NCBI GenBank assembly: GCA_907163375.1
Contig: CAJQUW010005777.1
Span: forward strand, 1 to 64,000
Reading direction: 5' to 3'
Origin: Prostheceraeus crozeri
Lineage: Eukaryota; Platyhelminthes; Polycladida; Euryleptidae
DNA length: 64,000 nt
Shown here: positions 1 to 64,000 of the stretch, piece by piece
Layout of the letters: each line of letters begins with the position of its first letter
How positions within the stretch are numbered: the first letter of the stretch is position 1
Notes under the pieces: model-generated
The model's input: the letters and a program-made list of their open reading frames with translations, nothing else
The model's database searches: none
What the model was told of the DNA's origin: nothing
Translations under genes and position numbers: made by a program

Positions 1-860
1 CCCCCCCCCCCGCGGGGGGGAAGGGGCAAGGTGGGGGGGCGGGGGATAGGGGCGGACGAAGAGAGGGGTGAATATGGTGTTTGGACGAGTGGGGGCGGGC
101 GCTGGGGATGGGGGTGGCACTGGTTACAGGCTGTGGACAGGGGTGGGGGTGATGGGTGGGGGATTGGCGTAAGGGAGGAGGTGGGGTTGCTAAAAGAGGG
201 GGGGGACGGGAGAGGGGAGGGGGGGGGGGGGGAGTGGGGGGTAGGGTGGGGTCGGTGCGAGCGGTAAGGAGGGTTGGGGAGTGCGGGGGGTTAGGGTAGG
301 ATGAGGGGGGGTGTGGTGGGGATGCAGATGGGGAACGGGCGACGGGGTCGGGAGGGGGGGGGGTGCGGAGGATAGGGGATCGGGTGGGGGGGGGTATGGG
401 GGGGGGGGCGGCTGTGGGTAAGGAGGGCAGTTGGAGGGGGGGGGGGCGGCGGGGGGGAGGGGGGGGGGGGGGGGGGGGGGGAAGGGGGGCGGGATAGGGG
501 GAGGAGAACAGAGGAATGGGGATGGATAGGCGTGGAGGCGGGGGGGGGGCTTCCGTGGGCGGATAGGAGGGGGGGGATAAGATAGGATGGGAGGGAGGGT
601 ATGACTGGTGGGATAAGCAGGGCAATGGGGGGGGGGAGGGAAAAGACGCCGAGGCGGGGGGGGGGGGGGGGGACGGGGACTGGGGGGAAGATAGGGGGGG
701 ATATTCGTTGGACGGTGGTGGGCGGAGGGGGGGGGGGCGGAGGGGTGGGCGGGGGAGTATTTTGAGAGTGGATACTGGTGTGGGGAGAGGGAGGTGGGGG
801 GTGGGGGGGGGGGGGGGAGTGGGGCGGGGGGGATGCGGGGAGCAGATGTTGGTAGCGGTT
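1..860. repeat. G-rich low-complexity tract
   Basis: Nearly all of this stretch is runs of G broken by short purine-rich words, with almost no C runs on this strand. No believable gene or periodic repeat unit is visible; open frames here are glycine, arginine and tryptophan strings forced by composition. It could be a real G-rich satellite or a contig-end artefact such as poly-G miscalls. Ordinary sequence resumes near 845. Confidence 0.8.
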
Positions 861-953
861 TGCAGGTATATTTTCAGTTTCTTTGTATTTTTTTTTTCAC
901 GCGCCCTTTACAGGAACGCCCGTCGAAAGGAAGTATTACACCGAACTTCATTT

Positions 954-1100
954 GCAACGTTCAAGTTGACTGATAGCAGGTTCAACTTAATGATAGTATT
1001 CGCCAGTCCGAAGACTGCCCAGGGCAAACCGCGAGGAGGTTCTATCATGTCTTGCCCCATGGTGGCCCTTAAGAGAGCCGATGGTTCGTTATCGGTGTCA
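954..1100 (-). repeat. 150-bp core repeat, copy 1, with histone-like stem-loop
   Basis: First of three near-identical cores (others at 1491-1635 and 1970-2116). On the minus strand it contains GGCTCTCTTAAGGGCC followed by ACC (1064-1079). This is a 6-bp stem with a 4-nt loop and an ACC flank, as in histone mRNA 3' ends, but the loop begins with C rather than the usual U. About 45 nt further along the same strand is a stem CAGTC/GACTG closed by a TTCG loop (1004-1017). The function is unknown. Confidence 0.6.
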
Positions 1101-1119
1101 ATGGTGTCACTTAAGTTGA

Positions 1120-1371
1120 CTATTGGCTTGAATTGTCATAGGTATGACTGCTAGGTGTCATAGACCCTATACCGCCGAGGTCGTACTGGTGCATCTGCAC
1201 CTTTCGGATGCGGGTGGTTTTAGGATGTCCACTCCCCATCCGTCCAAATGATCTTCTTGATCTTCCCTTCTTCTCATCTCTTTTTCCCACTCGTCGAGGT
1301 GATGAAGTGAATGCGTTGTATTCATCGGTGAGAAAGGGGAAATGTTGTCTGGACAGATGTTTCGCTTCCAT
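1120..1371 (-). CDS. 83-aa basic ORF between a TATA box and a histone-like stem-loop
   Basis: I do not recognise this protein. It starts at an ATG about 41 nt downstream of a minus-strand TATAAAA (1412-1418) and stops about 40 nt before the stem-loop at 1064-1079. The middle is rich in Arg, Lys and Ser (RRVGKRDEKKGRSRRS, about residues 27-42), which recalls small basic chromatin proteins. No histone fold is recognisable. The TATA, short basic ORF and stem-loop order resembles a replication-dependent histone gene, but coding status is unproven and the ORF is short enough to be chance. Confidence 0.3.
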   Translation of the reverse strand: MEAKHLSRQHFPFLTDEYNAFTSSPRRVGKRDEKKGRSRRSFGRMGSGHPKTTRIRKVQMHQYDLGGIGSMTPSSHTYDNSSQ

Positions 1372-1407
1372 CGTGACTCAATTGATGGAGATGCGCTACA
1401 ATCTTCT

Positions 1408-1420
1408 GGCTTTTTATAGG
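1408..1420 (-). promoter_or_regulatory. TATA box (minus strand)
   Basis: The minus strand reads CCTATAAAAAG, placing a start site roughly 10-15 nt before the ATG at 1371. Confidence 0.4.
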
Positions 1421-1490
1421 GTTTTCAACAATGAATTGCTCAACAGCGAACAGAATGCTTTCAGGGATAGCAATCGGATGCATTAATGTG

Positions 1491-1635
1491 TCAAGTTGAC
1501 TGATAGCGATTCAACTTAATGTTAGTATTCGCCAGTCCGAAGACTGCCCAGGGCAAACCGCGAGGAGGTTCTATCATGTCTTGCCCCATGGTGGCCCTTA
1601 AGAGAGCCGATGGTTCGTTCTCGGGAGTAACGTCA
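1491..1635 (-). repeat. 150-bp core repeat, copy 2, with histone-like stem-loop
   Basis: Second copy of the core, 535 bp from the first, with the same stem-loop (1593-1608) and TTCG-capped hairpin. A second minus-strand TATATAAA lies about 340 bp upstream (1946-1953). The sequence between them holds an open frame with no ATG near the TATA, so I do not call a gene there. Confidence 0.6.
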
Positions 1636-1939
1636 TCTTACACCCTACCAATTCGGCTGAGAGAGTCAAAGACTCTCTCTTTGGTTGCACTGTCGACTTC
1701 CACACTAACTGGCATTGGTTGTGGTTATAGAGTGGAATGTAGCGCCATTCCATTGGATTGACGGCAGTTGCTGTAATCGGAATTGCAATCCGAGCAAGAT
1801 TTTTAAAACTCTGTCTTTGACCTCTTGGCCTGACGAACTCATCCAAATAAAATTTCGCGGCCTTAACTGCGGTCCGCGAGGGAGAGTCGACTTGACTGTT
1901 CGGCGTCTGCTTGATTGAAATGAAATGAAATGGAGGCAC

Positions 1940-1956
1940 AGTGTGTTTATATACCC
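1940..1956 (-). promoter_or_regulatory. TATA box (minus strand)
   Basis: The minus strand reads GGGTATATAAACAC. It sits about 15-20 bp beyond the end of core copy 3 and points toward core copy 2, repeating the TATA-to-stem-loop spacing seen at 1415. Confidence 0.4.
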
Positions 1957-1969
1957 CTCTAACGCGACG

Positions 1970-2116
1970 CAACGTTCAAGTTGACTGATAGCAGATTCAA
2001 CTTAATGATAGTATTCGCCAGTCCGAAGACTGCCCAGGGCAAACCGCGTGGAGGTTCTATCTTGTCTTGCCCCTAGGTGGCCCTTAAGAGAGCCGATGGT
2101 TCGTTCTCGGGAGTAA
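1970..2116 (-). repeat. 150-bp core repeat, copy 3, with histone-like stem-loop
   Basis: Third copy. The stem-loop (2079-2094) and the TTCG hairpin are unchanged although flanking bases differ, for example CCCTAGG where the other copies have CCCATGG. Both secondary structures survive the drift, which hints at constraint or recent amplification. Confidence 0.6.
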
Positions 2117-2399
2117 ATTGATGGGGTGGTGAAGGCGGGCAAAGATCTGCAATGAAAATGATATGTATTAGAATAGGATATACTATCTTATTTGCTTTTC
2201 ACTTACCAAGTTAGTCATCCTTAGGTAGTCTCGCGCGTTTCCGAATCGAAAATTTATGGAGATGGCCGCGCATTCTCAGACTGGCATGGAGACCTTGTTT
2301 CGTGGGATGACCGTTGTATGGAAAATACTCGGAATTCGCCAGATTTTTATTCACGCAATACTTCGCCGGCCAAATGAGTTGTCCCGAATAGGGATTGTG

Positions 2400-3410
2400 A
2401 TCTCACAAAAACAAAAAGAACTCAAACATAAACGATATCCTTCTATATTCACACGTTCCCACTCATCCACACAATCGCGTCGCAACTTCATTCTCACACG
2501 CCTGCCTCTCATCACACACATCAATCAACCCAACCACACCCACCGCAACACCCCCGCCGAGCCACAGTCCTCTCCAACTCAACATTCCTCGCTCTCAAAC
2601 ACACACCTCATCTCCCTCCTTCATCATGCACACAAACTTACGCCTCTGGCCATCTCTCATTCTTCTCTTCTCCGCCGCAAACTCGTCCCTCCTTCTCAAA
2701 CACGCATCATTCAACTCTTCAAACTCCTCGTCGTCTTATTCTTCAAATCAGTCAAAAACACAACGCCTCCATCTAATGTAATTTCAATCCGCCACCTCCT
2801 CTACTTCAAATATCCCTTGCACATCGCAACTTTTTTTTTTTATTTCTTTTTCAACTACATCCACCCTCCTTCACAAACATCATCCTTCAACTTTCTCAAT
2901 CAAACTCTCAACACATAATTCACTAACAACTCAACATACACATCTCTTCATAACATCGCGAACTCATGCGCCATCTGTCTTCAGCTGCAAAACATGTCTC
3001 TTCCTCTTCACTTATCCTTCACTTCACCACCTCGCCCGACTGCACACGAATCCCACCACTTCTTCACTTTTGGGGAAGATGAGCTCTTTCGGGGGGTCGG
3101 TGATGACGATGTCGGACACCCTCCCGATTACGAAGAGCTCAACTTCCTCACGACGCTACCCCTCACATACGCTCCCTATCTAAAATCCACATCATCCTCC
3201 ATCATCACTCTCAAGCAGCTCTCTTCCGCTGCTCAAATCTCCACCCTCCAACGGACGCAACCGCTCTCGCGCAACTCATCATTCTCAACAACATTCTCAA
3301 CAACATTCTCAACAACATTCTCAACAACATTCGCAACATTCGCCAAACATTCGCTCACCTCTCTTCCACAATCAACTGTGGTAAAATCTCAAATCAGTCA
3401 CTAAACAAAA
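2400..3410. repeat. C/A/T-rich low-complexity region with 12-bp tandem repeat
   Basis: The plus strand is strongly depleted of G from about 2400 to 3400. A 12-bp unit (AACATTCTCAAC) repeats several times around 3285-3335. Long open frames exist (2256-2918 and 2994-3404), but their Ser/Thr/His/Pro/Leu-rich translations follow the base skew and show no domain, so I do not call genes. Confidence 0.6.
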
Positions 3411-4440
3411 CCACCACTACAGGTCCAAGCTTATGCACTCTGTATAGAAAACGCGCCTCATCCTGCATCACCCTTCAGCACTCTAGCACTTCACGAAAGA
3501 CACGCAAACCCTATTCAAGACAATCCATGTGGCCGGTGCCCGCCTTCTTGACGTGAGCCTTTGGAGCGTCCGCACTGCGATCTTGAATACGACGGCACAC
3601 TACACATTTTGATATGATACTTTCGATTTTTGTCGTTGGCCATGCCTGATTTATCGTTACTGTAAGATAAGCCGTTTAATTTGTATAAGTTGGGGGAATC
3701 ATGTAGTACAGTCCCATATTCCTAAAGAGTGTAGTGAGTGGCGACTCGATCGCCGTCGACAGCCCGAAGGCCTTGTACCAATCACTTAGGGAAGTGAGAG
3801 AATCTTTCCCCCGATACCCGCTATTTACAGCTGAAGACATCATTGTCACTGCCCCGAAGTGGTAACAGGAACGCCGAGTCAAAGGTAGTGATCAGTAGCT
3901 GGGATCTAACCCCTCAAAGCTGCCTTAGACTTAGTTAAATTTCAAATATGATAGCAGATTTGAACTCAGGATACTTGAAAACCTTAGTCTATATGTTAAA
4001 ACTTTGAAAAAAGTGAAAATTAAGAATTTTTAAAAAATTCCGCATTTTACTACTCATACTACTTTTAAAAAATTTTATCAGTAGTAAAGACACTATCAAA
4101 CTCTATCATACAAACTTTGAAGTAAGAAGATAGCTTGCCTACTTCAAAAGATAGAGTCCTTTGCAACCCGATATCGGGAGCTCAGAGCGACGACCGTCGC
4201 TTACCTCGTCTTTCGATGAAGTGATCAGACTTACGTTGTCGGGGGTTTATTTATGCTCGGAAGAAAACTTAAAATGGCTCTATCTCCGAAAGTATTCATC
4301 GTAGCGACATGCGGTTTGTTGCAAACGATTTGTCTCATCATTCTTTACAATATGACACCTCAACCATTCTCATATGACCACGGGAAGTTGGTCCGTCAGC
4401 ACATGTGCATGTAACATGCCACAAGTGAAAAAATTCCTAA
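3411..4440. other. No recognisable feature
   Basis: Unique-looking sequence with AT-rich patches, including short A/T inverted stretches around 4015-4085. I see no coding domain, RNA gene or element boundary. Confidence 0.5.
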
Positions 4441-5450
4441 GTGTGGGAGCTCCAGTGTGGTGAAAATTTTAAAACTTCCGAATTTCGACCTGGGACCTTT
4501 ACCCAAGTTTTTGAGTGTTTTTTCAAGAAAATATTTTGTCCGGAACGATGGGGGGGGACGTCAGCGAAATTTGATGAAAAATGTTTTGGTGACGGTCCCA
4601 GGTCGAAATTCCACACTTTGGAAAATTTTCAAAATTTTACCCATACAAAGTCACTCTGACACTTAGGATTTTTTTCAGGTAAGCGAGCTCCGACCTAAAA
4701 TCTTGTAACCGCTCTAACTTTTGAACGAAGACAGATAGGAACAAGCCGTTTCTTTCACTGAATTTGTCTCACTCTTAGCTTTCAAACGAGCTATTGCACG
4801 ACAAAATCCGTCCACTAGAAGCCAAGATCGAAGAGAGCTGTCCAGAGGGGCGGGAGGTCAGTGAAATTTGATGAAAAATGTTTTGGTGAAGGTCCCAGGT
4901 CGAAATTCCACACTTTGGAAAATTTTCAAAATTTTACCCATACAAAGTCACTCTGACACTTAGGATTTTTCAGGTGAGCGAGCTCCGACCTAAAATCTTG
5001 TAACCGCTCTAACTTGTGAACGGCTGGTCCGATTGACTCGCAACAAAAAATGTTGTCGAGCAGTTTTTTCTCCTCTTTCAAACGAGTAGCTGTAAGACAA
5101 AATCCGTCCACTAGAACCAAAGTTAGAAGATTGTTGTCGGGGGGGGGGGGGGGGGTGGTCAGTGAAATTTGATGAAAAATGTTTTGGTGACGGTCCCAGG
5201 TCGAAATTCCACACTTTGGAAAATTTTCAAAATTTTACCCATACAAAGTCACTCTGACACTTAGGATTTTTTCAGGTAAGCGAGCTCCGACCTAAAATCT
5301 TGTAACCGCTCTAACTTTTGAACGAAGACAGATAGGAACAAGCCGATTGTTTCACTGAATTTGTCTCACTCTTAGCTTTCAAACGAGCTATCGCACGACA
5401 AAATCCGTCCACTAGAAGCAAAAATCGAAGCAAGCTGTCCAGAGGGGGGG
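4441..5450 (+). repeat. Three tandem ~300-bp repeat units
   Basis: The phrase AAATTTGATGAAAAATGTTT recurs at about 4567, 4865 and 5165, and CACTTAGGATTTTT with CGAGCTCCGACCTAAAATC recurs at the same ~300-bp spacing. Units differ in the middle and in the length of a G tract. The same family occurs in reverse orientation at 44600-45155. Confidence 0.85.
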
Positions 5451-6140
5451 GGGGGGGGGGGTGGGGGGGACGTCAGCCGAAAATTTTTTTCTCTCCGATT
5501 TCGCTGGAAACATCCTTCCTAACCCAAAATTTCACGTAGATTCCGAATCTGGACTCCGTTTTCTCATCCGATGCTTCGTTTGGTCGCTACACACCAAAAC
5601 GTCCCACATTCTATGTCAAAATTTTGAAGAAACAGTTTTTCTCGCCGATTGCCTTGAAACTCACCCTACCGATGCAGAATTTCACGCTGAATCCGAATCT
5701 GACCTCCGTTTTCTCATCCGACCACTCCTTCCACTCGAAACAACCCATTTTACAACCCAACATTCAGCAGATTGCACCAAAAACATCACACACTATAGCC
5801 TCAAGACTAATCCTGGCGGTCGCCCACGTCAACCTAGACGGTCGCCCACGTCAACCTAGACGGTCGCCCACGTCAACCAGGCGGTCGGACCAACGCACCC
5901 GAGTCTCACACTCTGTTGTTGCAGAGGGGGGGGGGGACGTCAGCGAACATGTTGTGAACGTGGACCCACCCGGCCGGCACACCACGACAGACCACAACCT
6001 CTGTCGTTCCAGAGGGGGGGGGGACTCAGACCCGAAGCACCACGGCGGCCGACCACGACACTCTGCCGTGCCAGAGGGGGGGGGGACGTCAGCCACGACG
6101 GCGGCCATCTTGCGCGGTCCAGTATTTGTCACTTGCTTAC
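5451..6140 (+). repeat. G-tract/GACGTCAG repeat block with a 22-bp minisatellite
   Basis: It contains repeated CAGAGGGGGGGG(GACGTCAG) units near 5440, 5922, 6012 and 6073, and three copies of a 22-bp unit GGTCGCCCACGTCAACCTAG at about 5817-5885. The inner edge, with GGCGGCCATCTTGCGCGGTCC near 6100-6120, reappears inverted at 44320-44345. Together with the 300-bp units it forms one of two oppositely oriented copies of a composite repeat. Confidence 0.8.
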
Positions 6141-6229
6141 TACTTCTGTGCTTTCAGTCTTTACGTAGTCTAGCTGTCACCCTGCCATCGGCGGCCGTGT
6201 TCTGATCTCAACTGATGTTCGGATGACTA

Positions 6230-6418
6230 AAATCAAATTTAATCAAATTTGCTGATTAATTAGCGGGATTTTGATTATGATTAATGAAATGATTGATTAA
6301 ATTTTCAAAGCCTTGATTATGATTGAGATCAATGATTGAAATGAATTTCAATGACGTGATTATGATTAACCTCTAAGAGTTAGTTGATTATGATTTTGAT
6401 TGATTAATCCAGCTCTAA
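6230..6418. repeat. AT-rich TGATTA low-complexity repeat
   Basis: Degenerate runs of GATTA, TGATTAA and AATCAAATTT, probably the inside of a MITE whose right end is near GATTAATCCAGCTCTA (6404-6418). A matching left end is not visible. Confidence 0.5.
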
Positions 6419-6423
6419 AGTGG

Positions 6424-6505
6424 TCCCCATCAGAAACCTGTTCACACGCCTTTTGAAAGTATCAAGATTGTATTGGTAACGGAAAGTGGTATGGGGAAGC
6501 TAATA
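6424..6505 (-). mobile_element. LINE 3'-end fragment
   Basis: About 80 bp closely match positions around 16765-16845 (CATCAGAAACCTGTTC, then AAAGTATCAAGATTGTATTGGT), which is the ORF2 C-terminus of the LINE at 16.6-19.7 kb. It is a short orphan fragment in the same orientation. Confidence 0.75.
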
Positions 6506-6536
6506 GACCCAATTTAGCAGTTCTACATTTTTGCAA

Positions 6537-6702
6537 ATGTTTATTACCGCATAGCCTGCAGTGCACCCACCATAATTGAACGAAACGAGCTGTCTATGTT
6601 ATTTGAAACACGAGACGCGAAGCGTGGAGTGTTTTAAGTAACACACATTAAGTTCAATTATAGGTGGAAGCACGATAAGCTATGCAGTAACATATTATTT
6701 CT
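6537..6702. repeat. Long imperfect fold-back
   Basis: TTATTACCGCATAGC...CCACCATAATTGAAC at the left pairs with GTTCAATTATAGGTGG...GCTATGCAGTAACATA at the right. The loop contains a second arm pair (GTTATTTGAAACAC and GTGTTTTAAGTAAC) around ACGCGAAGCGT. The whole would fold into a ~165-nt hairpin, probably a MITE-like relic. Confidence 0.6.
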
Positions 6703-9700
6703 ATGCATGCGTTGAAAAGTTGATATGACCATAGCCCTCATAGCGCATGAGCATTACTTTACAGTCCTTGGTCAGCACTTTACAGTCCCTGGTCAACTTT
6801 GCAGTCCTTGAGGTCAGCAATTTGCAATTCGTGAACTTTTATGCTGTGAAGTATATTTACGTCATGATTTTACTTTCTCTATGTATTATTTTGATTGTAA
6901 TTACGTTGAATATCCTTGACAAATGCCTAATTCTAGCAGCATTTGAAACATCTGGGCATTGCAATGTGCTAAATTGAATCACATCGACCTAATGCAGAAT
7001 CAAAAATATCAAATTGGTGAACGATTTATCATAAACACATTTATCAACATTACCAGTATTTTGGTTTTCTGTCAGATAGCCGACAATATTCGATAAAATT
7101 TACTCCGTCGATCTTCGGATCTTTTACTGCTGTTACTTTCTTCATTATCATTTCTGTGGTTCTTTTCATTTTGAAGTCGCTATTTGGTTAATTAATTGAA
7201 TGCAACAAATACTGGACACTAAGGTATCTCAATGCATTCAATACACAGATTCTGTATGCAAGAACAACTCTTAAAATGTACTGATCAAAATGCAAGGAGA
7301 TGTAAGATCATGCTGAAAATAATCATGCTTGCTTGCTGAATGGGTTCTAATAGAAGATATAATCAATAAATCAAACACAGCAGCTAGTTTCCTAGATGCC
7401 ACAACTTTTGTGTTTTTTAGCGAAGACATCAGTTAGATCGTTTTTCAGTTTCATGGTAGATCAGGCAAATAAACCAATACAATTTTCGGAGAAGCCATAT
7501 CTGTACCTTTGAAATTATTTATAATAAGTATACATTAGAACAGGGGTAAGAAAATTTGAAGTTGAGGTTGACATTTACGTGGAATTGTCTATTACCATGC
7601 ATAAACGATAAATCGAAAATATACAGTCAGATCAGCACGGTTCCCAGGTGCACGGTCATGCCTATGGCTAGAACCAGGGATAGACGCGGTTAACCGGCTA
7701 GTCTTGATCATCCCTTTTACCGATGTGAAATTGAATTACTCATTTTTATGAAAATGTTTCCTTCTTCCGAAACAATAAGTATACCGGTAGAGAACTATAA
7801 TTTCAACAATTATAAGCTAAACTTGTTGCATTTTTCTGCAAAATTTAGTCTGTTTTAGCAGCTGCATTTACCGTGCGAATAAAAAGATCAACGGATATCT
7901 GCACAAGTCCATTAATATCCGAATTTTCATCCACAGTGATGAAAAAGTGATTTTCAGTGCACTCTCTGTAGTATTCCATCTTCATCCAGTATATCTTATG
8001 CGGATGACTAATCCAGTATATACATTACAGCAAACCTATCAAAATGGAAGCATGCACGTACAGAATACTTCAATAATTTGTTAAGTAAAAAGAATACTAG
8101 CTATAGACCTACAACATTTGCAAGCTACCGGTATGTTCGCAGCAATCAGATACAAAGGAAGCCACATTTGGAAGTTACCCATCAAATTAAATTGAGACCT
8201 CTTCCATGTAAACTCGCACTCTATTGTTACAAATCTCTAATACTGCTAAGGCCTTAAGACTTATTGGCAACTGCGAATTTTGTCGATCAAACGCAACTCA
8301 CTGTGTGCCAGGAATGACGGCTTCACTTTGAAAATTTCCCATCATATTTCTCGACGATTTCTGATGCATTTTTGCATGAAAATTTCGAAAATTATGGTTT
8401 AAAAATCACACAATTAGCCCTTTTCAAGAAAATAACGGAAATTCAAAGTGGCGCACATGAAACCGAAACTGCAGTCTGGGGGTCGTCTAGTACGTATTAT
8501 GCATCAACAACAAGTCTTGGAGGTCTTACTAGGTTTTTAAAAAATCTTGGAAGCGTCATTTTCGCTTGTGTACAAACCACAAAATGTGAATCAGTGGTCT
8601 ACGTCAGATCGGTCAGCCCTCCAAGACTTGAAATAGCACAAGACTTTGAAAAGAGTAAAAAAAAACGGTTTCGATGTGTGTCCATTGTCCATGCTATTGT
8701 GAATAGTCTCATAATTTACATTTTCTAAAGGAATTAAGAAAACCACCGCGTCTTGCAAGAAATGTGCAGAAATCAATTTTGAAAATCCTGAACTTATGTT
8801 ACTCAGCTCCTCCTTGGAGATCTTAATACAAAGCAATCATAGAAAGGTACCACCAACGAAAGAGTAAAAGAAGAGATTGAGAAATCATGAGATCTTCGAA
8901 TAGCCTAGATAAAGACCTGAGGAAAGATCCTGAACTAATGGTTTCAAGGTAAGCTGAATTCAATTAATGATGACAACAAATCCCGACGATGATGAAGACT
9001 GACAAAATAATAAACACTATAAATTCTCTCATGGATCAGAAAAGACACTTGCAGTCACAATGAGATAACCATACTTCTCACATAAATGAAAAATGTGTAT
9101 GGCTTGATTGAAATGCGAACCGGTCAAACTGCCGCCAGCTAATGAATAGCTTTACACCTACGACCCTAGTTAGCATTCCAGAGACAGTAATCCGAAACAT
9201 TAGCTATTGTTAAGTTTTCATTGATGTGTAGGCGTTTGAACAGGCGTAGGAGTGCTGATGGCCTACATAAATGCTAAGAGGCACAAGGTGAACAGAATAT
9301 TCTATTGAAACAATTGTAATTTTACATACTTTGCGAAGTTATTTTGGAAGGCATTTCAAATAATGCCAATGTAATGATGCACTTAAATTCATGTAATTGC
9401 TCTCCAAAAAATATAGAAATTTAGGATGAAAGAATACAAAACATATTGCATTCAGTTATCATAGAGTTCAGAGCTTTATCAGCGTTTAGTGAAGACGCAA
9501 TGTCGACCAATCCGTTGTTTGGTAAAGTTAACTTGTCATCAAGATTGTCAACATAACAGCATACTATTGAAATTACCGGTGCAACGCAGTATAAAACCTC
9601 GGTTGACCTATGCTATTCCAAACTTTACTGTTGCACAATGGCTTAGTTAGCTACTTATATTCCTCTATCATTCCAAATCCTCTTTCTTCGATTTTCTGCT

Positions 9701-9830
9701 TCTTTCCCTTCAGTCTTCTGATGAAGGACACCTATGGTGCAAATGCTCGTCCTCTTCCCTCAAGCTTTGATTAAAAAAATAAAAACAAACTTCTATTTAA
9801 AACATGATTTCGAGCAAACTGTGACTCTTC
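6703..9830. other. Gene-poor AT-rich sequence
   Basis: I find no domain-bearing frame, tRNA, or clear element edge in these 3.1 kb. Short open frames at 6747-6977 and 8372-8836 have no recognisable content. Confidence 0.5.
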
Positions 9831-9838
9831 CTCTAATG

Positions 9839-10194
9839 CAGGGGTTCCCACAAAGTTTTATATGCGACCCCGCTTTAAAGCTTGGATAGCATGGCGACCC
9901 AATTTTCCAAACCCAAATATGCACGACTTACAACCATACAAAAATTATATACGATGTACAAACAAAAACCACTATACAAATACTGGTAAAAATACTAAGA
10001 ATGCTAATATAATAATACAATATAAACAAATAAAATATAAATAGTATACTGATTCTTTCTAGTTGTGATGAAGGCAACCGCTAGCACAGGCGTTTTTTCA
10101 TACTTCCCAGTAATGCCTCAATATCTCAGGCGACCCCAGAAGCTGTAATCGACCCCAAAAAATCCGGCCGCGACCCCGAATTTGGGAAACGATG
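9839..10194. mobile_element. hAT-type MITE with 8-bp target duplication
   Basis: The 356-bp element begins CAGGGGTTCCCACAAA and ends TTTGGGAAACGATG. It is flanked by the direct repeat CTCTAATG (9831-9838 and 10195-10202). An 8-bp target duplication with a CAGGGG-type terminus is the hAT signature. Repeated GACCCC words sit inside both ends. There is no transposase, so it is non-autonomous. Confidence 0.85.
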
Positions 10195-10339
10195 CTCTAA
10201 TGCAATAACTTCAGAATGCATGTCACTGAAATAACGTTTTTGGAAAACATGAATTAATAATCACACAAATGCTCGATGAAGCTTTAAACGTCCTGACTTG
10301 ACTTCATCAGTCTTATTTATGAAACCGATTTGGGATTAG

Positions 10340-10761
10340 AAGCTTTAACGCAACTACTCCCCGCTGATGGCTTGGCGGTGCAACCATAGACTCTTGCAGG
10401 ACTGCTGTGATACCTACAAGATATTCTCCAGAAGCACACGCAGAGCTAATGCACTCACATGGTATCATGTGAGCCTAGAACGTGCACGTACTGTGAGTGG
10501 CTCGAAAAGCTTTTTCGCTCGCACGGCACAGCTTTGGAAGCAGCTTCCCCAGACCACTTTCCCTGACCAATGCAATCTTGATACTTTCAAGAGGTGTGCG
10601 AACAGGTTTCTGATGGGCACAGCTTCATCAGACTAGAAGATCTGTTTTTTTTCTTTATTTATTTTAAGTGATACAATTTATTACTTTTTCATTGAGTAAC
10701 CCCTAGCTTCGTTCATGGCTCATAGCTGTGCTAGGGGTGAAAATTCTGTAAAAAAAAAAAC
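10340..10761 (+). mobile_element. 5'-truncated LINE copy (ORF2 C-terminus plus 3' tail)
   Basis: Residues translated from 10367-10636 match the C-terminal end of the LINE at 16.75-17.6 kb (for example RRANALTWYHVSLERARTVS, LWKQLPQTTFPDQ and FLMGTASSD). The 3' untranslated region also matches and the copy ends in TTCTGTAAAAAAAAAA (10745-10760). It lies in the opposite orientation to the larger copy and is dead on arrival. Confidence 0.85.
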
Positions 10762-11878
10762 AATTGTGTTTTCTTCTTGGATAGTTCTCATTAGATCTGA
10801 CTCGATGGCTCCACCTTTGTCCAGAGAGGAGATTCATGAATCTCCTTTAAAACCCTCTAAAATCTGCATTATGATGCAAAAACAACCGAATTCAAATGAG
10901 TCCACTGAGCATGTTTAAAGCCCACAGTACCCCACATAGAGCAAGGCTTCCAGAATTAATGGAAATATGGCACATTCATAATCAGCATGCTTTATGAATT
11001 TTAAGTTAATGGGCTCTACGTTCTCAAAGTCAATTTACTTCATGAAGTAGCAACTGGTCCTTGATTATTGAAATATGATTCAATGAATCAAAGAGATGTT
11101 AGTGTTTTGAATACGATATGATGTAATGAAAAGAAGCATCGGGTCACTAGTATCCTTTTTCGTTCGTATACAAAGAGCGAAAATCCTTTTCAATTAGAAG
11201 AAGGTTAACACGTGAATCATCGAGTCCCAAGAAAAAATCTTGAAAAATTCTGAACTTTCATCATTTTAATAACTTTGCTTGGAGAAGAAGAGGAAAATTG
11301 AATATCAAACTGACACGATGTCATAAAAAGATAGTTTACATTCTACTCATCAAATATTTATCAGACTATCGAATGGATGATACAGTATAAGCGTTAAATC
11401 TTTGTTTGCTTTGCACGGGAGGTTCTTCGTTATGCAATTTGCCACGAGAAAAAATCGCATCCTTATTTTTAAGATGATATTCTATTTTGCCAGGTAAAAT
11501 TCCATGACGCGCTTCGTCTCGATGGTCAGTCCCAAGGGCCGACCGGTACGGAACTCAGTCATTTGATAGTGGCGTGAACTTAGCACGAGAATGTATCAAC
11601 ATCAATGCCTAGAATATAATGAATGATCTTGCCAATTGTAAAATGTTCGCGATTTGACATCACGTTTCGCAAAGAATGAGTCTAAAGCTCAGAGAATTTA
11701 AGCTGCAATTTCACAATTTAGGGGACATATAAGAGAGGGAGTTCAGAAGACTTTGCATTGTCCTGAAGCATTCAGGAGAAGACATAAGTAAATAAAGTAA
11801 TTATTTTGCAGGCTTAGGTTTTCATTTTCAATTCATGCTTAACAACTTATTTCAACTTTCTACTATGTTGATACTTAC
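10762..11878. other. Gene-less interval, possibly intronic
   Basis: No coding or repeat feature is recognised. If the NDUFB2-like exon at 11879-11997 is real, this would be its downstream intron. I searched it by eye on the minus strand for the conserved C-terminal GHFPYP/WTDEELG exon and did not see it. Confidence 0.4.
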
Positions 11879-11997
11879 AATAACAGCTTCATAATTGTGA
11901 TAGAAGTTGTAAAGGAGATACCACCAAACAAACGCACCGAAAAATTCTGCAACTCTGAGTCTTGATTTACTTGGTTCGACTGCCTCTCGGTATGGTC
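11879..11997 (-). pseudogene. NDUFB2: Exon of an NDUFB2-like complex I subunit, frame broken by an extra T
   Basis: On the minus strand a CAG acceptor (TTTATTTCAG) and a GTAAGTAT donor bracket 119 nt. Before a run of six T the frame reads PYREAVEPSKSRLRVAEFF. After it, the adjacent frame reads FVWWYLLYNFYHNYEAV. Together these match the conserved core of NDUFB2 (the beta/AGGG accessory subunit of mitochondrial NADH dehydrogenase): PxYR, an EFF stretch, then a Trp/Tyr-rich membrane helix ending in YHxxExV. The family exon is continuous, so the homopolymer is one base too long, either a sequencing error or a lesion. Neighbouring exons were not found. Identification rests on motif memory only. 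Confidence 0.55.
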
Positions 11998-12514
11998 TGA
12001 AATAAAGAGCAATTAGATAAAAATGCTGATCAAGCTTAAAATTGGCTTTTGGCTTCTAAACAATATTATGGCAGCCATTTGATGAAAGTTGGACCGCCAT
12101 GACAAAGGCAAGCGTAACATCAACATGAAAAGAAATCCTGATCACTTCTGCAATTTTTTGCGAAATTTCAATTTTCGCTTCTGTCTTCGTCGAAATTTAG
12201 CCGCTTTTGCAACAAACGATCATACAAAATATTATTTCGTCACTCTTGTGGTAGATTTCTGTTTCTTTTTTTTGCTAGACGCTTCTTGAAAGACACGTTT
12301 TGGAGAGCATCAAAGCAATCAAAATTCAATTCATAATCTACTCCATTGATAAAAGTTCATTAATTCCATACTTGCGTTTCGTCCTGCTTCTTTAAGAGAG
12401 ACGAAGGAATCATTGACTTGATTATCGATGGATTTTCTGCTCAAGCGTCAAGCGGACTTCTAGAAAGTAGCTGATTTGAAATTGATGACTCCTTAAAATT
12501 GCAGGGTTTTTGAG

Positions 12515-13140
12515 GTCCCCTAACAACCTGCATAACTCCGTTCACAGTTTTAAAGGGCCTACATGATCCAAAAAGGTCCCCGTACTCTATCATCAAGGGT
12601 TCAGGTCTCAATAGGTCTCAAAAGGTCCATTCATATCTAAAAAGAGGCCTTCAAAAACTAAGAGAGGTTGCCGTTCACAATCTCAATGGGCTGCCTCACA
12701 ATCTTTCAATATCTAAATATGGTCCCTTTCACAATCTCAAAGGGTGCCATCACGATCTCAAAGGGTCCCATCACGACCTCAAAAGCGCCCCTTCACAATC
12801 GCAAAAGGGTCACTTCACAATTTCAAAAGGGGCCCTGAACAATATTAAAAAGGCACCCTCACAATCTTAATAGATCCCTTCACAATATGAAAAGGGCCTC
12901 TTCAAAATTTTCACAATCTTAAAGGCCCCTTCGGAATCTCAAAAGGTCCCCTCACAAATTTGAAAGGACCCCTTCACAATCTGAAAAGGGGTCCTTTCAG
13001 AATCTTAAAAGGGGCCTTTTCAGAATGTCAAAAGGGCCCCTTCACAATCTCAAAAGCGTCCCTTCACAATTTTAAGAGTCCCTCACAATCTAAATAGGGT
13101 TCCAATCGCAATCTCCAAAAGGACCCCTTCAAAATCATGA
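12515..13140. repeat. Degenerate ~20-25-bp minisatellite (CCCCTTCACAATCTCAAAAGGG)
   Basis: About 25 imperfect copies of a unit combining CCCTTCACAATCTCAAAAGG occur in direct orientation. Each unit has a small palindromic edge, because CCCCTT and AAGGGG flank the junctions, so neighbouring units could form short hairpins. There is no coding potential. Confidence 0.8.
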
Positions 13141-13799
13141 ATAATTAAAATTCCAAATTACTTGTTCATTGGCAAAACAGTTTCTCACTACTTAGTTTCG
13201 TCTGAAAAAAACGGAAATCCGGAAGAGTGGCAGCCGTGTAAATTGCAAGGATTTCGACCATTGTTGAACAATCTAAATTCAAAATTTCAGACATATACTT
13301 AAGAGAAAGTTTGTCTTTCAAATTGCATATGACACGGGGAAAATATATGGTTTTATTTGATAATTGACACATCAATCTTTTGATCAAGTAGTAGGCTTAT
13401 ATTATTTCTTTAAAAATTTGATGAGTGAAGCTGCTATTAAGTGACAAATAGGTACTATTTTATCAAAGCTTAGAGCATGCATCGATGAACAGTTTTTAAA
13501 ACTAAAAATCAAAATGGCTATTAACAGACCTTCATAGCTCATAACGTCCAATCAGTATTAATCTGCTAGGAACCATAACCTGAACTTGCTTGGTTTCCCG
13601 GCCGTCATTCATTTTCGCATCGTAGACTGACGAGGTCTACTAGAGAATAATATCAGTGCATTCGAACGAGACCATTATAGTTTCTTCCGTAGTCGCTGAG
13701 TCTAGTTAACATCCATGTTGCATATCTGATGTATGTAAGGAATGCTGTAGTGTTTTCTTCGCTGGTCTAAACAACCAATTATCGAATATATGGCTTAAG
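13141..13799. other. No recognisable feature
   Basis: AT-rich sequence. The minus-strand frame at 13166-13387 has no recognisable domain. Confidence 0.4.
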
Positions 13800-14015
13800 A
13801 CGGGCAACAACAGTGGTAAGCGACCGTCCAGCAGCATTGCCAAACACCTTTTGCAATGTGGCGAGATTGCGAGGGCCAGTCAAGGTTTCTCCGTCCTCAA
13901 ACAAAGCAGGGGGAAGCTTCATTTAAGGGTGCTCGAGGCCTTATACATCCACAGGATGAAGCCAGACCTCTGTGTTCAGAAGGAGACAGTATTAAATCTT
14001 ATTTTACCTTGGTAA
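13800..14015 (+). mobile_element. Penelope-like element fragment (ORF C-terminus)
   Basis: The plus frame reads SIAKHLLQCGEIARASQGFS, then KLHLRVLEALYIHRMKPDLC, then VQKETVLNLILPW and a stop. A His-containing helix, then xxLExLxIxxxKPxLCxQ and LPW at the very end are typical of the C-terminus of the GIY-YIG endonuclease region in Penelope-like retroelements. No upstream RT is present, so this is a 5'-truncated relic. Related LINE or Penelope clades share this tail, so the clade is uncertain. Confidence 0.5.
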
Positions 14016-14298
14016 TTCATTCCGTCCTTTGACTTTTATTGTTTACTTACTTTCTTCTGTTCATGCCATTATGACGTCATGCTAGGCGCCACTTCGTCTG
14101 ACGATCGTTAACGATATTCTGTATCTCGTGTCAAATGTAATTTTCATTCCGGAGTGCATCCAGTGTAGAGATCCGGCGAAATATATCGATGCCCGTGCAA
14201 CCTTACTATGCGCTGTTCTTCCTGTTCAAGATACGTAATCGACATCATGTTTTCAGAAAATATATGGGAAAAACCGCAAATTAATGATGCCGCAAATT

Positions 14299-16060
14299 TT
14301 ATCTAGCAGAAGCTGGTACCTGCTGACTAGCAAGAAGCTCACGATCGTGGTGAGTGCAGTCTCGTCCACAAGCATGATCACATACAAGATCTGAGTCTAC
14401 AAAGCGCGGTAAAATATTGCGTTGGTTATAAATGCGAAATCCAGAATGTGCACTCGTATTAACTTTCCGCGCTCCCTTTCCAACCGCTTTCACAATGACT
14501 GTTGGAATCAGATTGCCTCGTCTTTCCCTTTCTTGGCCAGACTATTCTTTGATTTGGTAGATAGGTGATCAATTTCGCTCGAGAATTTTCATTTCGTTGG
14601 TGATATTGATTGTCCAAAGACCTAGGCCTTGACTCAGGACTTCTATCAGATAAATTGGTAAACTTTGTTGTCATAAAGCGTGAAAAAACGCTTGAAATGG
14701 TATTTTCCCAGTCGCTTAGCAAAACAATTCCACGAATGTCATATAACACGCGGTGTAAAGCTATAGAAAATGGCAAGTCGGACTCATGGCGAATGCGCTG
14801 AATTCGTGATTTGATAGTACCATGCAAGCGCTCCACTCTTCCATTATTGGAAGGGAAGTAATTTGATGATTTGCAATGTCTTATCCCATTACATCTCAGA
14901 CAAGACTCGAGCTCATCAGACACAAATTGTCGACCATTGTCCGAAACCAGGCTCCTCGGCAGTCCGATGATAGAGAACAATTGAACTAGACATTCAATAA
15001 CTGATCTACTATCCATCCCATTCAAAATAAAGGCAAAGGGCAAATGTGACTTGCAATCCATAGCTGTCAATGAGGTATTACCGTCCAGGCTATTCGACGG
15101 ACCACACAGAACAATTGACATTTTATCCCACACAGACGTCGATTCACATTCAGAAATTGGAGCTGGATCCGCAGTTTTTCTGTGAATAGTGCAAGCAGTG
15201 CACCTTCTGATAAAATCTTCAATGTTCTTAGAGACTCCTGGCAACCACATACAGGTTCGCATTGCGATTTCATTTTTAGGACACCAAGATGACCTTCATA
15301 AAATTGTGGAAGCATGTAATATCTCAAAGTAGTTGGTAAGACAATGCGATCACCTCGGCAAACAACAGATCGATCAGGGCATTCTTTGGTAAGCAGCTCA
15401 TGCCGGATATGATAATAAGGTAACAGCTCTGAAGAATCAGGACGCTTTCTCCAACCAGTCAGTATATCATCGTGCACTTTCTTTAGAGTACGATCTTCAG
15501 TTTTAGCACATGCACCGCGTTTTTGATCAATAGTCACAGTTTCCAAAATAAAGCAGTCAGAAAAGTTCCACATGATTTTGGGATTCGCCACAAATTGGAT
15601 TTCTTGATAAAGCAACTGCTATAACATTGCGCTTGCCAATAAGTGTCCATCTCTCCAACCTCGTCGATAATTGATCAATTTGTTTCTTCTATATGGCAAC
15701 AGGAGGAAGGTGACCAGTAGCCACAATAAATTTGGAAGCTGACATAAAGTCGAAAGCGGCGAACAGCAAATGCGATTGCCAACATCTCAAGCTCAATTTG
15801 AGAACATCGGGTCTCAGCTTGTGTAAGAGCTCTGCTTGCGAAAAGCCCTGGCTGTTAGTCCTGCAACAGTACACCACCAAGCCTACGATAGCATGCGTCT
15901 GTTTGAATAGCGATAGCCTTTCCATGTCAAAATACTTAAGCAGCTGCAAGTGTGAAATTTCTTTATTTTCTCTAAATCAGATTTCCTTGAATCAGTCCAT
16001 AGAAACTTGGACTTCGATGTGCACATGTTCCACAGAGGCTTGGTCAACGCACTAAAATGA
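14299..16060 (-). mobile_element. Degraded Ty3/Gypsy pol: RNase H and integrase
   Basis: The integrase core is clear at 15262-14459: a WLPG/CTAC zinc-binding end, an Asp at the DCKSHLPFAF strand, SDNGRQF with the second Asp, then SNNGRVERLHGTIKSRI with the Glu. Upstream, 15615-15067 carries the HHCC-side sequence (HELLTKECPDRSVV, YEGHLGVLKMKSQ). Remnants of RNase H (a FDxEK-like region, FSQAELLHKLRPDVL in a shifted frame, IVATGHLPP) lie at 15949-15689. At least three frameshifts and stops separate the parts. No LTRs were recognised. It is a dead retrotransposon on the minus strand. Confidence 0.8.
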
Positions 16061-16626
16061 GGTACATTGCCAGAACCCAGGCACGTGCAAAGACCGAGAA
16101 AAGATTTTCATTTTGGTAAATGCAAAAATATAAAAATAATTCTCTCTCGCTCCCTTTCTTTCAGGCCGTCAGGTGGGTTTTGAAAAGACTATTTTTTGTG
16201 CGCGAACGCTTCAGGTTCATATAATTTATCGACGCTTTAAAAGTCAAAAAGAGATATATGCACAATGATTATATACTTACAAATTGATGAAGTAATAATG
16301 TGCATTGCGAGATCTATGTATTGCGATGCGACCAATCAAAAAGCTTGCCGTTCATGACGACGATTCAATTTGGACGCTTCACACAACGCAGTATCAACAG
16401 AACTTCCAGCACACTTTAGAATCTTCAACTCAAAGTCATCAATCGAGCTACAATCACAAACGCTCCGAACATGTACACTCAGCGCACTAAAATCATCACG
16501 ATTAATAATTCTACAATTATGCTCTTGGTATCTAGTCTCGACAGTCTATGATGCTTTACTGATGTAATTGCTTTTACAAACTTTGCAAATTAATTCATAT
16601 GCGATATTTGAACATTACAATTAAAG
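16061..16626. other. No recognisable feature
   Basis: Spacer between the Gypsy relic and the LINE 3' end; no domain or repeat edge seen. Confidence 0.4.
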
Positions 16627-19600
16627 TTTTTTTACAGAATTTTCACCCCTAGCACAGCTATGAGCCATGAACGAAGCTAGGGGTTACTCAATGAAAAAGT
16701 AATAAATTGTATCACTTAAAATAAATAAAGAAAAAAAACAGATCTTCTAGTCTGATGAAGCTGTGCCCATCAGAAACCTGTTCGCAAACCTCTTGAAAGT
16801 ATCAAGATTGTATTGGTCAGGGAATGTGGTCTGGGGAAGCTGATTCCAAAGCTGTGTCGTGCGAACAAAAAAGCTTTTCGAGAGACTCACAGTACGTGCG
16901 CGTTCTAGGCCCACATGATAGCATGTGAGTGCATTAGCTCTGCGTGTGTTTCTGGAGAAGACCTTAGGTTTGGGTACGCACTCATTTACTGCAGAGCTGC
17001 TTCTATCGAAATAGTACCTGTACAAGAGACTGAGTGAAGCAACATCCCGTCTGAAGGAGAGCAGCTGCAACTTGTTAGCAAGTTTTTCATCCATGAGATT
17101 CTTGACACGTTTCTCAACCCGTTCAAGGAGGTTAAGATGCGCTTGTGGGGAGCCTGCCCACAGATGACAACAATACTCCATCAGGGGACGAATAGTGGAC
17201 TTGTAAAGATAGCAGACAGTTTGCGGTGGAAGATAGCTGCTGGCACGATGGAGACTACCAATGCGTTGCGCTGCCTGCTTGCTAATGGATTGGACATACG
17301 GTTTCCATGACAAGTCTTTCGTAACCGCCAATCCAAGAAAGGAGATGGAATCAGTCTTGTTCCCTGATCCCATTATCTGACATCTTAATGCTATGATCAT
17401 CATCATCTCCTTTAAGTCGTGAGTGCTGAATACTCTGAGTTTTTGAAGGATTGAAGGAAACAAGCCAATTGGCGCCCCATTCTGAGACCCTGCGTAAATC
17501 TTCATTAAGAACGTCGCATAGCTGCTGACGTTGCTGAGTGTTCTTAGCCAGTCGCTCATTGGAATTGAAGAGTGTCGTGTCATCTGCATACATCATCAAT
17601 TTACTCACTAGGCGGTCTGGGAGGTCGTTGATGTACAGCAGAAAAAGAGTGGGTCCCAAAATTGACCCTTGAGGAACTCCTGCATTGATAACATTGGTGG
17701 AAGACTTTTGTCCATCTAAGACGAAGGATATCTGCCGGTCACTAAGGAAGGAAGCAAGAAGTTTGTGGAGTTGATCAGCAACTCGATAGGACTTAAGCTT
17801 CATAAGGAGTCCCTGATGCCCGACTTTATCGAATGCCTTGGAAATATCCAGGGCAACTGATTTCGTCTCACCTTGTCTGTCAAGGACACGACTCACATGT
17901 TCAGTGACATATGAAAGAAGATCGGCAGGTGATCGAGAGTGCCTAAAGCCATACCGTTCTTCTGATAGAAAGCTATGAGTTTCAAGGATGTTAACAGTAT
18001 GTTAGTTGATCACTGCTTCAAAAATCTTGCCAGCAATTGGAAACAGGCTGATAGGACGGTAGCTAGATGGAAGAGATGAGTCAGAACCTTTATTTGGAAC
18101 TGGAACCACGGAAGCTACTTTCCAACAAGAGGGAAACTCACCGGTGGATACACATTTACTGAACAGTTTAGATAAAAGTGGAGAAAGCGCAGGTGAGAGA
18201 TGCTTGAAGACCGAAACCTGGATGCCATCTGGTCCATTAAACCTAGGGCTATCGAGACACGCGATGATCTTTTTGACGTTTCGGACTGTGACTGAAGGAG
18301 GACTAGCTGTCTCATCAGTGCGCGCGGGAATTGGAGGTGGAATTCTGCCTCCATCGTCTAATGACGAATTCTTCGCAAACTCCTTGAAAGGAGGTGGGCT
18401 TTGCCTGCTGAGGTTGTCGACATAGAAGTACTGACTTCGGCATGACGAAGTGCTGGGATGGAGGATTTGTTCCTATTGGTGACACTGTTGTAAATGCTCC
18501 AGAAGTCCTTAGAGCCAAGCTTTTGGGTAGCAATGGATTTCCGTACATAGAAAGCGTAACGGCTTTTGGCCTGATGTATGGTTTCCTTGCAATGCCTACG
18601 TGCGGTTTTGTACAATTCAAGATTGCCAGCGCTCCTGTCACGCTTATACTTATGGAAAAAGTGGCCACGCTGGTAGGTTGCAGTTGCACATTCTGGTGTA
18701 AACCAAGGTTGCGGGTGGGGCTTCATTTGGAAAGTACGGTGAGGAATGTAGGCTAACATCCCTATCTGAAGCCACTTTGTCAGTTCTTGCGCCGACTTGT
18801 GGACGTTCTCGCTTAGAATCTAATTCTCAGCTTGAGCTTGACTGAGAAAAGTGCAGAAGCCACACCAGTCTGCTTTGGAGAATTGATAAACTGTTCTATG
18901 GAAAGGTGCAGACGGTGTGGAGCAAATTTGTTTGCCAGAAACTGTGATAACAAAGTGATCAGACGTGCCGCGGGAGAAGTAACCTTGTGTGAAAAACAAG
19001 TTGGATTTGAGGTGAGAAACAGGTCATGGAGATATCCAGTATCCCCAGCTCGGTCAGGCACTCTGGTAGGACAAGTGACAATTTGACTAAGGTTGCGAGA
19101 GACAGCGAAATCCTCGGCTGCCTGACCGGAGAGATCGGTGGTGCGTGAGTGCACAAGCCAGTCAACATTGTGCACGCTGAAGTCACCAAAAACGGCAACC
19201 TCAGCGCTGGGATACTCTTGTAGAAGAGAATCGATCTTATCAGAAATAACAGCGGTGTAGGAAAAATAGAAGAGTGGTTTTCTGTAGCGGCGCAGTGAAG
19301 GCAAGATACTCATGCCTTGGATCCTCTGAGCTACGAAGCCTTCTCAAGGGAAGGCTTGTCTCGGTATAGACTCCAAGACCATGACAAGGTGCTTTATCCA
19401 TCCGGTGAAATATGTATCCATCAGGAGTAACGTCTCTTGACACACTGGGATCTAACCTGGTTTCCGACAGGGCTAGAAGATCTGGTGACTTACCTTGCAG
19501 GAAGATGTTGATGTCGCCGTAATTGGACCTCAGTCCTCTTACGTTGCTGAAGCTGATCCTGAGAGGGGTTTTGAGCTTGACGGCTTGACTACGTTTCTTC

Positions 19601-19690
19601 AGGCCTTCAATGTTGTGTGTTAAGTTCAATGTGTGTTTCAATGTTGTGTGTGTAATCAAGTTGTGTGTTAAATGATGATAATAATCCGCC
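16627..19690 (-). mobile_element. Jockey/CR1-type LINE, nearly full ORF2, multiply frameshifted
   Basis: In element order (minus strand) I see an AP endonuclease start (19659-19240: SNVRGLRSNYG, SETRLDP), its second half (19313-18813: VFGDFSVHNVDW, where the usual GDFN Asn is Ser), a linker (18759-18358), and the RT (about 18115-17351: LDISKAFDKVGHQGLL, PQGSILGPTLFLLYINDLP, YADDTTLF). The C-terminal domain follows (17589-16747), ending FLMGTASSD. The 3' end is ...GAAAATTCTGTAAAAAAA, the same as the plus copy ending at 10761. Several frameshifts inactivate it. The domain order and tail fit the Jockey/CR1 superfamily. Confidence 0.85.
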
Positions 19691-20591
19691 TGAGACCTAT
19701 AGCATCTACGACTAATAGAGCCTACACCTACTGGAAAAGTAGATTGACTTTGAAGTCAAATTTTAAATGAAATGACAAAGCTTGTGCCGGCTCATTTGAA
19801 CAGCACTTCTGATTTGATCACTTACCTACGCAGCATTTCCTGTGATGATAGTTTTGTTTTTATCTCGTTGGATGTGGTCAGAATGTACCTAAGTATCCCT
19901 ATTGATAATGCGATAATCCCTATCAACAACTTTGCCCAAAGATATTGACAAGATATCAATGACATGGGCATGACTGTTAAGGAAATTATCGATTGTGTTC
20001 GGTTTGTCTGTACGAATTTATCATCTTCTAAAAATTTCTCCGAAAAATATCTCTTTATCTCAGAAATTTTCACAATATCTCCGCGGAGGTACTATACTAT
20101 ATATCCGGAGTGGCAACACTGGGATAGAAAGTGCAAAAAAGTGGAAAAATACTGAAAAGGAAGGACGAGGTGTGAAAACACGGAAAATGCGGACATTTAC
20201 GAGCCCTGAAAGACACCATTTGATCTTCTTCAAGACGATTCTTGATGTCGCTATATTAATCTCACAGGAATAGGATGGAAACCATCATGTTCATTAAACA
20301 CATTCGACAAATCACCAAAAACACAGACATCCCTTAGATTTCGAGGAATGGCACTTCAACTGTTCAGTCTAATTGTGACCATCATTGATGCACTGCATCG
20401 ATTATCAATTGCGAACGCACCATAGCTCTCAGAAGGCAGTGTGCATCAACGGCTTCTTCGTACATGTAACGAAAGACGCTCACTCTATCCGACACGCATG
20501 TCAGTGAACATGAGATCTAATGATTTATTTCTACGCATCGACTGTGAGCAGGGCTGCCACTCCTATCAAAAATAAAAACCGGAAAGTCCCC
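19691..20591. other. Gene-less interval
   Basis: No supported gene. A short minus-strand open frame around 20250-20345 lacks any recognised domain. Confidence 0.4.
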
Positions 20592-22113
20592 TTAACCCTT
20601 TACTGCATGAATTTCGAAAAACTGAAGCAAACGAACTCAATATTTTTATATAAGTTCGTTTTGGTGTGTAATGAACATATGTAAGAAACCCAATCTACTT
20701 ACTCAAAGAAAAACAACTAATTGAGGAAATATTTATTTGTTGTATATGTACAACATCATGCAATAAAGACTGCAAAATGACAGTGGTTGAATAAAATGTC
20801 ATCTAGAAAGTTCGCTGACTCTTTGTTCACACATATAAAAGTTCACTAGCGGGTAAAATTCATCGAAGTCATATACCAAAAAATATAATTTTTACATGGT
20901 GTGAGATTCGTAAAAACAGTTGCGCTTTGGTTGCATACAGAAGTTGCGGCATGCAGCCAGTACATTTGATGAGTGTGTACAGCGGTTTTGCGTACTTGTT
21001 TTTGCAAAATGAACATCTCTTGTTTTTGCATAAAAATCGGCAGATGCTGATCAGACGGAAAATTCTCTTTGTCATCTCTGTCTAGTGATGCTGGGCGGTC
21101 TCTCTTACGACGTTGACCGGATGATAAAACCGGTTGACCGGATTGCAATGGAACTTTGAAATTTCAGCAGAGACATAACGTCTTTTTTTGGGGATGGACA
21201 TAGAAGTGCAACGTCGTCTGTACAGTAACCAACCTTTAATGATCGCCACATTGATACAATAAAAAAATAAGTGGTGGTACTACTTGCGAGATTTCATTCT
21301 AACTCTGTATAGCGACATCAACATGTCTGAGAGGTCGACTCCGCCCATATTTGTGTTGTATGCATCAATCATTTTTGGGCATTGCACCGAAATGGTTTCC
21401 TTGTCTTTCCTGCTCAATCTCTGCACAGGTACTGACAGCTCACTACCAATATAATTCGACGCGAGATTGACTGCTGAACGTCATCACTCAGATGCTCGTC
21501 GTCACTTTCATCTCCAATCGGGATAAGTAACTCGGCATCATTTGCGTGCATCCTTGCTATCGCCAAGGCTTTAGATATTCGAGTGAGGCGGGTAGACATC
21601 TGAAATAAAAGGAAGAATTGACATACAAAGGACTAATGTCGATTATAGCCTCCTAGCTATTGAACTTGATTAATAATGAGCAAATCCTTATAGAACGCTC
21701 GATACTACTTCTATCCGTTATTGCATGGTGTTGTACATATACAACAAAGGAAACCTCAGAAACCGAATATGTAGCTGTTGGTGAAATGCTATGATTTTTA
21801 TCGTGCATTTAGTTAGTGATCGATTCTATCAGGATAAAAATCTGCGAAGCTGTATACCCTTGACTTCAAATAAAACATCAGTCAATTACTCGGACAACTC
21901 ACCTTGACTCCAGACGGGTGCACAAGTCACGTTCAGCCTCTTCTTGGCGTTGGATGAAAGCAGAATGCATCGATTAGCGTGTGGAAGTGTCACCGCAAGT
22001 CTATCAACTAATCAAATCGCACTCACAAAATAGAGCAATCCTATTGGTTGATCAATGAAAGCGTTGAAATTCGTTGTTGTACTCGTACAACGTCATGCAG
22101 TTAAGGGTTTTAA
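20592..22113. mobile_element. Internally deleted piggyBac element
   Basis: The left end is TTAA followed by CCCTTTACTGCATGA (20592-20610). The right end is TCATGCAGTTAAGGG followed within 2 bp by TTAA (22093-22113). TTAA targets with CCC-starting termini are characteristic of piggyBac. Subterminal palindromes of the type GTTGTATATGTACAAC recur (about 20741, 21731 and 22076). Transposase remnants are on the minus strand (separate entry). The element is about 1.5 kb, shorter than an autonomous one. Confidence 0.8.
20846..21599 (-). pseudogene. piggyBac transposase remnant (N- and C-terminal pieces)
   Basis: 21599-21414 reads an acidic start (STRLTRISKALAIA... GDESDDEHLSDD) typical of the N-terminus. 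21148-20846 and the overlapping frame 21075-20869 read the C-terminal Cys-rich zinc domain (KENFPSDQHLPIFM, RCSFCKNKYA, IKCTGC). The DDD catalytic core that should lie between them is absent; only ~260 bp separate them. It is non-functional, mobilisable only in trans. Confidence 0.7.
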
Positions 22114-23530
22114 ATATGTAGCCGTGGGCCCCCTTTAAGTACGAAGCTTACGATCATACGATATCACACAATCCGCAAGTTTTGAAAGCGTTCACGTAGA
22201 AGTTGGGTCCGTTCTAAGAGCGCTGTTAATGAATCCTTATAATCATCAAGTAAATAAATGGCATAATATTGTCACTGATGTTTTTCAATTATCAGTTTTC
22301 ACAAGGTACACTGGAATGCATGACTGGAACAGCTTTCTATTTTGAAAAAACTGCTTTTCAAGGTTAAAGAGTGTTGTATTTCTACAAAACCCTCCTCCTC
22401 CTCCTCCCATAATGCAAAATCAGCAAGAATTTATTGAGAGCTTGACATCTTAGCTCAGTATAAAAACTGCATATTGTCGAATAGTCTACATGTAGGCCTG
22501 TGCCTAGTATTACTCAACTGTTTCAAAAACAACTCTCCTCATTTCGTTCAAACATTTTCGATCCAAATTCGAAAGTCACAGTTCTAGTGCAGCTGTCATT
22601 TTCAAATAATCATGCCATCATTTTCAATAAATCATGACGTCACACTATACAGTATTTTGTATTTATTGTGAAGAACTTACATGAAACCGCTGGAAATTGC
22701 CGTTCAGCTGCAAAAGCTTTTCTTCTTTCGAGAAACCGACAACTAATGACAAAAACTTTCTTACCATGCGCTATAAAGTTATAACGAATGTCGCTGAGGA
22801 TAGGACCATCTTGATGTAGGATTGAGTGCCAGAACAGTGCCACCGACCCATCCGAAATTACTTAAATAACAATTTTCCTAAATCTTGGATTGACCGTCAT
22901 GGGAGTCTTTGGAATGCCTTCCGATAACACAGGATTTGATGCCTTGTAACTGCTTTCTTTTGGACACGTTGAAGAAAAGGTGCATCGGGACTCAGCCACA
23001 CTGCCAGCTTTTCCAAGCATTTCCAAGCAAAACGCTTTAAAGTAGGATAAAACTAATTAAAAAAATGAAGTCAATATGCAGTAGTTGCAGACTGCCACAC
23101 AGCGAGATAAAACGAAACAGAGCGATTAATAGCTTGCAGACAGCGTCTGCTCGGAACGCTCGTGCTTGCTTTGCTTTGCTCGCGGTGTGACTGAGGCCTT
23201 GGAGTCATCCTGTGCATTTGGATACACTGGAAAACAAAACCTGCAGTTTTTCACCAGACGAGCGATTACGTAGAAGTGTGCTCTTGCGTTGTTGATCGAA
23301 GAATTAGATTGTGTTCGAGCAAATGGTGAGCAAGTGGAAAATATATTGTTATCATGGTACTAGTGTTAGCAACTGTTTTCTTTTGAATCGTAATTAACTT
23401 GCAGAAAGTCATCGTTGAGTCGCAATTACCATTTCAACAAAAAATTTGAAATTATCAGTGAAAGGAATTTGTAAGAATGAGTAATTTGTAATCAATTGAG
23501 AAATGAGTAATAAGTAATGCATTTGTAAGT
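22114..23530. other. No recognisable feature
   Basis: About 1.4 kb of unique AT-rich sequence with no supported gene or repeat edge. Confidence 0.4.
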
Positions 23531-23645
23531 GGATATATATAACATTTTCAGTCAACATAGTCATGATTTTGTGATAACTTCACGATATCACTAATTTTTT
23601 CCTAGTTCACAGATTTTGATGACCAGTATATCCTAACTTATTCAT
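23531..23645 (+). repeat. Paralogous empty site of the mariner insertion
   Basis: AACATTTTCAGTCAACATA followed by a diverged GATAACTTCACGATATCAC...TTTTGATGACCAG matches the left flank (24188-24207) joined directly to the right flank (26059-26122) of the mariner at 24208-26058. Confidence 0.75.
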
Positions 23646-24205
23646 AAAAAAATGTTCATGTTCAGAATCCTTGCGATATAGGACTGTATGTAGTACGAAT
23701 CTGTCAGTTTTAATCAAATCAGCTCAATAGCTCTTTTTCACTCTTATTATACATTTTTATCATTACCGCTAAAGTACACAAACATACCAGGCAAGCAATC
23801 TGCAGTCGTTGTACACGTATGTGAGAGAACAAAGACATGAATTCTCAAAATTGCTTTGTTTTGAACCTACGTTCACCTTCCATGGAGTTTTTGTACTTCA
23901 TCGAATGGTTGCAGTAGCATTGCATGTGTACACTTGCTGATTGGAGAACGCCACAAGTCCTCATTAGGGCTGCTTCAATTAAAAATTTGAATTAGAAAGC
24001 ATTATATTCTATTATACACTGCTGCAGGGATGATTTTCATCATCGTATGAGAATGATAAAAGTTTTGAATAAGTTTGAAAAAGAACTATTGAACTGATTT
24101 GATTAAAACTCACATATTCGTAATCCCTGCATTGCAAGGATTCTGAAGATGCCAAACATGAAAATTCTTTATGAAAATGCGTGAATATAACATTTTCAGT
24201 CAACA

Positions 24206-26060
24206 TACGTGGTGTGATCCAAAATGTCCCGGACTAACCTACTTGCAGATAACCTGTGATAACGAATACTACTTCAGATGTAAATTTAGGTCTTTAAGGC
24301 ATGAGAAATATGGTCGCCGAAATTTTTCCGGTCAGTTTTCTATTTTTAAAAAATATTTTTACATTTTAACATGAATTTCTGTATTTTCTGAATTGATCGA
24401 GATCCGATTTGTCTTATTGTTATAGTTAGATTGATTTTGATTTGTACCTTATTTGACGGATATCTTTGCCATGAATATTGCACGTCTTTTGTTAATTGCT
24501 TCATGTGTTACGATATCAATCAGTGAAGTTCATTCAGCACGCATTCATTAAGAAATCCGTGTCAACGATGGTTCTTCAGTTCTATTCAGTTTTCATGATG
24601 GATGTGCACAAGCGTGTCTTCAGTCGAATATCGTCAGTGTGATACGATACCCTCCTGATTCCGCGGCTATCGCTAATTGGTGACATTCTAAAGGAATTAA
24701 GCTGGGCATTATGGAAGCAAAGCTCCATCGAGAACTACTGCTTTATTTCTGGATAAGCGAATTTAAACGCGGAAGACAATCTTGTGGAGCAAAGATTCTT
24801 TTCAAACTGTTGGTCAGGCCGCAGGAGATTCCGGAAGAGGAAATCGATGTCAGTTGCGTTTGAAGTCGATTAACAGCACACAGAAGGATAACCATCCGTG
24901 GATGTTGTCAAGAGAGTTGCGAGCTCAGTTATCACACATGTCATGAACCAATCATCGAAAGACTTGGATATCGCCAACTGGCATCACGTATCGTACCGAA
25001 GTTTCTGTCACCTGAAATGAAGGAGGAACATGACTTCTGGCGGCACAGTCAAAATTTGGCATCTCCTCGAAATAGCACGGAGATCCAGTTTTCTGAAACT
25101 GCTCCAAACCAAAGGGGAAAGGGAGAGGATTGGGAAAAAGGCCCAACTTTAAGTATGTATCTGCCTCAAAGTAAGCGAAGAATCTGCAGAGTGGCGAAAA
25201 TCAGGCGAGTCTGCACTTTGAACATGCGATCCGGAAACATCACATCGCCGGTCGTTGAAGCTGACGGTCTTTTGGAAACGCTTCGGGAATCCATCTGGTT
25301 GGACCTTTGCGGATATAAAGGAGTTAAGAATCAAATAGCGAATATTATTCCAATCTGTTATCTGAAAAGCGAGAAGGAAGAAAATAAAGAAAGCCACGAA
25401 ATCATTCCCCTTACTTCGCTTCATGACAATGCTCCGATTCACACCTCGCAGGAGACAACCAATTGCCTAAACGAGAAACGGATAATCAACTCAATGAGCC
25501 ATCCTCCTTTATTCACCTGACTTGGCCCGGGCCCCAAAGCAGCTTCTATCTCCACCCGCGTTTAGATTCCTCAAAAAAGCATCTTCGTGGACACCATTTT
25601 GAATCGCCAGTTGAAACTGCGGAGGATGCAGTTACTGAGTTTTTTTGATTCTTTAACACCGGGAATTTTTTCATAAAGCTTTTTGTTGAACTTGTCGACT
25701 TCGTTGGCAAAAAGTGACGAAATGCTATTAACGGGCCTTCTATACATTGATAAGTAAATAACTGTTTTCTGGAACAAAACATTGTTTTTTCAGTTATTTA
25801 TTTAGTCAGGTTATTAGTGATAGCTTAACTGTTAAGTTAATCTAAATATATTAATTCTAAATCGCTAGAATTTATAGGAAAATCTTGAAATTCAGACAAA
25901 AATGTTTGAAAATTTTGAAAAAATAGAAAACTGACCGGAAAAATTTCGGCAACCATATTTCTCATGCCTTAAAGACCTAAATTTACATCTGAAGTAGTAT
26001 TCGTTATCACAGGTTATCTGCAAGTAGGTTAGTCCGGGACATTTTGGATCACACCACGTA
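24206..26060 (+). mobile_element. mariner element with ~145-bp terminal inverted repeats and TA target sites
   Basis: The 1851-bp element (24208-26058) begins CGTGGTGTGATCCAAAATGT and ends with its reverse complement; identity runs for about 145 bp inward. TA dinucleotides flank both ends. It contains a decayed transposase on the plus strand. The TA target, TIR and D,D(34)D-type transposase tail identify the mariner family. Confidence 0.9.
24700..25790 (+). pseudogene. Decayed mariner transposase
   Basis: Recognisable pieces are KFLSPEMKEEHDFW (near 25000), SLHDNAPIHTSQETTNCLNE (about 25415-25475, carrying the second catalytic Asp before N-A-P-x-H), HPPLFT in place of the usual HPPYSPDLAP, and a C-terminal FESPVETAEDAVTEFF (near 25600-25645). 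Several frameshifts and stops interrupt it. The D-N-A-P-x-H and H-P-P motifs at the right spacing place it in IS630/Tc1/mariner. Not functional. Confidence 0.75.
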
Positions 26061-26986
26061 TGTGACAATTTCACGATATCATTAGCTTTCTACTGGTCCA
26101 CCGATTTTGATGACCAGCATAACAAGAAAGAACTCAGAAAATTCTCTTTCTCCCATTTCTTGATTCATGATTATTATACTCATTATTATACTCACATACT
26201 TGCTTATTGAAAAATTGCAACTTGTAAATTGAGCCCACAGAATTAAACATTTTGTTTATCTGCTTCGTTTTTGCTACATGTGTGATTAGTACGAAATCGA
26301 AGGTACATCGAGGAACCCATTAAGTGGGCAAAAAGAAATCCCTAATACCCTACAGAGATAGGAAAAAAGTCGTGCGTCGCTTGCGGATTAATGTGAGTGC
26401 TTTGATTGCCATTATATTAAAAAAATGATGTTGGCCCTTCCGATCATTATTAAAAAAAGTAGCAGGCGTACGAAAATTAGTTCACTTGATGACTTCACCA
26501 TCGTCTTCTCACCATTCCTCACAGCACAGTGCATACACTGAATCGAATGTTACCAGGCAATGTGTGCTTTGATGTGTGTGAAGTGATATCACACCACGCA
26601 CGCATCTCTCACTGGCTCTGGTGCCCTCTGCTGACAGCTTATTGCTTGCCATTTTCAACAGCAAGTGATACACGAATCATCCATTCGAGAAGGAGCAAGT
26701 TGTCTAATTCTGTGATGTGATATTTCGATATTAAAGTTACACACAATTCTTCCTTTAGGAAACCGAAGCGCGTGCAGATGAATCCAATTATGTGATTGAG
26801 CCATTTTAATATTTCGAGCACTGATCGATACACAATAACGGATGTAAGTTTATCATAGCTCATTTGAAAGCTGAGTAAGCTCTCGAATGATGTAGGGACC
26901 TATAGCACGTTGATGTACGACACGATTGGAAGACAAGAAGCTCGATTGAAATTCAGCGAAATTAAGGTTTTGCGTTTATATGATCA
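26061..26986. other. No recognisable feature beyond the mariner flank
   Basis: The first 65 bp continue the repeat that hosted the mariner; the rest shows no gene. Confidence 0.4.
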
Positions 26987-26994
26987 GTTCTGTA

Positions 26995-27580
26995 CAGGGA
27001 TTGTAAATAATTGACTGACAAATAGAAAATCAATTATTTTTCTATCAATCAATTAATTTTAATTGTAAATTTATCAATTAATTAATTTCTAATAGGAAAT
27101 TTATCAATCAATTAATTGCAATTGACACGGCAAGCGATAGCTGGATCAATTTGTTCCCTAATGCAGAGGATCATTGTTCTCGGTGGTGGAAAACTAGTTA
27201 GTTAAAGCATGTGTGACATATGCGTGCATGCAGTCCGCTAGCCTGCGATTTTTAATTGTCAAATGGAAGTTTGTCTCTAAGGAGTGTGTGTAGACCTATA
27301 TGGAGTTTGAATGTACAAATAAAAGTGTTTAAGTATGTAGCTTACTTCCCTTATATACTTTGGTGCAAATGTTTAAGGTGAATTCTTATAAACATAGGAA
27401 TACCGCTGTGCTAGCATAGGTGGAATTTGTGGACACTTATCCAATTGATTGACAATTAATTGCAATCAATTTTAATTGTTCAATCAATTAATAATTGTAT
27501 ACGGTACGAATTATCAAGGAATTAATTGGTCCAATTAAATTGCACTTAATTTTTAACCAAATAATTTTTTACAATCCCTG
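26995..27580. mobile_element. hAT-type MITE, 586 bp, 8-bp target duplication
   Basis: It begins CAGGGATTGTAAATAATT and ends AATTTTTTACAATCCCTG. It is flanked by the direct repeat GTTCTGTA (26987-26994 and 27581-27588). Both ends are packed with AATTAATTG/ATCAATTAAT repeats that could form a long stem. It is a non-autonomous hAT derivative with no transposase. Confidence 0.85.
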
Positions 27581-27588
27581 GTTCTGTA

Positions 27589-28636
27589 GTTCTGTAGTGG
27601 GCTTGTTATCAATGTGTCAGAATCTGAAGACACCAATATACACTATTTGCCAACTTCAAGGACTTCGTCAGTCGCACAATGTATAGGCCTATCACAATTC
27701 ACATAACGAGTCACAAGTAGTCGCATAACTCTAATATTCATCCATCGCTCAACATCAATGAATCAATCGACGCATGTCTCTCACTCTGCCTTGAAATAAT
27801 GAAAACACAAGATCTTCTTAGATATTTTAGATATCCCAATCTAAAGCGGCTTCATTTTTTTTTGATTCGTAGCTCCGCAATGGACAGCAAATACCTACAT
27901 TGTTTTACAAGATTGAGCGCCGCCTGTGTAATTTCGTTTATTTCCGTTCTTTTTCAGAACAGACTTTTCTTCGGAAAACCGTGAATTTTTCCAGAATCTC
28001 TTTAACCACCAAAATAATCGCCTCAGCTATTTTTTTTACGTTTGTAAATTTCAGGCATGAGATTGAGGGCAAATAAAAAACCCGGAACGAGCGAGCAAGT
28101 TTGCGAAGGGGGTCTGGTCTTGAAATTTTTGTGACCTTTTTATTGATATTTGGCATAATCTAATGTAAGAAAAATAGTTGGCTAGGGCGAAAAAATGGAC
28201 GTTTTTTAAATAATCTAACTATTCCCGCGTATTAGGGTGGGTATGGCTTTTTTATTGCATATTTAGAGTTGAATTACGGAGAATGGTTCTTTTCAGCACC
28301 AAAAAACCCCGGTAAAAACCTGGAAGATTCTCAATACATGAAATTTTTCTTCTGTTCTGATTGTCCTGACCCATGTTTGGGTACAATAAGAGCTATTGAC
28401 ATAGGGAACATTTGCCTGAATCGGATATGCGGAAACTTGAGGCATGATTTTTGTTCGGTAATTGGCACCCGGCGCAATGCATACGAAATCACATCACAGT
28501 TACGAAACAGTGGAACACACACATTCAACAAACGTTTCTTTGTCTTTGCTACACCTTAGTGATTAGAGTAAGAAACTTTCACGAGGCATTCAGTGTCGCC
28601 AACAGCCGTGACAACAACCTCGAGACCAAAAATGTT
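27589..28636. other. No recognisable feature
   Basis: No supported gene; the open frames at 28269-28559 and 28451-28696 have no recognisable domains. Confidence 0.4.
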
Positions 28637-29133
28637 CCGGTGTGCCAGTCAATTTTTACTCCCGCCAAAATTTACTCCCCAGTAAATTTTTCCTAGGATA
28701 TTTTTAATCCCCTAGTAAATATTGCCTGGGGAAATTTTTACTGCCAGTAAATTTTTCTAGGAAATTTTACTCCCACACTGATTTGGCCTAGGCTATAGCA
28801 GCGATGCCTAATCCCAGCGATGTGCGTATTTACCATTTAGAATATGCAATACTAGGATGATTATTGTCTATTGTGTTATCATAAAAAGTAAACGCATTTA
28901 CTGAGCAAAAATGGGTTTTTGTGGGATAACAGTGACAGGTTTGAAATCAGAGAGTCAAACTGCATCGGATAGGCTAAATTTACTAGGGAGTAGAATATTC
29001 TAGGCCAAATTTGCTGGGGGAGTAAATTTTGTCAGGGGGGAGTAAATATTTTCTAGGCAAATTTTACTGGGGGAGTAAAAATTTCCTAGGAAAAATTAAA
29101 TTTTGTCAGGGAGTAAAAATAAACTGTTACACC
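28637..29133. mobile_element. Inverted-repeat MITE built of TTTACTCCCC.AGTAAATTT subrepeats
   Basis: The left end CCGGTGTGCCAGTCAATTTT and the right end, read inversely CCGGTGTAACAGTTTATTTT, are inverted. Inside each arm a ~35-bp unit (GGGGGAGTAAATTTT...CCTAGG) repeats about four times, in opposite orientation in the two arms. No clear target duplication and no coding sequence. Confidence 0.65.
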
Positions 29134-29483
29134 GGCTCAGCCATGGCACTGGCAGATGCGACTTGGATTATGAACCAACATGACACATCATTCACGGTTT
29201 TTCACAAATCCACTATTCAAATCAAATTATGTGGCATTGGACGGTTTTAATGAAACTAATGCAAGCACAGCACAGCATGCGTTGAACATCACGTGATTGA
29301 AAGAGACGTGATTAAAAAATAGTGGATATGAAGTCTGACAATGACTATCATACCTGAAAGCCATACTTACATATAATTTTCCGCTTTCGTAATCGAGGTT
29401 GTAGATAATCTTCTTACATTATTTAGTGATGATAACTTTGAAATTAGTCTAGTGAGCATATTTACTGACCAAATAGGACTCGT
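29134..29483. other. No recognisable feature
   Basis: Short spacer between the MITE and the large transposon at 29.5 kb; no gene seen. Confidence 0.4.
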
Positions 29484-30140
29484 ACAGAGCTTGAGTTAGC
29501 ATAAAAGTGAACACCCCGCGTAAACGAAAGTTCATTTGAATATTATTTCTGACAAGTAAATTTAATTATTATTTGATTTTGTACATATTAACATAATGAT
29601 GATAAAATCACAGTAATTAAATATTATTGTGATATGATAATTATATTATATTGTGGATTCATTTGTGAATAAAAAATGTTTGATGAAATTCACATAAAAT
29701 ATCAAACTTTTGATGTAATGTTGGTTGCTATCAGACTATTCAAATAGATGCAGTGTAGAACTGAAATATTACAATAATTTTAGTAGAAGTGGTGGAATAA
29801 TAACAGCAATAGTAATGAGATGGTAATATAGAATAATACATTGAGAAGCTAAATTAAAAGCAGCAACGCTAGACAGTGAGATTTATTTGTCTGTCATTAT
29901 GAAATTGCCTTCACAATCCATAACAGACCATAATATCTCAAAATGCATGAAGTCCAAATATTTCAAACTCAGGTATGTGAAATTTATGTAACGAACACCG
30001 ATCATGCCATTATCCAACACAAGATCCAATCCAAGACCAGCTGTATACCTAAGCATATCGGGAAAATTGTGGAAAGATTAGTGGCCTATGAATATCAAGG
30101 TCTGTAAAAAGTGATTAGATTGAAAGATATTGAATGTTAA
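29484..30140 (+). repeat. Segment A: ~650-bp terminal repeat of the large transposon
   Basis: It begins TACAGAGCTTGAGTTAGC. Its reverse complement occupies 35207-35858. The outer motif GAGTTAGCATAAAAGTG also ends the B segments in inverse form (CACTTTTATGCTAACTC at about 35184 and 40735). TAGGACTCGT precedes it (29474-29483) and recurs just after the far end (40759-40768), which may be a target duplication of the whole. Confidence 0.75.
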
Positions 30141-31162
30141 GTATCACGACTATTTGATTGCGGAAGGATAGCAGAATCACGCATAATTTCTTCGTCCATC
30201 CTGCATAATGACAAAGAGATAACATTTAGAATTTCTGTGCTCATGTTAACCGTAGAAATATCCAACATTTTAAGAGATGTAGTGCGCGCTGGTAGACCAA
30301 AGATAAAGTGGTAGGCCTGTATCAATTACATGTAGGCTAGTGTTGATAATTAAAAAAAGATACGCATGTAATATGATGGTATATGTCTGCCTATAATGCC
30401 GAATCAGATGGCCGGCGGGCCGCGAAACTGTGACATTTATTTTATTTTGTTAGTTATCCATTTTGAACATCTCCATTTCATGACTAAGGCCTGTTGAGGG
30501 TTAGGGTATTTCAAATATTTTATAGCCTACTACGCCTACCCTGTAAAAGTTTATCGGATCATTTTTTACCAGAAATACATGAGTCGATACTGCTTTAAAC
30601 TCTCTTGATAACCAGTGAAATAAGACAAAACATGTCAACTTTAATTTAATATGACCTTTTAGGCCTAGGATTGAGTGCGTGGAAAGGTACGAGTGGTGAT
30701 AATGCAATCACAATTGGCAAATAAATAAGCAAATCCAAAGAGACGAGTTTGTCACATAATCTGGACTAGGCACTTCATGAATTGACATTCCATTCTTAAT
30801 TGATGGGGACATGAATGTAAAGGGAGATGCTTCCATAGTACAAGTAACGATCGATAGAATTCAAACGCCTTGCTATAGCCATAGTTTAAAATAGATGCAG
30901 ATAAGATTACACGTGTTATAGTGGCAGAAAAACTTGTTCTCAGACCTATATAAGACTAAGGAGTTTTTGAATGTCTTCATAACTAATGTACATGGTCATG
31001 CTCCACAAAGAGCAATATTTTCATTTTCAAACTTAAATAAAAAATCTGGTGTTTTGCGATGGATGATCATTGTATAGGATAGTTGATGTTGAAATATGTT
31101 TGATTTTGATGGTTTCTGTGAATTTTCCCATCTAATCCCCTTAGTTTTTAGCCTAACATGTT

Positions 31163-31258
31163 CGGAGTTGACATATAACGTTTCCGGAGTTGACATTCAC
31201 CGTACGGATTGACCATCTCCTTGTCAGGGATGACAATCACCGCTACGGAGTTGACAAT
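31163..31258. repeat. ~20-bp minisatellite (CGGAGTTGACATTCACCGTT)
   Basis: Four to five imperfect copies of CGGAGTTGACATTCACCG. The same array is at 36893-36995 in B2. Confidence 0.75.
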
Positions 31259-31569
31259 TATCCAAATCTTTCTATAGACTTATCGGTCATAAGCGTTCGA
31301 ACAAAGTTGGCCAAACATCCGGATCGAGTCTATAGGTCCTTAGCTATAATGCAATGCAGGCAGGCCCATTTAAAATGTTTCCTGAAATTCAAATATTGCA
31401 TGCGTACATGTACGTATAGGCCCCTCTTAAATAAAAACACAACCCATCGAAATCGATCACGATATTGATAATCTATATTTCAAATACAAAATAACATGCT
31501 TGTGAACCCACAGCTGATGGTGAAAGAATCGTTCATCACATTCCATAAATCCCACTCATTGCCCACATC

Positions 31570-33014
31570 TTGATCAACAATCACTATGAGTTGTAATAGT
31601 GTCCCATCAGTGCTTGATAGAATAATGGCGTCTGCCCAGTAGGTGTGTCTTATATAGCTTTGAATGTCGGTGCGGCCAAAGTTATTCTGTCCTCACGTAG
31701 TAAGCCAGTTGAAGGAAGTTCATCCCACGGTTGTCCATGACCTTGATTTCGAATAACCCTGTCGCCGCCGTTTGAGAGATCCGTGAACTTGGCCTAAACA
31801 GCAATTCAGGTGGAAATGCATGCCTCTATACCTTATTCATTTTGAAGGAGTAACTTACCATGATACGCTGGTTGTCGTATGCAACAAGGACCCATTGTCA
31901 ACCTTCGATTTTCGTCATTGCAACATTCATCATGTGCTCCTTGGTATTCTGAAAGTAGAAATAAACTAGAAGACAAAGCAACTAGAGAACGAGACCTTAT
32001 TAAGAGCTACAGCAAATACTTGGGAGGATTAGATGATTCCGTACCGCAGTCCATAATAGACTCCGCCTAGAGCAAATCAGTTTGATACCGTTGCCGTCTA
32101 AAATCAAATTAGCTCAAAAGATGTCATAATTGATTATGATATTGACGCAAATAAAAATACATAAAGAGCGGGCGCGGATTGTGAAATTCCTATAAGACTT
32201 ACCGGATTTTTCAGTTCTTTCATTGGAAAAATTGGAAATAAGCAGGTTGAAACAATTGCAAGTCGCTGGATGCTGGCAATAAGCACCCCAAATGGCGGTA
32301 CTTAATCAATCCATTTCCTCAGTCAGTATTCTAAAATTGTCAAGACATACAATTTTACATGAGGTTATTAAATGCCTTGTGCATGTACGAACCTGATGAA
32401 TCTTCATTGTGTGTGGAGACTCTAGGAATCCTCAAACGGAATCTCGCAACCATATCATTGAGTTCCTCGCTGATGTCAAAACAGCTTTATTGATGTAGCA
32501 TTGTCCAGAGTATACGATTTGTGGAAGGATGGTGTGTGGCTTGAGCCTTTGTTTCGAGGAGAAAGGACTGTGTCTGTATGCATGGCAATTGAAAATGGAC
32601 AGATGGTGCTGTGGCGCAGCTGGCTGCGCTGATCACTGAGGGGTGTTGGGCTGGTCAAGAAGCTCAACAGAAGTCTTGCAATCTGGAATGGTGGTCAAAC
32701 CTATTAAAAATCTATGATTATTACATGACTAAATTAGTACGAGAATAGTTATTATTATCTCACCATTCGCCGATCATTTGCATCGTCTGAACGTTTTAGG
32801 GAGGCTCCCCTCAACGCCATCTGCCAGGACCCTGCCATGTCCAGCACCTGACGTCCATGTCAGCTTGTGTATGAGGGAAAATTGTCGCTGAAACCGAAGA
32901 ATCAACATAAAATGGGTGTTTGTTTTCCGAAGGTGTTGGTTGGCCATCGACCAGAAGTGTATCGATCTAATTGATGCGTTCTCGAGAGCCAGTTATCACC
33001 GAACATGATGCACC
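31570..33014 (-). pseudogene. B1 copy of the SDG/HGKGPxDG multi-exon gene, indel-ridden
   Basis: It is colinear with the better copy at 37309-38579: the WVLVAYDN exon, the MKIHQ exon and the HGKGPADG exon can all be placed. Single-base gains and losses disrupt nearly every exon, and a ~150-bp insertion splits the MKIHQ exon. Errors are spread evenly through exons and introns, which suggests sequence error as much as decay. Confidence 0.6.
32500..32650. mobile_element. Possible tRNA-derived SINE insertion in B1
   Basis: This segment interrupts B1 relative to B2 (38205-38215). It contains GGTGCTGTGGCGCAGCTGG (about 32605), where TGGCGCAGCTGG matches a pol III A box. No B box or poly-A tail is evident. 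Confidence 0.35.
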
Positions 33015-35206
33015 CTACAGGAAAAGCATTTTCTAATGGCAATAGTACAAATTAAATCAATCTTCTTTTTATAAGCAACTAAAAAATGAGCGATGGAATG
33101 AAACTATTCTACAAACGAAAGGAAACATTTGCTGTAAGGCCGAATCAAAAGAAGATCAGCATGGAACTTTGCATTTTAATAACTTGACACTTTTCTAACA
33201 TTCTAATCAACACACTAGCACAATATTATAATTTAATTATGTGATGCTGTTGCCTACGATTTCAATGTTGTTGTACATAAATACCTCTACACTGACATCA
33301 TTTCGAATGAGATATGATATGGGAATTGTTTAAAAAAGTACGTATAAAATACTGTCTTCTGAAAGTTTGTCATTCACTAAAGAAAATAGGTCGGCTATTT
33401 TATAAAAGTATAATTGGGAATCTACATTTTATATTGAGTTGAACAAATAACAAAGTTAATTTTTAATTTTAAATATCGTCCATTCGCAGATAGCCGCGTT
33501 GAAAGATTTTCTCAGCTTTCGAGGAGGAGTGTTCACTGCGAAGTTATAAGCAGATGCCTGATGCAAACCGTCGGTAGCACCTGTTCCGGCACCACCTCTT
33601 GTGGTAGCATCTACTGTTGTATTTACAACAAAAATACCACCATTTATTACAGACAATGCCTCCGTGAATATTAAAAACCCCTCTTTTGCTGTCCTATTTG
33701 TACAGATGCAGTGTAGGAGGGCTCAGGTATCAATGTTTGTATGCTTACTCCCGAACCACTAGTGGAGTGAGCTTTACACTCCGATACAAATACACTGATT
33801 GCCGATGAATGTAAATTTAGGAATAATTAAAAAATTTAGGATTTTAACTCATTTTGGAGATCGGAGCTGCATGCTTTTCCTTGATTTGAGCCTCGAGGAG
33901 CTGAAAATATGCATGAACCTCAGGATAATTAAAAATTGATCGACTTGATCAAAGTGACGTAAAATAAGACTAAGTGGATCTAATTGAAATTGATTCGCTC
34001 TAGCAAATCCATAAACCAGGTGATGCAGCACCCATGGCGAATTTGGAGATGATTGTGATCCTTTCAGTCAAAAGTCGAGAAAGTCAGCCTAACATTATAC
34101 ATTTCGTTTCTGAAACAATAGTCGTTAAAGAGAGCAGTGAAACACATGTTTACATGATGGATATTCTTTCATAACTTCATTATATATGAGATTCATTAAA
34201 TATTCATTTTATATGAGCCAATCATCTTCTGACTGAATAAAATCCGAATTTTAGACATTCCGCTGTGTAGTTGGTCGAAATCACGCTGCGCGCACAGATG
34301 TGGACGTCACTCGTCAAGTGTCAGCCATATTGCAAGCAGCAACTTTCAGCCAACATACGCCTTAAGAAATTTGGAATCAGTTAATGTCTACAATGTTCAA
34401 TCGGATGAGAGATTTGTAGATATCTCAAGGTAGACAGGAAAAAAATCATAAAATATTTTGCCTGAGATGATCATCTATTATTTTCTGTAAAAATATATGA
34501 AAATGTAAGAAATATGTTACAGACAGTTTAATGGTGTTTGGGACAAAATTCAACACTCGAACAATGTAGGCGACACTGCTACAAAATATTGTGGGGGACA
34601 AATGTCCCCCATGCTCCCAGGGATGTGTCTCCAAATTTTCATACATTTGATTCTGATGACTCAACAATCATCTGTATGTACTAATTAGTTCTCCAGACTA
34701 ATTTCGTATTCTGAACAATGTGATATATCGTACATAACATCAACGTCCTTGAGGAATATTCCCTATAAGAGGTCGTTGCACTTTCCACTTTAAATGAAAT
34801 ATTTTCTTATATCGGCGTTGGTTACAGTCATCAGCAGTAATAAAATCCATGATGATAAGTAAATGCTACATAGTCAACAACTCAATAATGACTCGATGAT
34901 GTCATGTTTAAACAATTCATTTATTAGCTAATGGTCGACAAATTCTTATTTCTTTATCATTGTAACATATAGCTACCTCGAATCAGCTGATATTTGTTGA
35001 ATGAAAGTAAATTTTGATCTCCGCTCCTTTAACCACAACATTATGGATTAAAATTTTATTATCATGATTTAAATTTCCTTCTTAATATTCAAGATAATTT
35101 ATTGTATATAATAAATAAAATTTAAACCAAATATATTTATTTGTTTAAATTACTAAACTATTCAAATCTGAGAATGTGCACTTTTATGCTAACTCAGGTA
35201 CCGTTC

Positions 35207-35858
35207 GTGATACTTAAAATTCAATATCTTTCAATCTAATCACTTTTTACAGACCTTGATATTCATAGGCCACTAATCTTTCCACAATTTTCCCGATATG
35301 CTTAGGTATACAGCTGGTCTTGGATTGGATCTTGTGTTGGATAATGGCATGATCGGTGTTCGTTACATAAATTTCACATACCTGAGTTTGAAATATTTGG
35401 ACTTCATGCATTTTGAGATATTATGGTCTGTTATGGATTGTGAAGGCAATTTCATAATGACAGACAAATAAATCTCACTGTCTAGCGTTGCTGCTGTTAA
35501 TTTAGCTTCTCAATTTATTATTCTATATTACCATCTCCTTATTATTGCTGCTATTATTCCACCACTTCTACTAAAATTATTGTAATATTTCAGTTCTACA
35601 CTGCATCTATTGGATAGTCTGATAGCAACCAACATTACATCAAAAGTTTGATATTTTATGTGAATCTCATAAATCATTTTTTATTCACAAATGAATCCAC
35701 AATATAATATAATTATCATCTTACAATAATATTTAATTACTGTGATTTTATCATCATTATGTTAATATGTACAAATAATAATTAAATTTACTTGTCAAAA
35801 ATAATATTCAAACGAACTTTCGTTTACGCGGGGTGTTCACTTTTATGCTAACTCAAGC
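35207..35858 (-). repeat. Segment A': inverted copy of segment A
   Basis: Reverse complement of 29484-30140, ending CACTTTTATGCTAACTCAAGCTCTGTA. It separates B1 from B2. Its junction with B1 is CTCAGGTACCG/TTCGTGATAC, and B2 begins with the same word in the other sense (GTATCACGA). Confidence 0.75.
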
Positions 35859-36892
35859 TCTGTAGTATCACGACTATTTTGATTGCGGGAAGGATAGCAG
35901 AATCACGCATAATTTCTTCTGTCCATCTGCATATGACAAAGGAGATACATTTAGATTTCTGTGCTCATGTTAACCGTAGAAATATTCCAACATTTTAGAG
36001 ATGTAGTGCGCGCTGGTAGGCCCAAAGATAATGTGGTAGGCCTGTATCAATTACATGTAGGCTAGTGTTGATAATGTAAAAAAGATACGCATGTAATATG
36101 ATGGGTATATGTCTGCCTATAATGCCTATATCTGATGGCCGGCGGGCGCGAAACTTGTGACATTTATTTTATTTTGTTAGTTATCATTTTGACATCTCCA
36201 TTTCATGACTATAGGCCTGTTGGAGGGTAGGGTATTTCAAATATTTTATAGGCCTACGCCTACCCTGTAAATGTTTATCGGATCATTTTTTACCAGAAAT
36301 ACATGTGTCGATAACTGCTTTACATCTCTTGATAACCATTGAAATGAAGACAACATGTCAACTTTAATTTAATGCATTTTAGGCCTATGGATTGAGTGCG
36401 TGTAAAGGTAGCGAGTTGGTGATAATGCAATCACAAGTTGGCAAATAAATGAAGCAGAATCCAAAGAGACGAGTTGGTCGACATAAGTCTGGACTAGGCA
36501 ATTCATGATTTGACATATCCATTCTTAATTGATTTGGGACATGAATGTATAGGGAGATGCTTCCATAGTACAAGGGAACGATCGATAGAATGCAACGCTG
36601 CTATAGCATAGTTTAAAATGAGATGCATATAAGAATAGCACGTGTTATAGGTGGCAAAAAACTTGTTCTCAGGAACCTATGATAAGACTAAGGAGTTTTG
36701 AATGTCTTCATAACTAATGTACATGGGTCATTCTCCACAAAAGAGCAATATTTTCAATTTTCAAACTTAAATTAAAAATCTTGTGTTTTGCGATGGATGA
36801 TCAATGTATAGGATAGTTGATGTTGAAATATGTTGATTTTGATGGTTTGCTGTGAATTTTTCCCATCTAATCCCCTAGTTTTTATTCCTAAC

Positions 36893-36995
36893 ATGTTCCG
36901 GAGTTGACATATAACGTTCCGGAGTTGACATTCACCGTTACGGAGTTGACCATCCTTGTTCCGGAGTTGACATTCACCGCTACGGAGTTGACAAT
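36893..36995. repeat. ~20-bp minisatellite (CGGAGTTGACATTCACCGTT)
   Basis: B2 copy of the array at 31163-31258, with five clearer units. Confidence 0.75.
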
Positions 36996-37308
36996 TATCA
37001 ATCTTTCTATAGACTTTATCGGTCATAAGCTTTCGACAAATTGCCAAACAGTCCTGATCGAGTCTATAGGTCCTTAGCTATAATGCAATGCAGGCAGGCC
37101 CATTTAAAATGTTTCCTAAATTCAAATATTGCATGCGTACATGTACGTATAGGCCCACTTAAATAAAAACAACCCATCGAAATCGATCACGATTATTGAG
37201 TAAACTTATATTTCAAATACAAAAATAACATGCTTTGTGGAAGCCCACATCTGATGGTGAAAGAAATCTTTCATCACATGTCCATTCCCACTCATTGCCC
37301 ACTCTTGT

Positions 37309-38579
37309 TCAAACAATCACTATGAGTTGTAAGTAAGTGTCCCAATCAGTGCTTGATAAGGAATAATGGCGTCTGCCCAATGTCGGTGTGCTTATGATAG
37401 CTTTGATGTCGGTGCGGCCATAAGTTATTCTGTCCTCACGTAGTAGCCAGTTGAAGAAGTTCATCCCACGGTTGTCCATGACCTTGATTTCGAATAAGCC
37501 GCTGTCGCCGCCGTTTGAGATATCCGTGACTTGGCCTGAAATACAGCAATTCAGGTGGAAATGCATGCTCATACCTTATTTCATTTTGAAGGAGTAACTT
37601 ACCTGCATACGGCTGGTTGTCGTATGCAACAAGGACCCATTGGTCAACTTCGATTTCGTCATTGCAACCATTCATCATGCGCTCCTTGGTATTCTGAAAG
37701 TAGAATAAACTTAGACCGTATTAAGGAGCTAAGCAAATACTTGTGAGGATTAGAGGATGCCACAGTCCATAATAGGCCTAGACAAAATCAGTTTGATACA
37801 CGTATGCCGTTCAATCAAATTAGCTCAAAAGATGTCATAATTGATTATGATTATTGACGCAAATAAAATATCATAAAGGCGGGCGCGGATTGTGAAAGGT
37901 TCACTATAAGACTTACCGGTTTTTCAGTGCTTTCATTTGAAAATTGGAAATAATCAGGTTTGAAACAATTGCAGTCGTCTGGATGCTGGCAATAGCACCC
38001 CAAATGGCGGTACTTAATCAATCCATTTCCTTCAGTCAGTATCTAAAATTGTCAAGACATACCTTTTTACATGAGGTTATTAAGAGTGCATTGTGCATGT
38101 ACGAACCTGATGAATCTTCATTGTGTGTGGGACTCTAGGAATCCTCAACGGAATCTCGTCATCCATATCATTGAGTTCTCTCGCTGATGTGCAAAACAGC
38201 TTTATTGATGAGCTGGGCTGGTCAAGAAGCTCAAAGAATGTTCTTGCATCTGGTATGTCAATACCTATTAAAAAAATCTATGATTAGTACATGACTAAAT
38301 TAGTACGAGAATATGTATTATTATCTACCTTTCGCGATCATTGCATCGGCTGAACGTTTTAGGGAGGCTCCCACACCATCTGCAGGACCCTTGCCATGTC
38401 CAGCACCCGTGAAGTTCCATGTCAGCTTGTGTATGGATGGAAATTGTCGCTGATAGACCGAAGAAATCAACATAAAATGGGTTTTGTTCCGATATTGTGT
38501 TGTTGGCCCATCTGACCAGAAGTGTATCGATCTAATTGATGCTTTCTCGAGGATCCAGTTATCACCGAACAGATGCACC
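37309..38579 (-). CDS. Transposon gene with SDG...HGKGPxDG motifs, five C-terminal exons
   Basis: Five exons with good splice sites can be followed on the minus strand: 38579-38329 (SIRSIHFWSDGPTTQYRN, then WNFTGAGHGKGPADGVGASL), 38264-38107 (TFFELLDQPSSSIKLF, ending VPHTMKIHQ), 38042-37917 (IKYRHLGCYCQHPDDCNC), 37693-37603 (DQWVLVAYDNQPYAG) and 37535-37309 (GQVTDIS, NWLLREDRITYGR, ending near SSTDWDTYLQL). SDGxxxQYxN and HGKGPxDGxG with a downstream KR recur in many animal mobile-element proteins of no agreed name. I presume a transposase-like role, with SDG as a possible catalytic Asp. Upstream exons are not identified. Confidence 0.6.
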
Positions 38580-39024
38580 CTACAGGAAAGCATTTTCTAT
38601 GGCAATATTATCAAATTAAATCAAATCTTCTTTTTTATAAGCAACTATAAAATGAGCGATGGAATGATAACTATCTACAAACTAAAGGAAACAAGTTTGC
38701 TGTAAGGCCGAATCAAAGAAGATCTGCATGGAACTTTTGCATTTTAATACTTGACACTTTTTCTAACATTCTAATCACAATAGCACAATATTATAATTTT
38801 AATTATGTGATGCTTTGCCTTCGATTTCAATGTTGTTGTACATAAATACCTCTAAACTGACATCATTTCGAATGAGATATGATATGGGAATAGTTAAAAA
38901 TGTACGTTTAAATACTGTCTTCTGAAAGTTTGTCTTCACTAAGAAAATAGGTCGGCTGATTTATAAAAGTATGAATTGGGAATCTACATTTTATATTGAG
39001 TTGAACAAATAACAAAGTTAATTT

Positions 39025-39213
39025 TTAAATATCGTCCATTCGGCAGATAGCCGCGTTGAAAGATTTTCTCAGCTTTCGAGAGGAGTGTTTCACTGCGAAG
39101 TTATAAGCAGATGCCTGATGCAAACCGTCGGTAGCACCTGTTCCGGCACCACCTCTTGTGGTAGCATCTACTGTTGTATTTACAACAAAAATACCACCAT
39201 TTATTACAGACAA
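39025..39213 (-). CDS. 62-aa frame conserved in B1 and B2
   Basis: It starts with an ATG (MSVINGGIFVVNTTVDATTR) and is Gly/Thr/Ala-rich for 40 residues, then basic. B1 carries the same frame at 33456-33656 with a different last third after a base change. It is not recognised. It may be an exon of the downstream minus-strand transposon gene. Confidence 0.35.
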   Translation of the reverse strand: MSVINGGIFVVNTTVDATTRGGAGTGATDGLHQASAYNFAVKHSSRKLRKSFNAAICRMDDI

Positions 39214-39398
39214 TGCCTCCGTGAATATTAAAAACCCCTCTTTGCTGTTCCTATTTGTACAGATGCAGTGTAGGAGGGCTCAGGTAGTCAATGTTTGTAT
39301 GCTTACTCCCGAACCACTGGAGTGGAGCTTTACACTCCGATACAAATACACTGATTACCGATGAATGGTAAATTTAGGATAATTAAAAATTTAGGATT

Positions 39399-39587
39399 TT
39401 AACTCATTTTGGAGATCGGAGCTGCATGCTTTTCCTTGATTTGAGCCTCGGAGGAGCTGAAAATATGCATGAACCTCAGGATAATTAAAAATTGATCGAC
39501 TTGATCAAAGTGACGTAAAATAAGACTAAGTGGATCTAATTGAAATTGATTCGCTCTAGCAAATCCATAAACCAGGTGATGCAGCAC
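39399..39587 (-). CDS. 62-aa frame conserved in B1 and B2
   Basis: The frame (MLHHLVYGFARANQFQLDPL...) is kept in B1 at 33849-34031 with a shifted last third. No domain is recognised. It lies upstream of 39025-39213 on the same strand and could be another exon of the transposon gene, or chance. Confidence 0.25.
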   Translation of the reverse strand: MLHHLVYGFARANQFQLDPLSLILRHFDQVDQFLIILRFMHIFSSSEAQIKEKHAAPISKMS

Positions 39588-40768
39588 CCATGGCGAATTT
39601 GGAGATGATTGTGATCCTTTCAGTCAAAAGTCGAGAAAGTCAGCCTAACATTATACATTTCGTTTCTGAAACAATAGTCGTTAAAGAGAGCAGTGAAACA
39701 CATGTTTACATGATGGATTATTCTTTCATAACTTCATTATATATGAGATTCATTAAATATTCATTTTATATGAGCCAATCATCTTCTGACTGAATAAAAT
39801 CCGAATTTTAGACATTCCGCTGTGTAGTTGGTCGAAATCACGCTGCGCGCACAGATGTGGACGTCACTCGTCAAGTGTCAGCCATATTGCAAGCAGCAAC
39901 TTTCAGCCAACATACGCCTTAAGAAATTTGGAATCAGTTAATGTCTACAATGTTCAATCGGATGAGAGATTTGTAGATATCTCAAGGTAGACAGGAAAAA
40001 AATCATAAAATATTTTGCCTGAGATGATCATCTATTATTTTCTGTAAAAATATATGAAAATGTAAGAAATATGTTACAGACAGTTTAATGGTGTTTGGGA
40101 CAAAATTCAACACTCGAACAATGTAGGCGACACTGCTACAAAAAACTGTGGGGGACAATGTCCCCCATGCTCCCAGGGATGTGTCTCCAAATTTTCATAC
40201 ATTTGATTCTGATGACTCAACAATCATCTGTATGTACTAATTAGTTCTCCAGACTAATTTCGTATTCTGAACAATGTGATATATCGTACATAACATCAAC
40301 GTCCTTTAAGAATTTTCCCTATAGGCGGTCGTTGCAATTTCCATTTTAAATGAAATATTTTCTTATATCGGCGTTGGTTACAGTCATCAGCATAATAAAA
40401 TCCATGATGATAAGTAAATGCTACATAGTCAACAACTCAATAATGACTCGATGATGTCATGTTTAAACAATTCATTTATTAGCTAATGGTCGACAAATTC
40501 TTATTTCTTTATCATTGTAACATATAGCTACCTCGAATCAGCTGATATTTGTTGAATGAAAGTAAATTTTGATCTCCGCTCCTTTAACCACAACATTATG
40601 GATTAAAATTTTATTATCATGATTTAAATTTCCTTCTTAATATTCAAGATAATTTATTGTATATAATAAATAAAATTTAAACCAAATATATTTATTTGTT
40701 TAAATTACTAAACTATTCAAATCTGAGAATGTGCACTTTTATGCTAACTCAGGTACCGTAGGACTCGT

Positions 40769-41760
40769 TAAGCTGTTGAAACAACTGCTGAAAGTCGAGC
40801 ATGTTATAACAAAATAAATCGATAACATCAGCTGACTTGCGATCAATTGCCAGGATCCATAGTACATTTGATGATTTATTCAACTTTATATGCACAAAAT
40901 ACGGTTCATTAACGAAAAACTTTCTGGCTGAAAATTAAATCAATTTGATTTTCTGCCGGAAAATGTTCAACCGACTTAATGAACGACGGTGTAACACCGT
41001 GATCTGCTGAATGTTCAGTCGGTCTCGGTGTTGCACCGTCGCTCATAAAGTCCGATGAATACTCGGCCGGTTGAACACTGAAAACGGTATAATTTTTTGT
41101 CTTTAGAAATTTAGCTAAGTCCAAATTTTCAGTGACAGAGGTTTCCTTGGATCGTTGCTTGAAAATATTGAAGCACTTGTGCGGAGAGATGTGATATGAT
41201 GTGATGAAACATGACTGCTCAACAAAGCATGCAGATAAAATTAATTTGTATAGTGCTGTAAGGTAGGGGTCTTTAAGTGAACTAATTTTATCGACTTTTA
41301 ATGCACTACTTTTTGGCCCTTTTCGAGTTGCCAAATCGATGTGACTTTGGCAACTCGAAAAGGTGATTATTTGCAAAAATGTGTGCTTTTTACATGAACT
41401 TTGTCAAGGTCTCAGCGGAATTTTTAGTCGGTCAGAGCCCGCTTATTTTGGGAAAACCGGCAATTCTAAGTTTGTAAACAAATTAGGAAATCGCACTCGC
41501 ATGTGAGTTGTGATTAAGTTTCAACCAATATATTTAGTAAAAACATAATTTTAAGATTCTGTTGTTTTACTGCATGTCGTTGCATCGATACTGTAACAGT
41601 TTTATGCGTTTTATGGTCTTTTACTGTGTCATTATCTCATGAACTTTTATTGCGCGCAGATTTTAAAAATGTGAGTGCTGTTCGGTCTGAGTTTGTGTTG
41701 TGCTGATCTGGTACGAACGCAAGCCGGCCAGTTCGTGATCAAATCATCAAAGGCTACTAT
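40769..41760. other. 5' region of the Ty3/Gypsy element (LTR not resolved), with two fold-backs
   Basis: Lies between the transposon end and gag. Only one long terminal repeat could be present, since the 3' part of the element is missing, so I cannot delimit it. Two hairpins are clear: CCTTTTCGAGTTGCCAAA (41318-41335) with its perfect complement at 41346-41363, and CGACGGTGTAACACCG / CGGTGTTGCACCGTCG within 40960-41075. A minus-strand 155-aa frame (41376-40909) spans both and is not recognised. Confidence 0.5.
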
Positions 41761-43194
41761 ATGTGTTCGTTTCCATCCACAGTGGAATCCGAGTATAGTG
41801 ACGCGGCTTCGGACGCGGAAGAGGGTATTCGCCTCTTACGTCTAGACGGCGAGAGCCGTCCTACTGAGTCCTCCAGTGGTACGTCTGGCGTTGGCGAGAG
41901 CCGGCAGCGAAAGAGAGTGTCGTGGGCAGACGAGGCCGAAGAGGAGGAGAAGGAGGCGCGAGAACAGCAGCGAGCGCGGACATCCGAGAGGGTAAGTTGT
42001 CGCAATTCGTTAAACTTATTTGACCGCGGAACTAGCCCAGGCAGCGGTGGCCGTTCCCACGTTCAAGATGTTCTAAACGTCAGATCTTGTTTAGATAGGT
42101 TCTACGACAGATATTCCGTAGAACATCTGGTCTCTTTTTGCGGAGGTAATTTTGCTCTGTGGTATCGCCGTTTTAGAATGGCATTGGAAACTTATCCCAT
42201 GCGGGAAAGGAAGTTCGTTTTGTGCTCAAAGCTGAGTGATTCAGTATATGCAGAGTTATGTCGAGCACTTGATGTGGGAAGAGTACAGGATAATCTTACA
42301 GATATATTAAATTTCCTGCATATTTTTTATGCTGAGTCTGATCAGTCGAAAGAGCTGTTCCTGGAAAAAGGTGGCGGAAGCCCCAAAATATACGCGTGTG
42401 TCGTTGAAGAATATTCCTCATTTAAAAGGGGGTGATTTTGACGTTTGGTTCAGAAGGTTAGATTCTGCTCTCGACAGTTATCCGCCGAAAGAGAGGATTT
42501 TTCAGCTCAATTCACTTTTGTCCGATGAGGTGTTCGCGTTTGTAAGTAACCGTTCAGAGATGGAGCAGAGTGATTTGGGACTGCTCGTCAAGAGTTTGCG
42601 ACAGCGATACTCTAAAGCTCCTAGTGCCGCGAGAGCGAAAGAGTTATTTTATACGCGTACGCAGCGAAGAGGTGAGTCCTTGCGCGAGTTTGAGGGAGAA
42701 CTTAGGAAGTTGGGGCGCATTGCTTTCAGAATTTTGGGGAGAAAGAACGAGAACGGTGCATCATTGAAAGAATGATTGAGGGCACTACGAATGTAGAAGT
42801 AGCCCGCCACTTTGCATTGTCGCCACCTGAAGAGGTTGGTCATATTTTGAAGGTTGACGATAGATTCCGCGAAATTCCACTTCTGTCTGCGGAGTCATTC
42901 GTGCCGGATGTGGGAGACAAGCGCGAAAGTGTGGTAAGTCAACTGAACCGTCCGGTGCCGTCGCAAGATAGCAGGGTGCCTGGTAATGCAGGTTCGGACA
43001 GGAATTGGCATCAATCTCGTGGGGCGTATCGGGAACAGCAACCCTTTGCTAGACGGTTCCCTAGATCTCCTACACCTCCACGTGGGGAAGCATCTCGCGC
43101 AAGCGATTTCCGTAGATCTTCTGGGAGATGTTTTGCGTGTGATCGCGAAGGACATTTTCGACGGGATTGTCCCTTTCGTGATTTAAACGAATAA
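41761..43194 (+). pseudogene. Ty3/Gypsy-type gag with CCHC zinc knuckle, frameshifted
   Basis: Gag runs through three overlapping frames (41761-42435, 42329-42775, 42772-43194). The first part is charged and Ser-rich. The middle has a retrotransposon gag-like core (FDVWFRRLDSALDSYP, SLRQRYSKAP). The end has an Arg-rich stretch and a zinc knuckle, CFACDREGHFRRDC (CX2CX4HX4C, about 43132-43175). Two single-base shifts separate the frames. It would coat the RNA genome and dimerise in virus-like particles. Because shifts occur mid-domain they look like lesions rather than programmed frameshifts. Confidence 0.75.
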
Positions 43195-43299
43195 GCGAGG
43201 CCAATGAAGTAAGTTTTGATCTTCCTCCGGGCGAAATTGGTCTCGCGGAATGTCTGTCTGGAACTGCAAAGAAGAAAGTCAGTAAGAATGTAGTCCAAT

Positions 43300-44307
43300 T
43301 TATTATTGCCCATCGTAGAGGATGGGGTTTGTTAGATAGCGGCGCCGATCGTAGTGTGGTGCATATTAACCTTGCAAGAGAAGTTGGGCTAAAATTGATA
43401 GCTCCAGACGGCCTGCGCTTCGGGACGCTGAGAAAAGGCTTTAAGAGTTGCAGGAATTAGTGAGCTGAAAGTGAATTTGGGTTCTGAAATATGCACATAT
43501 GAATTTGTGGTAGCCAATGAGATAAGCTACGATATTATTTTTGGACAAGATTTTTTGTCAGTGTTCGATATCGACATTTTGAATAGTCGAGGAGTCGTTG
43601 AGTTCGCAAGAACCTGCACGACGCTGAAGATGAGAAGTCGTTTTGAGGTTGTAGATACCGAGATAAGTTTGGTCGAGGAAACGACAGTCCCTCCTGACGC
43701 TCTTATCTATTGTAAAGGTATTTGTCAAAACTGGTCCAGGAAAGCGATTCTGGGTATGGTGACGAATTTGCAGCAAAGTTTACCGGAAGGTATTCTTATG
43801 GCATATGGTGTAGTACAGACAGATAATGGTAAAGTATGGCTTCAATTGCTTAACATTACTCATTCAGAGGTGAAAATTCCTTCAAGGGCGCATATTGTGC
43901 AGTTTGAACCAACTGAGGAAGTTCTAACGGTAACTGAAGAGTCTACGTTGAAATCTCATAAATCTAATGTTGAAGTGGCGATAGACCAAATTCGTCAAGG
44001 TACCTTGTCGAAAGATGAGGTTCGCAAAGCGGAAGCTTTACTTTGTGAGTTTGCCGATGTTTTTGTCGAGGAAGGAAAACCGTTAGGTAGAACAACGCTT
44101 TTCCATCACACAATAAATACAGGCATGAGTCCTCCTATTAAAGTCAGAGGACGGAGAATTCCTCCTCATCAGCGAGCAGATGTTGACAAGATGGTGGATG
44201 AAATGTTGCGAGATAATGTAGTCAGACCTAGTAATAGTCCGTGGTCAAGCCCGATTTTATTAGTAAAGAAGAAAGGTGGATCTTTGCGATGTTGTGTGAG
44301 TAGTAAG
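43300..44307 (+). pseudogene. Ty3/Gypsy-type pol: protease and start of RT, truncated
   Basis: An aspartic protease active site, GLLDSGADRSVV, is at about 43325-43365. After a frame change, 43471-44310 reads the protease tail (YDIIFGQDFLS) and the N-terminal part of a Ty3/Gypsy RT (RRIPPHQRADVDKMVDEMLR, then SNSPWSSPILLVKKKGGSLR). The frame breaks off within the next conserved block, immediately before the GC-rich repeat at about 44310. RT catalytic YxDD, RNase H and integrase are missing. Insertion of, or recombination with, the GC-rich repeat evidently removed them. Confidence 0.8.
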
Positions 44308-44309
44308 TA

Positions 44310-44600
44310 AAACTCCACTTCTGGACCGCGCAAGATGGCCGCCGTCGCTGACGTCCCCCCCCCTCTGGAACGGCAGAGTGTCGTGGTCGGCCGCCGTGGT
44401 GCTTCGGGTCTGACGTCCCCCCCCCTCTGGAACGGCAGAGTGTCGTGGTGTGCCGGCCACGTGCGTCCGTCAGGTTCGCTGACGTCCCCCCTCCCCTCTG
44501 GCCGACTGTCGTATAGCGCGCGGTGATGTGGTGTCTAGGTTGGCGTGGTGTGCCGGCCAGGCTGGCGTGGTGTGCCGGCCAGGTTGGGAGGGTGGACTGT
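44310..44600 (-). repeat. G-tract/GACGTCAG block, inverted copy
   Basis: Reverse complement of the block at 5900-6130: GGACCGCGCAAGATGGCCGC followed by repeated CTGACGTCCCCCCCCTCTGG units. It abuts the broken RT frame on one side and the 300-bp units on the other, the mirror of the order at 4.4-6.1 kb. Confidence 0.8.
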
Positions 44601-45155
44601 CGTAGCTCACCTGAAAAAATCCTAAGTGTCAGAGTGGCTTTGTGGGTAAAATTTTGAAAATTTTCCAAAGTGTGGAATTTCGACCTGGGACCGTCACCAA
44701 AACATTTTTCATCAAATTTCACTGACCTCCCCGCCCCCGACAGCAATCTTCTAACTTTGGTTCTAGTGAACGGATTTTGTCTTAAGGCTACTCGTTTGAA
44801 AGAGGAGAAAAAACTGCTCGACAACATTTTTTGTTGCGAGTCAATCGGACCAGCCGTTCGAAAGTTAGAGCGGTTACAAGATTTTAGGTCGGAGCTCGCT
44901 CACCTGAAAAAATCCTAAGTGTCAGAGTGGCTTTGTATGGGTAAAATTTTGAAAATTTTCCAAAGTGTGGAATTTCGACCTGGGACCGTCACCAAAACAT
45001 TTTTCATCAAATTTCACTGACCTCCCCACCCTCGGGAGAGCTGGCTTCGATCTTGGCTTCTAGTGGACGGATTTTGTCGTGCCATAGCTCGTTTGAAAGC
45101 TAAGAGTGAGACAAATTCACTGAAAGAATCGCCTTGTTCCTATCTGTCTTCGTTT
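44600..45155 (-). repeat. Two ~295-bp repeat units, inverted copy
   Basis: CACCTGAAAAAATCCTAAGT occurs at about 44608 and 44902, the reverse complement of the units at 4441-5450. Similarity stops at about 45155 (CTGTCTTCGTT), where Polinton sequence begins. Confidence 0.8.
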
Positions 45156-45298
45156 AGATGTGAGACGCCATTTAAGATTTTGGGAGATTGACGAAAAACG
45201 ATAGAGTTAGAATTTCCCAAGAAACAGCTCCAGCGGGCGAATGAAGGCTCGGATTGGTAAACGGAGGTCAGATTTGGAATCAGCTTGATGTTATTGTC

Positions 45299-45346
45299 CA
45301 ATGAGGATCATCATCCAATGAGAATCAAGCATTTCTATATAAATAG
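45299..45346 (+). promoter_or_regulatory. CCAAT-CCAAT-TATA promoter of gene 1
   Basis: Two CCAATGAG words 15 bp apart (about 45299 and 45314) are followed by TATATAAATAG (45336-45346). The ATG exon is at 45443, leaving a ~65-75-nt leader. This is a canonical pol II arrangement. It is noteworthy because the element also encodes a TBP homologue. The matching right-arm promoter is beyond the window. Confidence 0.75.
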
Positions 45347-45442
45347 CGAGCCTTCCACAGTGAGAATAATTCTATCGTTGAATCATACGAGTAACGGACG
45401 CACATTTTCTCTCTCTCTATTCTATTCTATTATCCAACTAAA

Positions 45443-46217
45443 ATGGTAAGTCGCTACTTTCCTCCCTCTCCTCCCTTAAACGTAAACTTAATACAATCTT
45501 TTTCCATTTTCAGTTATCTACTCCATCTGCTGCACTAGTAGGACAAAATGGCGGTCAAACGTTACACGTTTCGCTACGGTCAGATCATCTACAACTGAGG
45601 CCAGTGGAAGAAACAACCAAGGTACATAATCCTACACCGCTACAGCGTAAATTTAAACAAGTCTTGCGTTATGACGATCATGGCGTAGTACTCCAAACGG
45701 GAATGCTCCCTTCCACGGATGTCAAGATAATGCACAATCAGTATGGGGACTACATACTGATCCCCGTGAGTCCGTACATTCGCCACCAACTTGATATTAT
45801 TGAGGAGTACGTGACATTAAATATGGACATCCCTACTCCTCTTGCTCAAGAGTGGAAGGCGAGAGATGACAAGGATACTCCCTATAGAAGATTTGGGATG
45901 GTAATCACATTTGCCTACCGGTATCACATTGGTGCACTTACTATAAGAAGGAGGGAGATCATTCAACACCCATCACATGCGACGAGCTCGGAGAAGGTAC
46001 TTGGGATATCCTTTTCAAAGTGAATGGGCTATATTATGGTCGGCATAAGGATAATAAAATAGCCTCTCTATCCATGCATATGGAATACATACTATATATT
46101 CCAAAACCACCCAACGTGGACGGCATAATTGATCAAATCCTTAACAGCAGTGGTACGAAGCGCAAGTCGGAGAAGAATGCTGCATCAAAACGCAAATCAA
46201 AGAAGGAGAATTACTAG
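45443..46217 (+). pseudogene. Gene 1 (left arm), spliced after the ATG, frameshifted
   Basis: The ATG at 45443 is followed directly by GTAAGT. A 68-bp intron ends TTTTCCATTTTCAG at 45513, and exon 2 opens in frame with LSTPSAALVGQNGG. The frame then runs to about 45890, where one A fewer than the right arm shifts it; the tail continues in the next frame to 46217. The right-arm copy (63990-63215) is intact. The function is unknown; see that entry. Confidence 0.7.
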
Positions 46218-46250
46218 TCCTTTCCTAACTCTACCCTATGACATTCGCTT

Positions 46251-46376
46251 ATGTACTTTGAGTGTCGTAGACGTGGTCTTATTAGGTACATTTTACTTCT
46301 TCGTTGCCATCATATCATTTGTGTATTTTGTCGTGAAAAGCATCGATGTAATTCTTCATTTTGTAATATGTTATAG
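46251..46376 (+). CDS. Small RING-like protein (left arm), first Cys lost
   Basis: 41-aa frame from an internal ATG. It keeps RCHHIICVFC and the later Cys pairs, but the first metal ligand is Tyr (MYFEC) where the right arm has Cys (MCFEC). Probably damaged. Confidence 0.4.
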   Translation: MYFECRRRGLIRYILLLRCHHIICVFCREKHRCNSSFCNML

Positions 46377-46410
46377 AACGTTTCCTTAGATGTGTAAATT
46401 TCCGTTTTAG

Positions 46411-46947
46411 GCTTCTATCATCATTTTTATGGATTGTGAGGGTGAACCTGTACAGGAGCTCAGTGCTATTGCTATGAACAATTGGACATATCAGATTGTC
46501 AGTGTCTATCATCAACATGCCAACTGCAATCCCAATGTTGATCAATGGGCGAGAAAACACAATCTGAAATATTTGCAAGACTATGGCTTTTCTTGTGAAA
46601 GTGCTCTTCTTATTGACTTTAAACGATGGTTAGCTGCTTTCAATGTTATACGCATCTTTTGTAATAATCCTGGTAAGGAGAGGAAAGTATTTCCCAATTT
46701 AATCATTGATGATATTTTGCTCCCACCTTGGGATAGTAGAGTGAATCAACATTATCATGAAGTCACGAAACGTTTTAAGGATTTGTGTGTTCCTATTTTG
46801 TCTGTTCGTTGTAGTAGCTACATTCATAACCAATGCTTCTTTCCTCCTTACCTCAACACTGCCAAAGTCCTGTATGGTTATCATTGCTCGCTGTATGATA
46901 GTTACCAGCTGTATCTATTTTATCTCTTTCAAACCATTGATTTATAA
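46411..46947 (+). CDS. DEDDh (DnaQ-like) exonuclease (left arm)
   Basis: Same protein as 63020-62472, opening after an acceptor (CCGTTTTAG/GCTTCT) with ASIIIFMDCEGEP. It lacks 12 bp relative to the right arm, removing the HG of the HIHGL motif in frame. The active-site DxE and HCSLYD are kept. A 4-residue loss in a conserved motif suggests damage. Confidence 0.55.
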   Translation, partial: ASIIIFMDCEGEPVQELSAIAMNNWTYQIVSVYHQHANCNPNVDQWARKHNLKYLQDYGFSCESALLIDFKRWLAAFNVIRIFCNNPGKERKVFPNLIIDDILLPPWDSRVNQHYHEVTKRFKDLCVPILSVRCSSYIHNQCFFPPYLNTAKVLYGYHCSLYDSYQLYLFYLFQTIDL

Positions 46948-47008
46948 TGCATGCTTGTTACCGTTATTCAATAAATGTTACTATGAGAAGAGTTGTTGCT
47001 TTCATGCA

Positions 47009-47447
47009 ATGGATGGGTTAGTTAAAGGGCGATCATGTCTTTCTCAAACGACTGCGGAAACATTACATTTTCATAGGCAAAGTTTAAAAGGAGCTGTTCA
47101 AGATTATGTGATAAATTTTCATAAAGATGAGACCGACATCGAAGCAGTGGTCGATGATGCTAGCACTCTATTTCTAGAGGTTAATGAATACATTCTCTGA
47201 TAGCATTGTCATGGCGCGATTAGTTGCGAAAATTAAGTTTAGTCATTTTGGAAAGGAAGAGGTGGAAAGTCGCTCTTTCCATTTTGCTTCTTATTCAATG
47301 GAAGTGGTAGATCACCCCAAGAATTTTTTAAAAGACATATGATTAAAAATTGCTGAACGTCTTAACGCATTTAACCATCATGGTAGCAGTCTAGTGATTG
47401 AAGCGATTTCAGATATTCACATTCAACTTTCCATAAAGGAAAATTGA
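47009..47447 (+). pseudogene. PolB-leader-like protein (left arm), frameshifted
   Basis: It begins MDGLVKGRSCLSQTTAE and stays open through DYVINFHKDETDIEAVVDDA. One extra G at about 47180 then shifts the frame; the remaining ~85 residues continue in the adjacent frame to 47447. The right copy is broken at other sites, so neither arm is intact. See the right-arm entry for family evidence. Confidence 0.5.
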
Positions 47448-47449
47448 AA

Positions 47450-47774
47450 ATGCAGTGGTACTTGATTGTAGCACAACTGGTTTTTCGAGCTATGTCTGCT
47501 CACTCTCGAAGTATATTCCTTCTGTACATGCGTCTATTATTTAGAAAAGGCTAGCAAATTCATATCTTCAAAAAGACTTGCTATAGACATCAGTAACGGC
47601 GAAACTATGTGTTGTGATGTATGTAAGCGAAAGGATGGAAATGAAAAGCGCATCTTCAAGAGATGTAAGCATGCTTTTTGTCAACGCTGTTTCATACGTA
47701 ATTGCATTCAACTTTGCCAATGTAACCACTGTGATATTGCTCATTTCGAGTGTCACTTATGTCGCAATAGTTAG
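47450..47774 (+). pseudogene. RING membrane protein (left arm), frameshifted
   Basis: The ATG lies 2 nt after the stop of the preceding gene. One extra T at about 47490 shifts the frame within the N-terminal hydrophobic part. The RING portion (CCDVC...CKHAFCQRC...CHLC) is intact in the adjacent frame. Confidence 0.6.
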
Positions 47775-47838
47775 TACCTATGCAAATGTGGTAAAGATAG
47801 GTCTTTAGCAAAGACTAACACGGAAATGGAAACGTAAA

Positions 47839-48183
47839 ATGACGAAACGTAAAAGTCAAAAGTTTTCTTCAGCCATTCAAGCTCTCCGACGAATGAAAGC
47901 AAATCAGCGATACAATGCTATACGACATGCTAACGATAAATTCATTTGTGAAATTATTTCTCATGTGAGGAGGAAGTTGAGGACGAAGAAATTAGCGCCA
48001 AAACAACGAAAGTTACTTAAGCGATATGCTACGAAATTGCGTTTCATCTCCAATCCTAAAGTCACCCTTCAAAGAAAGAGGAAAACTCTAACACAAAAGG
48101 GCGGTTTCCTTTCAGCAATACTTCCAATGATAGCTCCTGCCGTGGGCAACCTATTGGGTAATATCTTTGGCTCTAAGCGTTAA
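47839..48183 (+). CDS. pX-like basic protein with hydrophobic GG tail (left arm)
   Basis: 114 aa, the counterpart of 61595-61239. The right-arm start codon is lost to small indels, so this copy would start at the next ATG (MTKRKSQKF). It ends KGGFLSAILPMIAPAVGNLL plus a short basic tail. Confidence 0.65.
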   Translation: MTKRKSQKFSSAIQALRRMKANQRYNAIRHANDKFICEIISHVRRKLRTKKLAPKQRKLLKRYATKLRFISNPKVTLQRKRKTLTQKGGFLSAILPMIAPAVGNLLGNIFGSKR

Positions 48184-48214
48184 TTATGCAAATGTTGAAT
48201 CTCAAAGTAATAAA

Positions 48215-48833
48215 ATGGATTTCAGACTTCAATGTGATAAAGTTCTGACTGTATCAGGTCCATCTCATGCAGGTAAAACTGTTTTCACGCTGAATTTATT
48301 GGATAAAAGAAGGGAGTTGTTTAAGGAACCTATCAATCGAGTGATTTGGTGTTATGGTATTTATCAACCGTCGCTATTTCAGGAATTGCAAAGTCGCAAC
48401 TTTATTCGACATGAAGGAATTATTCCAGTGGATAAACTTCAGTCTAATGATGTTGTTGTATTGGATGATTTATTAAAGGAAAGTAAGAATTCAAAAGATG
48501 TTACAGATATGTTCACTCGCGCAGCACATCATAAAAGGTGCTTTATCATCTATATCACACAAAATTTGTTTCCTGATGGAAAAGAAGCTCGTACACGAAA
48601 CCTGAATACACACTATTATGCTATTTTCAAGAATCCGCGAGATAAAAGTCAATTTGAAATTTTAGCGCGACAAGTTGCACCCAGAGGATCAAAAGCCTTA
48701 ATTGAAATTTTTTCAAGCAGCTACTGAAAAACCATACGGTTACTTATTCATTGACTTTACGCAAGAGTGTCCGGAAGAATTTAGATTTCGAAGTGATATT
48801 TTGAAAACTCCCATGATTATCTACAAACTATGA
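48215..48833 (+). pseudogene. Packaging ATPase (left arm), frameshifted near the C-terminus
   Basis: Identical to the right-arm ATPase through residue ~165, including Walker A (GPSHAGKT) and Walker B (VVLDDLL). An extra T at about 48712 gives an early stop at 48725-48727, removing the last ~35 residues. The original stop overlaps the next ATG as ATGA at 48830. Confidence 0.8.
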
Positions 48834-49522
48834 GTTCTTATTCTCGCATGATTGTTATTCCTCAGGATGAATATGTACAATTGACTGCCATGCAGCAAGT
48901 AAAGCAACCTCTTGCAAATCAAATGTATAGGAAAGAAATAGATTATCAGCAAAATGTTCACATCAAAGATCCACATCGTGCTGTATTATTACAATCGGAA
49001 ACTGTTGAGCAATTGAAAAACTTGAAGAATAAGATGCGTGACTCTGTATCGACTGCTACACCTTTAGCATCTCGCGCACATGCCATATCTCTTTTCAACA
49101 GTATTGAACCCCATCTCAATGTAAATGATAGAGGAGAAATCATTACAGATGAAAATAAAGTGATTGATGCTTCACGTTATGAAGACTTGATTCAGTATGC
49201 GACACGTAGAAAGCGCCGTCAGGGCTATGTTCCACCTGGTTGGTCATACTTTCTTAAACTATTGAAAAAGCATAATGTGCCAAAATTTGCTTTAAATAAT
49301 GAGACATTGAAAGAACTTGATTCAACAGTGGCTACTACTCCAATGCTTCAGGCGATGAAAATGCCAACAAATTGGTTTAAGACGTCACCTGCTACATCCC
49401 CTCCCACACTCACTAAGCAAACAAGAGGAAGAACTCGACGTAGATCTACATCACCACTAAAACTAGTAAAAGGAAAACGTAAAACAGCTCCTCCTAGGAA
49501 ATACATGTTCTCAGACTATTAA
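48830..49522 (+). CDS. Polinton 230-aa conserved protein (left arm)
   Basis: Intact and apparently identical in sequence to 60593-59901; see there. Its stop is one nucleotide before the ATG of the Cys-rich frame. Confidence 0.75.
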   Translation: MSSYSRMIVIPQDEYVQLTAMQQVKQPLANQMYRKEIDYQQNVHIKDPHRAVLLQSETVEQLKNLKNKMRDSVSTATPLASRAHAISLFNSIEPHLNVNDRGEIITDENKVIDASRYEDLIQYATRRKRRQGYVPPGWSYFLKLLKKHNVPKFALNNETLKELDSTVATTPMLQAMKMPTNWFKTSPATSPPTLTKQTRGRTRRRSTSPLKLVKGKRKTAPPRKYMFSDY

Positions 49523-49523
49523 T

Positions 49524-49706
49524 ATGAAGCAGATGTGTTGCTTGCCATGTAATGAGCCGCCAGTGGTGAATGTCGTTGTCACTTGCACTTGCTGCGCCAG
49601 CTCTCATAATGAAACCCCTAAGCAATGTGAACACGATCGCAAAACCGCTAAAGCTAAATGCTGCAGTTGTTGTAAATGTAGAAAGGCAAGAGAAACAAAA
49701 AGATGA
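49524..49706 (+). CDS. Cys-rich 60-aa protein overlapping the integrase start (left arm)
   Basis: It contains thirteen Cys in 60 residues, in CC and CxxC clusters (CCLPC, CTCC, KCCSCCKC). The stop TGA overlaps the integrase start as ATGA (49703-49706). The right-arm copy is 71 aa because a one-base difference removes this stop. The function is unknown; a metal-binding microprotein is possible. Confidence 0.45.
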   Translation: MKQMCCLPCNEPPVVNVVVTCTCCASSHNETPKQCEHDRKTAKAKCCSCCKCRKARETKR

Positions 49707-50793
49707 GAAGGAGAAAAAAGAGTCAGTCGTCATCGACTGAACGTTTGAAGTCAATCTATTATGATGTAAAACATCCGGCAGGATTTGCATCTATCAAGAA
49801 ATTATCAAAAGCGAGTGGTCTTCCACAATCACAAGTGAAACGATGGTTAAAGGGTCAGGCTACCTATACACTCCACAAAGAAGCGAAAAAGAAGTACCGC
49901 ACCCGCCATTATATTGTTCATGACATCGATGAACAGTAGCAAGCAGATTTGTGTGATGTTGCCTCCATTTCAAAACATAACTCGGGCAATAATTTTTATT
50001 TTAACCGTCATTGATATTTTCTCGCGTTATGCGTGGGCTCAACCTTTAAAAACTAAAGAAGGGAAAGGAGTAGCAAAAGCATTCCAAACAATTTTTCGAG
50101 AAGGTCGCATTCCAAAAAGAATTCAGAGTGATCAAGGAAAAGAGTTTGAAAATCAGCATGTGACAAGATTATTTGAGAGGCATGACATTGAGTTGTTTAG
50201 TGTAAAGAGCGCTTATAAAGCTGCACTCGTTGAACGTTTTAATCGCACATTAAAAAATCGCTTGTGGCGACATTTTACTGCCAACTTGACACAAAATTGG
50301 ACAAAGGTTCTACAAGATACACTCCATGCCTACAATCACTCTATCCATCGTTCTATTGGACTCAGACCAGTAGATGTAAATGCTGACAATGTAGATAAAG
50401 TGCGCGAATCATTCCAACGTAAACGCACTCAGCTGACAAGTGAGGTGAAAATTGGCGATAAAGTTCGTATCTCTCAAAAGTGAAAAGTGTTTTTGCTAAA
50501 GGGTACCTTCCGAATTGGACAGAGGAGGATTTTACAGTATCAAGGATTAATCAAAAAGACTCTCCGACCACCTACAAGTTGAAAGATTACGATAATGAAG
50601 AAATTGAGGGTAGCTTTTACCGCGATGAGATTGAGGTAGTCACTGAAAGTGAAACATATTTGGTAGAGAAAATCATTCGATGTAAAAAACGGCAAGGTGA
50701 AGAATGGTGTCTTGTTAAATGGACTGGTTATCCTTCAAGTATGAACTCTTGATGCGTCGTGCCGACATCTTTCATCTAAGTGATCGACAGTGA
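49703..50793 (+). pseudogene. Integrase with chromodomain (left arm), broken
   Basis: Relative to the intact right arm (59721-58633) this copy has a TAG in place of a Trp codon after DIDEQ (about 49937), an extra T near 50000, a shift near 50480, and a missing G in the chromodomain (about 50750). The catalytic SDQGKEFEN and ALVERFNRTLK remain readable. Confidence 0.8.
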
Positions 50794-50834
50794 TTCATGC
50801 AAAGTTGTAACTAACAATGTTTAGGGTTTGAGCT

Positions 50835-51290
50835 ATGAATCCAACTGCCTCATTTTATTCACGACCCTCCTATGTAAGTGGTGGAGGACAAATTTACATC
50901 GGCGCTCGCCGCCAACGTGGAGGTAGCATACTTGGTGCACTGAAATCTGTTGTAGCACCTCTCATATCCAATGTCGGTAGATCTTTAAAACGAAATGTTT
51001 TAAGTAATGCCGTTGGCTTTGCTGGTGATGTTGCTAGTGATCTTTCCAGAGGTAGAAGTTTTAAGAGCAGTTTGTTGAATCGTGGGAAGGAACGCGGTTT
51101 AAAAACATTGAAGCAGACCTTTGCTGGTGTTACTCAAGGAAAGAAATCACCTAAACGAATGAAAAAAGGAAGGAGGAAACATCGCGGAGCTGGTAAGGTG
51201 CGATCTTCAGTCAAAAGGCATTCACGCAAACGTCGCAGAGGCTCTAATCATTCATCAGGCGCTAAACGACGACGCTGCTATAACTTCTAA
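50835..51290 (+). CDS. pVI-like minor capsid protein (left arm)
   Basis: 151 aa, intact, with a few substitutions against 58591-58136 (for example TFAG for TIAG and RMKKG for RMNKG). These are real base differences between arms, not indels. The stop lies 2 nt before the MCP ATG. Confidence 0.7.
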   Translation: MNPTASFYSRPSYVSGGGQIYIGARRQRGGSILGALKSVVAPLISNVGRSLKRNVLSNAVGFAGDVASDLSRGRSFKSSLLNRGKERGLKTLKQTFAGVTQGKKSPKRMKKGRRKHRGAGKVRSSVKRHSRKRRRGSNHSSGAKRRRCYNF

Positions 51291-51292
51291 TC

Positions 51293-52570
51293 ATGGAGTG
51301 TAAAACTTCCGGTTTTTGTTTGTTTGATCAACAAGCCATACAGACAGATATTCTTAGTTCAAGTATTGTAGATTATCATCCTCGAACAGCTGAGAATGCT
51401 GGCCCCATTGAATTTGTTATTCCTGGTGGTAGTGATGACTACATAGATTTGAGTTATGCGATGCTTGATTTGAGGTTTAGAATTCAGCAAGCAGATGGAA
51501 CTGCTATTGACGATGCACATAAAGTTGGACTGAACAATTTACCATTGACTACATTACTTCGCGATGTTTCTCTAACGATTGGAGAGCAGCAGGTGGAAGG
51601 TGGTCAAAGCGATTATCCCTATAAATCATATTTCAATCATGTATCACAGTTTCATCCAGCAGCACAAAAAAGTCATATGGAAGCCATGGGATGGTACAGA
51701 GATGAAGCAGGAAAATTTGATGTTGAAACAAACAGTGGCTTTGTAAAGCGATCTGCTATGATTAAAGATAGTAGAGTATGTCAGCTATATGGTCCGCTGA
51801 ATTTAGACTTCTTTAGACAGTCAAAGTTTTTACTCTGTAATACCAGCATGCGACTCAAGCTGACATTGAATAAGCCTGAATTTGCGCTGAATGCATTTGC
51901 TAAAGTTGACAATTTTAGAATTCATGTGGAAGATATTGCACTTTACATTCGTCGAGTAGTACCGAATCCAAGTGTCATTAGAGGGCATGCTGAAGGTCTT
52001 AACCGCCAAAATGCCATTTACCCCGTTCAGCATACAAAGCTTCTCACCTTTACAATTCCGAAAGATCAAAAGAGTTTCATGAAAGATGGCCTCTTTCCAT
52101 CGGAAGCACCGAAGCTCCTCATGGTGGCAATGGTTGAAAATGATGCATTTAATGGTAATATAAAGAAGAATCCTTTCAATTTTAAACACAATCAGTTAAG
52201 TGAAATTGCTTTACGTGTAAATGGTGTGAGTCATCCTGGTCCACCCTACAAACCAGATTTTGCTTCGGATCAATTTATGCGCAGTTATGTTGATTTTATG
52301 GATGTCTTTGGCTTTTACAATACGGATGACACCAACGGACTGACTATGAAAGAGTTTAAGAGTGGATATACTATTTATGCATTTGATTTGACTGCTGACA
52401 GCGATATTAGTGCACCCTATCGTCAAGCGAACGTGCCTCATAATATTCGTTTGGATTTGACGTTCAAAAGAACACTACCTGAGACGATCAATGTATTAAT
52501 TTATGCAGTCTTCGATTCAAATATTGAAATTACAAAGTATCGTGACGTGATTCTTCAGTATAATCGTTAA
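51293..52570 (+). CDS. Major capsid protein, double jelly-roll type (left arm)
   Basis: 425 aa, intact and the same protein as 58133-56856; see there. Its TAA shares one base with the protease ATG (TAATG at 52568-52572). Confidence 0.9.
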   Translation: MECKTSGFCLFDQQAIQTDILSSSIVDYHPRTAENAGPIEFVIPGGSDDYIDLSYAMLDLRFRIQQADGTAIDDAHKVGLNNLPLTTLLRDVSLTIGEQQVEGGQSDYPYKSYFNHVSQFHPAAQKSHMEAMGWYRDEAGKFDVETNSGFVKRSAMIKDSRVCQLYGPLNLDFFRQSKFLLCNTSMRLKLTLNKPEFALNAFAKVDNFRIHVEDIALYIRRVVPNPSVIRGHAEGLNRQNAIYPVQHTKLLTFTIPKDQKSFMKDGLFPSEAPKLLMVAMVENDAFNGNIKKNPFNFKHNQLSEIALRVNGVSHPGPPYKPDFASDQFMRSYVDFMDVFGFYNTDDTNGLTMKEFKSGYTIYAFDLTADSDISAPYRQANVPHNIRLDLTFKRTLPETINVLIYAVFDSNIEITKYRDVILQYNR

Positions 52571-53031
52571 TGAGTTGGTTGACTGCTGACGATATTAAGA
52601 CTAAAGTGCAGCGTAATGCAGACGAAGCGACGTTGAAAGCTTTCGATAATGTCTATTCACTCGATACCTTACCACCTGCAGTAAATCACTATCCCATCTT
52701 TATTGTGCTAAACACTCATTCACAGAATTTAGGCGGTGAGCATTGGAAAGCGATCTTTATTGGAGAAGACCGACGTGGTGAACTATTTGACTCTCTTGCT
52801 CAACCTCCAAATATACCAACACAGCAGTGGTTGAGAAAACATACGCGTCAATATCAGCGAAATGAACGCATACTACAACATCCACTTTCATCAACGTGTG
52901 GTGCTTTTGTACTGTACTTCATCTTAAAACGTTTACATGTATCTCGATTTGCATCTATTATTCAAAACTTTTCATGTAATCCATCCTCTAATGAAAAAAT
53001 GATTTGTAAGTTCTATCATGATTTGAAATAA
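52570..53031 (+). CDS. Adenain-type cysteine protease (left arm)
   Basis: 153 aa, intact, one conservative substitution (I for V near residue 129) against 56856-56395. The catalytic His58, Asp74, Gln103 and Cys110 are all present. The stop overlaps an AATAAA polyadenylation signal. Confidence 0.88.
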   Translation: MSWLTADDIKTKVQRNADEATLKAFDNVYSLDTLPPAVNHYPIFIVLNTHSQNLGGEHWKAIFIGEDRRGELFDSLAQPPNIPTQQWLRKHTRQYQRNERILQHPLSSTCGAFVLYFILKRLHVSRFASIIQNFSCNPSSNEKMICKFYHDLK

Positions 53032-53062
53032 AAACATCATGTTGGAAAAATTGTTTTTTATT
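53028..53062. terminator. Shared bidirectional poly(A) region (left arm)
   Basis: AAATAAAAAC at the protease end (plus) and AAATAAAAAAC read on the minus strand at the TBP-like end lie within ~35 bp. Convergent transcripts would thus polyadenylate in the same short interval. Confidence 0.55.
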
Positions 53063-53602
53063 TTACAATCCGCTGGGTACGTACATACTCAATGAGATAG
53101 TCTAGGATCATATTTGCTTGTACATGAGATTTTAGTCCAGTAATGATCACTTTACTATTATGAAAGATTGCCACATGCACAGGTAACCAACAACTAATGA
53201 GAGCTGCAGGAAAAAGTTCGGGTTCATAACACAAACTGTAACTGCTGGTACGAATCTTCAAAATGATAGACTGTCACTCAATTGAGTAGAGATCACCATA
53301 TTGTCCACAGTCAGATTCGACATCACACACCTCTCCCTCTTCCATATCCGACGTAGTAGTCTTTGTAGCTCTAAGCGCATTGACTGCGCCGATGAATGAG
53401 AAAGGGCGCCGAGAATCTGTACAGTCCCATTTGGGAAGAGTTGAAGATTCCGTGAATTGTTCATCTTCACCACTAACATTTGAGGACGGCCCGGGTAATA
53501 CTTGCTGTTTGGAAGCTGTTGGTGTAATGTTGTGAGATCGATTTTGGTGTAGAGTCTGAAGCGACGGAGAATGTTGACGATGGTGTAGCGATGGCGCTTC
53601 AT
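53058..53602 (-). pseudogene. TBP-like protein (left arm), frameshifted
   Basis: Matches the intact right-arm TBP core (55823-56368). One T fewer near 53268 ends this frame at SLSF, between the two TBP repeats. The second repeat, including YEPELFP, continues in another frame to 53058. Confidence 0.8.
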
Positions 53603-53924
53603 GATGAAAGAATGAGTAAATTGAGCGATGTACCTTCCTTTTATACTTTTCCCAACTACCTTGATGAAATGTGAAGTTAGTATGAAGTTGGGAATGATAG
53701 AGTTGAATTCGCCGATTGTTGACGCGCAGCCAGATGCGATTTCCAATACGTGAATGTCTTTTCATATAGAAGTATTTCAAGTCCTTCATGATATGATGTA
53801 GAGATTGAAAATGACGATAAGATAAAGCAAACTCTCTTCTCACATTTCCAGTTGAATCTTTGAAATAGACGTTTCGATCATGAACCGTTTCAATACGTTG
53901 TAGGGAATCTAATTTCCAACTCAT
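53274..53924 (-). CDS. PC4-like paralogue 2 (left arm), 216 aa
   Basis: Same as 55501-56151 with a V for D change near residue 14. It overlaps the TBP-like frame. See the right-arm entry. Confidence 0.5.
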   Translation of the reverse strand: MSWKLDSLQRIETVHDRNVYFKDSTGNVRREFALSYRHFQSLHHIMKDLKYFYMKRHSRIGNRIWLRVNNRRIQLYHSQLHTNFTFHQGSWEKYKRKVHRSIYSFFHHEAPSLHHRQHSPSLQTLHQNRSHNITPTASKQQVLPGPSSNVSGEDEQFTESSTLPKWDCTDSRRPFSFIGAVNALRATKTTTSDMEEGEVCDVESDCGQYGDLYSIE

Positions 53925-53946
53925 GGTGCGTGGTAGTCATGTCTGA

Positions 53947-54251
53947 TTAAGATTTGCATAGTAGGGCGATGAACTCACGACGAATAAATGTCATGATGGA
54001 GCGATGTATATATCTTCTATACTTCTCCCAATTGTATTTGCGAAATGAGAAACAGTTTGCGGAAGGAGAATGGTAGATTTGAATTGCATTTCTGTAATGT
54101 TGAAGCCAAACTTGATCACCCAAGGAGATGAATCTTAATGTTTCAAAATATTCCAAATCCCTCATGATATCATTGAGGTTGACAAATTGTCGCCTGGTTA
54201 ATGTAATTCCTCTTGATGTATGACCATGAGAATTTTTGAAATGTACGTTTT
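53947..54251 (-). pseudogene. PC4-like paralogue 1 (left arm), 5'-truncated
   Basis: It matches 55176-55478; the perfect mirror stops at GTACGTTT (about 54251), so the first ~18 residues are lost to the corrupted centre. A few substitutions are present (YRNA for YRNE, HSPS for HSHS). Confidence 0.5.
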
Positions 54252-54255
54252 ACCC

Positions 54256-54665
54256 AGGTCCACGATGGGGGGCTAAAAGCTCTCAGCGATATATTGTAGA
54301 GTATATCCAAATATTCGGCAAGTCCGAGGGAGCAGATAGATGTTATCCAAGTTGCAGTGATTAAGCAGATATAACAAGAAAATTGGAAAATGGATCGTTA
54401 GAGAGAGCGAATCATATTTTGCGGCATTAGCAATGCGGGCTAAACAACTGAGGATTTACTAAGTAATCGAGCGCGGCACATTGCTAGGTCATTCTCCTAC
54501 ACCTCCGCATTGATTCATACTGCAAATCACCACAGTGCTACAAATAGAGGAAATTGGGAAGTTCGGGTCATGCACACTCAAACTAGGTCTTTCTTAGTCA
54601 ACTGTGTACTAACTTTTTTGATCATGAGGTGAGTGACTATACAATACATGAAGGCGTAAACTTAA
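54256..54665 (+). pseudogene. Corrupted mirror of the penton/fibre-like 5' region
   Basis: This segment looks unique but aligns by eye, inverted, with 54880-55175: GATATATTGTAGAG, CATATTTTGC..TTAGCAATGCGG, AATTGGGAAGT and GATCATGAGGTGA occur in the same order, with many inserted bases between. No frame survives. It shows that the palindrome continues to the centre but that this side is error-laden. Confidence 0.6.
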
Positions 54666-54672
54666 ACTTAGA

Positions 54673-55086
54673 TTAAACAATTCTTAAACTTGGACTTAAA
54701 CCAACAATCCAATCTTTCTCAACTACATGATGTACATAATTATAATCATCATTGTGCGGAGTAAATTGGACAATATGTTTACACGCTTTATTCAAGAAAT
54801 CATATATAAACTTTTTACATGATAAGAGATCTTTCTTTGGCCACTGTGGAATGTATACTCGGCACCCCTTTTCACATTGATAAGCAGCTGTACGCCTCAT
54901 ATTAATAGTCATCACCTCATGATCAAAAGTATAGACACAGTTGCTATAAACAAGTTGAGTGACACCCACTTCCCAATTTCCATTTAGCTGTTGTGCATGA
55001 TCAATGGGAGTAGAAAAGAGTGCGGCTCGATTACTAGTAAATCTCTTTGTAGCCGCATTGCTAAGCAAAATATGATAAAACGACAT
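54673..55086 (-). CDS. Penton/fibre-type protein, N-terminal fragment
   Basis: 137 aa from ATG, beginning MSFYHILLSNAATKRFTSNR and containing LNGNWEVGVTQLVYSNCVYT. The pattern FYxxLxSN...(F/Y)xxNxxxxFxTxL...L.G.WEVGxxxxxY is a common N-terminus of Polinton-encoded virion proteins, probably vertex or attachment components. It is much shorter than those proteins and stops at the palindrome centre (SPSLRIV, stop), so the C-terminal part is missing. It diverges from the PC4-like gene at 55122, with only 35 bp between start codons. Confidence 0.55.
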   Translation of the reverse strand: MSFYHILLSNAATKRFTSNRAALFSTPIDHAQQLNGNWEVGVTQLVYSNCVYTFDHEVMTINMRRTAAYQCEKGCRVYIPQWPKKDLLSCKKFIYDFLNKACKHIVQFTPHNDDYNYVHHVVEKDWIVGLSPSLRIV

Positions 55087-55121
55087 TTTTATATTGCTAA
55101 TCTGCAACTTTGCATAACATC

Positions 55122-55478
55122 ATGAAGACTTGGATTTTGGACTCTCTACAATATATCAGAGTTGATCGTGATGGAAACGTACATTTCAAAAATTCTCATG
55201 GTCATACATCAAGAGGAATTACATTAACATGGCGACAATTTGTCAACCTCAATGATATCATGAGGGATTTGGAATATTTTGAAACATTAAGATTCATCTC
55301 CTTGGGTGATCAAGTTTGGCTTCAACATTACAGAAATGAAATTCAAATCTACCATTCTCATTCCGCAAACTGTTTCTCATTTCGCAAATACAATTGGGAG
55401 AAGTATAGAAGATACATACATCGCTCCATCATGACATTTATTCGTCGTGAGTTCATCGCCCTACTATGCAAATCTTAA
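55122..55478 (+). CDS. PC4-like paralogue 1 (putative ssDNA-binding coactivator-like)
   Basis: 118 aa. It reads DSLQYIRVDRDGNVHFKN, then SRGITLTWRQFVNLNDIMRD. This resembles PC4/p15, where short beta strands are followed by KGISLsxxQWxxLKxxI. A second similar half follows (GDQVWLQHYRNEIQIYHS, then FSFRKYNWEKYRRYIHRSI), suggesting two tandem modules. PC4 proteins bind single-stranded DNA and stimulate pol II initiation. It is 22 nt upstream of paralogue 2 and in a cluster with the TBP-like gene. The family call is by pattern only and needs a profile search. Confidence 0.45.
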   Translation: MKTWILDSLQYIRVDRDGNVHFKNSHGHTSRGITLTWRQFVNLNDIMRDLEYFETLRFISLGDQVWLQHYRNEIQIYHSHSANCFSFRKYNWEKYRRYIHRSIMTFIRREFIALLCKS

Positions 55479-55500
55479 TCAGATATGACTACCACACACC

Positions 55501-56151
55501 ATGAGTTGGAAATTAGATTCCCTACAACGTATTGAAACGGATCATGATCGAAACGTCTATTTCAAAGATTCAACTGGAAATGTGAGAAGAGAGTTTGCTT
55601 TATCTTATCGTCATTTTCAATCTCTACATCATATCATGAAGGACTTGAAATACTTCTATATGAAAAGACATTCACGTATTGGAAATCGCATCTGGCTGCG
55701 CGTCAACAATCGGCGAATTCAACTCTATCATTCCCAACTTCATACTAACTTCACATTTCATCAAGGTAGTTGGGAAAAGTATAAAAGGAAGGTACATCGC
55801 TCAATTTACTCATTCTTTCATCATGAAGCGCCATCGCTACACCATCGTCAACATTCTCCGTCGCTTCAGACTCTACACCAAAATCGATCTCACAACATTA
55901 CGCCAACAGCTTCCAAACAGCAAGTATTACCCGGGCCGTCCTCAAATGTTAGTGGTGAAGATGAACAATTCACGGAATCTTCAACTCTTCCCAAATGGGA
56001 CTGTACAGATTCTCGGCGCCCTTTCTCATTCATCGGCGCAGTCAATGCGCTTAGAGCTACAAAGACTACTACGTCGGATATGGAAGAGGGAGAGGTGTGT
56101 GATGTCGAATCTGACTGTGGACAATATGGTGATCTCTACTCAATTGAGTGA
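55501..56151 (+). CDS. PC4-like paralogue 2 with overprinted acidic tail
   Basis: 216 aa. Residues 1-108 are paralogous to the preceding gene (WKLDSLQRIE, RNVYFKDSTGNVRREFALSY, WEKYKRKVHRSIYSFFHHEA). From about residue 108 to the end the frame overlaps the TBP-like gene in another register for 329 nt. It reads a His/Gln/Ser-rich then acidic tail (GEDEQFTESS, DMEEGEVCDVESD). The overlap may be a true overprint or simply an open frame over TBP coding. No stop intervenes in either arm. Confidence 0.5.
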   Translation: MSWKLDSLQRIETDHDRNVYFKDSTGNVRREFALSYRHFQSLHHIMKDLKYFYMKRHSRIGNRIWLRVNNRRIQLYHSQLHTNFTFHQGSWEKYKRKVHRSIYSFFHHEAPSLHHRQHSPSLQTLHQNRSHNITPTASKQQVLPGPSSNVSGEDEQFTESSTLPKWDCTDSRRPFSFIGAVNALRATKTTTSDMEEGEVCDVESDCGQYGDLYSIE

Positions 56152-56368
56152 CAGTCTATCATTTTTGAAGATTCGTACCAGCAGTTACAGTTTGTGTTAT
56201 GAACCCGAACTTTTTCCTGCAGCTCTCATTAGTTGTTGGTTACCTGTGCATGTGGCAATCTTTCATAATAGTAAAGTGATCATTACTGGACTAAAATCTC
56301 ATGTACAAGCAAATATGATCCTAGACTATCTCATTGAGTATGTACGTACCCAGCGGATTGTAAAATAA
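55823..56368 (+). CDS. TATA-binding protein (TBP) core homologue encoded by a Polinton
   Basis: 181 aa from ATG, exactly the length of a TBP core. Two direct repeats are visible. Repeat 1 (about 6-86): YTIVN, TKIDLTTLRQQLPNSKYYPG, MLVVKM, LFPNGTVQILGALS. Repeat 2 (about 98-175): VDNMVISTQL, YEPELFPAALI, VAIFHNSKVIITGLKS. These align with TBP's IVSTVNL...NAEYNPxRF...IFSSGKxVxTGAKS and YEPELFPGLI...IFVSGKxVLTGAK. Three of the four DNA-kinking Phe positions are kept (F56, F131, F147); the first (KRF in TBP) is PQ here. It should bend TATA DNA and recruit TFIIB/pol II, or act as a decoy. It is convergent with the protease and sits beside PC4-like genes. Confidence 0.85.
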   Translation: MKRHRYTIVNILRRFRLYTKIDLTTLRQQLPNSKYYPGRPQMLVVKMNNSRNLQLFPNGTVQILGALSHSSAQSMRLELQRLLRRIWKRERCVMSNLTVDNMVISTQLSDSLSFLKIRTSSYSLCYEPELFPAALISCWLPVHVAIFHNSKVIITGLKSHVQANMILDYLIEYVRTQRIVK

Positions 56369-56398
56369 AAAACAATTTTTCCAACATGATGTTTTTAT
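56364..56398. terminator. Shared bidirectional poly(A) region (right arm)
   Basis: AAAATAAAAAAC at the TBP-like stop (plus) faces the minus-strand AAATAAAAACATC at the protease stop; transcripts converge within ~35 bp. Confidence 0.55.
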
Positions 56399-56856
56399 TT
56401 CAAATCATGATAGAACTTACAAATCATTTTTTCATTAGAGGATGGATTACATGAAAAGTTTTGAATAACAGATGCAAATCGAGATACATGTAAACGTTTT
56501 AAGATGAAGTACAGTACAAAAGCACCACACGTTGATGAAAGTGGATGTTGTAGTATGCGTTCATTTCGCTGATATTGACGCGTATGTTTTCTCAACCACT
56601 GCTGTGTTGGTATATTTGGAGGTTGAGCAAGAGAGTCAAATAGTTCACCACGTCGGTCTTCTCCAATAAAGATCGCTTTCCAATGCTCACCGCCTAAATT
56701 CTGTGAATGAGTGTTTAGCACAATAAAGATGGGATAGTGATTTACTGCAGGTGGTAAGGTATCGAGTGAATAGACATTATCGAAAGCTTTCAACGTCGCT
56801 TCGTCTGCATTACGCTGCACTTTAGTCTTAATATCGTCAGCAGTCAACCAACTCAT
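56395..56856 (-). CDS. Adenain-type (C5) cysteine protease
   Basis: 153 aa. Residues GGEHWKAIF supply His58, ELFDSL supplies Asp74, ILQHPLSSTCGAFVLYF supplies oxyanion Gln103 and Cys110, the order and local motifs of adenovirus/Polinton maturation proteases. It would cleave precursor virion proteins during capsid maturation. It is shorter than adenain (~204 aa) but normal for Polintons. The ATG overlaps the MCP stop by one base (TAATG), so translation probably follows from the capsid message. Confidence 0.9.
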   Translation of the reverse strand: MSWLTADDIKTKVQRNADEATLKAFDNVYSLDTLPPAVNHYPIFIVLNTHSQNLGGEHWKAIFIGEDRRGELFDSLAQPPNIPTQQWLRKHTRQYQRNERILQHPLSSTCGAFVLYFILKRLHVSRFASVIQNFSCNPSSNEKMICKFYHDLK

Positions 56857-58133
56857 TAACGATTATACTGAAGAATCACGTCACGATACTTTGTAATTTC
56901 AATATTTGAATCGAAGACTGCATAAATTAATACATTGATCGTCTCAGGTAGTGTTCTTTTGAACGTCAAATCCAAACGAATATTATGAGGCACGTTCGCT
57001 TGACGATAGGGTGCACTAATATCGCTGTCAGCAGTCAAATCAAATGCATAAATAGTATATCCACTCTTAAACTCTTTCATAGTCAGTCCGTTGGTGTCAT
57101 CCGTATTGTAAAAGCCAAAGACATCCATAAAATCAACATAACTGCGCATAAATTGATCCGAAGCAAAATCTGGTTTGTAGGGTGGACCAGGATGACTCAC
57201 ACCATTTACACGTAAAGCAATTTCACTTAACTGATTGTGTTTAAAATTGAAAGGATTCTTCTTTATATTACCATTAAATGCATCATTTTCAACCATTGCC
57301 ACCATGAGGAGCTTCGGTGCTTCCGATGGAAAGAGGCCATCTTTCATGAAACTCTTTTGATCTTTCGGAATTGTAAAGGTGAGAAGCTTTGTATGCTGAA
57401 CGGGGTAAATGGCATTTTGGCGGTTAAGGCCTTCAGCATGCCCTCTAATGACACTTGGATTCGGTACTACTCGACGAATGTAAAGTGCAATATCTTCCAC
57501 ATGAATTCTAAAATTGTCAACTTTAGCAAATGCATTCAGCGCAAATTCAGGCTTATTCAATGTCAGCTTGAGTCGCATGCTGGTATTACACAGTAAAAAC
57601 TTTGACTGTCTAAAGAAGTCTAAATTCAGCGGACCATATAGCTGACATACTCTACTATCTTTAATCATAGCAGATCGCTTTACAAAGCCACTGTTTGTTT
57701 CAACATCAAATTTTCCTGCTTCATCTCTGTACCATCCCATGGCTTCCATATGACTTTTTTGTGCTGCTGGATGAAACTGTGATACATGATTGAAATATGA
57801 TTTATAGGGATAATCGCTTTGACCACCTTCCACCTGCTGCTCTCCAATCGTTAGAGAAACATCGCGAAGTAATGTAGTCAATGGTAAATTGTTCAGTCCA
57901 ACTTTATGTGCATCGTCAATAGCAGTTCCATCTGCTTGCTGAATTCTAAACCTCAAATCAAGCATCGCATAACTCAAATCTATGTAGTCATCACTACCAC
58001 CAGGAATAACAAATTCAATGGGGCCAGCATTCTCAGCTGTTCGAGGATGATAATCTACAATACTTGAACTAAGAATATCTGTCTGTATGGCTTGTTGATC
58101 GAACAAACAAAAACCGGAAGTTTTACACTCCAT
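56856..58133 (-). CDS. Major capsid protein, double jelly-roll (hexon-like)
   Basis: 425 aa, beginning MECKTSGFCLFDQQAIQTDI. It has the features of Polinton MCPs related to the C. elegans F54H12.2-type proteins: an N-terminal IDYxPxxxxxGPIEF-like strand, a GSDDYIDLSYAMLDLRFRI strand, HPGPPYKPDFA mid-protein, and a C-terminal KSGYTIYAFDLTADSD... and RLDLTFKRTLPETINVLIYA. Two jelly rolls are predicted. It should form trimeric capsomers of an icosahedral particle. Both arms keep it intact, which argues for recent activity. The start is 2 nt after the stop of the pVI-like gene. Confidence 0.9.
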   Translation of the reverse strand: MECKTSGFCLFDQQAIQTDILSSSIVDYHPRTAENAGPIEFVIPGGSDDYIDLSYAMLDLRFRIQQADGTAIDDAHKVGLNNLPLTTLLRDVSLTIGEQQVEGGQSDYPYKSYFNHVSQFHPAAQKSHMEAMGWYRDEAGKFDVETNSGFVKRSAMIKDSRVCQLYGPLNLDFFRQSKFLLCNTSMRLKLTLNKPEFALNAFAKVDNFRIHVEDIALYIRRVVPNPSVIRGHAEGLNRQNAIYPVQHTKLLTFTIPKDQKSFMKDGLFPSEAPKLLMVAMVENDAFNGNIKKNPFNFKHNQLSEIALRVNGVSHPGPPYKPDFASDQFMRSYVDFMDVFGFYNTDDTNGLTMKEFKSGYTIYAFDLTADSDISAPYRQANVPHNIRLDLTFKRTLPETINVLIYAVFDSNIEITKYRDVILQYNR

Positions 58134-58135
58134 GA

Positions 58136-58591
58136 TTAGAAGTTATAGCAGCGTCGTCGTTTAGCGCCTGATGAATGATTAGAGCCTCTGCGACGTTTGC
58201 GTGAATGCCTTTTGACTGAAGATCGCACCTTACCAGCTCCGCGATGTTTCCTCCTTCCTTTATTCATTCGTTTAGGTGATTTCTTTCCTTGAGTAACACC
58301 AGCAATGGTCTGCTTCAATGTTTTTAAACCGCGTTCCTTCCCACGATTCAACAAACTGCTCTTAAAACTTCTACCTCTGGAAAGATCACTAGCAACATCA
58401 CCAGCAAAGCCAACGGCATTACTTAAAACATTTCGTTTTAAAGATCTACCGACATTGGATATGAGAGGTGCTACAACAGATTTCAGTGCACCAAGTATGC
58501 TACCTCCACGTTGGCGGCGAGCACCGATGTAAATTTGTCCTCCACCACTTACATAGGAGGGTCGTGAATAAAATGAGGCAGTTGGATTCAT
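58136..58591 (-). CDS. pVI-like minor capsid/membrane-active protein precursor
   Basis: 151 aa. After a Gly/Tyr-rich N-terminus, GGGQIYIGARRQRGG (16-30) is followed by an amphipathic helix, SILGALKSVVAPLISNVGRS, and a long Lys/Arg-rich tail (SSVKRHSRKRRRGS). A GG ahead of an amphipathic helix recalls adenovirus pVI and pX precursors cut by adenain at xGG/x sites. I infer a minor capsid or core protein released by the protease encoded two genes downstream. The plus-strand frame at 58305-58532 is a shadow. Confidence 0.65.
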   Translation of the reverse strand: MNPTASFYSRPSYVSGGGQIYIGARRQRGGSILGALKSVVAPLISNVGRSLKRNVLSNAVGFAGDVASDLSRGRSFKSSLLNRGKERGLKTLKQTIAGVTQGKKSPKRMNKGRRKHRGAGKVRSSVKRHSRKRRRGSNHSSGAKRRRCYNF

Positions 58592-58632
58592 AGCTCAAAC
58601 CCTAAACATTGTTAGTTACAACTTTGCATGAA

Positions 58633-59721
58633 TCACTGTCGATCACTTAGATGAAAGATGTCGGCACGACGCATCCAAGAGTTCATACTTGAAGGATAAC
58701 CAGTCCATTTAACAAGACACCATTCTTCACCTTGCCGTTTTTTACATCGAATGATTTTCTCTACCAAATATGTTTCACTTTCAGTGACTACCTCAATCTC
58801 ATCGCGGTAAAAGCTACCCTCAATTTCTTCATTATCGTAATCTTTCAACTTGTAGGTGGTCGGAGAGTCTTTTTGATTAATCCTTGATACTGTAAATACC
58901 TCCTCTGTCCAATTCGGGAGGTACCCTTTAGCAAAAACACTTTTCACTTTTGAGATACGAACTTTATCGCCAATTTTCACATCACTTTTCACATGAGTGC
59001 GTTTACGTTGGAATGATTCGCGCACTTTATCTACATTGTCAGCATTTACATCTACTGGTCTGAGTCCAATAGAACGATGGATAGAGTGATTGTAGGCATG
59101 GAGTGTATCTTGTAGAACCTTTGTCCAATTTTGTGTCAAGTTGGCAGTAAAATGTCGCCACAAGCGATTTTTTAATGTGCGATTAAAACGTTCAACGAGT
59201 GCAGCTTTATAAGCGCTCTTTACACTAAACAACTCAATGTCATGCCTCTCAAATAATCTTGTCACATGCTGATTTTCAAACTCTTTTCCTTGATCACTCT
59301 GAATTCTTTTTGGAATGCGACCTTCTCGAAAAATTGTTTGGAATGCTTTTGCTACTCCTTTCCCTTCTTTAGTTTTTAAAGGTTGAGCCCACGCATAACG
59401 CGAGAAAATATCAATGACGGTTAAAATAAAATTATTGCCCGAGTTATGTTTTGAAATGGAGGCAACATCGCACAAATCTGCTTGCCACTGTTCATCGATG
59501 TCATGAACAATATAATGGCGGGTGCGGTACTTCTTTTTCGCTTGTTTGTGGAGTGTATAGGTAGCCTGACCCTTTAACCATCGTTTCACTTGTGATTGTG
59601 GAAGACCACTCGCTTTTGATAATTTCTTGATAGATGCAAATCCTGCCGGATGTTTTACATCATAATAGATTGACTTCAAACGTTCAGTCGATGACGGCTG
59701 ACTCTTTTTCCTCCTTCTCAT
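58633..59721 (-). CDS. Polinton DDE integrase with C-terminal chromodomain
   Basis: 362 aa from the first sensible ATG (59721); the frame is open further upstream only over the Cys-rich gene. The core shows EQWQADLCDV (Asp82 or Asp85), IQSDQGKEFEN (Asp143) and AALVERFNRTLKNR (Glu177), a retroviral-type D,D-35-E spacing. The N-terminus has a helix-turn-helix-like SIKKLSKASGLPQSQVKRWL. The C-terminus is a chromodomain (about 318-356: YLVEKIIRCK, EEWCLVKWTGYP, NSWMRR), which targets insertion to chromatin in related elements. Intact here, broken in the left arm. Confidence 0.9.
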   Translation of the reverse strand: MRRRKKSQPSSTERLKSIYYDVKHPAGFASIKKLSKASGLPQSQVKRWLKGQATYTLHKQAKKKYRTRHYIVHDIDEQWQADLCDVASISKHNSGNNFILTVIDIFSRYAWAQPLKTKEGKGVAKAFQTIFREGRIPKRIQSDQGKEFENQHVTRLFERHDIELFSVKSAYKAALVERFNRTLKNRLWRHFTANLTQNWTKVLQDTLHAYNHSIHRSIGLRPVDVNADNVDKVRESFQRKRTHVKSDVKIGDKVRISKVKSVFAKGYLPNWTEEVFTVSRINQKDSPTTYKLKDYDNEEIEGSFYRDEIEVVTESETYLVEKIIRCKKRQGEEWCLVKWTGYPSSMNSWMRRADIFHLSDRQ

Positions 59722-59899
59722 CTTTTTGTTTTCTTGCCTTTCTACATTTACAACAACTGCAGCATTTAGCTTTAGCGGTTTTGCGATCGTGTTCACATTG
59801 CTTAGGGGTTTCATTATGAGAGCTGGCGCAGCAAGTGCAAGTGACAACGACATTCACCTCTGGCGGCTCATTACATGGCAAGCAACACATCTGCTTCAT
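59684..59899 (-). CDS. Cys-rich 71-aa protein overlapping the integrase start
   Basis: It begins MKQMCCLPCNEPPEVNVVV one nucleotide after the stop of the 230-aa gene. The Cys clusters are CCLPC, CTCC and KCCSCCKC. It overlaps the integrase start by ~38 nt because a single-base difference from the left arm removes the TGA. Unrecognised; it could be a small metal-binding protein. Confidence 0.45.
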   Translation of the reverse strand: MKQMCCLPCNEPPEVNVVVTCTCCASSHNETPKQCEHDRKTAKAKCCSCCKCRKARKQKDEKEEKESAVID

Positions 59900-59900
59900 A

Positions 59901-60593
59901 TTAATAGTCTGAGAACATGTATTTCCTAGGAGGAGCTGTTTTACGTTTTCCTTTTACCAGTTTTAGTGGCGATGTAGATCTACGTCGAGTTCTTCCTCTT
60001 GTTTGCTTAGTGAGTGTGGGAGGGGATGTAGCAGGTGACGTCTTAAACCAATTTGTTGGCATTTTCATCGCCTGAAGCATTGGAGTAGTAGCCACTGTTG
60101 AATCAAGTTCTTTCAATGTCTCATTATTTAAAGCAAATTTTGGCACATTATGCTTTTTCAATAGTTTAAGAAAGTATGACCAACCAGGTGGAACATAGCC
60201 CTGACGGCGCTTTCTACGTGTCGCATACTGAATCAAGTCTTCATAACGTGAAGCATCAATCACTTTATTTTCATCTGTAATGATTTCTCCTCTATCATTT
60301 ACATTGAGATGGGGTTCAATACTGTTGAAAAGAGATATGGCATGTGCGCGAGATGCTAAAGGTGTAGCAGTCGATACAGAGTCACGCATCTTATTCTTCA
60401 AGTTTTTCAATTGCTCAACAGTTTCCGATTGTAATAATACAGCACGATGTGGATCTTTGATGTGAACATTTTGCTGATAATCTATTTCTTTCCTATACAT
60501 TTGATTTGCAAGAGGTTGCTTTACTTGCTGCATGGCAGTCAATTGTACATATTCATCCTGAGGAATAACAATCATGCGAGAATAAGAACTCAT
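59901..60593 (-). CDS. Polinton conserved 230-aa protein of unknown function
   Basis: It starts MSSYSRMIVIPQDEYVQLTA. The centre has LLQSETVEQLKNLKNKMRDS (likely helical) and YVPPGWSYFLKLLKKHNVPK, reminiscent of a GWxxFxxxLxxxNVP motif shared by many Polinton proteins without known role. The C-terminus is Arg/Ser/Pro-rich (TRGRTRRRSTSPLKL), suggesting nucleic-acid contact. The ATG overlaps the ATPase stop as ATGA. It may be a core or assembly protein. Confidence 0.7.
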   Translation of the reverse strand: MSSYSRMIVIPQDEYVQLTAMQQVKQPLANQMYRKEIDYQQNVHIKDPHRAVLLQSETVEQLKNLKNKMRDSVSTATPLASRAHAISLFNSIEPHLNVNDRGEIITDENKVIDASRYEDLIQYATRRKRRQGYVPPGWSYFLKLLKKHNVPKFALNNETLKELDSTVATTPMLQAMKMPTNWFKTSPATSPPTLTKQTRGRTRRRSTSPLKLVKGKRKTAPPRKYMFSDY

Positions 60594-61207
60594 AGTTTGT
60601 AGATAATCATGGGAGTTTTCAAAATATCACTTCGAAATCTAAATTCTTCCGGACACTCTTGCGTAAAGTCAATGAATAAGTAACCGTATGGTTTTTCAGT
60701 AGCTGCTTGAAAAATTTCAATTAAGGCTTTTGATCCTCTGGGTGCAACTTGTCGCGCTAAAATTTCAAATTGACTTTTATCTCGCGGATTCTTGAAAATA
60801 GCATAATAGTGTGTATTCAGGTTTCGTGTACGAGCTTCTTTTCCATCAGGAAACAAATTTTGTGTAATATAGATGATAAAACACCTTTTATGGTGTGCTG
60901 CGCGAGTGAACATATCTGTAACATCTTTTGAATTCTTACTTTCTTTTAATAAATCATCCAATACAACAACATCATTAGACTGAAGTTTATCCACTGGAAT
61001 AATTCCTTCATGTCGAATAAAGTTGCGACTTTGCAATTCCTGAAACAGCGACGGTTGATAAATACCATAACACCAAATCACTCGATTGATAGGTTCCTTA
61101 AACAACTCCCTTCTTTTATCCAATAAATTCAGCGTGAAAACAGTTTTACCTGCATGAGATGGACCTGATACAGTCAGAACTTTATCACATTGAAGTCTGA
61201 AATCCAT
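60590..61207 (-). CDS. FtsK/HerA-type genome-packaging ATPase
   Basis: 205 aa from ATG 61207. Walker A is GPSHAGKT (15-22), Walker B is DVVVLDDLL with Asp84/Asp85, and a sensor-like FIIYITQNLFPDGKEAR (Gln116) follows, then YAIFKNPRDKSQFEILARQV, all typical of Polinton and adintovirus packaging ATPases. It should pump DNA into the capsid. An open frame extends 16 codons further upstream from a TTG, with no ATG. The last four bases overlap the next gene (ATGA). Confidence 0.9.
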   Translation of the reverse strand: MDFRLQCDKVLTVSGPSHAGKTVFTLNLLDKRRELFKEPINRVIWCYGIYQPSLFQELQSRNFIRHEGIIPVDKLQSNDVVVLDDLLKESKNSKDVTDMFTRAAHHKRCFIIYITQNLFPDGKEARTRNLNTHYYAIFKNPRDKSQFEILARQVAPRGSKALIEIFQAATEKPYGYLFIDFTQECPEEFRFRSDILKTPMIIYKL

Positions 61208-61238
61208 TTTATTACTTTGAGACTCAACATTTGCATAA

Positions 61239-61595
61239 TTAACGCTTAGAGCCAAAGATATTTCCCAATAGGTTGCCCACGGCAGGAGCTATCATTGGAA
61301 GTATTGCTGAAAGGAAACCGCCCTTTTGTGTTAGAGTTTTCCTCTTTCTTTGAAGGGCGACTTTAGGATTGGAGATGAAACGCAATTTCGTAGCATATCG
61401 CTTAAGTAACTTTCGTTGTTTTGGCGCTAATTTCTTCGTCCTCAACTTCCTCACATGAGAAATAATTTCACAAATGAATTTATCGTTAGCATGTCGTATA
61501 GCATTGTATCGCTGATTTGCTTTCATTCGTCGGAGAGCTTGAATGGCTGAAGAAAACTTTTGACTTTTACGTTTCGTCATTTTACGTTTCGCCAT
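61239..61595 (-). CDS. pX-like basic protein with GG and hydrophobic C-terminus
   Basis: 118 aa. Residues 1-90 are highly basic (KRKMTKRKSQKF, KKLAPKQRKLLKRY), then QKGGFLSAILPMIAPAVGNL and a short GSKR end. A basic body with a GG-FLSAILPxIAPxxGxLLG tail is the pattern of adenovirus pX and Polinton core/membrane proteins. I infer condensation of DNA and, after cleavage at GG, membrane activity. It lies 51 nt after the RING gene and ~30 nt before the ATPase ATG. Confidence 0.65.
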   Translation of the reverse strand: MAKRKMTKRKSQKFSSAIQALRRMKANQRYNAIRHANDKFICEIISHVRKLRTKKLAPKQRKLLKRYATKLRFISNPKVALQRKRKTLTQKGGFLSAILPMIAPAVGNLLGNIFGSKR

Positions 61596-61646
61596 TTTCC
61601 GTGTTAGTCTTTGCTAAAACCTATCTTTACCACATTTGCATAGGTA

Positions 61647-61970
61647 CTAACTATTGCGACATAAGTGACACTCGAAATGAGCAATGTCACAGTGGTTACA
61701 TTGGCAAAGTTGAATGCAATTACGTATGAAACAGCGTTGACAAAAAGCATGCTTACATCTCTTGAAGATGCGCTTTTCATTTCCATCCTTTCGCTTACAT
61801 ACATCGCAACACATAGTTTCACCGTTACTGATGTCTATAGCAAGTCTTTTTGAAGATATGAATTTGCTAGCCTTTTCTAAATAATAGACGCATGTACAGA
61901 AGGAATATACTTCGAGAGTGAGCAGACATAGCTCGAAAACCAGTTGTGCTACAATCAAGTACCACTGCAT
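61647..61970 (-). CDS. RING-finger protein with N-terminal membrane segment
   Basis: 107 aa. A hydrophobic stretch of about 30 residues (YLIVAQLVFELCLLTLEVYS...) precedes CCDVCKRK (C55, C58), RCKHAFCQRC (C72, H74, C77, C80), NCIQLCQCNHC and CHLC (C101, C104). This is a C3HC4-like RING arrangement. RING proteins are usually E3 ubiquitin ligases; a membrane-anchored one could target host proteins, but that is inference. It starts 2 nt after the previous stop. Confidence 0.65.
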   Translation of the reverse strand: MQWYLIVAQLVFELCLLTLEVYSFCTCVYYLEKASKFISSKRLAIDISNGETMCCDVCKRKDGNEKRIFKRCKHAFCQRCFIRNCIQLCQCNHCDIAHFECHLCRNS

Positions 61971-61972
61971 TT

Positions 61973-62410
61973 TCAATTTTTCTTTATGGAAAGTTGAATG
62001 TGAATATCTGAAATCGCTTCAATCACTAGACTGCTACCATGATGGTTAAATGCGTTAAGACGTTCAGCAATTTTTATCATATGTCTTTTAAAAAATTCTT
62101 CGGGGTGATCTACCACTTCCATTGAATAAGAAGCAAAATGGAAAGAGCGACTTTCCACCTCTTCCTTTCCAAAATGACTAAACTTAATTTTCGCAACTAA
62201 TCGCGCCATGACAATGCTATCAGAGAATGTATTCATTAACTCTAGAAATAGAGTGCTAGCATCATCGACCACTGCTTCGATGTCGGTCTCATCTTTATGA
62301 AAATTTTATCACATAATCTTGAACAGCTCCTTTTAAACTTTGCCTATGAAAACGTAATGTTCCGCAGTCGTTTGAGAAAGACATGATCGCCCTTTATCTA
62401 ACCCATCCAT
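61973..62410 (-). pseudogene. PolB-leader-like protein (right arm), frameshifted
   Basis: It begins MDGLDKGRSCLSQTTAE, then loses frame (one A fewer near 62355, one A more near 62305). From 62272 the frame is open again: VDDASTLFLELMNTFSDSIV, MARLVAKIKFSHFG, FFKRHMIKIAERLNAF, HHGSSLVIEAISDIHIQLSI. The last part resembles the region ahead of the PolB domain in Polinton polymerase ORFs, where 'RxxxFxxxGSGWxxxxIxxLxIxI' precedes the conserved LP/NxxxDxxCFxW block. Here the protein stops there. It may be a stand-alone version or a relic of PolB. Low certainty. Confidence 0.45.
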
Positions 62411-62471
62411 TGCATGAAAACAACAACTCTTCTCATAGTAACATTTATTGAATAATGGTAACAAGCATGCA

Positions 62472-63020
62472 TTATAAATCAATGGTTTGAAAGAGATAAA
62501 ATAGATACAGCTGGTAACTATCATACAGCGAGCAATGATAACCATACAGGACTTTGGCAGTGTTGAGGTAAGGAGGAAAGAAGCATTGGTTATGAACGTA
62601 GCTACTACAACGAACAGACAAAATAGGAACACACAAATCCTTAAAACGTTTCGTGACTTCATGATAATGTTGATTCACTCTACTATCCCAAGGTGGGAGC
62701 AAAATATCATCAATGATTAGATTGGGAAATACTTTCCTCTCCTTACCAGGATTATTACAAAAGATGCGTATAACATTGAAAGCAGCTAACCATCGTTTAA
62801 AGTCAATAAGAAGAGCACTCTCACAAGAAAAGCCATAGTCTTGCAAATATTTCAGATTAAGTCCATGAATGTGTTTTCTCGCCCATTGATCAACATTGGG
62901 ATCGCAGTTGGCATGTTGATGATAGACACTAACAATCTGATATGTCCAATTGTTCATAGCAATAGCACTGAGCTCCTGTACAGGTTCACCCTCACAATCC
63001 ATAAAAATGATGATAGAAGC
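62472..63020 (-). CDS. DEDDh (DnaQ-like) 3'-5' exonuclease
   Basis: The coding part opens after an acceptor at 63020 with ASIIIFMDCEGEP; the first ATG in frame is 63002 (176 aa). Numbered from it: ExoI is FMDCEGEPVQELSAIAM (D2, E4), a HIHGLNLKYL turn (44-52), SALLIDFKRWL, FCNNPGKE around the ExoII region (its Asp is not obvious), LLPPWDSR, and ExoIII YHCSLYDSY with H156-x4-D161. This order matches DEDDh exonucleases. Polintons normally carry the exonuclease inside PolB, so a separate one is notable. It could act in replication, end processing or RNA decay. Confidence 0.65.
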   Translation of the reverse strand, partial: ASIIIFMDCEGEPVQELSAIAMNNWTYQIVSVYHQHANCDPNVDQWARKHIHGLNLKYLQDYGFSCESALLIDFKRWLAAFNVIRIFCNNPGKERKVFPNLIIDDILLPPWDSRVNQHYHEVTKRFKDLCVPILSVRCSSYVHNQCFFPPYLNTAKVLYGYHCSLYDSYQLYLFYLFQTIDL

Positions 63021-63054
63021 CTAAAACGGAAATTTACACATCTAAGGAAACGTT

Positions 63055-63180
63055 CTATAACATATTACAAAATGAAGAATTACATCGATGCTTTTCACGA
63101 CAAAATACACAAATGATATGATGGCAACGAAGAAGTAAAATGTATCTAATAAGACCACGTCTACGACACTCAAAGCACAT
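63055..63180 (-). CDS. Small RING/zinc-ribbon-like protein
   Basis: 41 aa from an internal ATG, reading MCFEC, RCHHIICVFC, and a final Cys pair (CNSSFC). The ligand order C-x2-C...C-x-H-x2-C-x2-C...C-x4-C resembles a minimal RING. The frame is open upstream into the end of gene 1, so the true start, or a splice junction, is uncertain. Confidence 0.45.
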   Translation of the reverse strand: MCFECRRRGLIRYILLLRCHHIICVFCREKHRCNSSFCNML

Positions 63181-63214
63181 AAGCGAATTGTCATAGGGTA
63201 GAGTTAGGAAAGGA

Positions 63215-63990
63215 CTAGCAATTCTCCTTCTTTGATTTGCGTTTTGATGTAGCATTCTTCTCCGACTTGCGCTTCGTACCACTGCTGTTAAGGATTTGAT
63301 CAATTATGTCGTCCACGTTGGGTGGTTTCGGAATATATAGGATGGATTCCATATGCATGGAGAGAGAGGCTATTTTATTATCCTTGTGTCGACCATAATA
63401 TAGCCCATTCACTTTGAAAAGGATATCCCAAGTACCTTCTCCGAGCTCATCACATCTGATGGGTATTGAATGATCTCCCTCCTTCTTATAGTAAGTACAC
63501 CAATGTGATACCGGTAGGCAAATGTGATTACCATCCCAAATCTTTCTATAGGGAGTATCCTTGTCATCTCTCGCCTTCCACTCTTGAGCAAGAGGAGTAG
63601 GAATGTCCATATTTAATGTCACGTACTCCTCAATAATATCAAGTTGGTGGCGAATGTACGGACTCACGGGGATCAGTATGTAGTCCCCATACTGATTGTG
63701 CATTATCTTGACATCCGTGGAAGGGAGCATTCCCGTTTGGAGTACTACGCTATGATCATCATAACGCAAGGCTTGTTTAAATTTACGCTGTAGCGGTGTA
63801 GGATTATGTACCTTGGATGTTTCTTCCACTGGCCTCAGTTGTAGATGATCTGACCGTAGCGAACCTTGTAACGTTTGACCGCCATTTTGTCCTACTAGTG
63901 CAGCAGATGGAGTAGATGCCTGAAAATGAAAAAAGATTGTATTAAGTTTACGTTCAAGGGAGGAGAGGGAGGGAAGTAGCGACTTACCAT
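63215..63990 (-). CDS. Gene 1: 235-aa protein spliced immediately after its ATG
   Basis: The ATG (63990-63988) is followed by GTAAGT. A 68-bp intron ends TTCATTTTCAG at 63920, and exon 2 (63919-63215) begins ASTPSAALVGQNGG. The sequence is unrecognised: a polar N-terminus, then LPSTDVKIMHNQYGDYILIP, DIPTPLAQEWKARDDKD, a WDILFKVNGLYYGRH segment that might be beta-rich, and a Lys-rich C-terminus (KRKSEKNATSKRKSKK) that looks like a nuclear localisation or DNA-binding tail. It is the first gene behind the TATA promoter seen in the left arm, so a regulatory or early role is plausible. Confidence 0.65.
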
Positions 63991-64000
63991 TTTAGTTGGA

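What the first reader, a model, noticed from the sequence alone, without database searches (positions are those of the whole stretch)
55823..56368. A Polinton that encodes its own TATA-binding protein
The 181-aa frame has both TBP repeats in order, with YEPELFP and the IF..SKVIxTGxKS and LFPNGTVQILGA segments. It lies inside the virion gene cluster, convergent with the adenain protease, and occurs in both arms (frameshifted in the left). Polintons/Mavericks are known for PolB, integrase, ATPase, protease and capsid genes; a TBP core is not part of the set I know. It implies that the element sets up its own transcription initiation or blocks the host's. Whether it has been reported elsewhere I cannot tell.
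Basis: partly seen in the sequence, partly recalled or inferred. Interest (0 to 1): 0.95.

Follow-up and report, generated by a model that had tools for sequence, protein, structure and literature searches.

The report
Virus-like transposon with own TBP
A virus-like DNA element (Polinton/Maverick type) carries its own altered version of the TATA-binding protein, the factor that marks where genes start, and several of its genes share a TATA-like start signal that this protein may read.

Summary

New here: the DNA-facing surface is altered in a family-conserved way. The C-terminal half and the TFIIB stirrup are largely kept; the N-terminal half has Phe1->Pro, Leu->Gln, Val->Gln and Thr->Leu. ATGCAAA lies 29-46 nt before 5 of 12 gene starts, while only the TBP gene has a TATA box in that zone.

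Best reading, inferred and not shown: a TATA-driven TBP that recruits host TFIIB and Pol II to the element's own TATGCAAA-type boxes, working like the beta/gamma-herpesvirus late system. Rivals: octamer sites for host POU factors; a competitor of host initiation. My term searches of the held papers found no Polinton TBP.

The parts
55823..56368 (+). TBP-family protein, 181 aa
   Evidence: PF00352 twice, E 8.1e-20; predicted saddle fold; 60 relatives
55780..55786 (+). TATAAAA, starting 43 nt before the TBP ATG; initiator-like TCATTC at 55810-55815
   Evidence: the only TATA[AT]A[AT] in the -20 to -60 zone of the 12 gene starts tested; lies inside the upstream ORF, whose coding constraint is a confounder
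55501..56151 (+). 216-aa ORF; N-terminal part paralogous to the 118-aa protein, last 108 codons overlap the TBP gene in another frame
55122..55478 (+). 118-aa protein of unknown function, with 4 relatives besides itself in the database
54673..55086 (-). start of a second capsid-type (penton-like; label recalled) gene, cut at the palindrome junction
56395..56856 (-). Ulp1/adenain-like cysteine protease candidate
   Evidence: PF02902 E 0.0012, 19.2 bits against a cut-off of 20.7; ASFV S273R E 0.015
56856..58133 (-).
   Evidence: 263 relatives, 120 listed; no Pfam or solved-structure match
58136..58591 (-). 151-aa basic protein
58633..59853 (-). integrase with rve core and chromodomain
   Evidence: PF00665 1.3e-10, PF00385 6.4e-07
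59901..60593 (-). 230-aa protein
60590..61207 (-). A32-like packaging ATPase candidate
   Evidence: PF04665 E 0.022, below cut-off; start codon
61239..61595 (-). 118-aa basic pX-like protein (label recalled)
   Evidence: sequence; start
61635..61641 (-). ATGCAAA box, 46 nt before the pX-like ATG
61230..61236 (-). ATGCAAA box, 29 nt before the ATPase ATG
58623..58629 (-). ATGCAAA box, 38 nt before the 151-aa ATG
55109..55115 (-). ATGCAAA box, 29 nt before the penton-like ATG
55466..55472 (+). ATGCAAA box, 35 nt before the 216-aa ATG
53058..53602 (-). second TBP copy, frameshifted, in the mirrored arm
45433..54250 (+). mirrored arm of the element (its partner is 55175-64000)
   Evidence: 98.7% identity, 80 mismatches, 19 gap openings

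Best explanation
The gene is a genuine TBP-family protein of a lineage carried by Polinton/adintovirus-like elements. Proposed mechanism: (1) host TBP/TFIID reads the canonical TATA box in front of the element's TBP gene, so it is made early; (2) the element's TBP, whose N-terminal DNA face is altered while the C-terminal half and TFIIB stirrup are largely kept, binds the TATGCAAA-type box in front of five genes, several of which head tight gene clusters; (3) it recruits host TFIIB and RNA polymerase II there, giving the element a private, probably later, class of promoters. Shown: the domain, the predicted fold, the conserved substitutions, the shared upstream box, the single TATA box. Inferred: binding to the box, TFIIB recruitment, loss of TFIIA contact, timing.
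For: PF00352 and saddle. Family-conserved changes on the recalled DNA contacts: F197->P 57 of 58, L212->Q 56 of 60, V220->Q 60 of 60, T222->L 54 of 60, V301->H 60 of 60; kept: N257 60, V259 60, F288 59, F305 60, T313 59 of 60; TFIIB contacts E284 59, E286 60, P289 60 of 60; TFIIA contact E191 is Lys in 45 of 58 aligned. ATGCAAA in 5 of 12 upstream zones; as high a maximum in 0 of 2000 random-position and 0 of 3000 Markov draws. TATA in that zone only before TBP. Precedent: the herpesvirus TBP-like protein acting on TATT boxes at late promoters (PMC4893493, passages).
Against: No binding or expression data. The -20 to -60 zone was chosen after seeing examples. The box was seen in one element only; no second element could be read. 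7 of the 12 starts lack it, among them the integrase, 176-aa and 118-aa genes, which do not all sit directly behind a box-bearing gene. ATGCAAA also occurs 12 times in 1-45432 and twice elsewhere in the right part. The box matches the octamer site of host POU factors (recalled). The TATA box lies in the coding sequence of the upstream ORF, and another TATAAAA lies 7 nt before the penton-like ATG. The C-terminal stirrup is the least confident part of the model, residues 129-136. L303 in the C half is also changed (Ala in 44 of 60).
Confidence: 0.5

Rival explanations
1. The ATGCAAA boxes are octamer sites for host POU transcription factors, and the element's TBP acts more generally at its promoters without reading that box.
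For: TATGCAAAT is the octamer consensus (recalled); 3 of the 5 boxes are ATGCAAAT.
Against: Two of five are ATGCAAAG; the boxes lie 29-46 nt before the ATG, where a core-promoter element would be expected, and no TATA box accompanies them in that zone.
Confidence: 0.2
2. The protein is a competitor: it binds host TFIIB or TATA boxes without supporting initiation and so damps host (or rival virus) transcription.
For: TFIIB-contact residues kept, DNA face and TFIIA contact altered.
Against: Positions on the DNA face are not decayed but fixed to new residues across the family, e.g. Q at V220 and H at V301 in 60 of 60, as expected for a specific DNA-binding role; a candidate box exists.
Confidence: 0.15
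3. The protein recognises ordinary TATA boxes and simply raises TBP supply for a TATA-driven subset of element genes; the ATGCAAA boxes are unrelated.
For: C-terminal half largely canonical; a TATA box precedes the TBP gene itself.
Against: Only 1 of 12 gene starts has a TATA box in the tested zone; three of four intercalating Phe kept, the first is Pro in 57 of 58.
Confidence: 0.1
4. The TBP fold is used for something other than initiation, such as genome packaging or replication.
For: The gene lies among virion-type genes and its DNA face is altered.
Against: The stirrup residues recalled as TFIIB contacts are kept in 59-60 of 60, which such a role would not need.
Confidence: 0.05

Closest known systems
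Beta/gamma-herpesvirus TBP-like late factor (EBV BcRF1, MHV-68 ORF24, HCMV UL87)
   Same: Virus-encoded TBP-like protein acting on a TATA-variant box (TATT) at late promoters and using host Pol II (PMC4893493, passages; abstract of PMC8360532 in the listing).
   Different: Those proteins are related to TBP only at about 10% identity and work with partner late factors; here TBP is recognisable by sequence, the box is TATGCAAA-type, and no partners are known. No herpesvirus sequence was compared.
TBPs of giant viruses, ASFV (B263R) and mirusviruses
   Same: Virus-encoded TBP (passages).
   Different: Those large viruses also encode their own RNA polymerase; none was seen here. Two IMG/VR viral TBPs fall with cellular TBPs, not with this family; the viral families they belong to were not determined.
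Polintons/Mavericks and adintoviruses
   Same: rve integrase with C-terminal chromodomain as in adintoviruses (PMC11071296, passages); integrase-to-protease order like that of vertebrate Mavericks (PMC8097293, passages).
   Different: No TATA or transcription-factor term occurs in those two texts; PolB not seen in this window.
Cellular TBP
   Same: Two PF00352 repeats, saddle, both minor-groove Asn, three of four intercalating Phe, TFIIB stirrup.
   Different: N-terminal DNA face and TFIIA contact changed; separated by a long, 100/100 supported branch.

Membership tests
TBP superfamily (PF00352) | Two tandem PF00352 repeats | tested here: met
   two stretches, E 8.1e-20, above cut-off
TBP superfamily (PF00352) | Two-fold saddle fold | tested here: met
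Canonical TATA-binding (cellular-type) TBP | Four intercalating Phe and hydrophobic minor-groove surface (recalled) | tested here: not met
   Phe 1 is Pro in 57 of 58; L212, V220, T222 and V301 replaced
Canonical TATA-binding (cellular-type) TBP | TFIIB-contact stirrup (recalled) | tested here: met
   E284 59, E286 60, P289 60 of 60; L287 53 of 60
Canonical TATA-binding (cellular-type) TBP | Binds TATA DNA | not testable with these tools
   needs a binding assay
Polinton/Maverick or adintovirus | rve integrase (with chromodomain in adintoviruses) | tested here: met
   PF00665 1.3e-10 and PF00385 6.4e-07
Polinton/Maverick or adintovirus | Protein-primed PolB | tested here: inconclusive
   no hit among the ORFs scanned and no DTDS-like motif in frames of 60 aa or more; the element runs off the window
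Polinton/Maverick or adintovirus | Capsid protein genes | tested here: inconclusive
   425-aa family of 263 relatives but no Pfam or solved-structure match
Polinton/Maverick or adintovirus | Adenain-like protease and packaging ATPase | tested here: inconclusive
   PF02902 E 0.0012 and PF04665 E 0.022, both below cut-off
Polinton/Maverick or adintovirus | Terminal inverted repeats and target-site duplication | not tested
   element ends not in the window or not identified
Beta/gamma-herpesvirus vTBP system | TATT box at late promoters | tested here: not met
   the recurrent 7-mer found is ATGCAAA
Beta/gamma-herpesvirus vTBP system | Sequence kinship with BcRF1/ORF24/UL87 and partner late factors | not tested
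   no herpesvirus sequences were compared

The most novel reading that the evidence does not exclude
A family of Polinton-like elements has evolved a private core-promoter system: a TBP with a re-engineered N-terminal DNA face paired with a TATGCAAA-type box in front of virion genes, recruiting host TFIIB and Pol II, while its own gene is switched on by an ordinary host TATA box. That would be a two-step early/late switch in an element of Polinton size, reached independently of the herpesviruses.
Probability: 0.35. Interest if true: 0.9.

Novelty: new variant of a known kind. Interest (0 to 1): 0.74.

Why it matters
[quoted passage not shown] A dedicated TBP with its own box would show that a private initiation step can arise in a small element that has no polymerase of its own in view. 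It would also be a compact natural example of how TBP specificity can be changed, and it names a protein-box pair that can be tested directly.

Tried and rejected
Context in other genomes: scans of viral contigs with the TBP, its alignment, the 425-aa protein and its alignment, and of genome contigs with both alignments, found no relative. The window's own genome could not be searched.

The TBP/118-aa match at 1771 (P0002, P0063; mean 0.05 in controls) and the 118-aa/capsid match at 11119 (P0065, P0068; mean 0.04) are suggestive only. The 12876 match is trivial, being the window's own proteins. Only 120 of 263 capsid relatives were listed.

PC4-like reading of the 118-aa neighbour: first-half P 0.02-0.03 in 3 of 5 sequences, 0.22-0.32 in the other two, second halves 0.06-0.45; no PC4 family among Pfam matches, and the 7 weak solved-structure matches (best E 0.022) name no PC4. 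Not claimed. Its structure job failed and could not be repeated. A search of viral structures was not possible.

Left arm as independent evidence: set aside because of the noisy tip, although its substitutions (19 synonymous, 16 non-synonymous in eight minus-strand genes; P 0.0002 if 75% non-synonymous is assumed) look like real divergence. In the TBP gene itself there is one substitution, non-synonymous.

TATA conservation from N-terminal extensions: 17 of 60 rows have 12 or more residues before the P0001 Met, and by eye 9 of these carry IK about 14 codons upstream. The upstream ORF's coding constraint explains this as well.

Literature: nine term searches (listings). Passages only were read in PMC10675990 (its TATA-binding proteins lie in mirusvirus-like elements, not in its polinton-like viruses), PMC10132985, PMC11071308, PMC11464507, PMC11071296, PMC4893493, PMC11311002, PMC8097293 and PMC12220804. 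One search was too broad to use. The adintovirus founding paper is not held. Supplements and subscription papers were not searched.

Full report

A lineage of its own. The protein search returned 60 relatives at E <= 0.001 among 99 candidates, all 60 precomputed as PF00352, 34-81% identical to the query. A1 holds the query and 59 of them. A tree of 26 of A1's 60 rows with three eukaryotic, three archaeal and two IMG/VR TBPs puts the family on one side of a 100/100 branch whose two drawn halves are 3.14 and 2.18 changes per column, against 1.3 for the archaeal branch; the two IMG/VR proteins fall among the eukaryotic TBPs. TRF/TLF proteins and most viral TBPs were not available, so the origin of the lineage is open, but recent capture of a host TBP is unlikely.

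The element. Two arms, 45433-54250 and 55175-64000, are inverted copies, 98.7% identical over 8.8 kb. Reading leftwards in the right arm there are a pX-like basic protein (label recalled), an ATPase candidate (PF04665 E 0.022), a 230-aa protein, an integrase with chromodomain (PF00665 1.3e-10, PF00385 6.4e-07), a 151-aa basic protein, a 425-aa capsid-like protein with 263 relatives, and a Ulp1/adenain-like protease (PF02902 E 0.0012). The ATPase and protease matches are below Pfam's cut-offs, and the 425-aa protein matched no Pfam family or solved structure. On the other strand follow the 118-aa, 216-aa and TBP frames, and beyond them the start of a second capsid-type gene (label recalled), cut at the palindrome junction. 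The order from integrase to protease resembles vertebrate Mavericks (PMC8097293, passages); a chromodomain integrase is described for adintoviruses (PMC11071296, passages). PolB was not found, and the element runs off the window.

The mirrored arm. Its TBP copy is frameshifted. The tip of the palindrome, 54251-54680, is a gap-rich, 75-82% identical copy of the neighbouring capsid-type gene start, which looks like poor sequence or assembly there. Elsewhere the differences (54 transitions, 28 transversions; 19 synonymous and 16 non-synonymous in eight minus-strand genes) look like real divergence. I do not lean on the left arm.

Kinship of context elsewhere. No second element could be read (searches found none). 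That other elements carry the TBP in the same place is therefore likely but not shown.

The DNA face. Aligned with human TBP (the roles of the positions are recalled from the TBP literature), the C-terminal half keeps Asn257, Val259, Phe288, Phe305 and Thr313 in 60, 60, 59, 60 and 59 of 60 rows, and the TFIIB contacts E284, E286 and P289 in 59, 60 and 60. The N-terminal half keeps Asn167 (49 of 49 aligned) and Phe214 (60 of 60), but Phe197 is Pro in 57 of 58, L212 is Gln in 56 of 60, V220 is Gln in 60 of 60 and T222 is Leu in 54 of 60. In the C half V301 is His in 60 of 60 and L303 is Ala in 44. The TFIIA contact E191 is Lys in 45 of 58 aligned rows. Fixed new polar residues on a normally hydrophobic surface suggest altered reading of DNA rather than decay. 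M. jannaschii TBP also differs at V220 (Asn), so that one position varies in cellular TBPs too.

Upstream signals. In the zone 20 to 60 nt before 12 gene starts (the uncertain 204-aa gene left out), the commonest 7-mer is ATGCAAA, in 5 of 12; a maximum that high came up in 0 of 2000 draws of random positions and 0 of 3000 Markov draws. For 6-mers the same controls gave 0.6% and 0.3%, for 8-mers (4 of 12) 0.05% and 0.03%. The zone was set after seeing examples. The five genes are the pX-like, ATPase, 151-aa, penton-like and 216-aa ones, with the box 29 to 46 nt before the ATG; 5 of the 7 ATGCAAA in 54251-64000 are these. Of the seven starts without the box, the 425-aa capsid and the protease follow directly behind the 151-aa gene and the 230-aa gene behind the ATPase; the integrase, 118-aa, 176-aa and TBP genes are the others. 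A TATA box in the zone occurs only before TBP, 43 nt from the ATG, with an initiator-like TCATTC about 30 nt on (sequence). Another TATAAAA lies 7 nt before the penton-like ATG. TATGCAAA occurs once in 1-45432 against seven times in 45433-64000, counting both arms; the shorter ATGCAAA occurs 12 times in 1-45432.

Mechanism. The most economical reading is a two-step programme: host TFIID on the TATA box makes the element's TBP; that TBP, with its kept TFIIB stirrup, directs host Pol II to TATGCAAA-type boxes before the virion genes. The precedent is the beta/gamma-herpesvirus late system, in which a virus-encoded TBP-like protein acts on TATT boxes that stand in place of TATA at late promoters; there, EBV BcRF1 alone binds TATA and TATT alike in vitro, so partners may supply specificity (PMC4893493, passages). 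The same could hold here. Rivals are octamer sites for host POU factors, a competitor of host initiation, plain TATA use, and a role outside initiation.

Overlap. The last 108 codons of the 216-aa frame lie inside the TBP gene in another frame. With the TBP protein kept and its synonymous codons permuted, that frame stays open as far in 0.025% of 20000 trials. The frame was picked because it was seen to be open, but the figure is low enough to suggest that part of the TBP gene is dual-coding. Gene callers that avoid overlaps may miss one of the two frames (inference).

Novelty. Virus-encoded TBPs are known from giant viruses, ASFV, mirusviruses and, by fold, herpesviruses (passages). Term searches of the held papers joining Polinton, Maverick, adintovirus, virophage or polinton-like virus with TBP, TATA-binding protein or TFIID gave no report of a TBP in a Polinton. 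I file it as a new variant of a known kind.

Noticed in passing
55501-56151 against 55823-56368: The 216-aa frame stays open for 108 codons inside the TBP gene in another frame; with synonymous codons permuted this happens in 0.025% of 20000 trials. Possible dual coding.
   Followed up: partly
55122-55478 and 55501-55820: Two tandem paralogous frames (45% identical) beside the TBP; the first half weakly resembles the PC4 coactivator domain (P 0.02-0.03 in 3 of 5 sequences), unproven.
   Followed up: partly
about 63990-63215 and 63050-62472 (-): Sequence just after an ATG looks like a spliced leader (GTAAGT ... TTTTCAG), with another TTTTAG acceptor-like site before the 176-aa frame; introns would be unusual, as none were observed in intact vertebrate Mavericks (PMC8097293, passages).
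   Followed up: no
54251-54680: Palindrome tip is an indel-rich degraded copy of the penton-like gene start, suggesting poor sequence or assembly at the centre of the inverted duplication.
   Followed up: partly
33486-35137 and 39043-40692: Direct repeat about 5556 nt apart, several blocks at 95-100% identity.
   Followed up: no
14459-19313 (-) and 42772-43194 (+): Retroelement pieces: integrase core, reverse transcriptase, endonuclease and a CCHC zinc knuckle.
   Followed up: no
relatives P0048-P0061: A deep subfamily of the TBP lineage with an extra Gly in the VQIL-G stretch; its eight members in the tree form a 100/100 branch 1.5 long inside the family.
   Followed up: no
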